Part shown: one piece after another, positions 1 through 64,000 of the stretch
How the letters are laid out: every line of letters starts with the position of its first letter
Position numbering within the stretch: position 1 is the first letter of the stretch
NCBI GenBank assembly: GCA_914767715.1
Contig: OU612067.1
Coordinates: 7,132,001 to 7,196,000 of the forward strand
Direction: 5' to 3'
DNA from: Membranipora membranacea
Lineage: Eukaryota > Bryozoa > Gymnolaemata > Cheilostomatida > Membraniporidae
Length of the DNA: 64,000 nucleotides
The notes under the pieces: generated by a model
The model's input: only the letters and a program-made list of their open reading frames with translations
Database searches by the model: none
Told to the model about the DNA's origin: nothing
Translations under genes and position numbers: made by a program

Positions 1-563
1 ATGAAGTTATATTGATGGAGAAGTCTATTTTCCAGGAAATCTTTTCATTCATTCTATGTAATCATTGTATCATCAACGTGTCATTATTATATCCTTGTAG
101 CATCTAGACATAAAGTAATACATGTGGAAAACTCTCATTTGTACAATTTCGATCACGTTCAGTTAGAGATGATATATTTAACCAAAGAGGTACATTCAAT
201 AATTGATCATAATGTGCTCATTAAAATCAGTATCGCTCAAATATAAATAATTGAGGATTGTATCTCAGATTGGGTCACCTTAAAAGCAAATGATTTGCAC
301 AAGCTGATAGGCAAAATGAGGATATTAAATCAATGAAAAAGGTGAAATAGTGACGTGACTTTGAAAATCAGTTTCTGCAAATAACTTGCCGATTAGGTGA
401 CAATGCTGGGATAGAAGCATACACATGCTTTCCCTATTCACTTTTTATCTTTGTATGCGTTCAGACTGTCAGCAAGTAATAAATGGCAACTTATGGATAA
501 GGATTGCAAATTGCGATGATTCACCTAACAAACCAAATTTTGTTAATTGATAAATTCACTTAC

Positions 564-1129
564 TAAGCCTGTGGGCCTCGTCATGTTCCTCCTGCTTTTT
601 TATGCGGTTCGACTCGAGCCGCTCGAACAAACTCCTCGGGTCATAAACTTCTTCTGGAGCTTCTGCAATCAGACATCACAGGCTGTGATAGACATTAAAT
701 AGACCAAGATGAGCTCTATCACTGCTGCATTTTTTGACAGACCTTAAATGCAATGGCTCATATATATGCACATACATACATACTACATATACCGAACACT
801 ATTACAGTCTACATTGTCACTATTTTAAAATCTCACATATCAAATGTGTCAGTAATTCAGCTAAGACTAGCACAGACGGAGGTTGATTTTCCAGTTGTGT
901 TCATGTAGACCAGTTAGACAAAGTTTGGGATGCGACATGGCAAGTAGTAATAGTAGTGTGTAAAGCAGAATACTATTTTTACTGGACATATTTTTTTAAC
1001 TCCTTGTATTTACTAACCCTCTGGTTGATGAGGTTGTCTTACTTTCTCCCACTCTTCTTGCCTCTTCTTTTTAGCATCAGCGATATCATCCTCCGATATA
1101 AATTTCTTGAAAGTGGGCAGTTCAGCCAT
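564..1129 (-). CDS. PSME3IP1: PSME3IP1/FAM192A homologue, first two coding exons (partial)
   Basis: Two minus-strand exons are seen: 1018-1129 and 564-662. Exon 1 starts at an ATG with MAELPTFKKFISEDDIADAK and continues into a charged helix (RQEEWEKVRQ). Donor gttagt after 1018 and acceptor at 663-664 join in phase 1 and give PEEAPEEVYDPRSLFERLES, which matches the highly conserved N-terminal NIP30 core of FAM192A (PIP30). In vertebrates this nuclear protein binds the PA28-gamma (PSME3) proteasome activator through its C-terminal part. Exon 2 ends at donor gtaagt (563 downward), so the remaining exons, including the PSME3-binding tail, must lie left of the window; I see none in 1-560. An earlier donor (gtaaga at 1042) gives a wrong phase and was not used. 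Identification is from family resemblance; the start is supported by co-linearity with the family N-terminus. Confidence 0.85.
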
Positions 1130-3226
1130 AACTTCCTATCAACAAGGAAAAGCATTAAAATTGTAGAACAGTATAGTAAAATAACAGCTAGGTTATAGGT
1201 ACTAGCCTACAACTTCTATCTTCGCTTAGGCCTGCTAGTTCAAGCCATTGAGTACTAACCTAACTTTAACATCACGGATAGTTAATCTGGTTGAGCTTCT
1301 TATTGATAATTGCAAGGTCACAGCTTTGATTTTCATCAGTTGATGCTCATGATTTGACCAATGAACTCTTCCTCAGTGATTTGACTTTCACCGTAATTTT
1401 ATCATAGCAGGATTGGGGCTGTTGGTATGATCCGAAGTTGGGAGTCACTAAAAGGAGTATTACAAATTGGCAAATCATACCATTAACGCTAAGGGTCCAT
1501 GCAGAAGCATGTTATTAGTTTAATCCTATTATCTGTGTATGAACCCATTCAGTTTTTGAAATGTTTGACATAAAGCTGATATTATTATTAGATTGGTTAT
1601 GATAAATGCAAGGTCACCATATATCATTACAACCGCTGAAAAATCGTTACAATGAATACACGTCATACTCATGAATAAGTGCGTATTTTTCTTAGAAAAA
1701 TGTTAATTTTCAACCCATTTCCTTCAATTCTGGGTAAACATTTAGTTGCCTTCCAACTCTCTCCTCATCCTGACTGCAATGAACTAAACCTTTAGTTCAT
1801 TACTGTCCGTTCATTAGTTTAGTTTAGTTCATTGCTGTTTAGTTCTTTGCTGACTGTATGTATGACCATTATATGTGATCAGGGAGAATTGTTCCTGATG
1901 TGATATAGACATGCAATAGTCTTGCTAGATAACACCAAGGAGTTGGTTACATTGTCAATTGAATATTTCTAGTCACCAATAACATTTACAAATGACAACT
2001 ACCAGAACAAGCCAACTAACTGGTAATTGACAATCATCTTTCTTTTAAAACACACATTGTCGAAACATGTAAAAAAGCCAACAGATCACTGTACATGTTG
2101 ATGCGCTCATTAAAAAAGGCTAAAACTCGTACTAGAACTGTTGCGTACAAGACAATCTGTAGACCCATCCTAGAAAATGCTTGCCACATCTGGTCACCTT
2201 ATCAAAAAAAATATATTGCTCAGCTTGAAAATGTAAACAGGAAAGCCTTTAGATGGGCATATCGCCTCGGAAAGAGAGATCATATCACACAACTCATGAT
2301 AGATAAAAATTGGTGCACCCTCCTAGAACGGCGTTGTCAAATTGACACAATCCTACATAATCGCATCTTGACTGGCAAGGCTACTGTTGATACAGAGTCA
2401 TTTAATACAACTGTTAACTCCAAATATAGCACCAGAAAAGGTGTGATTAAAAATGCTGTAAATACCGATGTGGCAAAGTACTCGTTTAAAAACAAAATAA
2501 ATAAATAGACCTCACCACTCCACTGTAACACACTTTTTTCTTTTTCTTTTCCCATTACTTAGAAAGCTCCCGTTGTCATGTTTACAAATTACAATATTTG
2601 CATTATAACATCTGAATCGCTCATACACCCAAACTGTCTGTTGCATCATTGTTACATCTAATTGCTGTCTTAATTACTATATATCTCGATAGTGGAGCCT
2701 AACGCTCTGAGTGAGATTATTTGGATCAGATCAGATAACTAAACAATCAAAAGTTTTGACCATATTGTTGACAGGCCTTCTCTTCTGCAGTTATAGTTTG
2801 AAGCATTGACAACTGTGCCATGCAACCTCCGGACTAAATAACTGCAGAATGCCTGTTAAGGTGAGCATAGGATATAAGTGATAAATACCTAGGTGTTTTG
2901 TCTGGTCTCTGGTTAACTTTTGCCAACTTTCACTTCTTCTGAAATTTTTTTCATATCTTTTACAATTGGAGGAGTAAAAGTCACATTTAGACTAGAACTT
3001 ACTTGACACGCTGTGGAATAATTGTACATAGCCTGTGAGCCTGCTTATAGTCTCTTAAGAATCGTATTCCTTCATAAAATATTTGTGGAATAAGCCGAAT
3101 ATCAGAATCAGGATGGATGACAGATGATCACAAGTTCTTGACACTTTATAGAATTATTTTCTACCCTACCAAGTTTACAAATACTCGCCATTACTACACG
3201 CCTGACAGTGGTAATCAGAAATTGAA
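1130..3226. other. Intergenic region between PSME3IP1 and PTPN23
   Basis: This 2.1-kb stretch separates two divergently transcribed genes and should contain both promoters, but I see no convincing TATA box. It contains a LINE 3' fragment (2056-2508, listed separately) and its likely untranslated tail. The rest is AT-rich sequence with short direct repeats of TTTAGTTCATT around 1790-1850. No other gene is recognised. Confidence 0.6.
2056..2508 (+). mobile_element. Non-LTR retrotransposon (LINE) reverse-transcriptase C-terminal fragment
   Basis: An open frame encodes the end of a LINE ORF2. It shows the typical post-palm sequence: LKKAKTRTRTVAYKTICRPI, then LENACHIWSPY, a segment resembling QRKAFR (NVNRKAFRWAYRLGKRD), and LERRCQIDTIL. 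The frame stays open upstream of the first ATG (2095) back to about 2056. It stops at a TAG (2506-2508) followed by about 200 bp ending in short GATCA direct repeats near 2730, which may be the element's 3' tail. This is a 5'-truncated dead copy, as is usual for LINEs. The clade (CR1, RTE or Jockey-like) cannot be decided from this fragment. Confidence 0.75.
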
Positions 3227-6200
3227 ATGGAGGCTGCAAGGCTCCCCATGATATACTTTGATGGGAAGATTTCTCCTGATAAAACAGAATTCACTTCCAT
3301 TCTGTTAAATGTGAGTAAAAAAAGTAGCAAGAAAATAAGATTCATTCTCTGTGATACTTTACACAACTGATATGTAAATAAATAGGCTACATAATCATTG
3401 TATGAATTTGTTATTTATATGATCCTTCACATAAAATGAGTTCCCTGTCAGCTAATTGTCTAATGCACTGCATGCATTGAGTGGTGGTGACTTCCTGTTA
3501 AAAGTTAATGCTCCTAGAGTCCTCCTTCAGTCTAACTTTTCCTGATCATATATATTATAGTTTTCTCTCAAATACTTTGTCAATGAGCTGATTGTTGTGC
3601 GATATAAAGCAATTCTCTCCTTTCTATCACATGCGGTTGAATGAGTTTGGTTCAGTCCTGTAAATGAGTTCTTCCTCGTGAGCAGTAACGCCAGATCATC
3701 CGTGCTGTAAAACCAGCCGCAACCGCACATTCCTGTCCATCCATAGCCCGTCCTGTGGGGCTGCGTGTGGGCCAAAGGAGATAGGGGCCTAATGGTATCA
3801 TCATATCCTGTAGACCTAGGTCTGTTTAGGCACTATCTCAAAGTCACGGTGAAGACTCATAGGGTCCTACAGTAGTTGGATCCATATTGACATCAGGGAC
3901 TTGAATATTTATGTATATTGTACAGCCAGCAGTTTTCAAGTTAGAAGACATTCCTGGTCCAGCATGTAACAATGTGGTCCTCACTGCAATGAACTCTTTG
4001 AAATTGTCCTTTTGTTTCAGTTAATCACCACACATTTTGAAGAGGATTCGTCGGGCTATACCAAAGAATGTCATGAGCTGGATCAGCTAAGAGTGGTATG
4101 TATCATACTGATATCTCAAGCTGGCTTCAAATACAGACTTACATTCTATGTGCAATGGAAAACGACTAAGAGGGATTGAGATCAGTTGAAATACTGGCTG
4201 CCATTGAGAGTTGCTTGTATGTGTATCTGTCAATTGAAATAGTGAGATAAATGGTTTTGTTTTCTGTTTATCAACGCTAATCAACATAACACAGTTGTGT
4301 TATATTATTTTCAGGCAGTTTGCAGTGCTCCGTTGGACTTTACCGGCTGTGGAACTTTGAAGCGGTACTACTGCCAACTATGTTTTTTACTCAACAGATT
4401 TCCTTTTCTTGTCGGCGTCAAAATTGATGGCCTCGATTTTACTTGGTGAGTCAAGACAGTCATTGAGATCCTAGCTGTAGCAGTAGGCTACTCATGTAGG
4501 TAACATTTAGCCTACCATCCTACCATCGGAGCCAGGATTATGGTAGAGAGTTGACTGAAGGGGAAGGGAGAGGGTTATTTCATCTATTTCAATTGTTTTT
4601 TGTTTTGGGTTCTTTGCACATCAGGGAGAACATCTTCGGATGATGGTTGTTACAATAAAAATGTATATATATATCTAGACTGAGATCTCTGAGGTCTTTC
4701 AATTAGGAAAATTCAGCCCCAAATTGTTCACTCAGATTATGTATATTATTCCATAAACAAATGAGTGATTTGTGATCGAAGCTCGCAATGAACAATCGGA
4801 TAGCGATTTCAGCAGTCTCATTGACCCTCTAGTGTCATATGTAACAAAAGCAAACTTGATATCTATCATCAGGCCAAAACCTATATATTATTATTAATGT
4901 AGATAAAGATCACTTTAACATCACTTATCATTTTCAGGGAGGATGTATATGAAGGCAGCTCATACACTCACAGTGAAGTAGAGTTTGAGAAAGCTGCTGC
5001 TATGTATAATATTGGTGCTATTCACTCATACCTTGCCTGCCAGGATAACCGCAGTACAGCTGATGGTTAGTATTACCTGATAGAATATGATTGTTTGTTT
5101 CCTTGCTTGCTACAATATTGGAGATTGGGCTTACATGCCAAAGTTTGCTGCTGTTTACTTCAAACAGCTCATCGGACCTTCAAGTGAGCAGTCTCCTATT
5201 CCAAAGATAATCATATCACTGTATAACATATGTAAATGTTTTCTGATGTTAGTAATGTTGAGTTATTGCTTTTTGACAGGTATGAAGATATCATGTACAC
5301 ATTTACAATGTGCTGCGTGGGCCTTTCAGCAGGTCAGAGATAGCTTTAACTCTAGTTACTGCTCAGACTGGACTTATGACATTTTATCATTCCAAGAACA
5401 GCTGATGCTGGTGAGTGAAAAAGGGAACTTATGTTTGTAAGGAGTGGTTCCCATGGGAGACTCTACAATACATTGGTATTATTCCGCTGATGTGATAGTC
5501 AGACTAAAGGCATATAAAGTTTTATCCAATATGCTTGTATTTGGAGTTGCTCTCCCTCAAGCCGTTGGGAACCGCTAGATAAGGAGCAACCCAAAATGGA
5601 GACAGATTTGATTAAATTTGATCTAGACTAAAGTATGACTTTGAGATACCAGTCCTGTTAAGGTGATATATCTAGTGCTAGATATCACTGTCAGTGGGTC
5701 AGACTCCTACCGATGTGATGTTGATAGCCTACATTTAGCCAGAACCTTTTGGTGAAATTAAAAAAATTCAAACTGCCATGTAACATCATTATGATCAATT
5801 GATATGGTCACATAATAAAAGCTGAATTGTACTTAGATTAGTGACTTTGGAAGAGGTATGATAACATGACCCATATTGGTGATATATTGCTTTTGACCAT
5901 AAACTCAGGTGTAAGCTAAATTTTGGGCCAATGAAACATAGCATTCTTCTGTGGTTCCAAAACATAGGGGTTCTTCCTAGCCCTGTTCACACGGCGTGTG
6001 AACAGGGCTAGGTTCTTCTTGATTTGATCTAATGGAGTAACATCATGTTCATACAGATTGTGGTTGAGACCCTGGATATAAGGATATAATTTCCTTATGA
6101 AATCAGAAATGTTCAGTGGTATCTAGATACTGAATATCCCTATTATATTGATACACACACTAGATTGTCATTTAGATTGATGTATTTTTGATTCAGTTAT

Positions 6201-9200
6201 TCTTCTCAATCTGTGGAGTGGTCTGTATATCAGACACATAAGTTGATCCAGTGGTAACCAACAAAAAGTATAGGCACATAGAGAGCTGCTAGTACTGGCT
6301 CAATTACCCACATATTAGCCTTAAAATTATGGATAAAACCCATGTTCCTTTCATATTCTGCAAAAACAACCCTTAACCAAATGTATATCGATAATCTCGT
6401 TCTTTTTCTCAGGCTCAATCACAGGAGTGTATATTAGAGAAGTCAATGGCAGATAACAGAAAATCATCTATAACAGCAAAAGTAGCATGGCAGTGTGCTG
6501 AGTTTTATAAGAAAGCTTTATCTCATCTCGAGAGCAGCAAAGCTGGTGATGAGTTCGGCTCATCTCAAGTTAAGGTTAGTACAAGCCGGCAAGTACCTCA
6601 CCACTGACTGTTCATCGGATATTAAATAATCACAGTAATGTCAAGGTTTAAAGCCCTCTGTGAAAGTAATTATGGCAGGCAGCATGCATGTATGTATGGG
6701 GGTTGCTGAAACATTAGTTGAGATTTTATGTCACATTAAAACTGAATTAAATTGCATTATATCAATGAGTTAGAGAAAACTCCTTGATTGGATGTAAGAA
6801 CCTTAGCACATGAGTACATAGATGTTCGATAAGTGTTATGATGAAAACCTTTTCAACAAAACTATGGAAAAAAATCATGATATTCATCCTTTTCCTAAAT
6901 TTTCTGCCTATCAACTGCAATTTGCATAAACGCAAGCCTGTAGTTTAAATTCTCAAACACAGATCAGCCCAAATAGCTGGTTTTTACATACCATCATCAA
7001 CAACCTTTCAAACAACAACCCAAACAGAGTGTCAATGATGCCATGTGTGAATGTTTCAAACTGTTTGATCTTTATTTTCCTTCACAGAAATGGAAGAAGC
7101 ACATGGAGTTAAAGCTGAACTTTACTCGTTGTGTGACGTACTATTATCTAACTCTACAATCTGAGGACATGCAGCAGCATGGAGAGAGAGTGGCCTACGC
7201 TCAGGCTGCTGCCGAGAAACTAGCTGAGTGTCACAAACTCTCACAGGTTGGTGATACATCGAATTAGATCTGATCGCCGTCTGTATTCGGAACGTGATGT
7301 GATCTGTTATTTTTATTGCATAATTGGGAATGTAAGCTACATCTAGATTAGGCTAGGTGTCAATGTAGATTAATTACGTATCTGGTCACATTGTTGAAAA
7401 TGTGTACTAGAGGCGCACAACACCAATAGTTTGACATGTCTTCCACATCTAAATATTACAGAATTTTAAGCATACCACTGTCAATCGCTGCTTAGTACAG
7501 AATTTTTTTTCTTCATATAACCGACTATGGTTCAAATAAAGTCAAATACTGCCTTTCTATGAAATGTCTTGAACAGGTATAAGTGATAAATATGTGATAA
7601 TTGGTGCGTGAATACAGCTGTGATCTACTTTATAAGTGGTCCACTGAGTTGACAATATCACTGATGTTCCTCAGTTGACGCTGAGATTGTATGTTTCAAA
7701 TATGCCATTGCTCAGTTCAACACCAGAATTAAGTAGCCTTGTTTTTAATAATTTGTTGTTATGTTTTCCTTCACAGAATATGAGCGAAGAAGTGAAGACA
7801 GCTGTGCAGTTTATAAATGATGTTGTGGCAGGAAAACTAACAGCTGCTAAGAAAGAAAACGATTTTATATACCACGCTAAAATACCCTCACTCGATTCAC
7901 TGCCTGATATTAAAGGTTTGTGTGAGATTTACCTTATCCTTAAACTTATCTAGATAATGCTATGTGTGTTAGCTGCGTAGTATTCAATGTAAATTCAGCC
8001 TACGTTATTTAATTAAGATCGGAGTTGTCCACACTCAAACTCATTATAATATCCTTTACTATCATGTGTGTGGTAGTTTTGCAACTGACTAGGCAAAGGA
8101 GCAGAGTGCTGAATATACTAAATACAAGCTTCAGTATGAAACCATATTAACCTTATGACAAACATAACCGTTTTACATTGTCAAAGTAAGACATTGGTCC
8201 CTCAATTTAATGTGATGGTCACAGTTTTGTGAGAAATATCCGTTTGTTCGGATCTCGAGAATATCTCTATCATTTTTGTAACTTGTAAACCAATATGAGT
8301 GTAATTTAGTAAATTTGCTTTAGGGGTCAGATGGTCTCCTTGGTATATTATGGTCTCTGTGATTTTTACCCATAAATATTGTGGTGTATTTTATAGGGGC
8401 AGCTCTAGTTAAAGGAATCGGATTTGAGGTATCAGATAAGTCGGTATCTGGAGCTGATATCTTCTCTAAGCTTGTACCTATAGAAGCTCACGAGGCCTCG
8501 TCTCTCTACAGGTATGACTTATCTAATCTCAGCTAAGTGAGCTCTGCTTATACCGTAATGGCGCACTGATCATGTGATATACATTGCATGTTCCTCATCA
8601 ATCGAGAGTGAATTAATTCACTTAGCATGAGTACCATCAGATGGGATTCGGTGTGATGCCCAGGCTTACCTCATTATTCAGGGATGGGCACATGTGAGGT
8701 ACTCGCTCAAAATTGAATAACGATCAGAGATACACATGCTTATAGTGTAGTCACGATGTCATTGTGCCACAATGGTGTTGTAATGGCGGCTTTACCTTCG
8801 CATGGAACTAGGAAAATAGATTTCTCAGAGCATGCATTCTGAACTGCTTCGAAGGAAACACGTAGACTAATAAAATAGTAGAATTCATCACGGTTTATCA
8901 CAACATAGCCACATTCAATGTAGGGTTTTTATGAACTGATATCGGGTGTAAACTTTTGATGAAATTTTCTGCCATCTATTGAGTAAGGAGTGTAATATAT
9001 CCTATCTTTTATGACAATTTTTTATTTCAACAGTCTACACAGTAAGTGGTCTATTTTAATATCTGGGTAGACAACTACATCACTTCAATTTAGAGCTGTT
9101 CCAAAAAATAAACTGATAATTCAGCCCTAGAATTACTATTATAATATGTGTTAGGCATTTGAATGTCATGTTGTGTATCATTGGTCATTTCAGTGAAGAG

Positions 9201-12200
9201 AAAGCTAAACTACTGCGTGACGTCGGAGGAAGGATAGAAGAACATGATGTCACACTTACGTAAGTTTCTCTTCCTCCATAAGCTAAAGAGTAATTAAGTT
9301 ATAGTACTCATCAAAAATAGTTTACAGCTTTACATCTCAAGGTTGATATATGATATGTTATTCAGGTGGTATTGCATATTTAGTTGGTTCGAGCTCAGCG
9401 CCACGATGCACAACCCTATCCTTCTGTGGGTATTACTACCAAATTGTATGCTGAATCAACAGCACTGATACTTGCCAGGCCCTTGCTGTTAACAATATGC
9501 TCTCCTGATTTTCAAAAACTTTATATAGTTATGAATCAATTCAAATTCATTAATTTAATTGCATATATGTATCCCACATAAACTGGCCACCTTTCCTCTG
9601 GTGCTTCACGGCTCTCTTCAATTATATTCTTATTCTTAAAGACTGCCCAAAGACCAATGTGTTTTATAGTCAGGCAGTTACTTAGGATAAAGTTGTATCG
9701 GATTCGCATGGTAAAAAAATTCAATGCTCTTCTTAGCATGCAACTGCCTGTCTATAAGATGCATCGGTCTTTGGGTAGTATTTAAGCCTGTTTTTATGAT
9801 GATGATTTTGACCTATATTACAGACAGTACCTGGCCTCCCTACAGATTGACCCGGAGCGCTTACTACCCGAGTTTGATAATATACCCGATGTTCTGGTGG
9901 AGAAATGTGCTGCTATTAGTATTAGGCCAGAGACTATGAAGGAACTTACTAGTGCTATGCATGGTCAGTTCAGCTTAACACTGAATACTTTCTTCTTGTT
10001 TTTATTATTCTGCTTAAATGACGGATATAAATGAATGCTTTTAATGATTGTAATAAAATTTATTGTATTGAGTGCAAGGGAACATGCTAGATAGTCCAGG
10101 GAATGGAGTGACAGCTGTCCAACTTAACTACCTTAAAGGCACCAGGACGTATAAATAATGAGCAGCGGTATGGGACTGGGAGTGGCTGCCCCTCACCGCC
10201 CATTGTGGGCCCACAGATGCTCCGTCAGACCATTCATACATTTGTCAGAAATGTGCGAGTCATAAGCTGCTAAGTTTTGCTTGTGGGACAGGCATCAATA
10301 CTAAAAACTTGCAGCCTGACAAATTATTGCATTCAAGAGTCTGGAAATTTTTCCCAAGTGGTCATAAATTCTTTTAATGTTTTACATGTAAAGCTCATAA
10401 ACAAAACGTGCACCATAGACTTGAGGTAAGGTCAATGACCGTTCCGAATATCAAGATACCATATACCATTGGAAAGCTGCTGCGCTACGAGTACTTTTAA
10501 TATGATATTCACACCAAATTACAAAAGTGAAGCTAGAATAACGCTATCACCATTCATTGTATACTCTATCGCTGAAGAATGCCCAGAAACAGCTGTTTTT
10601 AGGGCCTTTTGAGGTATATTTGGGCAATTTCTGGCGAAAAATGAAAATCCAATGAAGATTTGATAATTTACCTGTATCTTTGGTAGCTTTATCTGCAATT
10701 CACCAGTTTTGTTATAAACTTATTTTCATCAAAGCAAAGACTAATGGTAGCTCCACAAATCCTTTTAGTTTGCTATTTTTTCTGTATTTCTTTTTCTCTA
10801 CAGTAATTACAGCCCAACTCTATTGTCTTTTTCTCTCTCTCTGTTTTTAGCGCTGGCTGGTATCTCTGTAGATGTAGAGACAGACATCAGATCCACTGAA
10901 GATATGCTGCTCGAAGAAACAGATGAGGAGGCCGAGTTTCAGGTATGTGTTAATATAAGTGCTCAAATTTTGCTCGGGTTGACGGTAGTAGTATTTCATC
11001 ATCAACCATATTACAATCTGCTGTGAATTTGGTTGATAATGTGATGCTACTACAATCAACCCGGCAATAATTGAGCACTCATACTAGGTATGTGTCAATA
11101 GTTGAATAATAGCTGCTATGGTTGTACCAAAAAGTGAGTATTCTTGGAGGGTTGATGGGTATGAGGGAGCCAATACATCTCGCAGAGAGAGTGAGGTAAT
11201 GTTTGGCTGACTTAGTAATGAAAACATCATTACAGTACTTAGAATTGATCACATCCAGGAGCTGTTCTTTGGGAACCAAAAGTTTAGTGTGCTGATGTAC
11301 TGTACTGCATGAAATAAACGCAGATGAAAGATACCCATAAATATTTGATTGAAATTTTGTTGTTTTGCTATATAAATTTTATATGATCATTTGTAGTATG
11401 GTAAATTATACTCGCTTCTGTTTCACTGCTCAATAATTTTCATAAAAGCCCAATCTGTAAATAACCACAATTTTTTATGAGTTCCATGTTGCTTATTCGT
11501 TCTCAGGAGAAGTTTGGGAAGAGAAGGATACTGGTTATGTTTGAGGAGATCCGAGCTGAGCTTGACAAGTGTAAGCAGGCCTTCACTCGAGCCAGCCAGA
11601 GTAACATTGAACTACACAAAGCCATGAATCTACACATACAAAACCTTAAACTGCTCGCCTCCCCACTTGACGACATCAAAACTGCCCTTCCCAATCCTAA
11701 CACTGCGCTGGGTGAGTGACTGTTAGGATGTATGTACATCCTAGATAGTGCATACATATGTAAATATGTTGGACTGAAGGACCATTAGATTAATTCCCCC
11801 CTACAGCCGTGGCCAGCAACCTCTGTCACTGGCTGAGAGATTTGTAATAATTTTAATGGGTTTACTTATAACAGAAAATTACTCAGGTTATCTTGCACTG
11901 TAGTCTTCCTGCTGAAGAAATTTGTAAAGATATGTCTGCCAATGTTCTGTTAGTTATGATATATTTAGAATTAAACAACGGCCTAAATGCAGCCAACTGA
12001 TGTTCTTTCGTGAACGTAGCTGACTAAAATGGTTCTTGTCTTCAATTGTTGACCTCTATATATTCATATGTTATATGCGGAGTACTGTATATTTTTTACA
12101 TTTTGTTAGTTTTTTTGTATTCATGTGTATCACACATTGTTTATTTTGTATGTTAGCCTCAGAGGAGATAGCAGTGGTAAGCAGAGTAAAGGAGTTATTC

Positions 12201-15200
12201 TCTAAGATAAATGAGATGAGGTCACAGCGCACATCTCTCTATAGTCAGCTTAGAGATCAGGTGTTAGCTGATGATATCACTAAAAGTATCGTCACTAGAA
12301 GTTCCGACGACACACAGGTAATGGCGTCCACTCTGTTTATTGGTTTTTGAAGATAAGCTTCCACACTAATAGCTGATACTACCACTGAAAAGTGCGGGTC
12401 TGAAGTTCGGAACTCTTTTGCAAATGTCTGGCTCAGAAATCAGTTATAATACACTGATGACTAAACTAACATGAGCTTTTCTGGAAGCTCATTCAACCAA
12501 AAACGACCAACATCACAATCTGATTGCTCACTCAGTGAGGGAGACCTGCTGGGGTCTCGCTGCCAAATTGCTCAGTCATTGATGGAACTATGTACTTTCT
12601 GAGTAGACAATTTGGGAACGAATTTATCTAATTGAAAGACTAAAGAGCAAAATGATTATTTTCTATCACCCATTCTAACTGAAAGACCTCCAGTCTTACA
12701 TCATAGCCTTTATCTCCTGTGAGTAGCCTTACTACATCAAAAGAGCTAGTTGAGTCATAATACATTTTGCAGAAAAATTTTATACTTTGACAACTGGGTT
12801 AGAAAATGAGTACTTGTATAATATTCGTTGCTTGTAGGCGTTAGGGGAATTGTATAATATTGTTGTTTGTAGGCGTTATTTGCTGAGCAGTTGAAGAAAC
12901 ACTCTACCCTCACAGATCAGATAGAGATGTATCTGATGGCCCAGCCTAAGATTCTCGATGCGCTCACTAAAGCTAACATCAACTTTGTACCAGTGAGACA
13001 GAAAATAGACCTCGCTCTTCACCAGTAAGTTATGGTAACAAATATCCCATAATGCAATTCTGTTCCTCATATTTGTAGATCACCAGGCTTTGTTATGGAA
13101 TTGAAGACCTAAATCCAGAGTTCATTGATTGAGGCTAATATCCATTTTAGCTCAGTGATCAGCACAGGTTTTTGCTTTATCTTCAAGAAATTTGCATTTG
13201 AGAGGGACGGGTTTGTAGTCTACGCAGGAAATGTGCTTGTTGATTTGGTTCTAACTTCTGCACATGCAATGCCTAAAAGGGAATCTATTCAACACTAAAA
13301 TAAACTCAAATGATAGACATATTGTAGGCGTTGCAAGTTAGCCAGCTGTGATAAAAAACTACCCAATTAATTGTAACACTGTATAAAGGAATTTGACATT
13401 ACTATATTGGCAGCATCTTCAACTGCAGTGCATTGTTGACTATATTGCCCCATAAAAACTGACCTCTATGTCTAAAGCCGAATGCTGAGAAGTAAAGTTT
13501 ACAAACGACAATGCATGATTGGTATTTGCATTGGTTAATTATCATTTCTCTATCAGTCCAAGGCTAGATAACATTGAAATGTCGTGACCAATTTTTACTC
13601 AAAACTAATGTTGCCATTGTTAAAAAAAATTTCATATCGAACTGGACGGTATTTAATACATACGATACTAAACGATGAAAACAAGAAATAGACGAAAGGC
13701 ACAGAAGGGCGTGGATTACAATGGATATCAGAATACATACTTATATAATGTTGTTGACCAGGACCTAGTACAGGCTCATATTATCCAGTTTTCTTATCTC
13801 AACATGAGAAGGTTCAGTTGATTGTTGGTGGTGTCTATTCGCAGCAATGCAGCGGAAGCAGCAAAACTGTTATAGTTTGATGTTACAAAAAGTTAAAACA
13901 AATTTTCAAATTCTGAATATCAACTTACCATAGTTACCAATTTTAATGGGCTTATTATTGAATTGCGATAATATCTAACACTAGTAACCATACACTTCAA
14001 GTTCATCGATGTTGATCAGGTCTGTTTGGCCTGTGGGAGTAAGTATTGGAAGCCTGACATACCGCCCATACTTGTAAGGACTACACGGCATCCATTTTAC
14101 CGGAGTTGATATCACTCCTGTGTAAAAATAACAGGCCTGGCCTGTTGAGTTGGTGATTGATGCTGACTGAGATTCAGCTACTGAGTATTCAAAGTTACGT
14201 AGTCTCTCTGCAATGGAAAGTGTATCATACATTCTAACAGGGCGTGTTTATGACTTACACTTGAAGAGTAAGATAGCAGGCTGACACAGGTTATAGTCAG
14301 GCAGCTATAACTCGTGCACGATCTCAATCTTGTTTGGATGTAATAGCAGTGATAGCCGCTTTACTTTTGTGCATTTGAAGTCAATAATTGCGCAGGAAGG
14401 GAATGAAAAAAGGAAGGAGATTTCCAGGAAGTATTTTATACTGATTCAAACAAATTTATTTGAAAACTAAATATGCAAGGTTAAGGTTGTATTCCACCCA
14501 CCCTGACAGCAGTCTATCCGGTTTGTCAGGACAGCCCCAACTATGTAGTGAGCATTCTCATGATCAGCCAGCAACCATGGGTTAGACTCTCAACCAGTCG
14601 CAAAGATTGTATGAGGATCGCCATCAAATGCACGATGTGGTAACAAATTGGTATCCCATAATGAAGACCCAGAACCATCTTTACCTACAATCATAAAGCT
14701 CAATGAATGTTAAAAAGTACATACCATAGATTTATCATAATTTAATAAATGTTAATATTTTAATGATGTATTAAAAATATTAATAATTTAACTTTATAGA
14801 TATTAATAATTTAATACATTGTCTGTATAGTATAGCCTTGTCTATGATACACACTAAGTGATTCTGAGCAGCTCATTTTCCCAGTTTAATATTTTGAGAA
14901 TGTCAGATAAAGTTGATCGTGCTGTACTGCATTAGTAAAATATTATTGTCGCTCACCTCTGGAAAGGAGCCTTATATTTGGTGAGCGACTCCGCCATAGA
15001 ATGATATCCAAGTCATTAGAGACTGTGCAGTCAGTCTCTGAGGGGATCAGTGGAAATTTACAGTAAAACTGTCCATTATAAAGAGCTGGTGTAGTCATAA
15101 AAGTCATTGAAGTGAGAGCACAGAGTATCGCGTCGTGCAGTCTGTCAGTAGCCTCGAGTGCCTCCTCATCTTGAGCACATATATAGTGTAGGCCTACCCT

Positions 15201-18200
15201 ATCCTTACTGAAATACGTGCTGGATGCTGTTAATTGAAATGAACATTTGTGTCACATTGGCGGATTGGGTGATTAAAGGAGCCAGAAAAAGGTTCATGTC
15301 AACATGTCAATATGTAGGGTAGCGGAATAGCATTAATCTTAGGGGGAAGGGGGCGTCAGGTGGGGGGGGGGGAGACTTTGAGGGTCTCAGTATTTGTATG
15401 TATATAACTTTTGCAAAAGAAAAAGGAAACTATTTTAATAATAAAAAAGTGAACTAATAACAAACTTTCACCTACTATTTAACATCATGTTTTTTTAACA
15501 CCTACCAGAATTTGCCCCTTCAGCGGGTTCGCAAATCACTCCCAGGAGCAACACAATTATAAATGTAGAGAAATCCTTCATTTTTCTGACATATTATATT
15601 TTTGCTCTCTTTCCATCCACACACTTAGTTCAGTTATGAATATACATTGAAGCCTTGTCCGTCTATATCTCCTGATACAGTGGAATGAACTCATCGCTAA
15701 AAGTGTTACTCAAAGTCTGTTGGGTGAGAAGAATCAATAGTGAAATGCATAGACTTGCGAAAAGTTTCAATCAGTGATATGCAATAATGGAAACTCAGAG
15801 AGAAAGCTACAAAATAATATGAAGAACTTCCACTTATTTTCCATATACTTCCAGGAATATTCATTATTTATTTACATGTATCATTTAGAAATTACATTAT
15901 ACATATTTATTACATATTACATATTCATTTATTATTTACAAAGTATGCTTGTATGCTTGCAACACTATCAATGAGCAAGACCCTAAGCTAGTTACCACCA
16001 TCGGTCGAGTTATGCCCACTCACAATTTGTCATCGTTAACCTCTACTTGCCATTTATATTTGGATGATTTGTTCCCTTTTGTACAATCAGAACCATACTT
16101 CTAGGTAGCAATCTGTGGCCTGAACAGTTTTATGGCTTCTAATTCAAAACAAGTAACCAAATATACCATAAATCAGTTTTCCTCCATACATCAAAGGACT
16201 TAACCTGTGATTCCATGTAAACTGTGGTTTTTCAAATATTGTTGCAGACGGGATGCTAAGATTGAAGAGCTTGTTTACTCTTATGATGCCTATAAGGATT
16301 TGTTGGATAAGCAGCAAAGAGGAATGGAGTTTTACCAGAAGCTACAGCACAATGTCGAGAAAGTCAAGGAGAAGACGGCTGGGTTATGTTCTGCTCAGAA
16401 GAAGGAAAGAGCTGTGATAGCGGAGAAGCTGAAGCCTAAAGGTAAACTGAAGTATAAAACTCGCTGAGTAAATAGAGAAATATGAGGCCGCTTGGCCCAA
16501 AAAAAAAGTAGGTCAGATTTCCACAGGTAAACAATGTCTAAAATTTGCTTTGCAGGATGAACACCTATCTTTTAATTGGCAAATTAAGCAGAAAAAAGTT
16601 TGTTTAATTATATGGACTTAGCTATAGGTACCTTACTCCTGTTCAGAATGTCAGAACTCAAAGCATTGTGTTTATTCCAGTTACTTTTCAGTTGCAAACA
16701 TAATCAGCAATTTATAATATCAATTTGATACAGGACACCCCTTGTTAACTTTCTTTTTTAAACAAAAATATTCCTACCAAAACATATTTTTCACATATTA
16801 GTTTAATGTGGGAAGTATTCTCCAAACGATCATATAATGTATATTATTGGCTCTGGGATCCTATGACATCATGGATGTCTTGATAAGCTTCCATACCAAC
16901 ACCTGTACCTGTACCTTGTTAAGCATTTTACTGACCTTGTTAAATATTTAATGTCAAGTATTTAAGTGTCACAGAGAGTTTAATTTCTTTCAAGTTCAGT
17001 AAATCGATGATGTTTTATAGGAATTTGAAAAAGCTAACATCTATACACCTTTATATATGCTGGTGATCAGTTTCTGTATTGATTGGCTCCAGGTTTACTT
17101 ATCCTTTGAGGGAAGATAAATTCTTCAATTTCAAACTGAAATTACTTTTTGATTACCATCTTTGAAGATTTAAATCAATCTATGTTTTCAGTCAGTTGTG
17201 GACGGTGATGATGTTGCGGAACTGGTATTGGTATCCGGGTTATTTTGATTGAAAGTATGATTGTTTCAAAACTGACATAAGATTTTAATGGCAGCTCATG
17301 AGAAAACCTGCTCAAAAATCTCCCAGAATCAAATTTATAATTAATTTTTTTGCAGCAAAACTCTGCCGAACTTTCTGAACATTGCAACATCACTTGGCTT
17401 TGATGGAAAAAAAACTTTTGCGTTGGTTTTGAATGAAAATTGAAAAATCAGTTTGCTTCTCTTGCGTTAATTGGCGGTTGTTGTTGAAACATTTGAATAG
17501 CTCTCAATAACGTATATTATGGGCATATTATTAAGATTTGTACACAAAAATGGTCTGACAATTTTGTCTAAGTTGCTAAATTCAATTCCCTGTATAACCA
17601 TCCTGTAGGACTCTTTGATGATTTCTCAACACTTTCATGTTTTTATTATTTAGGTCCCCCTCCTGCCCGACCTACAGCTAACAAACCTGGTATGCCCGGA
17701 TATCAGCCTCCTGCTGACTCCGCCTCTATAACTGGTGAGGAGAAACCGCAACCTCAAAATAAGAAGTCTAGTGGTCCACCAAAACTCAAGGTCTGTACAG
17801 GTTAATTTTACTATTGATTTTGATGTTATGATGTTATGATCTGACTTACTAAAAGATCGATTCCACTTCTTAGCTTTGTAAATTTACTGCATTGGATATT
17901 TCACAGTTATCTAAGTTGTTTGTTGGTCGTTTTTTTGTGTGGTTTTGTTTCAAAGTGCAGATTGTTATCATGACGATACTCATTCCAGCCCTGTTGACGC
18001 GGGTGCATTTAGATTTACAAAGTATTTCTTAGCAAAACTGCCTTGATTCATAGTTTTAACAATCACAAGACAGTTCATCTTGTCATAGCTATGGAGGGAT
18101 TGAGTGTAGCATCCCAGTGATATATCCGATTGTTCATATCCGCTGTTTCCCTTTATCTAACAATTTAAAAAACACATTATCGATATTTCATATATGATTA

Positions 18201-21200
18201 TATTGATATATTATCTATACATGATATGCATATGATTATTGTAGGACTACTTACCCTTCATGAAGGCCGGAGGTAATGCAGCCTCTGCCATCACCTCAGT
18301 TACTGATGTCGACCTTTTCGATGATATGGATGACCTAGATGACGCGGAGTTACCTGATTTTGATACACCTGCCACGCCTAAGCTGAAAGATTATCTCCCC
18401 TTTATGACTAAAGGAGGCAAGCCTGATATCCCAAATATGGGCGGTGGAGGTAGGTGGCTAATCTGCTTGATCAGCACTATATCCAGTATGATCCAATATG
18501 TCTGTATTTGAAGGTGTACCCCCTTGAGCCGGCGGACGCCACCATATGTGTGTGAAGGACCTGGAGTGCAGGCAAATGGATCAAACTTGATCTCAACATT
18601 AATAAATCTTCTACCACTATCACTTCGAAGAGTATAACACTCTCTACCCTTCAGTTTCCTCCGTGATTTCACATATCAAATGGAGAGTGTACACTCAAGG
18701 GTACAAGGATGTTTTATTGAGGTTTCTTACTCACTGTAAGCTTTAATATTTCAGGTGCTGCTCTGCCACCTGACCTAGCAGGACTTCCTGCAGCTGCTCT
18801 CAAGTATCTCCCAAAAAATATGGGTGGAGCTATGCCTAACAATGGCGCTCAACACTTTCCCACAAACCAGCCGCCTGCACACAGGATGCCGGTATATCAG
18901 CCTGCAGGGCCTGTCAATCCAGGTCATCCCTCACAAGGTGATCCCTCGCAAGGTCATATGCCTGGTCCAGCGGGATTTATAAACAGGTCGATGCGGCCTG
19001 CTGGTCCGATGCATCAGCAAATAACACCTGGAGGGAGAATGCCACCGATGAACCAAAATCCTTCTGCAGGTCATATGGCTCATGGGGGCTTTATACCACA
19101 TGGAGGTTTTATGCCAATGAGAAGTCAAATGGCTCCCGGAGGTCAAATAGCTCCTGGAGTTCCAATGGCTCCAAGAGGTCAAATGGCTCCCGGAGGTCAG
19201 ATGGATCCAAGAGGTCAAATGGCACCTGGAGGCCAGATCGCTCCTGGAGGTCAATTGCCTCATAGGGGTCAAGTCTTGCCTGCAGGTCAACTGCCTCATG
19301 GAGGGACTCCGCCGGTGTCCCATTCTCAAAACCTACCACAGAGGCCGCCAAATACAACTCAAGCTGGTCTGGCAAACCAGCCTGGTTTATACCCACAGCA
19401 GCCCTCACATGCTCCTTTCCAACCCTCTGGAGTTTCTGCTGCCGGGACTGGTCAACTGCCTTTCAATGTACAGACAACCATGCATACACAGCAGATGACA
19501 CATACATTACCAACAAGTGGTCACAACCCCAATCAAGCTAGTGCTTATCGACCTCCATTTAACAACATGCAACACCCTAGTCAGACATCGCAAGGTATGC
19601 ATCCTGGAACCCCTCTAAATTCTCATCAGAGTGTCAGTATTGCACCATCTAATGGTCAGCCACAGAGTACAGTTCCACCAAACAATCAAATGCCAGGAAT
19701 ATCGACCAATGCGAACCATCCTGCTTCATCGAACACTATGGTACATGGGTCACCATCAATGACTGTGAGTGGTGGGGCCAGTCCTATGGGCCCACAAACA
19801 CATATGAATCCAGCAGGTCAGAGTCAGAGAAACTTCGGTGGTCATTTTAATTCCGTAAGCCAAGCTGGTATGGGTGGCCAGCAGCACAGCGTGCAACAAG
19901 ATACGCCCGGCGTTCCTACGAGCCAGCAGCATCAAACACAGAACACACATTCTAATGTCCCTAACATGTCCCAGCACAACCAATTTCCACACTCATCCTT
20001 TCCTAATCAAACTGGTGCTCCTAATATACAGACAACTTATGCTCATCATATGCCTTCCTCAACTCAGTCATCCACTGCAAGACCTGGTCAGCCTATGTCC
20101 CAACGAACAAATTCCCAACACAACAGTCATCTTTCTGCTGGTAGACAACAGCCACAACAACCACAACAACAGCCACAACAACCACAACAGACACAACAAC
20201 CTAGAAACACTGGACCACAAAATGTTCAACATTCTCAAAACACAATGGGCCCTTCCTTTATTAATCACCCTCAATCTCATAATACACACCCACCTCATAT
20301 GGGTGTCTTTCCCCCTCAACCACCTCAGACAAACATCAGAGCACATCATGCTGCCATGGGGCAACCGGGCCCAGGTACCTTACAAAACCCAAGCCAGGTG
20401 CAGCCATCATCCACTGCAAATCCGACACAGATGAAACCTCACACTATGAACCAAAGCAGCCAGCAACCATTGCAACAGCCTGGACTTCTACAGGGGCAGC
20501 AACAATTTAGGCCTCTTCACCCTGGTAATCAGCCACAGCAGCAACTTCCACAGAATGTTCGACCCCAGCAACCAAACCGAATTCATTCTCCAGCCCATAT
20601 CGTACAACAACCATACAATCTGTTAGATTCAGTAACAGGCAGCCCTAGTGCTCAGCCTCTGCAGCCTTTTAGTCTCACTCCGCAGAATTCTGGCAGAGCT
20701 TCCCCTGCATCATCTGTCCACTCTGAGAAACCTAGAAGCTTAGACCAACCATTACAGCCACCTGTCCCAACATCACAACAACAACATCAACATCCACAAC
20801 AACGGCAACAACAACATCCACAGCAACACCCACAAAAACATCCACAACAACATTCACAGCATCCACAACAGCATTCACAACAACAACCACCACAACATCC
20901 ACAGCATCAACAACAACAGATTCATTCATCTAATATGGCAGCAGCTCCAACTCCCCAAAGTCCCAGTCAACCTCAGCAGATGGCTCAAAATCTACCAAAT
21001 CACACAATGGTGAATTCTAACCAACAAATGATTCAAGGTCATCATCCACAACCGACTGTCGTACAACAGCAAAACCCAAACTACCCAGCAGTAAGTCAGA
21101 ATACCTCGCTACCACCCCAGACTCAATTTCAGCCTACAGGGTCTAAAGATGGAGTTAGAAACTGGCTTCAACATCAAAACGGTAAGCCTATAACAGTTAA

Positions 21201-24200
21201 TATATTATTCCCTTTTTAAACTGGTCAACATCCAAAAGTAATGCTTTGGGGATAGTATGTCCCTATAATTTGTCTGCCCAATAATGGGAAGTAGCTTGTC
21301 ATGGAGCAGACCCACCCCCTTTTTGAAGGTGATACAGTAGGTGTCGCTCAAACCAACTTGGAATGCAAATCATATATTAGATACTCCATCTGGTGACTCT
21401 CAACTCTTCAATATATAATTCAGGCAAGTCAAGTTCAACTTAGAGCCTCTGGTTGTTCTTCTTTCAGGCAATCCTCAAAGTAATCAGCAGTCAATACCAG
21501 TAGTAGCTGTCTCTCCTCAGCCTAAGGTAGCAAAATCACATGTTGATGACTTTATGGGCGTGAGCATCATGCCCACAAGTGTCCCTCATGATTATGAATC
21601 CAAGATTGACTGGTCTCAAGCTACAATCACTCCTCAGCCTACCAGCAAAAGTGGTAAGTGAAGATGATCCTAATCAGATTATTACTATACATTATTTTTC
21701 TTTCCGATTTATCATAAGATAGCTGGTTTTTGCATGTAACAAGTATGTAAGTATGTATAGTGAAGAATCATGTTTTTTTTATACTTGGAGGGCCGTGACT
21801 GTAAGCTAGGTATTTTCCGCACTTAATTGTAGCCTTTCTAAGTTTAGTTGAGTTAACAGTGTCTAGCTGGGAGCTTTCATAACACACACTACAATAACAA
21901 CAAATCACATTTACACACTCTATTGATAGATACTAAGCCTGTAAATCTAACTAATATCTCTGCTGAGCGAGATAACACACCGGCGGTATCCAGACAGACG
22001 AGTCGAGGTGATCATCGTGACCCTTACTCTGATGAGCAGTCCTTGGACCAGTTTGTACATGCTGTCGAGAGATATGTGAAACAGATTGAGACTCTTACCA
22101 AACCATCACTGAAGGGACCCACTCCTCTTGATAAGGAATGGCAGGTATGGTAAATGTCATGACTGACTAACAATTATATGACCTGTTACTGGAATATTTT
22201 GATGTGTGGTACAAATAAATACCCGAATCAAATGAGGAAGTTGCAGCCCATTGATTGATTGTGCAGAAATAATGACATGAGAAAAAATATTTGATTGCTT
22301 TCTTTCAGTGGTGAGCTCGTAACATATACTTAGTCTACGGCTGATAAAATTGATTTTGAGTACTTCTTACGAGTCTAAAGATGGTTTATTTTAATGTATT
22401 GTGCTAAACCGTTCAACAAGCCGTGAATTGTTTGATGTGATATTATAATTTCTTACCTGGTTTCTTCTTACTAGGAAATGTGTGATGAACAGGAGAGAGA
22501 AAATAAGAGACACTCTACAGCTGCTGGTCTCAGTGAATCTACCAGAAACAGACATCAGGATATCTTACCTTGTAAGTCTACTGTTATCCTACAATATAAT
22601 ATGTGTATCTAGTGTAATATACTGTTACCCTTCAATATATACTGTCTGTGTCCAATGCGTCCAATGTTTACATCTTGATAAAGCCCGTGTGTGACCAATG
22701 CGTCTGATAATGAATGAATAATCAGCGCCTGATATTTAAGGTTTTTATGGGCTTGTCTATAATTTGGATCTGAAGAATTGTTGCAAAAACTATCTGCACA
22801 TCAATCAGAAAGTTTATTTCTGGGTCTTCGTAATGAAGCATGTTGATTTCCATAATTGGGTTGCTGAATTTCACTGGGCACCTGAATGCCATGACAGACA
22901 GAGAGGTTGGTATATGCAGGCCTGACAGAAATGGGTATCGGATTAATTCAATGATTTCAGATGACAGGTATCGAGTGATGCTGAAAGATCAAAAGAACGA
23001 CTACATAAACGCCAGCGTTATAGATGTAAGTGCTGTCTGTGTCTGTGATTGAACTGATCACACAAAACCAATATTCAGCCTTTTTCAAGATCCTTTCAAT
23101 TTTGCAGATAGATATGAAATCGTTTGGTCACTATTGATATTGGATAAGGTTAAGGACCAGTTGTTGCGATTCCCAATTACTCAGACAACCAGCATTCCAC
23201 CAGATCATTGTTTACAATGTTGGATGATGTCACATACCAGCTTCTTAATTATTTTGTAGAACCTTCCTCAAGGATGCCCAGTCTTTATAGCTGCACAGGG
23301 CCCTCTAAATCAGACAGAGGCTGACTTCTGGACGATGATCATGCAACAGAAGATTGAGGTACCTTTATGTCTTATCATGATTACATTAAGAGAGTGTAGC
23401 ACATCAAGGAGTCGGAATTTTGTTTTTGACAGTCGATATTGTATAAGGGTGGGACACATAACTTTCATGATTATTAATTGATGTTACCAATCTGAATTCA
23501 ACAGCCTGATTATCCCTGGTTGAACTGTCAAACACCAGTTTTATTTGGAACTATTTTTCGCTTCCATAGGTCGGTACGTAGATCTGAGACTTTTTGTGCT
23601 CAAAAGCTTTGCTCTCTTGGTCATTCAATTCAATTGGTAAGATTTTTTCGAATCGAATACCTCTGAAGAAATATAGTTCTTTCAAGCAGTAGGTGATTTG
23701 GAAACAAGAGCTCTGGCAGGTGTGTCTCATCTCAGCAATGAATGCTGAGATATTCATTTTGGCTGTTTTTAATTGAAATTTTAATATTCGATTTTAGTGG
23801 TGTGTCTCCCTTCTTTATTGTAGTATGTTGTAATGTTATCTCGCTGGAGCGAGCAAGATCATTCAGAGTCTGCTCGGTACTGGCCTCGGGATAGGAACGA
23901 TCGACTCAGCTTCGGAAATCTACTAATCACCCTACATCTCACTAACAACCATAAATACTGGATAGAGAGGAGAATTAACATCACAAATCTCGCAGTAAGT
24001 CCCAGTCTACAACTGTTTTGAGTGTGTATTTTACCTAAATTAAGGAGTATACATGTTGATGCACCTGATAGCAGCCTGAGGGCCCTTTGACTCATCAGCA
24101 AAGATATTTGGCGCTGACTTATTTTTAATGTTGTTAGTATTGCCATGTTTTTACTCTTTTATATCCGTAACCTCATAACTTTGGTATCACCTCGCCGTAT

Positions 24201-26388
24201 TCAATTTGCCGCAACTCTCATATATGTAAACACGATGACATGGCTTGATTGATGTGAGACCTGAGGGAAAATGAAATGAGGCTCGTTGTCTCAACCAGCT
24301 ATGCTATTGTGATGTCTCGGAAGTATAGCTGAGATTTCAATTGCAACAACTACTGTTTAGCTTTGACTTTTATATTACAGACGAAGGAGACTCATTTGTG
24401 CACCCAGCTTGAGTTTACTAGTTGGCCTCTGCCAGGATCGAACTCATTACCTGAGCCTATGCCTCTACTTCTACTAGTGAATGAAGTCACAGCTCTGCAC
24501 AAGAAACAAAGGAGTGTCACAACTCCTATCATAGTGCATTGTGGGTAAGTGATACGTTAAAGAAAATTTTACCAAGGGCAATACTTATTTGTGAAATCCT
24601 TATCATAAAACAAGAGACTTCAAAAGTGCATCATTTTTGTTAACTCATGGATTTAATCTGCTCAATAAGAGCTGACACTCCTGGAGGGCCTTTCAATTAA
24701 AACCAGCCAAAATTTCTGTCTAATCGCTTACTCAGTAAGCGAGTAAGACCTGCTAGAGGTCTCCTTCCAAAATAGCTCACTCTATACACTTGGAGTGAAC
24801 GAATTTGTTTAATTGGACTACCAAATGAGCGAAGATTTTGAGCTCAGTGATAGTGATCATCCACTCATTCCAATTGTCACGCCAACTGTCTTCCCTTTTG
24901 ATATAGTTGGTATGTTTTGTAGTAACGGCATCAGTAAGACAGGAGTATTCCTTACACTGTATAACGCTGTGCTAGCTGTAAACTCTGGACAGGGAATAGT
25001 CAGCGTGGGACGTACTGTTGGACTTCTGCGGCAGCGACGTCGTGGTCTTGTGTCAACACAAAAGGAATACCTGTTTTGCCACACTGCGTTACTTTACTAT
25101 GCGCAGGATATCCTTGTAAAACGTAAGTTTTGCAGATCTTAATCAGGCATGTGTTGTGTTTAGATACTAATCCTCTATCCATAGAACATTGTTATTGAAT
25201 GTTAATTATTTATTCAAATCGATCACTTTGCCAAATAAATTCAACCTTGGAGAACTAGAACTTCAGCTGGTCATCATGGCGACATCATCGATTAATAGTT
25301 TAATGGTTAGTTCATGGCTCACTGGTTCTGAAGAGCCTTTAAAACTAACTAGAAACACTTGGTTGCGCCAATATCTATAAGCAATGATGTGCTTATGCTG
25401 TTGAGTTGCTGTTATGTTCTGTGGCAATAAGGTATTCACAAACATAGTTGATTACTTCTTTGTTTTTTAGGTGGTATCTTGACATCACAAGCCTCATTCT
25501 CTAAGCCTCTGGCACAACCTGGGATGAAGTCACATGGCAGAACTCCCTCCAATGATTTCATCATGAGTGATACAAGCTTAGCATTACTTGGTGAGCTGTC
25601 ACTCACATCAACAACAACCAATCAGAAAAAAGGACCTGTATCCTCCACCAATGAGAACAAAGGTTCATCCTCGCCAGCAAATCAGAGAAAAGGATCAGAG
25701 TCAACATTAACCAATGGAAGTGGGGTACCAAGTTCTATCATTCAGAGTGGTCAAGGTCAAACTCAGCAGAATATTAAAATTTCAGGTACAAGCATGGGTA
25801 TTTACATTTTGCACCTTTCTGTCTCAAAACTTTAGTGGTTTTGCCCTTGCTGATGTGTATGTTTAGGTTCGAATGATGGATTTGAAAGCTTTTCGTCCCT
25901 CCTTCCATTCCTTGCCAAGGATATATTAACAAGCTTTCATCTATTTATATTTGTAAAGAGATGCCACTTTCTGACCATTAAAAATCTTCCCACTTTTATC
26001 AGTGAGTCCAACCTATTTACCAATATGACCTACTGGTCTTGATCGTCACATATAAGAAATATTAAAACTTCCTGTATTTTCAGATTCAGCACCATTGACT
26101 TCACAACTCAGCAAGCAGCAGGAGCTCTCTAGACCAGCAGACTCATTGCTGACAGCCCCTACCCATCAGAGTCAGCCACAAGGAGCATCAGAGCCGGAAT
26201 CTACATCTACCACTGCAGTATTAGATATATCAGATCCACAGACATTTGAGCTTGGTCAGGGCAGACAGAGGATCACTAAGGCAGATTTCTTTGACCCTAA
26301 TGCTGGAATAAAAAAATCTGTAAAACAATCTGATGATCCGTTCAGCGGGTTGGATCCAATGTGGTCACTAGGTGTGGGCAAGAAATGA
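3227..26388 (+). CDS. PTPN23: HD-PTP / PTPN23 homologue (Bro1-V-proline-rich-pseudophosphatase), 29 exons, ~2239 aa
   Basis: This is the ESCRT-associated adaptor HD-PTP, which in animals sorts ubiquitinated receptors at endosomes. Exons: 3227-3310, 4021-4095, 4315-4445, 4938-5065, 5280-5410, 6413-6574, 7088-7246, 7777-7915, 8397-8511, 9194-9259, 9824-9963, 10851-10942, 11507-11711, 12157-12317, 12873-13024, 16248-16441, 17654-17790, 18245-18449, 18755-21181, 21468-21653, 21930-22144, 22475-22571, 22961-23025, 23260-23358, 23824-23994, 24381-24544, 24923-25122, 25471-25785, 26084-26388. All phases match; the total is 6720 nt. Bro1 spans about residues 1-370 (start MEAARLPMIYFDG), the V domain about 371-711, a Pro/Gln/His-rich region about 712-1740, the PTP domain about 1765-2033, and a Ser/Thr/Gln tail to 2239. 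Human HD-PTP has 1636 residues; the excess is in the proline-rich region, mostly one 2.4-kb exon. In the PTP domain KNDYINAS and the QKEY Q-loop are present. The P-loop reads HCGNGISKTG, with Lys for the essential Arg, and the WPD loop reads WPLPG, with no Asp. It is therefore predicted to be catalytically dead. Confidence 0.95.
4590..4672 (+). repeat. LINE 3'-tail repeat in PTPN23 intron 3
   Basis: The segment around TTTGCACATCAGGGAGAACA, CATCTTCGGATGATGGTTG and CAATAAAAATGTATATATA is nearly identical to 42116-42175, where it directly follows the C-terminal codons of a LINE ORF2. It is therefore a severely 5'-truncated LINE tail. The inner CATCTTCGGATGATG forms a small hairpin, as in several non-LTR 3' UTRs recognised by their reverse transcriptase. 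Confidence 0.7.
4680..4880. repeat. Possible MITE-like dispersed repeat in PTPN23 intron 3
   Basis: The segment begins with a CTGAGGTCTTTCAATTAG-like end that resembles the ends of the repeats at 12480-12700 and 24680-24830. The interior is only weakly similar by eye, so family membership is tentative. Confidence 0.35.
5977..6011. repeat. 35-bp near-perfect palindrome flanked by a 7-bp direct repeat
   Basis: In PTPN23 intron 5 the arms CTAGCCCTGTTCACAC and GTGTGAACAGGGCTAG are perfect reverse complements around a GGC centre. GTTCTTC occurs directly on both sides (5970-5976 and 6012-6018), as expected for a target-site duplication. It is probably a minimal fold-back remnant of a DNA transposon. 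Confidence 0.8.
9636..9790. repeat. Fold-back (inverted-repeat) element in PTPN23 intron 10
   Basis: The left arm (AAAGACTGCCCAAAGACC, then TTATAG.CAGGCAGTT) at 9639-9680 is matched in inverse orientation by AACTGCCTG.CTATAA and GGTCTTTGGG.AGT at 9740-9780. Arms are imperfect and about 45 bp long. It is likely a small non-autonomous DNA element (MITE). Confidence 0.65.
10959..11078. repeat. 120-bp fold-back element in PTPN23 intron 12
   Basis: The sequence starts GTGCTCAAATTTTGC and ends GCAATAATTGAGCAC. Inner blocks GGGTTGA / TCAACCC and CATCAACCA / TGGTTGATA continue the pairing to the middle, giving about 50-bp imperfect arms. It is probably a MITE. Confidence 0.7.
12480..12700. repeat. 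MITE-like dispersed repeat, copy in PTPN23 intron 14
   Basis: This copy shares blocks with 24680-24830: a segment resembling GCTCACTCAGTGAG, then AGACCTGCTGGGGTCTC (itself a small palindrome), then GAACGAATTTATCTAATTG, and a terminal CTTTCAATTA-like motif in inverse orientation. The inverted ends and central palindrome fit a non-autonomous DNA transposon. Confidence 0.6.
13981..15581 (-). CDS. Nested antisense fucolectin-like secreted protein with an in-frame TGA (possible pseudogene)
   Basis: Four minus-strand exons lie wholly inside PTPN23 intron 15: 15506-15581, 14957-15169, 14502-14684 and 13981-14207. Every junction is phase 1 with GT-AG sites and the coding sum is 699 nt (232 codons plus stop). 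Exon 1 encodes a signal peptide (MKDFSTFIIVLLLGVICEPA). Exons 3-4 give a galactose-binding-like F-type lectin domain: a DGDPHT segment, ESNPWLLADHENAHYIVGAV, NRIDCCQERLRN, and the C-terminal KYGRYVRLPI and DELEVYGY. This matches the eel-fucolectin/tachylectin-4/pentraxin (FTP) pattern, so a secreted carbohydrate-binding role is likely. Codon 128 (14590-14592) is TGA, just before ESNPW. It could be a nonsense mutation, a sequence error, or less likely a selenocysteine codon. The rest of the frame is intact, so any decay is recent. Confidence 0.7.
15342..15372 (+). repeat. G-run tract (possible G-quadruplex)
   Basis: Two G5 runs joined by AA are followed after CGTCAGGT by a run of eleven G. This satisfies the general G-quadruplex pattern on the + strand. 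It lies in PTPN23 intron 15 and, antisense, in intron 1 of the nested lectin gene. Confidence 0.6.
18525..18600. repeat. Short dispersed repeat related to the 32280-32450 fold-back
   Basis: The block TGCAGGCAAATGGATCAAAC followed by TTG resembles TGCAGGCAAACTGGACCAAA at 32421-32440. It lies in PTPN23 intron 18. Similarity is limited to about 30 bp, so it may be a fragment of the same non-autonomous element family. Confidence 0.4.
19120..20940 (+). repeat. Coding tandem repeats in PTPN23 exon 19 (MAPGGQ, then Gln/His-rich)
   Basis: From about 19120 to 19300 an imperfect 18-24-bp unit encodes repeats of the MAPGGQ/MAPRGQ type. From 20140 to 20210 and 20770 to 20930, CAA/CAG/CAC codon runs encode QQPQQ and QHPQQH tracts. 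These explain the open frames on the other strand here. The region corresponds to the disordered proline-rich segment that binds ESCRT and SH3 partners in HD-PTP and ALIX. Confidence 0.85.
24680..24830. repeat. MITE-like dispersed repeat, copy in PTPN23 intron 26
   Basis: This copy shares the GCTTACTCAGTAAGCGAGTA block, AGACCTGCTAGAGGTCTC palindrome and GAACGAATTTGTTTAATTG end with the copy at 12480-12700. It sits directly upstream of the exon carrying the degenerate PTP P-loop, without touching its acceptor site. Confidence 0.6.
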
Positions 26389-26456
26389 GACCATCTTGTA
26401 TATCATGTGTATTAGACTACTTTTTTAACATCTGTCAGATTTCCTGGTAGGGGTAG

Positions 26457-26462
26457 AATAAA
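26457..26462 (+). terminator. PTPN23 polyadenylation signal
   Basis: A canonical AATAAA lies about 69 bp after the PTPN23 stop codon (26386-26388), in a stretch otherwise free of coding potential. Confidence 0.7.
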
Positions 26463-28774
26463 GACAGGTGGATTTGTGCATTATTTTTGAACAACACTTG
26501 TTATCGCTTCACCTTATTCGGTACTGTTACACAATTACAAATATGCTTGTGATACTCGGAATTGCTGACTTTGAACTGCTGACATCTATGTCAGAACTCA
26601 GCGCTGTAATGCAAATGCCAGAATGAACATTATTTTTTTAATCAACAGACTCGCAGGTTCCAGCCTTCCCTTTATTAAGCTGGTATATTATATAGTTTCA
26701 AATTATTCACTTATTTATATTAGTATCATCATTGTGAGGAATGTTTATTCCATCTGCAGTATTTATTTGTATTTATTTCCATATAGAAATAGAAATATAA
26801 TTTAAAAAAAATTTTTTTAAAGGTTCACTGGTCTTTGTTTTTTTGTCAGAAAATAAATATTTCCCATGTAATCTTTTAGTGTTCTTTTGTTAATTAAGAG
26901 TTTGTGGTGTGAGACCATACTCTCCAGAGAACAGATGGTTCACACCAACAGTCCTCAAAGACCGCTACTTCGCAATTTCATTTACTACCGATAGAACACA
27001 ATCTTGATATCAGTTGAAAGACTATGATCCAAATAGTAGTAGTTGTCTGTATTGTATATGTATGACACTAGGGGTTGTATGGAAGTAATGTTGATGTTTT
27101 GGTATGCAGGTGGGACGAAGTTAGAGTAAATCCCTCCAGACAAGAGCTTGAACAAATCACTTGACCTCTACTGGGCCATACATTACTGACATTATGTTGG
27201 TGTTCTGATAACTTGGACCCAAACTAGATCTTATTGTGTTATCATGAGTCAGCTTATGGGCTATCATGAGGCAATAGATCAGAATAAACCGGTTGTTTCT
27301 GGATATATCAATGCACGCCTAGAATATAAGCGTTATAAAACTGGTGGCGTTATCTGCTGTACTTTGAGTCAATCTAATTAAGTGCATTCTGGGTATAGGG
27401 ACTAACGAGAATTCCATGCTATAGCAATGGATCATATTTACATCATCATCGTCATGGTGAATGTGTAAATTTGCATGTATAAAAAGATACAACTATTTTC
27501 GCCACATCATTAATAATAATAATGTTTTTCATAAAACATCAGTGTAATAGAATCTGCGCCATTTTACTTATGGAAATAACCATTTCTTTTTTTTATGACC
27601 TCAAGTGCCACTTTACCATAACCTGTTAGCATGGATGGAATTTAGTGAGAATGTTCTATGACAGCTAAGTTCTCAGCCTACTATTGCTATATGGGCCATT
27701 CTCTAACAAGAGGGCTTTGTGCCTCCCTCAAAAGTTTATTGGTAAGGAATTAGAGATTTTTTGTGGCTCGTTGGTTTTCATGGATGTATATAGTTAATTT
27801 GACTTTGATTTCTAGCCCATCCTGACAGAACATAAATTTTAATTCCATAGATGAGATGAGGATAAAATAAAGCTCAGTTGTGTAATCATGAGTCTCTTCT
27901 GTATTCATGTTGCAGCATCAGAAAGATAGTTTTTAACACTGCCATTCTGGATCTGAAGATTAGATGTTAGGATGATAGGATATTAGCATCGAGTGAAATT
28001 GTCAGCATGATGAAATATATTATGTGGTTTACAATATGAACTTATATCTCTAGCTCTAACCAGTGTTGGCCGCGAGTATCATGATCTGGAAAAAAAATGA
28101 ATTATTACAAATATAAATGTTGCATCCTGTCAATAAATTTTCTGGAGGGAGAAATAGCTCATCAACCCTCAATCTAAGGAAGGATATAAAGTTGTAGTGC
28201 ACACTTTGTGTCTGTGAGCGATTATCACTGGTTTGGAAGAGATTTAATTGTTGTACTGACAGATGAAACTCCCACGGGATTTTGTGTTGGAATTAGCCAC
28301 CTGTGGGTTATTTTGCATTGTCGAAACCCAGCAGCTTGTTGCCATGTTTGCATGAATATTGGTTAGAAAAGGGTATGAGTGCCTGATTGTTCCTACGTGC
28401 CTAACTGTAACTCAAGCTAGTCCCGATGTGTAATCATGAGTCAACTCTTTACCCATGAGTTATCATGAGGCAATATCAGAATAATCCAGGGCACCTGCCG
28501 CCCCTTCCAAGTCTAAAGTAGCCTGTAATAGCCTGCAAAGTGCCCCATATGTGATAACACAACTTATCAGTGGACTTGGGATAGCACTACGTATGTCGCG
28601 ACGCTCCCATCTGTACCACAGATTTTGTTATCTATGATAAGTGTGTTTCACAATTTTGTTAATTGCACATGCAATGCCGAGGGGTTTGAGATAAACGTCC
28701 TATATTATATCCTCCCTCAACTATTTAGTGCGTCTGCGTTATATTTGTCTTTATATCTCGAAGTTGTTTCTCTG
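26463..28774. other. Intergenic region upstream of the ependymin-related gene
   Basis: No gene is recognised in this 2.3 kb. It contains a SINE-like fragment (26898-27150) and repeated ATCATGAG-type words at about 27241, 27265, 27886, 28433 and 28456. Two of these extend to TGAGTCA, the AP-1 consensus (27245-27251 and 28437-28443). Confidence 0.55.
26898..27150. repeat. SINE-like dispersed repeat, diverged copy
   Basis: The blocks GTGTGAGACCATACTCTCCA plus GAGAACAG, CTCAAAGACC, GATAGAACACA..CTTGAT and AGTAAATCCCTCCA match, in the same order, the sequence at 62408-62690. The second copy ends in a tRNA-like region in antisense orientation, so this looks like a tRNA-derived SINE family. Confidence 0.6.
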
Positions 28775-28782
28775 TATATAAG
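28775..28782 (+). promoter_or_regulatory. TATA box of the ependymin-related gene
   Basis: TATATAAG lies 59 bp before the start codon at 28841. A transcription start about 25-30 bp downstream would leave a short 5' UTR with no upstream ATG seen. Confidence 0.7.
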
Positions 28783-28840
28783 ACAAGCGTACACACAGTG
28801 ATAGTCATTCAGATCTTGCAAGCATCACAATTCACGCAAC

Positions 28841-31037
28841 ATGGAGACCAAGCTAGTTGTAGTCCTCGCCATCATGGCTGTAGCATCTGCAATGCCTGCC
28901 AATCATAAATGTATCCCAAAAATTTACAAAAGTGACTTCTTGGGAAAGGTTGGAGTTGTAATTAATGGTACGGGCGCGGTTTACACTTCTATTGGAACTG
29001 TATATGCTGATACTACCAACAAGATACAGGTTGTCCATCAGCTGCTCAAAGGTGAAGGGGTTATGATGAATGAGACTTACATCGTCGATGACAACACAGT
29101 AAGTAGCTCAGTCAGTCAGTCCTCAGTTCAGTCATTCTTGTCACTGCTGTGTATTGAAAAGATGGTTGATTAAAATCAGGTGGTTGTATCACGCCACAGC
29201 CCGAAGCATGGGCGGCGTGATAGTGGTTGCCTCAAGGGCAAGGCTGTAATTACTGCACCAGGTTGCTCTCTGTTTATATCCAGTTGTCAATGGTCTGCAG
29301 TGGGATTAAAACCCACGACCTTCAACACTTGCGTGCTGAAAGACAGGCGCTTTAACCAACTGAGCCACCTCCTACTCCTAAAATCCAAAGTTAAATAAGT
29401 ATGCATACTCCAAATGTTTTACAAAAGTGAATGGAGTCAACCGATGAACACACATGGCTCCACCTCACTACTGTTTAGCAACTGTTGCTGATGCAACTGT
29501 GGGGATTTCGATCCATATAGTTAGTCCACAGTCCATCTTCCCAGCCCTGCCCTGTTCTGCCGGCCTACCCTGCCTTCCTAGTGCATTACCTTTTTGTTGC
29601 AAGTGCCCTGCTGTTGTTTTAAGGGTTTTGTGTGCCCAAGTACAGGGATACATTATGAATAAGTTTACTTTTATATTTTAGCGCATGAGTTACTCAATAG
29701 ACAACAAGAGTGGAAAATGTATGAAGTTTCCCAGCAAGACTAAACCTCTAGTACAGTTTTGCAATGATTCACGTAAGTAAATCTCTGCAGAGCCAATGTA
29801 ACACTAGATCATGTCTGATCCAATATTCCACATTTCAGGCCGGTCGGTCGGTCAGTTTCGGTTTTTGTGCATACCACATTGTGTGCATACCACATTGTGT
29901 GCATACCACATTGTGTGCATACCACATTGTGTGCATACCACATTGTGTGCATACCACATTGTGTGCATACCACATTGTGTGCATACCACATTGTGTGCAT
30001 ACCACATTGTGTGTTCTGCAAGGACCTAGGAAATAAAAGGTCGATATTTTTTAAAATGGTTTGCACTACCTCTGATTCTGAACTAGTAGCATGCTTTTTG
30101 CAGGTCATTTCATAAACTCATGACTCCTACTAATATTATAGAAAATTACATGCAAACAAGACATGCGCTGTTCTTCAAGGATGAGAGGCATTAAATATTT
30201 TTTTGATTATGCAGCAAGACAATCTCAAATATTGTGTCTGTGTATGCATATCAAAAGTACATATAACATTTAAAACATTTAACATATAACATATAAGATA
30301 TAAAATATCACATATTACATGTTACATGTTACATATTACATAATAATATATAATATATATACTTTATATAATAATATGCATGCTTGATCAACCGAACTGA
30401 CCTATGAAGTCTATATTTACATATTGGTGATTTTAGCTGACCTGATGCTGGTTAGTAGCTTGAAGGTGGGAGACTACATTCTAGACTCCTACGACTATGA
30501 TATGGGCGTCGGTACAATGACAGCTACTTTTGAAAGAGAATCTTTCTTGTTAATCGATACGGTGATGGTCCAGAATATCTTTGGCCGTAAGTTAAATAAA
30601 GATACTACGAAATGGAAAAATTAGAGTAAAATTTTAATGTAAAACTGAACTGGAGTGTATTTATCGTCACATTTTAACCACAACCGATCAACTTTTACCT
30701 CAAAGACAAGTCCAAAACTGTAGGCACAGATTTCATATGACTTATGTTTTGTCCAAATTGTACTTGATTGTATGATGTTGCCAGCACATATTTCGAGTAT
30801 AGCCAAAAGTATTGTTTTTATGGACCTTGGAGGATTACAAGTCGCTGTACAGTATCAGTGCTTAAAAAAGTACCATTGACATCCACAGTGAATATTTAGT
30901 CTTAGTCCCAACTGCTTTGATAATCAGTATTAATTGTTTATTTTGTAGATGAACAGATGTCAACAACACAGTTCGGTAACATGAGCACAACTGGTATTCC
31001 AGCTTCTGTGTGGAAAATTCCCGCTTCCTGTATGTAA
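28841..31037 (+). CDS. Ependymin-related secreted protein (4 exons, 195 aa)
   Basis: Exons 28841-29098, 29682-29772, 30437-30586 and 30949-31037 join in matching phases (0, 1, 1) to 588 nt. The protein starts with a signal peptide (METKLVVVLAIMAVASA) and has the ependymin layout: a strand-rich region, MSYSIDNKSGKCMKFPSKT with a conserved Cys, FCNDSPDLMLVSSLKVGDYI, and a C-terminal GIPASVWKIPASCM. The family folds as a lipid-binding lipoprotein-receptor-like beta sandwich and is secreted or lysosomal. It is often expanded in molluscs and other marine invertebrates. Two N-glycosylation sequons (NGT near residue 42 and NETY near 77) are visible. Length of about 200 residues is normal for the family. 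Intron 1 contains a tRNA-derived SINE and intron 2 a 16-bp satellite. A possible poly(A) signal is at 31313-31318. Confidence 0.9.
29190..29396 (-). repeat. tRNA-derived SINE in intron 1 of the ependymin-related gene
   Basis: Read on the minus strand from 29370 the sequence is GGTGGCTCAGTTGGTTAAAG, then a 27-nt arm region, then GTGGGTTTTAATCCCAC. The first part fits a pol III A box and the last a degenerate B box with T-arm stem. The acceptor stem does not pair, so this is a SINE head and not a functional tRNA gene. Confidence 0.6.
29869..30012. repeat. 16-bp tandem repeat, 9 copies
   Basis: The unit GCATACCACATTGTGT repeats nine times essentially without mismatch in intron 2 of the ependymin-related gene. 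Because 16 is not a multiple of 3, all frames cycle through the same peptides on both strands. Open frames here are therefore artefacts. The unit contains a small inverted repeat (CACATTGTG). Confidence 0.95.
30255..30385. repeat. AT-rich low-complexity tract
   Basis: Imperfect repeats of ATAACAT, ATTACATGTTAC and ATATAATA occupy the end of intron 2 of the ependymin-related gene, just before its exon 3 acceptor. Confidence 0.7.
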
Positions 31038-32279
31038 CAACTAAACCATCCATAAATATATCTGCATATTGTGCTTACTGCAGATACAAACAACATACCC
31101 GGACAACATAAACGGACTACATAGACAAACGTAATGAGAAGACAAACCCATATTCAAGTTATGAAACATTATGAACATTGCTACTGATTTGCATATCTAG
31201 CTCTCAAACCCCCTGATCTCTAACTAAGTAATTTTCTTTTGCACTAGAAAATATGACGCTTACGTAATAATGAAAAAAAATATTTTGTATCAGAAAAAAA
31301 ATAATCAAATGAAATAAAAAAAAACAGAAGCCACTAGTGATGTTTATGTTCAGTGAGGGTTTTGCTTCATTGTTTCACTGTATTCTGTATTGCGAGTCTA
31401 CACTACTAAATTCACATATTATAAGAAGCTATAGATGTACCTTCCAATGCTCTCTTCATGCACTGGAACCAAAGTTCAAAAATTGCGCAACGTTTTTAGA
31501 GGTCAGCGGATGGGTCAAGAAAGAGATGTATAACATTTTCATCAAATATTATTGACTATCATTGAATCTAGAATATTAATAGATGACAATGCTACAAAAA
31601 CTGACATGCTATTTAATATGAGTTACTCCCATTAGCTTTATTACGTGAAAAACGCAAATAGCTCACTGAGAGGCAGACGAGATATGTGATTCTTTGCTCA
31701 AAACAAGCTAGAAAAAAATAATAATCTAAAGCTTCTCTGTGTAAAATTTTCACAGCAGCTCTCGTTTAGCCTTCCTTTTAGCCAGAAGTACATAGCTGTA
31801 GCTTTTATTGTTGAGATGTACCATGTTGACCATGTTGCTGATGGATACAACGTCAATCTACTTATTTCTGCCAAAGCTCGTGGTGGGAATATGAACATGT
31901 TCTAACTCTAACTACCAAATTAGGAGTTTCCACTGTGAGAAAATGTCTTGTTACTTTTTCGAACCGTCACACTACACTAATTTCTGGTTTGGGAGTCGAC
32001 AAAAAAACCGAAAGCCTCAATTTTCTGAAGGAATCATTCAAAATAACCCGCAAGAATTATTTTCCTTTATTGCCATGAATGCTGACCAGAGCCTCTATAA
32101 GGCTTGTTGGTCATCTGGCTTTTTTTTGTTCATGGCACATCGATGGTTCTTCTTCTTACTAGATGACATCAGTGTTGTTCTCATTCTCAAGCATGGAATT
32201 CCTGAATGGTCTTTGTTCTGCTATTGCTTTTTTTACATTATCCTCTCACACCACAGCATACCCCCCCCCCCCTCTGTCC

Positions 32280-32450
32280 TAGACCAAGTTCGGTCCATTT
32301 GCCTGCATTTGGAGTTGCTCCCCCGCGATAGCCAACCCGAACAATTTTAAGGGCAGGCTGTGACTGCAGGCGCTTTTTGCCTGCTGCGTGACCCCCTGGT
32401 CACGCAGCAGCAATTAGTATGCAGGCAAACTGGACCAAACTTGTTCTACC
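32280..32450. repeat. Nested fold-back element with a 13-bp perfect inner hairpin
   Basis: The outer arms CCAAGTTCGGTCCATTTGCC (from 32284) and ATGCAGGCAAACTGGACCAA (from 32420) are imperfect reverse complements. Inside, CTGCTGCGTGACC and GGTCACGCAGCAG pair perfectly around CCCT at 32379-32408. This looks like a non-autonomous DNA transposon. Related fragments occur at 18525-18600 and perhaps 5535-5600 (TTTGGAGTTGCTC.CCC). Confidence 0.6.
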
Positions 32451-32635
32451 CCTGTCCTTATCCCATTCGCTTGTACTGTAAAACCCATAGTAAGGCTCCT
32501 GTGCAGCACGATACACAAAGAAGGCATCAGCGTCAGCTGAAATAAAAGAAGCTAAAACGCCTCGATTTTGACATAGGAGACATCTAGTTTAAATTACTTG
32601 CAGCTAAATCTATTCTCAGGCCATGAACCTACCGT

Positions 32636-32745
32636 ATTGAATTTTGATGTATTGAATTGTATTGTATTGGACTGTATTGCATTGGACTGTATTGTATTGG
32701 ACTGTATTGTTTTGTATTGTATTAAATTGTATTGTATTGCATACA
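32636..32745. repeat. TGTATTGGAC-type tandem repeat
   Basis: An imperfect unit of about 10 bp (TGTATTGGAC, TGTATTGCAT, TGTATTGTAT) repeats roughly ten times. This explains the open frames on both strands. Confidence 0.8.
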
Positions 32746-33714
32746 TATTTCTCCATTCTGAGCCTTTTGTTAGCAAAAATAACCAAGAAGCTGTTTTTAA
32801 CACAGATATGAGATATGTAAAGGGTAATCTGATTACATTTACCTCAAAAAAGAAACTAAACATATAATATTTATGGCCCCATAGGCTCAGTACCTCAAAC
32901 TAAACTCGCGGAGAAGTTTTAACAGTGGATTGGGCGGTCAACATAGTCCACCCTCACATCCTCTTCAAAAGAAATTATGGCAAAATAACTAGCAAAAATG
33001 TCTTAGTAATGATGCTAGAAATAGAATAGAATGCTGTCATTTGCAAGCTAATCGGTCAACGGTGGTGATGGTGGTATTCAAATTTATGATAAATAATTTA
33101 AAAAAAGCAAAACTACTAAAGTTATGTGGTGTGATAGTAATCACATTTCTTGATAAAGGTCAATGTCATGGAAATTTTTTTAATGATTTTATTGGCATCT
33201 ATATCATTTTAGAAAAATTTTAGAAAATTAATTTCAACAGTGCCATTAGAAAAGAAACAAAAAAGGGTGACACAAAAAATATAATTGAATGGTTATAGAT
33301 TATTATTGTAGCATGTAATATTGAAATACGGATTTCTTGAAAGAAAATCGTTTAGAGATGCTGCGTAGAGTAAAAGATAGAGAATGAAGTTTAGTGGAAA
33401 ACATTGTCTCTTTTTGGATAGCGATGTACATACGTGACATAAAAATAGCACAAATATCATTTGGACATTTCTTGTTAAAAATGTCATAAACGTACACAGA
33501 ACTGAAGTATTTATAATTGAAGTATTTAAAGTTGAACTAGATGACATCTTTTATGTCAGCTTGAAACAAAAAGGTGCTTCTATTATGACATTGAGATATC
33601 TGGCAGATAAAAATAAATTTGTCTCACAAAGCGATTATCACAGAAATATTTGATTTTCACTGAAAAATAGCTTGTGTACTCTCAGTAGCTGAAAAAACAA
33701 CCTCGAAGAACAGT

Positions 33715-35497
33715 TTAATCTTGTTCATCTTGTTCATCTTGTTCATCTTGTTCATCTTCGTCATCTTTGTCTCGTAAATAGTAAAGTACTGCCAGCAAAA
33801 TAGCAAGCGATGCGGCAAAAATTCCTGCTGCACAAAGCTTGTTCTCGGAAATCCACATGAGAAGGCTGTCACGATTATCATAGAGGGGAAACAGAAGCAT
33901 GCAAGCCTTACTTACATGGTCGCTTGTATAAAGTTTAAGCAAAGTATTGAAAACCCTTTTGTACAGTTCACCATTGCTCTGGACATGACTGACAGTTATT
34001 TTAGCTTTTTCAGCCGCTGACTGCCATAATTTCTTGGCTTGCTTCTCATCATCAGTTGTAAGATAAGCGGATAAGTCGGTTCCTAATCTATATCCCATAA
34101 TGGCCATCATAACCACCTCCTCCGTGACATCACAGAACAACTTTAGATTTCCGGAGCTATCAAAAAAGTTTGTGAGTGAGCGAATACTTCCCACAAACCC
34201 ATCGTACTTGGCCTCACCACAGGACTGTCTCAGAGACTCTCCCTGGTCACTGATTTTTATTGTGTCAAGGAACTCTCCAAATAGCTTGCAGGCTTTTTTC
34301 CCGCTCTTGTGAAAGTTTGCAAACTTTTTTACTTGCTTTTTAACGCTTTTGTGGAGCTCTGTCATTTGTTCCTGTACAATTCTCACCCTGTCCACCACAC
34401 AGTTTTCGCTTCCTGGAGTCAAGAAGTAATCCTGCAAGTTAATTGGCTTTAGAACCTAGGAGAGAAAAAGAAAATAGTCTGCACTAATGTCTGTAAAAGG
34501 ATAAAACCAAGGAGTATATCCTCCTTGATCAAATCGTGGTCGATCATAGTCAAACTTGTAGGCTCTATGGAAACATTTTTAATCTCTGATGTTATTTTTT
34601 TTGCTCATTTGCACAAACATTATCAATATCATAAAATAATGTGAATTTTTTGTTTAAGAAATAGTAGTAAGTGTTCTTAAACATTGTTCACAAAGTTAAC
34701 AAATGCAATATTTTAATATCACATTGAATACTTTTTTTGTGCAATAAAACAAAGTCATTTACTTGTGGAAACCTTCCGTGGATTAGTGGACAAGAAAGAA
34801 AGCAATTTTGCACTTTTCAAAGAGTTGTCTACCCATTCAAAGAGGGAAGGCAACTAAAATCAAACGCATCTCAATTTGAACATGGATTACTTTGCATCAA
34901 CATCAATATTGATTTTCATGTTATGCTCATGACTACCATATGTTTATGTGTTTACTTCATACTAATAGGTATACCCACACATTCTTCCTCAGATTCCGCA
35001 GCAGAGTTATCTGGTCTACTTTCATCCACTGTGGGAAGGGAAGAGATAAAAATAGATAATAGCACCCTCCCTGATAGCACCGAACAGTTACCAAAGCCGG
35101 GGGGCCGTCGGCCGAGGGTCAAAAGTCTGGAGGGCTTAGACTAGATTAAAGACTTCATTCTTTCACATATGGATAAATGTCGTTTCATATGATGTATGTT
35201 CATCCAAGGGTAAGAGTCTAGAGGTGAGATCACACATTACCTGTATTCATTATGAGGCCTACTCTTGCACCAATGAAGAGAGGAAGTTCATTCCTCGCAC
35301 AGAGTTATCATTTCACCAAAAAGCATCAATTTTGGACAGACATACAGACAGGTTAAAAGATGTCTTTGAAGCATTCTTTGATATTTCTTACCTTTCACTC
35401 CGCAGTCACTGCAGAATCTAGCTCTAGCTGTAAGATAGGAACTGCATTCTGGACATTTTCTTTGTTCCAGTATACCGTCATGATCTTCAACCTGCAT
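33715..35497 (-). CDS. Tail-anchored zinc-ribbon protein, paralogue 2 (3 exons, ~298 aa)
   Basis: Exons 35392-35497, 34979-35028 and 33715-34455 join in phases 1 and 0 to 897 nt. The N-terminus carries a C-X2-C-X10-C-X2-C zinc ribbon (KCPECSS ... FCSDCG, Cys 15, 18, 29, 32). Exon 2 is a short acidic linker (ESEEEC). Exon 3 is a helical domain beginning VLKPINLQDYF and ending in one hydrophobic segment (GIFAASLAILLAVLYYLR, near residues 263-280) and an acidic tail of DEQ repeats. It closely parallels the gene at 36990-38712 in exon structure and sequence, for example the shared PINL.(D/E)YF, VDRV...QMT.L and YDNR motifs. The start at 35497 is the ATG nearest the ribbon; an ATG at 35518 is possible. 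I do not recognise the family. A C-terminal membrane anchor with the zinc ribbon in the cytosol is the natural reading. Confidence 0.75.
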
Positions 35498-36989
35498 GGC
35501 TAGACTGAAAACAAACATAACTGAGGTTCAACAGCAAAGAGCTATTATTTTTCAATTTTATTGGTGAACTGGATAGGGTTAAGCCTATGTGGTTTTATGC
35601 ATTCTACTCGGTGAACACTGAAACAGCAAAGAATCAAACTGCAGCCTTTATCTTTCATTTATTCGGCTACTAGGTAGGTGGATCTGGCTCAGGCGAATCA
35701 TATCAAGGGGATTAGATAACTTAATTTGATTACCAACTCTCTACTTCTTTTCGGAAATAGAACACGAGGCACAATATGAGTGATGATCAAGTGTATCATC
35801 AACATGATACCCCCCATGATGACAGACAAACAAACAGACAAACAACATACCAACCAGCAAAAGATAGAGTGAATCCTGAATCAATTAGCCAAGTATCAAG
35901 CTCCTGACGTGTCCAATAACTTGAGTGCCACTAACAAACAATGTGACGTAATGATTTGAAGGGAGCCAGTTTCTTTTAAAGTGAACATGTATCAGATTTT
36001 GAGTGAAAAGTAAGTTGAAACTGGGCCACAGGCTGTTTATGAACCTTGAGCAGTATTCTAAGTTAGACTAAGAACTCTAGAATGATTATTTCACAATGGC
36101 ATATGCAGTGAAACTTCACATTTGGGATTTCCATATCCCAAAAGTTGTTTTTCTAATGGGTATTATGTTGTGGAATATCACTGCCTAATCGAAGAATGCG
36201 GTGATAAACGTATCACGAGGCAGGCAACACTCACAAATGGATAAATTTTCTTATCTGAATAAAGACACGCCTCACTAAAAACATTGTAAAGATTCCTCTC
36301 TCTGCTGCTTAGGCACTGCATAGTAAATCCTCTGAATAAGAGGGGGCAGAATGGCACAACAGCCTTGACATGGGTAATACAATTTTAGTGCTTTGGTAAG
36401 AAGCAATGCAATAACACACCATGCACCCGACAAACTAACGAACCAAACAGCCAGGGCCCCGGATTAATCGGGCCTTCTGATGCGTTTGGTGAGATTGCAG
36501 CTGGAAGTTGTCATCCCATTGCTTTACCTATTTCTCATGTTTAAATATTATTCAAAACAGAGAGTTGAATAAAATTGACATAAAGAGTTGCACGATAGTG
36601 ATGCAATTTTTTTTATGGATATCTGTGAGATAATATGTACCAGTAACAAGGAAGCTACATATTGAATATCGGATATAACAATAACTTTGCAAAGATGTGA
36701 ACACATGGGCTCAGCAGTGGTATGTATGTGCAGCGAGTCCAGACAAATTAGAAAATCACCTGCGATAATATAGAAATTTTCAACTCCAACTTTGATAATA
36801 GAAAACAGAAAACTTTTGTTAAAATGAAATAAGCACAATAATAATGTGGCAAATCATTCAAAAAAATCTAAATTAATATCTTGTTCAGTGCATATTTGAG
36901 GCCAATTGAAAGTCAGTGAAGAGTAAAAATGAATGACAAAGGAATTGACTGTAGGACACAATTTGAGTAACTTTAAACATCTTTTATTT
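35498..36989. other. Intergenic region between the zinc-ribbon paralogues
   Basis: I see no gene here. The stretch contains a short AAACAGACAAAC-type simple repeat near 35823-35850. It should include the promoter of paralogue 2, but no clear TATA box is seen. Confidence 0.5.
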
Positions 36990-38712
36990 CTAATCATCCT
37001 CATCTTCGTCTTTAGGTCTTGTGTATCTAAGATAAGCACACCACATCGCTGAAAGGAAAGCTATCAGCAACGCAATGAACCCAACGGCCCTCATTGGGTT
37101 TTCAAAAATCCACAACAGTAGGCCATTCTCCCTGTTGTCATAGATAGCCATCAGCATAGAGCAAGCATTGTACACAAGATCTTGTGTACAGAGCTTGGCA
37201 AGTGCCAGGAATGTCCGCTGGTACAAATCACCGTTATTTCTAACATGGCTGACAAAGATTTGAAATCTTGATTGCAAAGAAGCCATTGCTGTATCTCTGT
37301 CTTGGGCAGTTAGGAAGCTGGCAAGGTCGTTTCCCATTCTATACATCATAACTAAAACCATTACTGTTTCCTCTATCCAATCCAGAAGAAGTTGATGATT
37401 TACAGGGCTCTCAGCCAAACTTGCGACATTTTGTAAAGTCATTATAAAGGTGTCATACTTCAGTTCACCGAAATAGTCGCGCAGAGATTTGCCGTTTCCT
37501 GTTTTAATGGAGGACAGCATTCGATTGAGAAGCTTGATTGCCTTTCTTCCAGTTTTGTGGAATTTTGTGAACTTAATGAGCTGTTCCTTTACTGAGCGCT
37601 GTAGTTTGGTCATCTGTTCTCTGACAAACTTGACTCGGTCCACGATTCCATCTCGATTTTCTGGCATTTCAAAATATTCTCTCAGATTGATAGGTCCTAC
37701 CACCTGTAAAACAGAATTTTGTACATTTTAAAGATTTCTCGAAAGAGGGGGAGGTTGAAGTTTGATATCCTATCTCTGTTTACATTGTTGGCATATCGGT
37801 AGGTAGCTTGGCGGGAGGACAGACAGGCAGGCGGGCGTGCAAGCACGTTCTGCGAGCACGCGAGTACTGTTATTCCCCACCCACCCTTGACAGCTTGCCC
37901 TGGCTAGAGGGCAGAGGGATATTACAAACACTGTGTATCAGGGGGGCTTTGGACTTGGTTATTGGGCCATTGGGGTTCTGCGCAAGTTTGAGAAAAGAAC
38001 TAACACTGACAGTACTCTGATCTTTCTATTTTCATCAGAGTTTTTATGGATCTTAATTGACTTTGATGTATCGACTTTCACAATGACTTGCAACACTTAC
38101 TTGATCACCGTCTCCATCAACATCCTCTTCCTGCGATGAATCAAAGTCAGGACCTGCTGTCTGCTGTTCCACTTGACCAACTGCAGTAAACACAACCCAA
38201 CAAAATCAGCAACATTTCTGCTCCATGTATTCAATTTTTGCACAAATTGACAGGCTTAGATATGTAGGGTATGGTATAGTACAGTAGGTATGATGGGAAA
38301 TTCCTGACAAAAAAGAAACTGGGTCGCACTAATAATCTCGAGCCTGTGTCAGCTTTGGATGCAGAGGTTAAAATTACTGCTTTCGATCATCATCACTCTA
38401 GCGGAGATAGTGGTGAAGTATCCTCAAACACATAAATGCAAGTTAATAGTGACAGACCACTTTTTCCAGTTAAGAACTACAACCAAGTCTGGGCACTATG
38501 CTGTAAAAGAGTAATTACGTAACTTTGCATTGTGGGAATGATGATGACCGACCAGACAAAAAGGTTACGATGTGGAGTTTACCTTTCCTGCCGCATTCAC
38601 TGCAGTATTTGCTGTTAGGACTCAGTAACATCCTGCATTGTGGATTGGAACATCTCTTCATCAAGGGTCTGTCTGGATCCTTGGGACGAACATCCTCACC
38701 TCCAGACGCCAT
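36990..38712 (-). CDS. Tail-anchored zinc-ribbon protein, paralogue 1 (3 exons, ~307 aa)
   Basis: Exons 38583-38712, 38101-38180 and 36990-37703 join in phases 1 and 0 to 924 nt. Residues 21-40 form a C-X4-C-X10-C-X2-C zinc ribbon (RCSNPQC ... KYCSECG). Residues 44-70 are an acidic linker (SSQEEDVDGDGD). From residue 71 (VVGPINLREYF) a largely helical domain of about 200 residues contains KLQRSVKEQLIKF and AIYDNRENG. Residues 276-295 form a single membrane segment (AVGFIALLIAFLSAMWCAY), followed by a charged KDEDEDD tail, typical of tail-anchored proteins of the ER or mitochondrial outer membrane. AATAAA occurs 2 nt after the stop codon on the minus strand, so the 3' UTR may be very short. 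It is a tandem paralogue of the gene at 33715-35497. Function is unknown. The ribbon resembles the small zinc ribbons at the N-termini of signalling and membrane proteins, but I cannot name a family. Confidence 0.75.
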
Positions 38713-40794
38713 TGAGCTCTATTACAAAAGAGACATGGAGTCAAAAATGTACTCTCAAGACTGCGGCAGATCTTGTGTCTACCTTGTGCTGTTTAGTAAG
38801 AAACAGGGCATTGGGCTGCCCCTAAAGAGGGACGTAAGGTGCCCTAAATTCTCATACTGAGAATGTGATACATCCTAGGCAACTAGAATGCATCCTAGAG
38901 GTGAGGCCATAAAAGACCTCCTGACCTGTGTGTGCAGCAAGCTGCCAAAACTGAAACTGACACTAGTCAGCAATTGGCAGTGACACTTGATCTTAGCCTT
39001 TGAAGAACCTGACATATAGGTGTAGTACTATGCAGTCTAAGTGCTCAGACAGCTGCAATGCGAGTGAGTGGCATTACATTATCGATCACTCGTTTGAAAA
39101 TGTAATGCCACAAACTCGCATTGCAGCTGTCTGAGCACATAGACAATGTACGATGAAGATGATGCAACTTACATACACATTCACAAGAAGTCAGCCAATT
39201 TCTAGGGTATGGGTGCTTACTTTTAAGTCACAAAATCCAAAATACGTAAATTGGAAGTACAACTTACCTTATTGTTGCCCTGATACCAACATGTAGCAAT
39301 GTTGCTCAGTATTGTATGTCCTCAAAATGTTTAGAGCTGTATCATATCCCAGCATTCACAAGCTGGGCTAAAGGGCGCTTTCAGAGAAAAATATTATTCC
39401 CCCTTAAGTTGCGGTCTAGCTCGATTGCTTCGGTCGTCTGTTTACATAATCTTTTGATAAGAGTTTTACTTCTTGATTCGATTTGTGATTAATGGCATAT
39501 ATAGGGAAATACCAGTCGGTATTTTCCAAATTGAATAGTGCAGGATTTGCTTGATCGGCTAACGTAGTGATTCATTTTCACTTTCAATTTGCCAAGACGT
39601 ATTATGTTACTTGTAATTTTTGATGGAAAGCATTCATATTACGTACAATGAAGTATTGCGTTTATCTAGCTCAATCACCAGTGAAAAATTAAACTATGAC
39701 CGCTTTATACTCAAATCCTTGCTTTGCATATGTTTCTTAACCGAACGGAAAACCAGGAAAGACAACCAGCGCTGAAAGTTGGATCACTGCAATTTTCACC
39801 TCCTTGTTTTTGGAGGCTTTGTTGTGATTCATATAATATATAAATCAATAAATAATCATTCACTAAATGGTCCTGTTTCTGATATTTGTAAAAGGTGAGT
39901 ATGACAAAGTCCAATCCTTATTATAGGATGCCACATGTTACTGTGTTGTATTACACAGTGAGCCTGTACAGGTGATTGATAATGGATAAACCAGGAATAT
40001 TTTGAGTTATGATAATAGGACACGTACCGTAAAAGAGAATAGATAATCGATGGAAAAACCCAATAGCAAGATGCAACCAGCTTATACAGTATGAGTAAGT
40101 AATACTTCTCTCTTGCTGTGATCTGGTATTTGATTTGATTTAATTCAACGAGAGAAATTATTATCGCAACACTCCTACAGATTAAATTGAGAAATCAACG
40201 ATTCTCCAAGCACCTGTTGCAGACCATTTTATAGCGACTCTAACATGGAGTCAAGATGGACACATGACTGATACAAATGAGCTCATCAAAAACTGAGTCA
40301 ATAATTCTAAACAAAGAGGCACCAATATATGTGGAGGGTTTGCCTTTCTTTGTGGTAATAGTAATAATCTCACATTATGGTATCACACACAAATGACTTT
40401 ATAATGACTTCATTTTTCATCGTATAATATATAAATATGTATAATAATTCAATGATGAAATGTCACTACCAGCTATCCTGACACAGTTTGAGTGTTTAAT
40501 TATAACATACTTGGTTATAGATTATCATTGGATTGAATTAGAAACCTACAGAAATTTAAAAACATCTCTACCCTAAATTGTTACATTCGTGTTTGTATCA
40601 TCAGACTACGCCAGTGGTGATGAAAACAATAATGAAAATCTTCAATCTATGGCTAAGCTATAGAATCCAAAAGTGTCAAGTATTCAGATAAAAATGTTAG
40701 AGGAATAAATAGCAATCTTCAAATCACCATTTGAATGTCAGCTTGTACTGTACAATGTACAGCTTTCTACCCTTGGGCCTGTTGGGGAAAACAG
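38713..40794. other. Intergenic region between zinc-ribbon paralogue 1 and the Roc-COR-Death gene
   Basis: This region holds the promoter side of paralogue 1 and the 3' end of the Roc-COR-Death gene. The only clear structure is the hairpin at 39041-39138. I see no other gene. Confidence 0.5.
39041..39138. repeat. 98-bp hairpin with 36 paired bases per arm
   Basis: The left arm GTGCTCAGACAGCTGCAATG followed by CGAGT, and GGCATTACATT, are perfect reverse complements of AATGTAATGCC and of ACTCGCATTGCAGCTGTCTG followed by AGCAC. Only a 4-nt internal bulge on each side and an 18-nt loop interrupt the stem. It is a fold-back DNA element or, less likely, a small-RNA precursor. Confidence 0.85.
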
Positions 40795-43700
40795 TCAAAG
40801 AGGGAACGCATCTGTCAAACTCCTCAGCTCCTCTGCCAAGCCTAATATATCCAGGGCTTGACATAATTCATTCAGCGTAGCATTGTACCCTGTAAAACAA
40901 CATCAGAAAGAAGATCTTGTGAGGGGCTGTCATCATTCTCATACTTTCTCTGCATTGATTCGCATAAAACCTAGAAAATTGCGCAATCACTCTCGCTTAG
41001 GATAATCATAGAAACCAAGGTTTATGGATCGAAGAAAATTGATGTATCATTATTTCCAAAACCTCATTACATAGACCCCTCTTCCCTTTCATTCCTGATT
41101 ATTTCCTATGCACTTCTGAGTTGTATGCTCAGAACACAGTAGAAGTGTTCGCCACATACATAATATGTTAGTATATTATTATGTTTATGGTGTTTGCACA
41201 ATGACAAATAAAAAAATGGCGCTGTCTCCCTACAACTTACGACTCTGTAACTTAAAAAGATGGTAACACAAAAACTAACCACGGGTGACCACAAAACAAG
41301 ACAGGCTCGGATATGTTGTTATTTAGTAGCTTGTTCACCATCCAGTTACACAGTATGCGTAATAACCTCAGTGTCTTACCCTCAGTCCATGTGTAAATAA
41401 GGTCTACTTTGATTCCATCAGGACAGCAGTCTGAGGTTTGTGTGAAATGCTGGTCTATCAATGTTAGGCTGATGTTCATGAGGTGTGACATCAATGATCT
41501 GAACTTCTCCTCACTCAGATTATCACATAGCCAGCCTGTCACCTCATCGGATACTGCAAAATGTATAATATCTGAGCTAAGGTTTTAAATCCGAGATTGG
41601 AGAAATGGTTGGGGTTGATAAACATATTATCATCAACCTGATGCAGTGCGCATTCAGGAGAACGATATAGTCCTAATCAGCTGATATGGAACTAAAAATG
41701 CTATCATGTCAGCAACTTTCATCAGAAGTCAGTTTTTTTCATATGCGTATGCGTTGGCCTGGCATGATGTCAGGGATGGGTGGGTGTGGGAGTAGACAGC
41801 CTTGGTCAATCCATTCGACAAGAGAGGACAACTCGAAAAGTTAAGTAACAGTATGACTCTGAATATAAACTAAGCCCAAGCTATGTAATCAGTGATTTTT
41901 CAAGCACTAGACATTGTTTTTGTTTTCGTGATACCCACGTCTTACATCTGCCAAAAATCTTCTTTTTGAATCATATGACTACTGCTTTTAACAACCTTTC
42001 TCAACATCTTCGTTCATCAACAACCGTACATACATTTAGATTTGCTTTGTCCAACCATTTGTTTTCATTGAATTGAGTTTGATTTTATTTCGGTTGGTTC
42101 TATTTCTTTTTTGGTTTATTTGCACATCAGGGAGGACATCTTCGGATGATGGTTGATGCAATAAAAATGTATATATACGACATGCCAAACTGACAGTGAA
42201 TCACATGAAATTTGAACAAGAATCCAAAAGTCAAACCAAGGACTACTCCTTGGTCAAACTAACAAAGATGATTGTGTTATTTGTGATAGGTGGCTCTTTA
42301 TCGTAAATCCGAATTCTTGGAAATGATTGACAGGCCTGTGACGTGACCTTGGAGAGGTCACAGCCGACTTACTAAGGCTGTCCCTCTACACACCCCGACA
42401 ACCTGCTTAGGCTACATATACCTTATATGCCTTCCATATTCTTATTTATCTTAGTGCATGATGTGCAATCACAGGGAAAGTAAAAAAAGGGACAACAAAG
42501 ATATCATGCATGGCGCGCACGCTTTGTGATTTTCTGGCACTGTTTAGTTCAGAGTTGCTTCCCCACAGATGGTTAGTCAGCACACCGAAACCCAAATAAA
42601 GTATCAAAGTTATATCTTGTACCTCCAATGTATGGAATTCCGTCTGACGCTACTCTCACTACATATGTTTTGGAATTATCCACACAGTCTTCTCCACAAC
42701 GAACCTGCCTGGACCTGCATGTGTTTTCAATCCTGTGCGTGCTTTTCTAAAAAAATAAGATATTAGGATCAAGAGACCCTTTTTCATAGCCCATCCTTCT
42801 TTATTAACTTTGCATAATCTGATGTATATAATCGCAGACCTGTGGCGTAGTAATGGTAAGATTTCCCTATCACTGCCAACACAGCGCTCACCATTGCACT
42901 TTCTGATACTGATACTAAGGCAAAAGGGTGGAAAGTTAGTGTTTTGTAGAGATTTACTTTTATACTGAGTCATTCCTAAATTAACACATTTTTCCACATT
43001 GGAAACTGTATTCAATTGATTAGTTCATAGTTGTGAGACAGATTTGTGTACTCACCACTTCCTTTCTGTTAGGACAGTTGAAGAAGTTACTCATTCTTCC
43101 GCTGAGTTTTGGGAATGAATATGCTGTAATTTGGCGTATCTCATCTGAAATAAATAATAAGACTCACAGGTAGGTGTGTATGACATGCAGAATTATTAAC
43201 ATCGTAGTTTGATTGTAATTCAACTGTGATAGTTTTGATTTTTGAGTCACTCTACATTTTGCTAGTCTTTGGCTTGACTAGAGCTCACACTTCAAAGCTA
43301 ATTTTGGTTCTAAATCTCTTTTGCTAAGATGTTAGTCAAAAGATGCTATCTGCTTTTTTTATTATTTTAATGACACTGTTCACTTACTAATAACATCCTC
43401 TAGAAGGGTGAGAGATTGTTTGTAGTTGTAATCCGAGCTTGTACGCAGGTAGATGCGGTTGTTATCTCCCCTGTTTATGGCTTTCTTCTCGCAAGCCAAA
43501 GTGAACCATTGAGTTGTAGAATGATCTGTGAACGATGCCCAGTTGTGATAAACTTGCCAATCCTTATCACAATGGTTGGCACAGTGTGAGAGAAGTCGAA
43601 AGAACACAAACTCATGATGGAACTCAAAATCATCAAAGTCAAATATGTGCTCCCACAGCAGCTGGTCAACATCTAGCGATTCATCTGGACATCTGTTGGA

Positions 43701-46700
43701 TCCATGTTTGGGGAGAAGTTGAGGAACAAAGAATTCCTCATTGATAATGAATATGAAGTCGAGCTTTGACATGCTGATGATAAGTGGTTGGTTTTCTAAC
43801 CCAGTGTCATCATAGAACTCTAATACTGAATGTGACTGATAGAACCGCCCAAGGTAAGACTTCAATAGGACTTTATCAGCCCTCCCGCTCTCGTTCAAGC
43901 CTCTCCATTCCATTCCAGTCAGCCTATCTGCTATTTTCTGTTCACCAATAGTGACAATACCTTTCATGAAGTCAATCAAAAACTGGATATCATAGAAGAT
44001 ATAGAAATCACTGGGGTCAGATGAGTGCTCTTTAGCCGATACCAGGAATATCTCCCCTATATGACAAAATAGCTCGATCATACTGCAGAAAACATGTCTC
44101 GGATAATCAGACATATTACGACCGGTGACATTGATGTGGCCATTAAGCAGGAGTTCGAAGGGAGGACAACTCATCTTCTTACACCAGTCACGCTTTTCTT
44201 TTAGCCAACACCAAAAATGGACAGGCACTTGATCCGGAAAACAGCTCTGAACAACATCAGTTGCACAGCTGAGGAAGCTTTTCTTAAGCGTCTCAATACC
44301 CCCATCGTTCAAGTCATCTCGATTTTCTACAGAGATCTCACCTGACTGGCTAACTCCAAAATCTACACATCGGTAAATGTCCTGGTGTTTCTGTATGACG
44401 GATTTATAATAAGTCATTATTTTGTCCTTTTGTGCTCTTGATAAGCCGCAGCTCTCTTCGTGGTTGTGGGTGGCAACAAGAAAAACATTTTTGATGTTTT
44501 TTCTATCAAAAGCATTCTCTTGGCAATTTGAGGATCTCTCTCTCAAGAAGGACTGACATCTTTGCATACAAATAAATTTCAACCAGAATATGATTTCTTC
44601 AAGACATTCGTCAGTCGGAGGTCTGCACAGGTTGGTGCCCATCTCAGCGGCTTTCAGGCTATGCTGCTTAGCTTTTTTCCAACTGAAGACGCATACATAT
44701 ATTCCATAACTTGGTAGAAAAGGCTGGTGCATGTAGTGATACACTCTTTGCCCAGCAAAGTCCCTAATCAGAAATTTGAAGCATTTGTGAAGAGGTTTAG
44801 TTGACTTTGCTCTGACATCTTGTGCGCTCTCTGCCTTATGATTTTTTCTATGGCAGTGCAAATATCGGTGAATTGAATTCACTCTTGAGAGAGTGAGTAT
44901 CAAAAGTATGACAGCTGAGCTCATAAACACATCATTAATGGATGTCAGCGAAAACTCCCCATTCAACTGGAAAACTCCGACAAATATACCAATAAGGACA
45001 CCGGTCAAATCATGGAACAGGAAAGAGCGAACCAAGTCAATACTGATGAGTCCTCTTGTTCCCGCTTGTGTTGAAATCCTGAGTCCGTATTTCCTTACTG
45101 ATAACTGTAGAAGATAACATGTTGTAGCAATAGGGGGAAAGACAAGCCTTGTGCTGATTTTCCATTCAGGAGGGCATTGTGAGAGCAGGATGGCCACAAC
45201 AACTAGCAATGACAAAGAAATCCCCCTTAATCTGTTTGCGAGGAGAAACCCGAATATCGTCGCAAAGCTTACCCCGGACCAGTACAGGAGGGGTGTCAGG
45301 TGAAGCTCGTTCATCATCACTGTCTCGGATGTGTTAGCCTCTATACTGTCTAGGATTGAAACATTTTCCTTCATAAAACTGATTTGTGTGAGTGCTAAAC
45401 CAGCTGCAACCCCTGTGGTGACTCCGAACAGCCCTAGTATCCCTGCTATACCAGCCAAACGGGCTATACTGAGCATTGTGTAAAGCAAATCTCTTGGATG
45501 TATATAGCCATCATTGGAGCCAACCACAATACACTTTGCTGCGTACCCTATGAGTATGTATAGCAGATCAAAACTTCCGAGACTCAACCGGACAGAAGTA
45601 TCATTTTTCCCAAGGCAGGCTAGGCCATAAAATATGGTGAGACATGCAGCCGCAAGTGGTTGCTTTCCATTGGCCATAGACCAAAGACATGTGAGAAGAA
45701 TTAGTGTGTTGGCCAGTAAAATACGAATGAGGTGCAAGACGGAGCCTTTCACTCTTGATGCCTCTTCATTTAGAATCGTGTCAACTCGGTTTGTGATAAG
45801 CTCATCTGTATCAGTGTCGTGTTCGACTTTACTCCATGTTGAAGCCTCAATAACTTGCTCTGCAACAGGTGTAGGGAAAATCGCTGATGTTTGAAGATAT
45901 TCTGTAGGAGTGTGCCGTGATAAGAATTTCTCTCCTATCAAAATCAATGTAATAAGCTGTATTGTTAACATTCACAGCAATTGCTGAAATTCAACGAAAC
46001 AGCAAATCAGATCTGGCCCAGCCGGCAAGGTTTAGCCAGCAACCTTTTGTAGAGGTTGCCAATGGGCAGCTTTATTGTTGGCCAATATCCTCTGACATCA
46101 CCTGTCTTTGATAGGTATGCCAGAGGGAGCCAGATATCCCAATTTCCCAGCAACAGATATAATTGGTTGTAGATGTTTCTGCTTTTATACTCTATTTTCT
46201 TGCCATTGGCGGTTGCAGAAATAACCTTTCTGGACTGACAACACATAGCCAACACTCAAATATTAATGTATTTACCATCTATTAGTATGGCTCCAGCATG
46301 AGAACAGTTTACTCCCCATTGTTTTCGACAGGGCTCTCAACCACTCAGGTTTAGCCCGAGTTACTCAGATTTTTGGGTTCAACTCAGGCTACTCAGGGGA
46401 TTTGAGAATGTAAGCTAAAAACTCAGATTTTGCTCGTTGGCAGAGATGAATAATATATAAACAATGCTAAATGTTGCCTTACAATAATTTATGCCATATT
46501 ATTAATGAATGATCAGGTATTAGATTCTAGTTGTGATAAGCTATGTAAATAATACTGCACTGCCTAAACTAATAATACCAAAGATTATAAATACTCTCAC
46601 TGTGCTGCCTATTCAAGTCATTTATGTGAAATCGATATGGCTAAATTCCAATTTGCATTTGAGAATGCTTTTAAAATTTAGCTTGTAACGAACTTGACAC

Positions 46701-49065
46701 GATTGAATGAATCTAGTCTCTAATTTGAATACACTAATAATAATAAATTCTATTTATGAAACACTTAATAAAATTGTTTAAAAACAATGGTTTCTAAGCG
46801 TTATAGAATATCGACACATTACACCCAGACCCCCACTGAGATGAATAATAAAGATAACATCAAAATTTTGCATGAGAATAATGTGTGGTATTTGTTGTAG
46901 GTATTTTATTTCATTTGTGATAAGCTATGCTCTTATTGAACTGCCAATCCCAGTGATTTGCGAAATAGATTATTGTGTCTAAATAGAAGTTTAGACATGT
47001 TAAAAAAGTGATTTTGCAGGTGAACCGGATAAATCCAGGCAATGATTTCAATAGCATCAAATTACATTGATTATGGCTTTCTACCATGGCGCCTCGACTC
47101 GTCAGCCTTTAAATGAATATTTCTACAACCATCATATTTTAACATCATGGGAATACATTTTCGCCTGTGGCGACGATCTTGGTTAGTCCATATGAATTGG
47201 TTCATCTGGATCAAATCTAAAATTGTTTACGATTTTATGTTTACAAGAAATGCTCTAGGTTTTTATTGATTTACTTGCTATCACAAACATGAAATGTTGC
47301 GAGAAAAGGATGCATATACTTTGTCAATAAAGGAGCTTGTTGCTAGAGTATGGAACTTGCATTTGAGGGCATCGCTCTAAAAAAATTGTGTTTGATGTGA
47401 TGCTCATCAGCAAAACAGCACAATAGTATCGAGGTCGCCTACGTCAAGCCTCAAATTCTTGGCAACATTAAAAACTTTCCTTAGTAATTTCTTGTCTATG
47501 GTACATATGCTCATGTGCAAAACAGGCAGACAGTACATCAAGAGGGAAACTACAAAACCTTTGAACATCATGTAAGCTAATGGCTTTGAACTTAGATGCA
47601 ACATTGTTTTAACAACATACATTCTTTGACTTGCTTTGCCAGCTATTCTTTGCACATAATCTTCAAATATTAGGGGTTTCACCCGACAATATTTCTGTGC
47701 CATCTCAGGCGTACCCTCAGCTGTTTATGCGCAGGGTGTTTTACACCTTTTAAATACCACTATATGACATGCTAATATCAAAACTCAGGTTTCGAATCCT
47801 CCCAGGTTGAGAGCCCTGGGTTTCGATGGTACAAATTTACTGTAGTACCAATCCTAGAGGTCTAGGCTGAGTGTAAAAATGGTTGTCACGGTTAGGTCGA
47901 TGTAATTTGCAGACCAATGTAGCATTTGTCTCCCCTAGCGAAGTGCTTGTTTTTGAGAATGCTTTACATCCAGACACCAAGTAATCAAATAAGACATGAG
48001 CATCCTCAAATAATTCCTGTGAACCAGTATCACATCCAAGAAATTTGAAATAGGCAAATAAGACGTGGCCATTGATTGATTCAATTGCTTCTGGCACCAC
48101 TTAATACGCAACACAACAAGTGGTGGTCAGGAAGTGATACATTTGTTAAATTATGAATTAATTATTCTTGCTAGGTATCTAAATACCAAATGCTAAATGC
48201 TCTTAGCAAGGCAGAAGCACACTACAGACCCCACTCAGCCAGTACCTCTTACTCCCTCTCCCACAGGCCTTCTAGGTAATTTTATAAAATAAATAAATAT
48301 AACAAATAATTTAACGATATAATCTTGATATCGGATAATATTGGATAGAGACAGTTAATAATATCCCTGATATATCCTTCCCTGAGAAGGATATATCAGG
48401 GATATTATTAACCTGTCTCTGAGAAGGATATAAAACCTCTATTAAACTTCTTGAAGAGGTTGCTAAAAATCCCTTTTTGGCAACCTCTTCCACCGGTCCA
48501 TATGGCATATTATTGGCAACAGTGTTCAGCCTCTTCCGGTAACCTCTTTCCAACTCAGTTTAGACAACTATTTGCCCGCTGGGTGGTATGTTACTCCGAA
48601 GAATAAGACAAGCAGTGCTAGTTTGACAGGTGGGAACAAATATCATAATTGGAGGTTTGAAGTTAGCCACAGATTTTGCTTACAAACTCATCCATGCTAC
48701 TTCAATCAACAGCAAATCGCAGGACTCCGGCTGACATAGTTAAGTTAATAGCTTGCTGGACTATTGATGCTAGAACTTGTACTCTAATCTAAAGCGCAAT
48801 CAGCTTTCTTGGCATTGAAGACTTGTTGAGGTGACTAACAAAACTATGGCTTGCACCCACCTGTGAATTTTCGTATTAGATTTGTTTTTCCAGCTGCAGC
48901 TGCTCCAAGAACACAAACAGTCAGATGATGACAATCTTCTTTCCCGTGTTCGATAACATCATTCTGGTGTAGGAATATAGTTTCAATATCGTATATACCA
49001 TCTCCCACATCCCTACCATAGTCCCATGTGTTTCTCGGTATGAAAGTTTCAAACAAAAATGCCAT
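40795..49065 (-). CDS. Roc-COR-Death protein with a polytopic membrane domain inserted in the Roc GTPase domain (6 exons, ~1077 aa)
   Basis: Exons 48861-49065, 43388-45934, 43056-43144, 42623-42746, 41380-41553 and 40795-40889 join in phases 1, 1, 0, 1, 1 to 3234 nt. The start ATG has a strong context (AAGATGG) with an upstream in-frame TGA. Residues 50-68 hold a Walker A/G1 motif (GAAAAGKTNLIRKFTG); residues 77-86 look like switch I (TPTEYLQTSA). Residues about 134-420 contain eight to ten hydrophobic helices. Then come G3 (IRDFAGQRVYHYMHQPFL, about 458-475) and a degenerate G4 (VATHNHE). COR features occupy about 620-915 (FLIDFMKGIVTI, KLDFIFIINEEFFVPQLLP). Residues about 990-1075 form a death domain (DEVTGWLCDNLSEEKF ... 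WTEGYNATLNELCQALDILG). Roc-COR-Death order recalls DAPK1-like ROCO proteins, which dimerise through COR and signal in cell death. The insert and G3 lie in one unbroken exon, so their fusion does not depend on splice choices. Intron 1 (2.9 kb) holds nested transposons. Confidence 0.85.
41985..42178 (+). mobile_element. LINE 3' end (last ORF2 codons plus 3' UTR)
   Basis: Codons for AFNNLSQHLRSS, then FRFALSNHLFSLN and a TGA, are typical of the extreme C-terminus of LINE ORF2 proteins. They are followed by the hairpin-bearing 3' UTR GCACATCAGGGAGGACATCT that is repeated at 4617. The element lies antisense in intron 4 of the Roc-COR-Death gene. Confidence 0.7.
46329..47818. mobile_element. hAT-like DNA transposon nested in TIR element copy A
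   Basis: The element begins CAGGGCTCTCAACC and ends with the exact inverse GGTTGAGAGCCCTG (14-bp perfect TIR). It is flanked by 8-bp duplications GTTTTCGA (46321-46328) and GGTTTCGA (47819-47826), one mismatch apart. CAGGG ends with 8-bp duplications are hallmarks of hAT elements. Copy B of the host element is uninterrupted at the matching site, which confirms insertion. At 1490 bp without a recognisable transposase it is non-autonomous. Confidence 0.85.
47407..47703 (-). mobile_element. LINE reverse-transcriptase C-terminal fragment inside the hAT-like element
   Basis: An open frame contains RIAGKASQRMYVVKTMLHL, then FKGFVVSLLMYCLPVL and IDKKLLRKVFNVAKNL, a pattern typical of the region after the palm of LINE reverse transcriptases. 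It is either a captured fragment or a later insertion within the hAT-like element. Confidence 0.5.
48354..48412. repeat. 59-bp perfect palindrome inside TIR element copy A
   Basis: The arm at 48354-48379 (GTTAATAATATCCCTGATAT then ATCCTT) is repeated exactly in inverse orientation at 48387-48412 around a 7-nt loop (CCCTGAG). Copy B at about 56300-56335 has only one arm-like sequence, so the second arm arose in copy A. Confidence 0.85.
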
Positions 49066-50040
49066 CTTCGAAGCAAATCACAATGTTTGTAGATGATCAC
49101 AAGCATATCATGCTCACAACGATACACTGTCTGGGATATGTTTAAGGCTCCAAGTTACAAAGCTGCGTGCGCTGGCTTATCAAGTCTACTCTGAGGCTAG
49201 ATCAGTGATTCATCCTGATGTTTTGGATAGTCAATCCTAACTAAATTTAATCTACATGCACATCTATAGGCTCATGTGTATTCAATTAGCTACAAGTTTC
49301 AGGTTACAAAAGTTTACAAGGAAGTGAGGAATCCCATGAAAACACGATAATTTATATCTATATGAACTAGAACTGATACAATAAGGAACCCAACCTAAAT
49401 GACTCATAACAGCAGTTGGAATTGGGCATTTACTGGTAGACCAAAGGATTGGAATGTGTGAGGTAGTTTTGAGGCTATGGATAATATTGAGGGGACAACT
49501 CAATATATTTAATATAAAGCTGTCTGCTAATATAATGGATGTATCATGCCTACTAATTTTGAATATTCTAAATATAGAATATTCAAAGTCAAACAGAGTC
49601 ATTCTGATGTGAAAAGGGTTATCTACCCTGATTTAAACTGGAACATATTATATTATCAGTATCATGTAGACGGCTTCAACATATATATATTTATTGCAGA
49701 AGCAATCTCACGGACATCATAAATATATATTCTATACACATTTAATCTTAGCAATTATCGACATGGAACTCGATATTAAGACGGCTGCACCGTCTTACAG
49801 TATTATCACAGACAGTCTATCGCATTTCCAATATTACTCCCAGCAAGTGCGTTTCAGTGTCCGGTCTGAATATATAGTCAATACACCTCATATAGCTAAG
49901 GCTACACAGTCCAGGTTCCGGGTGCGTCCCGCTCAATCTGCTCAGAGGGCAAGGTCAGGGTACATCCCGCTTCGCAACGTATACTATCAGATATAAATGC
50001 ACCCGCTACAAGCTCCGCTTGTAAGCTACTCGAGACACCA

Positions 50041-50294
50041 GCTCTGCTAGGTTGGCTTTGCCACCAGTACGACCCTCAGTAAACAGCTCTGCTAGGTTGG
50101 CTTTGCCACCAGTACGACCCTCAGTAAACAGCTCTGCTAGGTTGGCTTTGCCACCAGTACGACCTCAGTAAACAGCTCTGCTAGGTTGGCTTTGCCACCA
50201 GTACGACCCTCAGTAAACAGCTCTGCTAGGTTGGCTTTGCCACCAGTACGACCCTCAGTAAACAGCTCTGCTAGGTTGGCTTTGCCACCAGTAC
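50041..50294 (+). repeat. 45-bp tandem repeat (VNTR) in the left LTR
   Basis: Six copies of a unit beginning GCTCTGCTAGGTTGGCTTTG and containing CCACCAGTACGACCCTCAGT occur here, one of them 44 bp long. Two more follow the insertion (to about 51245). The right LTR has four. Confidence 0.95.
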
Positions 50295-51145
50295 TTTAAC
50301 GATTCCCTATCGTTAGGCTTTCAGTTTAGTGGATTTTGTGACTTGGGATTTTTACTGATGGAACTTGGACTTTTGTCGTACAATTTATAACATTTATTGT
50401 CGAGCTTTACCGAGATTCACACCGTGAAATCTAAAAAGATTAACACAAACAATGACTATTTATAAAAGCATTACACAGGTTCCCAAAAAGTTACCTTTAT
50501 AGTGTTACTTTACAGCTTTTGAAATAAAGTGCTATTTCCAAAAATTATTATAATAAGGTGTCAAATTAAGCCTTTACACAATTCAAGGTATATAAAATAA
50601 TTAATCCTTGAATGAGGAATGCATGTTGCAATTAAAATGATAAGGTTAATATTCATACCTTTTGCCTTTTTCCTCTAAACTGCTTTTGTATATAATATCT
50701 TGATCTAACTGATCTGAGTTCATAATAAAGTGAACTGCCTTCTTTCACATGTAAAATTACACTGAACCAGGATAAGTTCTGCCAGATATACAGGGAACAC
50801 ATCAACACAAAGACCAGGGCGGGCCCAAATCCCCCCAGACCAATCACGGACAGCCAACGCCCCATAAATATGTTGGGAGGTGGCCAGAAGCTGCAACAAA
50901 TACACTCCTCGACACAATACTGCACCCTGGATCCCCTGTTTGAAGAGTAAATTACTCTATTGTCCCCTGAAATTGGACTGAACCTAATCCTGCAGATGAG
51001 AGCAGTGACAACTAGTTTGGAGTTGAAACCCGTCTACAGCTTAAGCTGGTGAAACAAAAGAACTTTTAATTTGAGTACATAATACATGGGTTTGTTACAT
51101 AATGAATTTTAGTTTGTTTTTGTAAAGCTGATGAGTATCTTTACA
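50295..51145. mobile_element. 851-bp insertion of unknown type within the left LTR
   Basis: It interrupts one 45-bp repeat unit, and AGTAC is present on both sides (50290-50294 and 51146-51150), consistent with a 5-bp duplication. It begins TTTAACGATTCCC and ends GTATCTTTACA. There are no clear terminal repeats and no recognised protein. The right LTR lacks it. Confidence 0.7.
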
Positions 51146-51496
51146 AGTACGACCCTCAGTAAACAGCTCTGCTAGGTTGGCTTTGCCACCAGTACGACCC
51201 TCAGTAAACAGCTCTGCTAGGTTGGCTTTGCCCCCAGTACGACCCTCTCTAGGCTGAAGATAGCTATCCAGGAATTCTCTACCCAGGAGTTATCCTCTCT
51301 CGGCTCATTCATGGTGAGTTTGTTTAGCTAGATACCGTTAGCCTGAAAACCAAACCCTAGCCAGGTAACGGCCAGGTGTTCCACCCTTTCGAGATTTCCC
51401 GTACCACAGCCTTTGGCGTCCTCGGGTGGGCATAATTACAAAGGTACGGAGGTTATCGTTGGTGCGGACTCAGCAAAATCTAAAAGCAAACAAACA

Positions 51497-52798
51497 ATGG
51501 CATCAAATACAGATCGACCAGTCGCTCAAGGCCAGTCAGCACGGCCAAGAACTCAGACTACTAGAAGATCGCAGCCCGCTTGGCTTGCCTCAGCTCTGGA
51601 AAGAACTGAACAGGTTCAGATACCTAGTCATAAGCTTGCTGGGCAGAGGCAAGGTGCTAACGATACCCGCCCTCAGCCAGGTCGCTTATTCGAACAATCC
51701 AATATTGTCAGTTTGACGGACCTGTCAGCCAATTTATCAGCTTCCATTGAGCGGAATCATGGCGAGATGATGGCGGCCATGGAAAGAAATAAGGCACATA
51801 CAAAAGAAATACAGGAATACATGGATAGACGGATGACTGACCTGTCATCCATAGTATATGGGTTAGCTAGTGCTGACCCTCAGCATCAGTCATCGCCTAA
51901 ACATAGAGGGCCTGACACCGTTTATCAGACTCTTGCACCTAGTTCTGCAAGTCAGCGTCCTGTGCCTGCTCCTAGGAGACGGCCATGTGAAATTCCAGTT
52001 GTTGACCTGCCAAGAAGAGCCAGAGCTTGTAAACCACTTGGCGACTTGCCTAAGTTTGATGGTTCTGGTGATCTCACCGTATTCAAACTGTTGTTTGCTG
52101 AATGTGTGGAGCTAAACGGCTGGGAGGATGAGAAGATCATCACTCTATGGCTTAAACAGTGCCTAATTGGTGCTGCTAAAGAGTGTATCCTCTATGAGCA
52201 GGTCTCAGATTCCAGGACAGTATTTGAAAAATTAAAGAACAGATATGGTAACCATTTATTGGTGCAAAAATATACAGTGTTGCTAGATAGCCGGAAAAAG
52301 GGGCAGCATGAGTCCATCTCCGACCTAGCCAATGACATAAGGAAGATGGTAGAAGTTGTCTATCATGACTGTGACAAATTTACAAGGGAGAAAATTACCA
52401 TCAGTAATTTCATTCGCTCCTTGCCCAGTGTCTATATCAAATATGAGCTGAATCGGGAGTGCCCGAAAGCTCTTGAGGAGGCCGTACAGAGAGCTGCCAT
52501 CCATGATGTATGGTACGGTCATGACTCGCCCTTCAGGCGTAATCAGAGTCAAATATCTCAGCCTCCTAGATCCTCGCCAGTTGTGGCACTGTCTACAATA
52601 GAGCAAAAGAATGTATCACCTACTATCCCAACCGCTGGTACTCAACCAAGAATAACACGACCGTGTAAACACTGTGGTGCGGCTCATATGCCAAATGTGT
52701 GTCAGCCTTGTCGACACTGTGGAGGCCCCCACTTTGATAACAAGTGTGACCGCCAGGGAAACGGGTTGCCCATTCCCGGACAATCAATCAGGCAGTAA
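51497..52798 (+). CDS. gag: Retrotransposon Gag polyprotein
   Basis: The first in-frame ATG is 51497 (the frame is open from the LTR end). The N-terminal part is basic and disordered, followed by a capsid-like helical domain (FDGSGDLTVFKLLFAECVEL, then FIRSLPSVYIKYEL). Two C-terminal zinc knuckles of type C-X2-C-X3-H-X4-C are seen: CKHCGAAHMPNVC and CRHCGGPHFDNKC. It forms the capsid of the element's intracellular particle. It ends at TAA 52796-52798, and the next frame overlaps it in -1, the usual gypsy arrangement. The gag frame is intact. Confidence 0.9.
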   Translation: MASNTDRPVAQGQSARPRTQTTRRSQPAWLASALERTEQVQIPSHKLAGQRQGANDTRPQPGRLFEQSNIVSLTDLSANLSASIERNHGEMMAAMERNKAHTKEIQEYMDRRMTDLSSIVYGLASADPQHQSSPKHRGPDTVYQTLAPSSASQRPVPAPRRRPCEIPVVDLPRRARACKPLGDLPKFDGSGDLTVFKLLFAECVELNGWEDEKIITLWLKQCLIGAAKECILYEQVSDSRTVFEKLKNRYGNHLLVQKYTVLLDSRKKGQHESISDLANDIRKMVEVVYHDCDKFTREKITISNFIRSLPSVYIKYELNRECPKALEEAVQRAAIHDVWYGHDSPFRRNQSQISQPPRSSPVVALSTIEQKNVSPTIPTAGTQPRITRPCKHCGAAHMPNVCQPCRHCGGPHFDNKCDRQGNGLPIPGQSIRQ

Positions 52799-52800
52799 TA

Positions 52801-53814
52801 GGGAATGGGACTCAGAAACATAAACTGTCTGAAAAGCCAACAAAGGAATTATTGTATCAACATGGCTATGATGTGACAAAAACTGATATGTTTGAGGTCA
52901 CCTCACTGAAACCTGCTAACATTGTTAGAAGAGTTATACAGGTACTCACCTTGCCATATAGTGAACCAGCAAAGGTCACACAGTTCTGTATTCCTAGTAT
53001 ACATGATACTTCAAAGACTCAATTAGTTGATCATAGTCTTGGTACTTCAGTATCTCAGCAGAGAGCTCAGTCTAAAAAGGTAAACATTGAACCGGCCATT
53101 GCTATGGTTAGTGAGATGGGATCTAAGCTAGCAGAATTAGAATTGGAGTCTAGCAACACAGGTCCATCTCCAGGTTATGTTATACCAGATAAGAGTGAAT
53201 TACCTTCCGCAGAGTTATTGTATCAAAAAGGCTACGGAGTGACAAAAACTGATATGTTTGAGGTCACCTCAGTGAAACCTATTAATATTGTTAAAAGAGT
53301 AATACAGGTACTCACTTTGCCTTATAGTGGTCCTGCAAAGGTCACCAGATTTCATGTACCCAGTATGAACGACTCTTCCAGTAGTCGATTAGTGGATCCT
53401 GATATGGATAACCCAGTAGTTCAGCAGCACGCTCAGTCTGACAAAGTAAACATTGAACCGGCCATTGCTATGGTTAGTGAGATGGGATCTAAGCTAGCAG
53501 AATTTGAATTGGAGTCTAGCAACACAGGTCCATCTCCAGGTTATGTTATACCAGATAAGATTGATTTACATGCATCAGGTTTACCTCTTGAAAAAGAGGA
53601 GACAACTCTGAACTTATTATTAGAAGTATTACCATATCAGCAATCAGATCCTTCTGATGATCAATTAATCGATGTAAGAAGAATACGTCGATCAGATTTA
53701 TACTCACCTTATGTACCGGTGGAGGTAAATGGGTACAAAACTGTGTTTTTGCTTGACACGGGTGCTACCACCTCCATATTGAGTAAAGCTAGGTATCCTA
53801 GATGGTCAGTGTGA
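52801..53814 (+). CDS. Retrotransposon spacer duplication and aspartic protease (frameshifted)
   Basis: This frame (-1 relative to gag) begins with two tandem copies of a 122-codon unit (about 52849-53214 and 53215-53580). Each contains KTDMFEVTS, VIQVLTLPYS and SSNTGPSPGYVIPDK. A retroviral-type protease follows, with its active-site FLLDTGATTSIL. A single-base frameshift near 53798 ends the frame with TGA at 53814. The second half of the protease (IGMDFL) is in the next frame. The duplicated unit is not a usual part of gypsy pol. Confidence 0.8.
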   Translation, partial: GNGTQKHKLSEKPTKELLYQHGYDVTKTDMFEVTSLKPANIVRRVIQVLTLPYSEPAKVTQFCIPSIHDTSKTQLVDHSLGTSVSQQRAQSKKVNIEPAIAMVSEMGSKLAELELESSNTGPSPGYVIPDKSELPSAELLYQKGYGVTKTDMFEVTSVKPINIVKRVIQVLTLPYSGPAKVTRFHVPSMNDSSSSRLVDPDMDNPVVQQHAQSDKVNIEPAIAMVSEMGSKLAEFELESSNTGPSPGYVIPDKIDLHASGLPLEKEETTLNLLLEVLPYQQSDPSDDQLIDVRRIRRSDLYSPYVPVEVNGYKTVFLLDTGATTSILSKARYPRWSV

Positions 53815-55465
53815 ACCTGGAAAACCGAAGGGTAAAACTGCAACTGGCAGTCCGATATCTTGTTATGGCAAGCATGAGGTGAATGTCAAGTTGGGCAGTG
53901 AAAACTTGCTAGGACTTATGGAGGTGGCTGACATTACTGAAAATGGTTTCATTGGCATGGATTTTCTGGTGGCATTTGGATGTGTACTGGACCTCAATGA
54001 AATGAACCTCAGAATGCTACAGCAATCTATACCTCTAGTGAACAGTAGTGGTGACAGGCTAGCGTGTGCATGCTACTCAGCTCGGTCAGTGACCATTGAG
54101 GCCTACTCAGAAAGAGTTATACCTATGTATGCTCACACCACCATAGAAGGCGGAGGACTCATAGAGCCAAACTTCAGAGTAGTCGATTCGTACAATCTAA
54201 TTGCATCAAGATGCTACGTGAAAGAGTGTTTGGTACTCAGAGTTGCCAACATAACCGCAGAAGCCATCCACATTGCCCAAGACACCCCAATAGCTTTCAT
54301 CACTGATGGAAACATTATTGACATACATGAACCTGAGGTACTAGACTGGAATGGCACAACCATCCAGAATCGTGATGTCACCATTGACTCAGAATCGGTC
54401 TTGCCAGACCATGTCAAACCCCTATTCGACACCTTACCTGAGTATATCTCAGTTGACAGTAAGTCAAAGATGAGACAACTCCTCGTCAAAAATCAGGATG
54501 TGTTTTCCAAGGATGCATATGACATGGGTTATTGTGATCTGGTTCCTCATGAAATCACGCTCAAACCTGGCACCCAACCAATCAGGCTTCCTCCATATAG
54601 AGTAGGATATCATGCTAACCTAGAAATAGAAAAGCATGTAGATGAACTATTGAAAAAGGGCATCACTGAACGTACAGTGTCACCATATAGTGCTTCTGTT
54701 CTACTGATAGCTAAGAAAGATGGAACCAGTCGGTTTGTCCAGGACTACCGCAAGCTAAATAAAGCAACTTATATTCCATCACAACCCCTACCACGTATTG
54801 ACGACTCACTAGAGGCACTGAGAGGTGCAACTCTTTTTAGCACATTTGACCTTTTATCGGGTTATTGGCAGTGCTCCTTAAGCCCTGACGCTAAGGAAAT
54901 GGTAGCTTTTTGCACCAAAAGCGGAGTCTATACATGGCGTGTACTCGGTATGGGATTGTGTGGTGCTCCAGCCACCTTCGAAAGGTTGATGGAGAAAGTG
55001 TTACAAGGATTGCAATGGCAATCACTACTAGTGTATCTCGACGACATAATTGTCTTCAGTTCAGATGAAGAAACACATCTGACCAGGTTGGATACCATGT
55101 TAGAGCGGCTGCAAAAAGCCAATCTAAAAATCAAAGTGTCTAAGACACATTTACTCAAACAGGAAGTTGAGTTTTTGGGCCATATTGTTAATCAGGATGG
55201 CATTCATACAGACCCAGCCAAAGTAAAGGCCATTCAGGACGTGTCCACTCCTACCTGCATAAAAGAGCTGAGAAGTTTCCTTGGTCTCACAGGGTATTAC
55301 AGGAAGTTTGTGGAGAGGTTTGCAGAGATTGCTGTCCCTCTGTTCGACCTGTTGAAAAAGAAAAACCAGTCAAGGAAACTCGCATGGAATGAGGAATGCC
55401 AAAATGCATTCCAGACATTAAAGGACAGTTTAGCGAGTTTCACATCTCTGTCATTCCCAGACTAG
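53815..55465 (+). pseudogene. Retrotransposon reverse transcriptase, ended by an in-frame TAG
   Basis: The frame contains the end of the protease and the full RT: PPYRVGYHANLEIEKHVDEL, FVQDYRKLN, FDLLSGYWQ, the catalytic YLDDIIVFS, and FLGHIVNQDGI, then the connection region (FLGLTGYYRKFV). It ends SFPD-stop at TAG 55463-55465, where related elements read through into RNase H. The frameshift before it and this stop mean no continuous pol can be made. Confidence 0.88.
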
Positions 55466-56128
55466 ACAATACCTTTCATTTTGGACACTGACTGTAGTGG
55501 TGAAGCTATGGGAGTTGTACTGGCTCAGATTGATAAGGATGGGGATGAAAAACCCATTGCTTTCTTTAGTAAAAGACTCTCAGATAGTCAAAAGAAATAT
55601 CCAGTGACTAAACAGGAAATGCTAGCACTAGTGTCTGCCGTAAGACATTTCCATACATACCTGTATGGGTCAGAGTTTGTATGTCGGGTTGACCATCACT
55701 CTCTGATATGGTTACACAATCTCAAGAATCCACAGGGAATTCTAGCCAGATGGTTGGAGGTCCTGGGTTCATATAAATTTGATGTGATTCATAGACAAGG
55801 TCGCCTGCACTCTAATGCTGATGCTTTATCTCGACTCCCTTCAGCATCGCAGCAACCTCTGAGTGAGGAACCTGAGGATGAATGTGGTTTCACCGTGAGG
55901 TCAGTTGACTTCTCCGTTGGCCTATCCACGGATGAACTAGTGCTGGCTCAAGCTGAAAATCAACATCTAATACCTATCATTGAGAATCTAGGAAAAAGAA
56001 ACAGAAATGATGATAGTATGGTTAAACAAAGTCCCATCATACAACATGACGGTGATGAGGATAGAAAACCTCCTGATTTATTATTGTGGCAAAGTTGGCC
56101 ATCCAGATCAATCAAAAACCCATCATAA
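55466..56128 (+). pseudogene. Retrotransposon RNase H and start of the connector to integrase
   Basis: After the TAG the same frame continues with RNase H: LDTDCSGEAMGVVLAQ, PIAFFSKRLSDSQKKYP, KQEMLALV, VDHHSLIWL and ADALSRLP. It then runs into a connector that should lead to the integrase zinc-binding domain. It stops at 56128, and 20 bp later TIR element copy B begins. No integrase sequence (HHCC or DDE core) is seen anywhere before the right LTR. Confidence 0.88.
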
Positions 56129-56147
56129 ATAATATCAGGACTGCTAT

Positions 56148-57151
56148 CCCAGCGGGCAATTAGTTGTCTAAACTGAGTTGGAAAGAGGTTACCAGAAGAG
56201 GCTAAACACTGTTGCCAATTGTATGCCATATGGACCGGTGGAAGAGGTTGCCAAAAGGGGTTTTTTAGCAACCTCTTCAAGAAGTTTAATATAGGTTTTA
56301 TATCCTTCTCAGGGAAGGATATAACAGGGATATTGTTAACTAACTGTCTCTATCCAATATTAAAAATTGAATAGTTCATTTATTTGTTATACATATTTAT
56401 TTATTATGTTACTCATAAGGCCTGTAGGGGAGGGAGTCAGGGGTACTGTCTGAGTGGGACTGCTGTGGAAGGCTTCTGCCTTGCTTAGAGCATTTAGCCT
56501 AAGAGTGTAAAGACTCAGCTGGAATCAATTTATTCATGGTACAACTGATATATCATTTCATGACCACCACTTTTTGTGTTGAGTGGGAAGTGGTGCCAGA
56601 AGCAGTTGATTCAATCAATGGCCACATAATTGCCTATTTCAAATTTCTTGGATGTGATACTGGTTCACAGAAATTAAATAGGGATGCTGATTTCTTATTT
56701 GGTTGTTTGGTGTCTGGGTGTAGAGAGTTCTCGAAAATAATCAATCCGCTAGGGGAGATAAATGCTACTTTGGTCTGCAAATTACATCGACCTCGCATTG
56801 ACAACCATTTTTACACTCAGCCTAGACTTCTGTGTACCATTGAAAACAGTTATGAATAAACTGTTCTCATGCTGGAGCCATACTAATAGATGGTAAATAC
56901 ATTATAGTTTAAATGGCAGCTATGCTTTGTCAGTCCGGAAAAGTTATTTCTGCAACTGCCAACGGCAAGAAAATAAAGTATAAAAGCAGAAGCATCTAAA
57001 ACCACTTTTATCTGTTGCTGGGAAATGGGGATATGTGGCTCCTTCTGGCATACATATCAAAGACAGGTGATGTCAGAGGATATTGGCCAACATAAAAGCT
57101 GCCCGTTGGCAACCTCTTCAAAAGGTTGCTGGCTAAGCCTTGCCGGCTGGG
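56148..57151 (+). mobile_element. TIR DNA transposon copy B (1004 bp), inside the retrotransposon
   Basis: The ends CCCAGCGGGCAA and TTGCCGGCTGGG match copy A at 46017-48583, as does the interior, including an open frame at 56536-56859 with SINGH, YFKFLGCDTGSQ and NATLVCKLHRP. Unlike copy A it has no nested insertion. Flanking bases (TAT, ATT) do not give an obvious duplication. Confidence 0.8.
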
Positions 57152-57420
57152 ATTGTTTCATGGATTAGCTGGACTCAGACTGAGTTGAGCCTACATACAT
57201 AACTATTTATCTTTATATTATAATGCTATGACTATCCATTTCTCTTCAGTCATTCAAATGTGTTGCTGAACACATGACGCATAGAATATATTACTCACCA
57301 TAGTTATCAATATCATCAATTCCCACCGGTGAATGACAGGATTCACTCCAGAATGGGTAAAAGAGCATCAGTAATGGATTTGGTAGTTTATGAAGCCAAA
57401 GTTCTTATCTGCTGGGCACA

Positions 57421-57863
57421 GTGGCGTATATTACCACTCACGGCCCACGATTTCCCGTGAGTGGCTGAATAGCTCAGTGTGTAGAGCGTCCGCCTTATAA
57501 TCACTTATAATAAGATTGTTGTGGGTTCGAATCCCATCAAGGTCAGTTTTTTTTCAAGTGGGTGCTTTATAACTGGAGCATTTTTACCGTAATCTTCTAC
57601 TGCTATTGAGTTGTTTTCTGAAAGTACCCAACAGCTCAGTGCAGTGGCGTATATTAGCACTCACGGCCCACGAAATTCCGTGAGTGGCCGAATAGCTCAG
57701 TGTGTAGAGCGTTCGCCTTATAATCAACGTAAATAAGATTGTTGTGGGTTCGATTCCCATCAAGGACAGTTTTTTTCAAATGGGTGCTTTATAACTGGAG
57801 CATTTTTACCGTAATCTTCTACTGCTATTGAGTTGTTTTCTGAAAGTAGCCAACAGCTCAGTG
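57421..57863 (+). repeat. Two tandem 223-bp units, each with a tRNA-like SINE head
   Basis: Unit 1 (57421-57643) and unit 2 (57644-57863) are over 90% identical by eye. Each has GGC(T/C)GAATAGCTCAGTGTGTAG (A box) and GTGGGTTCGAATCCCATCAA (B box) at 57463-57546 and 57685-57769. The region between boxes includes CTTATAATCA. Acceptor-stem halves do not pair, so these are SINE-like heads and not clear tRNA genes. Each unit also has a CACTCACGG / CCGTGAGTG inverted repeat just before the tRNA-like part. Confidence 0.7.
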
Positions 57864-57917
57864 AGCTATTGAAATACCTCTCTGCTTGCACTATTTTGCT
57901 ACCGATATGCAAAAATT

Positions 57918-57998
57918 TCCGTGGTGGGAGGGCGCTTAAGCGCCCCTCCCACACCCTCCCCGTCACGCCTACGGCGTGTGGATCGGGCTGCGCCCGAT
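57918..57998. repeat. GC-rich cluster of small hairpins
   Basis: GTGGGAGGGCGC / GCGCCCCTCCCAC pair around TTAA, and ATCGGGC / GCCCGAT pair around TGC. CGCC / GGCG form a further small stem. The local composition is very GC-rich compared with the AT-rich surroundings, just upstream of the right LTR. Confidence 0.7.
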
Positions 57999-58114
57999 TA
58001 TTATGCTCAACTCTGTAAAGTCAGTGAGTGAAATATTTTAGAATATACGCCCCTGGCTGGGCATTAAAATAAAATATATGATGTGTTTCACACATATTTT
58101 TATATTGAGGCAAC

Positions 58115-59053
58115 TGAGGTAGTTTTGAGGCTATGGATAATATAGCGAGCCCAGTATCACTCATTATTGAGGGGACAACTCAATATATTTAATATAAAGC
58201 TGTCTGCTAATATAATGGATGTATCATGCCTACTAATTTTGAATATTCTAAATATAGAATATTCAAAGTCAAACAGAGTCATTCTGATGTGAAAAGGGTT
58301 ATCTACCCTGATTTAAACTGGAACATATTATATTATCAGTATCATGTAGACGGCTTCAACATATATATATTTATTGCAGAAGCAATCTCACGGACATCAT
58401 AAATATATATTCTATTCACATTTAATCTTAGCAATTATCGACATGGAACTCAATATTAAGACGGCTGCACCGTCTTACAGTATTATCACAGACAGTCTAT
58501 CGCATTTCCAATATTACTCCCAGCAAGTGCGTTTCAGTGTCCGGTCTGAATATATAGTCAATACACCTCATATAGCTAAGGCTACACAGTCCAGGTTCCG
58601 GGTGCGTCCCGCTCAATCTGCTCAGAGGGCAAGGTCAGGGTACATCCCGCTTCGCAACGTATACTATCAGATATAAATGCACCCGCTACAAGCTCCGCTT
58701 GTAAGCTACTCGAGACACCAGCTCTGCTAGGTTGGCTTTGCCACCAGTACGACCCTCAGTAAACAGCTCTGCTAGGTTGGCTTTGCCACCAGTACGACCC
58801 TCAGTAAACAGCTCTGCTAGGTTGGCTTTGCCACCAGTACGACCCTCAGTAAACAGCTCTGCTAGGTTGGCTTTGCCACCAGTACGACCCTCTCTAGGCT
58901 GAAGATAGCTATCCAGGAATTCTCTGCCCAGGAGTTTTCCTCTCTCGGCTCATTCATGGTGAGTTTGTTTAGCTAGATACCGTTAGCCTGAAAACCAAAC
59001 CCTAGCCAGGTAACGGCCAGGTGTTCCACCCTTTCGAGATTTCCCGTACCACA
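58115..59053 (+). repeat. Right LTR (939 bp)
   Basis: It begins TGAGGTAG and ends CCGTACCACA, with four copies of the 45-bp repeat (58721-58900). It is followed directly by the ATGTG duplication. No clear polypurine tract precedes it. With the missing integrase, this suggests the 3' internal region was rearranged. Confidence 0.92.
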
Positions 59054-59253
59054 ATGTGATGATGAATATATATATATATATTCTACTCATGCGACCGAAA
59101 TTTGGATTTGTTAAGACTGTTTTTTTGTTTCTAATACCTATTACGATCACTAGTTTGTCATGTCATGCTGAAATTTTGGTTATGTGCGAGCAATAACATT
59201 ATGAATGTATTTTTTTTTAGATTTATTCATTTGGTAATATTGTCAATGATATA

Positions 59254-59583
59254 TTACAATGAAAGTGTTGGAATGTCTCTGTTATTTAAAATCTTAATAC
59301 TAACAGGTATAAAACTATTTAGAAATCTGCTACTCCTTTCTTTTGGCAAAAGGTATTGGGATCTTGGGCATGCATAGCAGTTATTTAAAATATGTTCATC
59401 CCAGTTGGCATGGTTTGTGGCTAAAATATGAATCCTTTCGACTACGTAGCTTGTTATATCTATAGAAAAAATTGTTACAGATAAAATGTTTAAAAAGTCG
59501 GGTTCGTTCTTGAACAGTTGATGAAAAATACCACAACTCGATATTATAAGTAAGAATTGGAAAATTAAGCGTAATGAATACAA
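59254..59583 (-). mobile_element. Possible LINE ORF2 C-terminal fragment
   Basis: The minus-strand open frame ends with CPRSQYLLPKERSSRFLNSF then IPVSIKILNNR, which recalls the conserved SF.P..I..WN end of many LINE proteins. The upstream part has no catalytic motif. Identification is tentative. Confidence 0.4.
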
Positions 59584-60303
59584 TATGTTTGTTTGAACAC
59601 TGAGGTGCGGATAAGTCCGACTTTGTTATGGAACTATTAAGACCTGAACAGCAGATTGAACGTTGATATTACAGCAGCATTAGAACAGAAACTGCCGAGG
59701 TGCGAGTCAGACATCGGAAGAGGAAAATTCCTAAAAATGTTCAATGTGACTGCGGTAATCGGCGGATAAGTAAGAGTTTTAAATACTAGGTATCACTCAA
59801 AGTTAGATACTGCTTTTCTGGACTTAGAGACAAAGTTCATCAAAGTTAACTTATTTGTATACCTGATGCCAGGCCTAGATTGAGCGCTGCATGCCGTGTG
59901 CTAACCAACTTAGCTCAGTAAATGGGTACATTAGTATCAGGTTTGTTTTGTTTGACAAGCTGGCATTTTCTCACTACAAAAGTGGTAACCTGATCAAGGT
60001 GAAGCATTAAATAGTTGAGAGCACATTTATACAATTTCTATGTGTATCTACGTTGAGAGCTTCTTATGGCTTGTTTGCCAACTGGGTAAATTGAGCTGGG
60101 CGAATCAAGATTTTATATATAGTCAGGCATGTTGAGTTAAGCTTGTTGAGCACAATGTTGATTATAATGGTGCAATCACATTTTTTCTGAGTTTAGAAGT
60201 TGTCCTCTCTCTTGTCACAAGCACATAACTCCATATATAATTATCATAAAAATCAATGTGGCTCTGTCAACAGTCCATGCGCTGAAATGCGGCTAGCGTG
60301 ATT

Positions 60304-60340
60304 ATCACAGCAGCCCCATTTTTGTTGGGGCGGCTGTGAT
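60304..60340. repeat. 37-bp hairpin
   Basis: ATCACAGCAGCCCC pairs with GGGGCGGCTGTGAT around a 9-nt loop, with one mismatch in a 14-bp stem. Confidence 0.7.
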
Positions 60341-62404
60341 GAGGCTAAGAATGATGTCATTTCTATGCGTCTGCATTCATATAGTTGTCTTGCGAGCTTC
60401 TGTCCATTCAGCAAAGATTAATAGATCAAAAAGCTCAGGCAGTAGGAAGTGTAATGTATAGCCGGTGGGATCGCGTGACTGTGAGTAAGGTTATCCATGG
60501 GATCTCCAGTGTTGATATGGGCCACATAATATAGATACTCTCACAAAACCAGATGTTAAAGTTAAGTTGATAGGTATTGGATTTATGCATTCAGAAGACA
60601 ACCTTAGTGGATAGACAGGAGACAGACCTTTTTTTTATGTGACGAGATCTTGATATATACTAACAAACCATCGCAAGCTTGCAATGTTCATACAATGAAT
60701 TTCAAGTTGTGGTCTTCTGCAAGATTAATTCGGAGTACTTACGTTGTCATCAACAAGCCCTCAATTTTATTTCATAGTTTTAGGCTAAGGGCTTTTTATC
60801 CTGTTACAGATTGATTTTTGTTTTCATGTTCGAATTTATAAAATAACCGAATTTGTACTTAGATATAGTTTGAGTGGTAAATGTGAAGATTCTTAACAAA
60901 TTTTTTTCATAACCAACATTTTTGTGCGAAAGGAGCCGAAAGATACACTTAGCTTTTTGCTCCTGACACTAAAGTACTTCTTCAGATCATGACTGTGATA
61001 TTTATCATTAGTTTAAATGTGACGGCACGTGGCAATTCGCCGCACATTGGACCGATTTCCACATTGGTCTGATTTGCACATGTCAATCCATAAAAGCTAC
61101 TGACTCAAATTTTTGCTACCAAGTTATAACTGTTGTAACTATTTCTTCGTGAGAGATTATCAGCGCAAGCTCTATTTAGGACACACTAACTTTAAATTGA
61201 TATATACTTAAAGCATAGATAGCTGCAGTGTATTATTATTTGAACACCAGGTTTGTATTGCATTTGGCACTTAGATAAATGTTTCTTTTTCAATTAGGGA
61301 ATTGAATCTACAGTAGATTGACTTTGCTCTCCCCCCATCAATGTGGACACTGTCACAATTATCTGTGTAATCTGCAAATATTAGTCCTAAAATATCCATT
61401 CATAGCCTGTGTGTTTGTCAATACACACTATAAGGATGTGAAATATCTGCTGACATAGCCTATAACCATATGCTGACCTCGTGTTTCAGTCTGCTTGTCT
61501 CCAGTCCCTTCCTATTCAAACTAAACTTTGACTCTCGGTCTAGTATCTAGGTAAAACTTGAATAAGGTTGCCATTTACAGCGATATTTTTTAATCATTGC
61601 ATGGTGAGCCAGATTTGGAATAACTGTAAAATATCCTCGAATCATATACAAGAATGCCATGTTAGCCTACCAAATTATCGATTTCCAGGTGGTATAAAAT
61701 TTCAATCAAGAAATACCACAATTATAGTGACACTTTACAGAATGTCTAAAGGATTTAGAAAGTTCCGCGCAATGTAAGTTGTTTTCCGTTATCTTGTAGA
61801 TGTCATTCAATATCATGGAGATGGGTCTAGACGCAATTAAATCAATTTCACTTTTATTGATAGCGCATATTAGATTAAGTACCATTGATCAGGCATAGGT
61901 GAAGCGGCACTGAATCATTAAAGTGATTTGGCGTCCCTCTTGTTTCTCTGAGACTACTTATTCTAAATCAAACATTCTCTCGATGAAAAGTATGTAGTCA
62001 CTGTAATTCAGCATCAAATAGTTGGCAGTTGTAACTTTCTATACACTATAAATAGCATGATTTTTGGTCGGGCGTAAAATCGTGTTTCAGCGTGGCGGCT
62101 CATTCTTTAATTTCACAACAAGAACTAGAAATACTAGTGTTCTCCCCACACAGACATACCGTCATCGTTATACTGAAATCTTGGCAACAAAGTTTTGACA
62201 GCAATGGAATGGTAATTATCTCCCCCACACTGCCAGGCACAGTACAGTCTGTTGAGATGTAAACTAAGTGTTTTTTTATTTACTGTCTGAGACAAAAACA
62301 AACATTATTTGAGAAACCCGATGTCGCTTTTTTCTCCAGAGGGTTTTTGACTTAGTACTCATGAATGTATGTCCTGACATCACCGTCTTGTGTTGTCTTA
62401 TGTG

Positions 62405-62760
62405 GGGGAGGGTAGTGGTATGAGACCGTACACTCCAGAGAACAGGTGATTGACACCCCTAGTGCTCAAAGACCCCTCGACAGTTTTTGATTATTACTGA
62501 TAGAACACATCCTTGATGTTAGAAGGATGAATAGTTCTATCAGTTGGTTTTGTGATTACAAGAGTTGTCTGAGTGTGAGATGTTGGTGATTTGTGAGAGT
62601 TGTTGGTTGAAGTTGATTTTTGATTTTGTGGTTTTGTGAGTAGGGAGAAGCCAGGGTAAATCCCTCGATACGAGAGCGGGAATCAAACGAGGAATCTAAC
62701 CCGGGACCTCACGCTTGATAGCAAAGTATGTGATCATTTGCGCTATCAAAGCTTCTCTTC
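62405..62760. repeat. SINE-like dispersed repeat with antisense tRNA-like end
   Basis: It shares ordered blocks with 26898-27150 (GAGACCGTACACTCCAGAGA, GATAGAACACATCCTTGATG, GGTAAATCCCTC). At 62690-62745, read on the minus strand, GATAGCGCAAATGATC and GAGGTCCCGGGTTAGATTCC resemble A and B boxes. It is probably a tRNA-derived SINE on the minus strand. Confidence 0.6.
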
Positions 62761-64000
62761 ATCACCTTCATCTTCACCTTCACCTTCATCACATTCAGGG
62801 AACCTCTCGTATGAATGACCGACACAATTTCCATAGAGCCTTGGCCACTCACAGGCAGTAATAACATGGTATATTTCATTGAACATGGTTCTATGACAGG
62901 GAGAGGGGTGATGTTATAGAGCACATTGATTTTGATCAGCCTGATTCACTGTGTAAGTTCTTGTTACTGGAAGTGTGATAGTTAATTGTAGAGAGCACCT
63001 CCCACCCTCTCTGACAGCACCAAATGTTATGTTTGACACCGAGTTTTGCTTGAAGTTATCACCTCATGATGAAAGGGAGGACAACTCTCATAATATTTCC
63101 GATTTCATGATGTGATATTATATTTGATCACTGAGCGGAAGAGCATTTTATATGAGTATGCGCACACATAGAATTGTTTATCCTAATTCTGCAGCTATCT
63201 CCAAATGCAAGCCAAGTTAAATTCCGAGTCTGTGAGAAAGCGTACGGTTTGGCTGCTGAAATCCTTGCCCCCAAGATCGCACAACTCATAGCAAAACAAA
63301 TTGAGTATTGAACCCTGCTGAACACGACACTATGATTTGCTTGATCACTAGTTTAATAAAGATCTTTAAAAGATTCTGCTTTATCAATAATCTCATTCAT
63401 TATAGAGCTTTACATAACACCTTAGACCTTGCTTAGACCCAATATCCATACCCATGCACTCAGACAATAGAGTGTTGTTCTTTCAAAAACCCAATATTGA
63501 TTTCCAATCAGCTATTTAGACTTCAAACCAAAATAAAACATACTGTCCATCGAAGTGAATAATCAGGATTTTTGTTCTTGACATAACTAATTAATGGTGT
63601 GATATAATCGAAAGCATAAAATAATATAAATGAAAGCTTATCATAACAATAGCTAGTACTCTGTATACTGTTTGGCTGAGAAATGAAAACTTAATCAGCA
63701 TTTCTATAAGCAACTGTTTGAATAAAGGTTAGTGTACAAGAATTAGTAGATTAACAAAGATTGGGCACAAACTCTGAGCACCCTTGTCATACTGCTTGTC
63801 AGAATGGTCTGACATTACTCTGGCAGGTGCTCTTTGTGTTTATCACATAGCAACAGCCAGGTCCTTTTTTATACTTTATATAATTTGATCTGATATCTCG
63901 CTGTGTACTATTTATTCAGTTGTAAATTATTAATTATCATCAGTTACAAATCCCATTTGGTGTAAACTCAATAATTCTCCCTCGGCAGTATTCCAGTCGA

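Follow-up and report, generated by a model that had tools for sequence, protein, structure and literature searches.

Can a single GTPase domain be assembled from two halves that lie on either side of a polytopic membrane domain within one polypeptide? The question is raised by a gene of Membranipora membranacea (GCA_914767715.1, contig OU612067.1) located in a window of 64,000 nt (contig positions 7,132,001 to 7,196,000), to which all positions given here refer. As read from the sequence, the gene runs on the (−) strand from an ATG at 49065–49063 to a TGA stop at 40797–40795, and its six exons, joined in phase, give a conceptual protein of 1077 aa. Exon 1 (48861–49065) carries the start codon, the N-terminal 53 residues, and the P-loop (G1) part of a Roc domain, and exon 2 (43388–45934), a single open frame of 2547 nt, encodes switch I, the membrane domain, the G3 to G5 half of Roc, and a COR domain. 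They are followed by exon 3 (43056–43144; COR end or linker), exon 4 (42623–42746; Cys-containing linker), and exons 5 (41380–41553) and 6 (40795–40889), which encode the first part and the end of a Death-like domain, the latter with the stop codon. At the exon 1/2 junction (donor G/GTGGGT, acceptor TAG/GAGAG), the joined frame is continuous and reads KFTGEKFLSRHTPTEY. The preliminary description of this locus had placed the P-loop in exon 1, joined the two exons in phase, and reported an uninterrupted 2.5-kb exon, all of which holds.

The Roc signature motifs are distributed over both exons. The P-loop GAAAAGKT (residues 54–61; 48883–48906, (−) strand) retains GKT in 7/7 genomic copies, and the switch-I-like HTPTEY (residues 76–81; 45897–45914, (−)) retains its Thr in every row of alignment A1 that extends this far (5/5), the site reading ATE in P0003 and PTE or PTK in the remaining rows. 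The G3 motif DFAGQ (residues 460–464; 44748–44762, (−)) follows 406 residues after G1 in the window copy, close to the 400 estimated previously, and its DFAG is present in 10/10 rows. Between the G2-like motif and G3 lies an insert of ~350 residues with ~ten hydrophobic segments. Upon excision of this insert, the window copy matched the Pfam Roc profile with 40.0 bits and 5 other copies with 32.8 to 39.0 bits, so that all 6 excised copies tested exceeded the cut-off of 27; copy C2b was omitted because its exon 2, which contains two stops, is broken near the 5′ end. The Roc half that follows the insert (beta3 and G3 to G5; 44241–44801, (−)) was recognized by both profile and predicted fold, and the second half of exon 2 was predicted to adopt a Roc–COR fold, in an exon-2 model of moderate quality (pLDDT 63, pTM 0.39). 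Together with the genomic co-occurrence of exons 1 and 2, these results bear out the earlier proposal of one Roc split between beta2 and beta3 and support, from profile matches and modeling, a single Roc domain interrupted in the beta2–beta3 hairpin by a polytopic membrane module. The split layout is common to the related copies found in the genome.

The pairing of the two exons recurs across these copies. In the 339-Mb genome, the exon-1 peptide yielded seven matches at E 0.01 (8 candidates scored), which coincide with the seven loci of full or nearly full exon-2 copies; exon 1 is always upstream of exon 2 on the same strand (7/7 loci) with an identical donor phase, and this co-occurrence exceeds chance. 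The exon-1 evidence is that of the seven loci of this genome, as exon 1 was not seen for relatives from other sources. Exons 3 and 4 were found in 7/7 copies and exons 5 and 6 in 6/7, with copy C1c giving a weak match to exon 4 (E 0.003) and a marginal one to exon 6 (18 residues, E 0.75). Intron 1 spans 2.9 kb in the window copy, as might be expected if exon 1 were part of another gene and the exon-2 frame encoded a separate membrane protein with a Roc–COR-like tail; however, it measures merely ~0.25 to 0.5 kb in four copies, and both phase and Roc profile run continuously across the splice, which, with the co-occurrence at all seven loci, makes two genes exceedingly improbable. We give just as little credence to the membrane stretch being an in-frame retained intron or a mobile-element insertion absent from the protein. 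It does sit within a single long exon and has no introns at its flanks, but all nine rows that extend into it are open and can be aligned, their hydrophobic pattern is shared, the identity between sources is 0.64 in one pair and 0.62 in another (0.68 in a third, over a short overlap only), and dN/dS of the stretch is 0.28 in one close pair of copies. In the same pair, exon 1 and Roc–COR are likewise under purifying selection.

For the two halves of Roc to meet, the membrane domain (residues ~134–423; 44871–45740, (−)) would have to return to the side from which it started. The best membrane-segment count is 10, in agreement with the eight to ten helices counted initially, although a less refined hydrophobicity scan picked 7 in the window copy. 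Ten helices with both termini inside ranked top in 11/11 members (P0010, without most of the membrane part, was omitted), with small margins in some members and, in P0004, a tie under one setting with an 11-helix reading that places the ends on opposite sides. When the K/R values were permuted, the inside/even class was still best in 237/300 cases and a margin as large as the observed one arose in 8/300, so the support for the orientation is only moderate. The K/R-rich loop preceding segment 9 and the tail following segment 10 fit the cytosol. In AlphaFold2 models (pLDDT 72 and pTM 0.72 for the membrane part), segment 5 is a 9-residue half-helix. An odd number of crossings, for example nine with segment 5 re-entrant, would separate the two Roc halves by the membrane and keep a working Roc from forming; the half-helix, the 7-segment scan, the small margins, and the permutation control speak for it, but the uniform ranking of ten helices, the charged loop and tail, and the conservation of both the P-loop and the G3 half render it improbable. 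The cytosolic placement of both ends, as first described, is favored by the ranking, with the scan, the half-helix, and the charge control against it, and we regard an even helix number, which would bring the two Roc halves together in the cytosol, as likely.

The module may be more than an anchor. In and around the insert, 68 columns have a residue common to at least 7 of 9 rows, including Gly-rich and Asn-Asp motifs; because several of the family-conserved residues of the membrane part are lost in the window copy, it may be a diverged member. In the Ras fold, beta2 and beta3 are connected by a hairpin turn that could accommodate an insert, and no confident sensor or transporter fold was found for the membrane part, as would suit a plain anchor that holds Roc–COR–Death at the membrane with no signaling through the switch regions. 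Yet ~ten segments so conserved, on which selection is purifying in the one pair compared, exceed the needs of an anchor, and we consider this reading rather unlikely. A comparable, minor weight attaches to the proposal that Roc is a pseudo-GTPase, dead for nucleotide binding and merely a scaffold between the helix bundle on one side and COR and Death on the other. The G4 motif is degenerate (THNH, residues 557–560; 44460–44471, (−)), without the usual Asp, which is present as THAD in 2/10 aligned members and missing in the other 8, including the window copy, and DFAGH replaces DFAGQ in P0009 and P0010. Against this stand the retained GKT and DFAG, and variation in G4–G5 is noted among ROCO proteins in part of a review (PMC6337361). 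The G4 of copy C1a is intact, and a G5-like stretch is present in the alignment, judged by eye. Since the G4 Asp is gone, the nucleotide preference has probably changed in most members.

The C-terminal domains are recognizable to different degrees. COR (43388–44240, (−)) directly follows Roc in the predicted fold, so the COR features reported earlier stand at the level of structure prediction, although scans of the gene returned no Pfam COR match. The C-terminal Death domain of the preliminary description is reduced to a weak Death-like match in exons 5 and 6, with 21.2 bits in the window copy and 15.2 to 22.6 bits among the copies; the cut-off of 22.6 was reached by 1 of the 6 tested (of 7; C1c was omitted because its exon 5 was not found), and another family outscored Death in 2 of them. 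Given the loss of the G4 Asp and the low Death score, the predicted GTP binding, death signaling, and coupling of a membrane signal to the switch regions call for caution.

As in the ROCO proteins LRRK1, LRRK2, prokaryotic Roco, DAPK1, and MASL1, Roc (by profile) is followed by COR (Roc–COR by predicted fold), and no LRR, kinase, or ankyrin match was found in the exons scanned. Four ROCO-like copies read from this genome have a contiguous Roc, with 53 residues between G1 and G3 (by eye), whereas here it is split by ~350. The KAP P-loop NTPases include Kidins220/ARMS and PifA. Membrane helices inside an NTPase domain are reportedly a feature of this group (Aravind, 2004). Pfam includes a KAP model; no KAP match occurred among the Pfam matches listed, and the best family of the excised halves was Roc. 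KAP is another P-loop family, with four helices within the domain in Kidins220/ARMS, according to part of one paper (PMC4632323), whereas the present protein combines a Ras-type Roc with ~ten helices, COR, and a Death-like domain. The DAPK1 group, as outlined in part of the review cited above (PMC6337361), has the same order of Roc, COR, and C-terminal Death, but the present protein has a membrane domain inside Roc and a Death score that is only borderline; no match to a kinase before Roc was found in exons 1 and 2, exon 1 beginning 53 residues ahead of the P-loop. In anthozoan NLRs, a normally cytosolic immune NTPase is similarly brought to the membrane, but the 3 to 5 helices are N-terminal and, in the part of the source consulted, not described as splitting the NTPase (PMC5094078). 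No protein with this split-Roc layout was found in the literature searched, in line with the preliminary description, which knew of none, but helices inside a P-loop domain have a precedent in KAP.

On balance, sequence and models favor, with some reservation, a ROCO-type protein anchored in the membrane via its own GTPase domain and ending in a Death-like domain. The membrane module might sense a ligand, lipid, ion, or membrane state, and a change in the helix bundle would move the switch regions, because the first helix leaves beta2/switch I and the last enters beta3/switch II. The moved switches could alter nucleotide state and Roc–COR dimerization, upon which the Death-like domain would be exposed or clustered for cell-death or innate-immune signaling. 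Taken jointly, sensing, switch coupling, and Death-like output are conceivable, at somewhat less than even chances. More speculative still is a receptor made of one chain, in which the ten-helix membrane sensor in the beta2–beta3 hairpin of the Ras-like switch serves as exchange factor or GAP for its own GTPase and a Death-domain platform provides the output. Receptor, G protein, and death adaptor would then be combined in a single polypeptide, and in most members its nucleotide specificity would be relaxed.

Judged by the literature searched, this would be the first ROCO protein in which GTPase fold and polytopic membrane domain form one continuous physical unit, and the KAP principle of placing helices within a P-loop domain would extend to Ras-like GTPases. 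How membrane state controls Roc–COR is a question of LRRK2 research, and a membrane domain and Roc–COR welded by evolution would offer a system in which membrane input to the Roc switch could be measured directly. The family may also add a possible kind of membrane death receptor to those of invertebrates.

The window gene comprises six minus-strand exons (49065-48861, 45934-43388, 43144-43056, 42746-42623, 41553-41380, and 40889-40795), which join in phase into a single 1077-residue frame closed by TGA, and the span 40795..49065 given in the preliminary description coincides with the start and stop codons of this model. The spliced protein has its G1 motif, GAAAAGKT, at residue 54 and a switch-I-like HTPTEY at 76; G3 (DFAGQ) follows at residue 460 and the G4 position, THNH, at 557, with the Death-like part beginning at approximately residue 989. 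G1 and G3, proposed to be about 400 residues apart, are thus separated by 406 residues, whereas the distance, counted by eye, is 53 residues in 4 ROCO-like copies of the same genome in which Roc is contiguous. The latter are closely similar frames on contig C10 (22.19-22.52 Mb; L005-L008), with COR matches of 27.4-27.9 bits (under the cut-off of 35.3) and an LRR part judged by eye.

A search of the 339-Mb assembly (18 contigs) with exon 2 (10 candidates scored) recovered 7 full or nearly full copies on 4 contigs (the window copy C3, and C2a, C2b, C1a, C1b, C1c, and C9) and 2 fragments. The 69-residue exon-1 peptide, searched in the same genome at an E of 0.01 (8 candidates scored), matched 7 places; each lies on the strand of an exon-2 copy and upstream of it, separated by an intron 1 of approximately 0.25 to 2.9 kb. 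The in-phase junction claimed for exons 1 and 2 is upheld by this co-occurrence (7/7), by the donor G/GT in all 7 copies, and by an AG acceptor of identical phase in 6/6 copies (C2b, which has a frame break close to the exon-2 5' end, was missed by the anchor used). Exons 3 and 4 are present in all 7 copies, and exons 5 and 6 in 6 of them; in C1c, the exon-4 match is weak, exon 5 was not found, and exon 6 is marginal. Computation shows that the window exons form one chain with a split Roc, COR, and a Death-like end. An inverted, decayed partial copy of the exon-2 start (40150-40302, plus strand; 51 residues, 45% identity, E of 5e-7) contains stops and was recovered again in the genome search. 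Intron 1 carries a near-perfect inverted repeat, identified by eye (~48348-48419), which may represent a small palindrome or what is left of a mobile element.

The claim of a single Roc domain interrupted by a membrane module was borne out by excision in silico. Against Pfam, intact exon 2 scored 18.1 bits for Roc, under the cut-off of 27, and intact exon-2 frames matched Roc at E ≤ 0.1 in 7 of the 10 aligned members. When residues 1-98 of the window protein were joined to ~448-639, Pfam recognised a single Roc domain (40.0 bits, profile positions 2-92). Both this score and that of a Ras match (26.2 bits) exceed the respective cut-offs. The first and second halves alone scored 19.0 and 17.9 bits for Roc, respectively, and a control combining a shuffled first half with the real second half scored 18.6 bits. 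The excised C2a, C1a, C1b, C1c, and C9 copies scored 34.8, 32.8, 37.1, 39.0, and 36.7 bits, so that all 6 copies covered (C2b being left out) exceed the Roc cut-off.

Family-averaged hydropathy shows 9 or 10 peaks. In our own small dynamic-programming topology model, with orientation unconstrained, 10 helices with both ends inside ranked first in 9/9 members under three settings and, with C2a and C2b added under one setting, in 11/11; margins were small in the alignment rows P0004 and P0007, and one setting left P0004 tied with an 11-helix reading placing the ends on opposite sides. The even number of helices and cytosolic ends envisaged initially hold in this model, but a cruder scan found only 7 segments in the window copy, segment 5 is a half-helix in the predicted model of the membrane part alone (pLDDT 72, pTM 0.72), so that nine crossings are possible, and permuting K/R values among loop columns left the in/even class best in 237/300 cases, with the observed margin reached in 8/300. 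Hydrophobicity suggests the helix count, orientation is moderately supported by charges, and a cytosolic location of both Roc halves is favoured. No confident structural relative of the membrane part was found. Residues common to at least 7 of 9 rows (numbered as in P0001, the window copy; +56 for the spliced protein) include, among others, G102, QPL104-106, ND123-124, R128, WG176-177, YW230-231, FP278-279, and ND346-347, as well as much of the GLNPG-ASGLAL stretch (183-193); W176, P186, R297, Q303, P305, P323, and the Cys at 152, among others, are lost in the window copy.

Querying 5.8 billion proteins with exon-2 frame residues 368-760 returned 9 relatives besides the query; the spliced-protein and alignment searches, each with ~8000 candidates scored, returned the query only. 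P0004, P0005, P0006, and P0009 match copies in the window's genome at 99-100% identity. P0002, P0003, P0007, and P0010 show 67%, 66-68%, 59%, and 64% identity to C1a, C2a/C2b, C1b, and C1c, respectively, and P0008 35-40% to the genome copies. Because these five are absent from the 7 copies of the assembly, at least 1 other species most likely carries counterparts of several copies, judging from their exon-2 sequences. Nei-Gojobori dN/dS between C2a and C2b (own script) was 0.185 over the 63 codons of exon 1, 0.281 over 306 codons of the membrane part, and 0.119 over 485 Roc-COR codons, showing by computation that constraint acts on all three. Over the family alignment, mean pairwise identity falls from 53% for Roc G3-G5 and 49% for COR to 33% for the membrane part, which is constrained, yet evolving faster than Roc and COR.

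Elsewhere in the window, a retroelement-like region (51347-56125, plus strand) encodes reverse transcriptase and RNase H (Pfam) and a Cys-rich, Gag-like end (by eye). Two minus-strand frames similar by eye (33718-34455 and 36993-37727; 246 and 245 aa) had no Pfam match above cut-off, and an 832-aa plus-strand frame with a Pro-rich start, by eye (18721-21216), had none at an E of 0.01.

Among the openly licensed papers listed, no mention was found of a ROCO protein carrying membrane helices within its Roc domain; the search covered neither paywalled journals nor curated databases of eukaryotic proteins, so an unnamed database entry of the same layout may exist. Trichoplax ROCO proteins are described with Death and CARD domains, and in those of Ectocarpus the C-terminal part shows homology to membrane proteins (PMC4104024; further papers compared: PMC11378527, PMC9334734, PMC5094078, PMC8195603, and PMC4632323).

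The P-loop GKT is retained in 7/7 copies and DFAG of G3 in 10/10 aligned rows. G4 is THAD in P0002 and P0004, whereas its Asp is gone from the other 8 of 10 members, which keep the P-loop and G3; the 4 ROCO-like copies, in contrast, have THCD, with the Asp present. From these motifs, guanine specificity is doubtful in most members, the window copy included, and a review describes ROCO proteins as varying in G4-G5 (PMC6337361). Roc may instead be a nucleotide-dead scaffold, and the membrane module a plain anchor. The regulatory reading, which we infer, is that helix 1 would exit after beta2/switch I and helix 10 re-enter at beta3/switch II, so that a rearrangement of the bundle would be felt by both switch regions. 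The membrane module would then be a built-in regulator of Roc state and of dimerisation through COR, and the Death-like domain would provide the output; the tandem duplication of copies (C1a-c and C2a-b), together with the faster-changing membrane part, fits a receptor.
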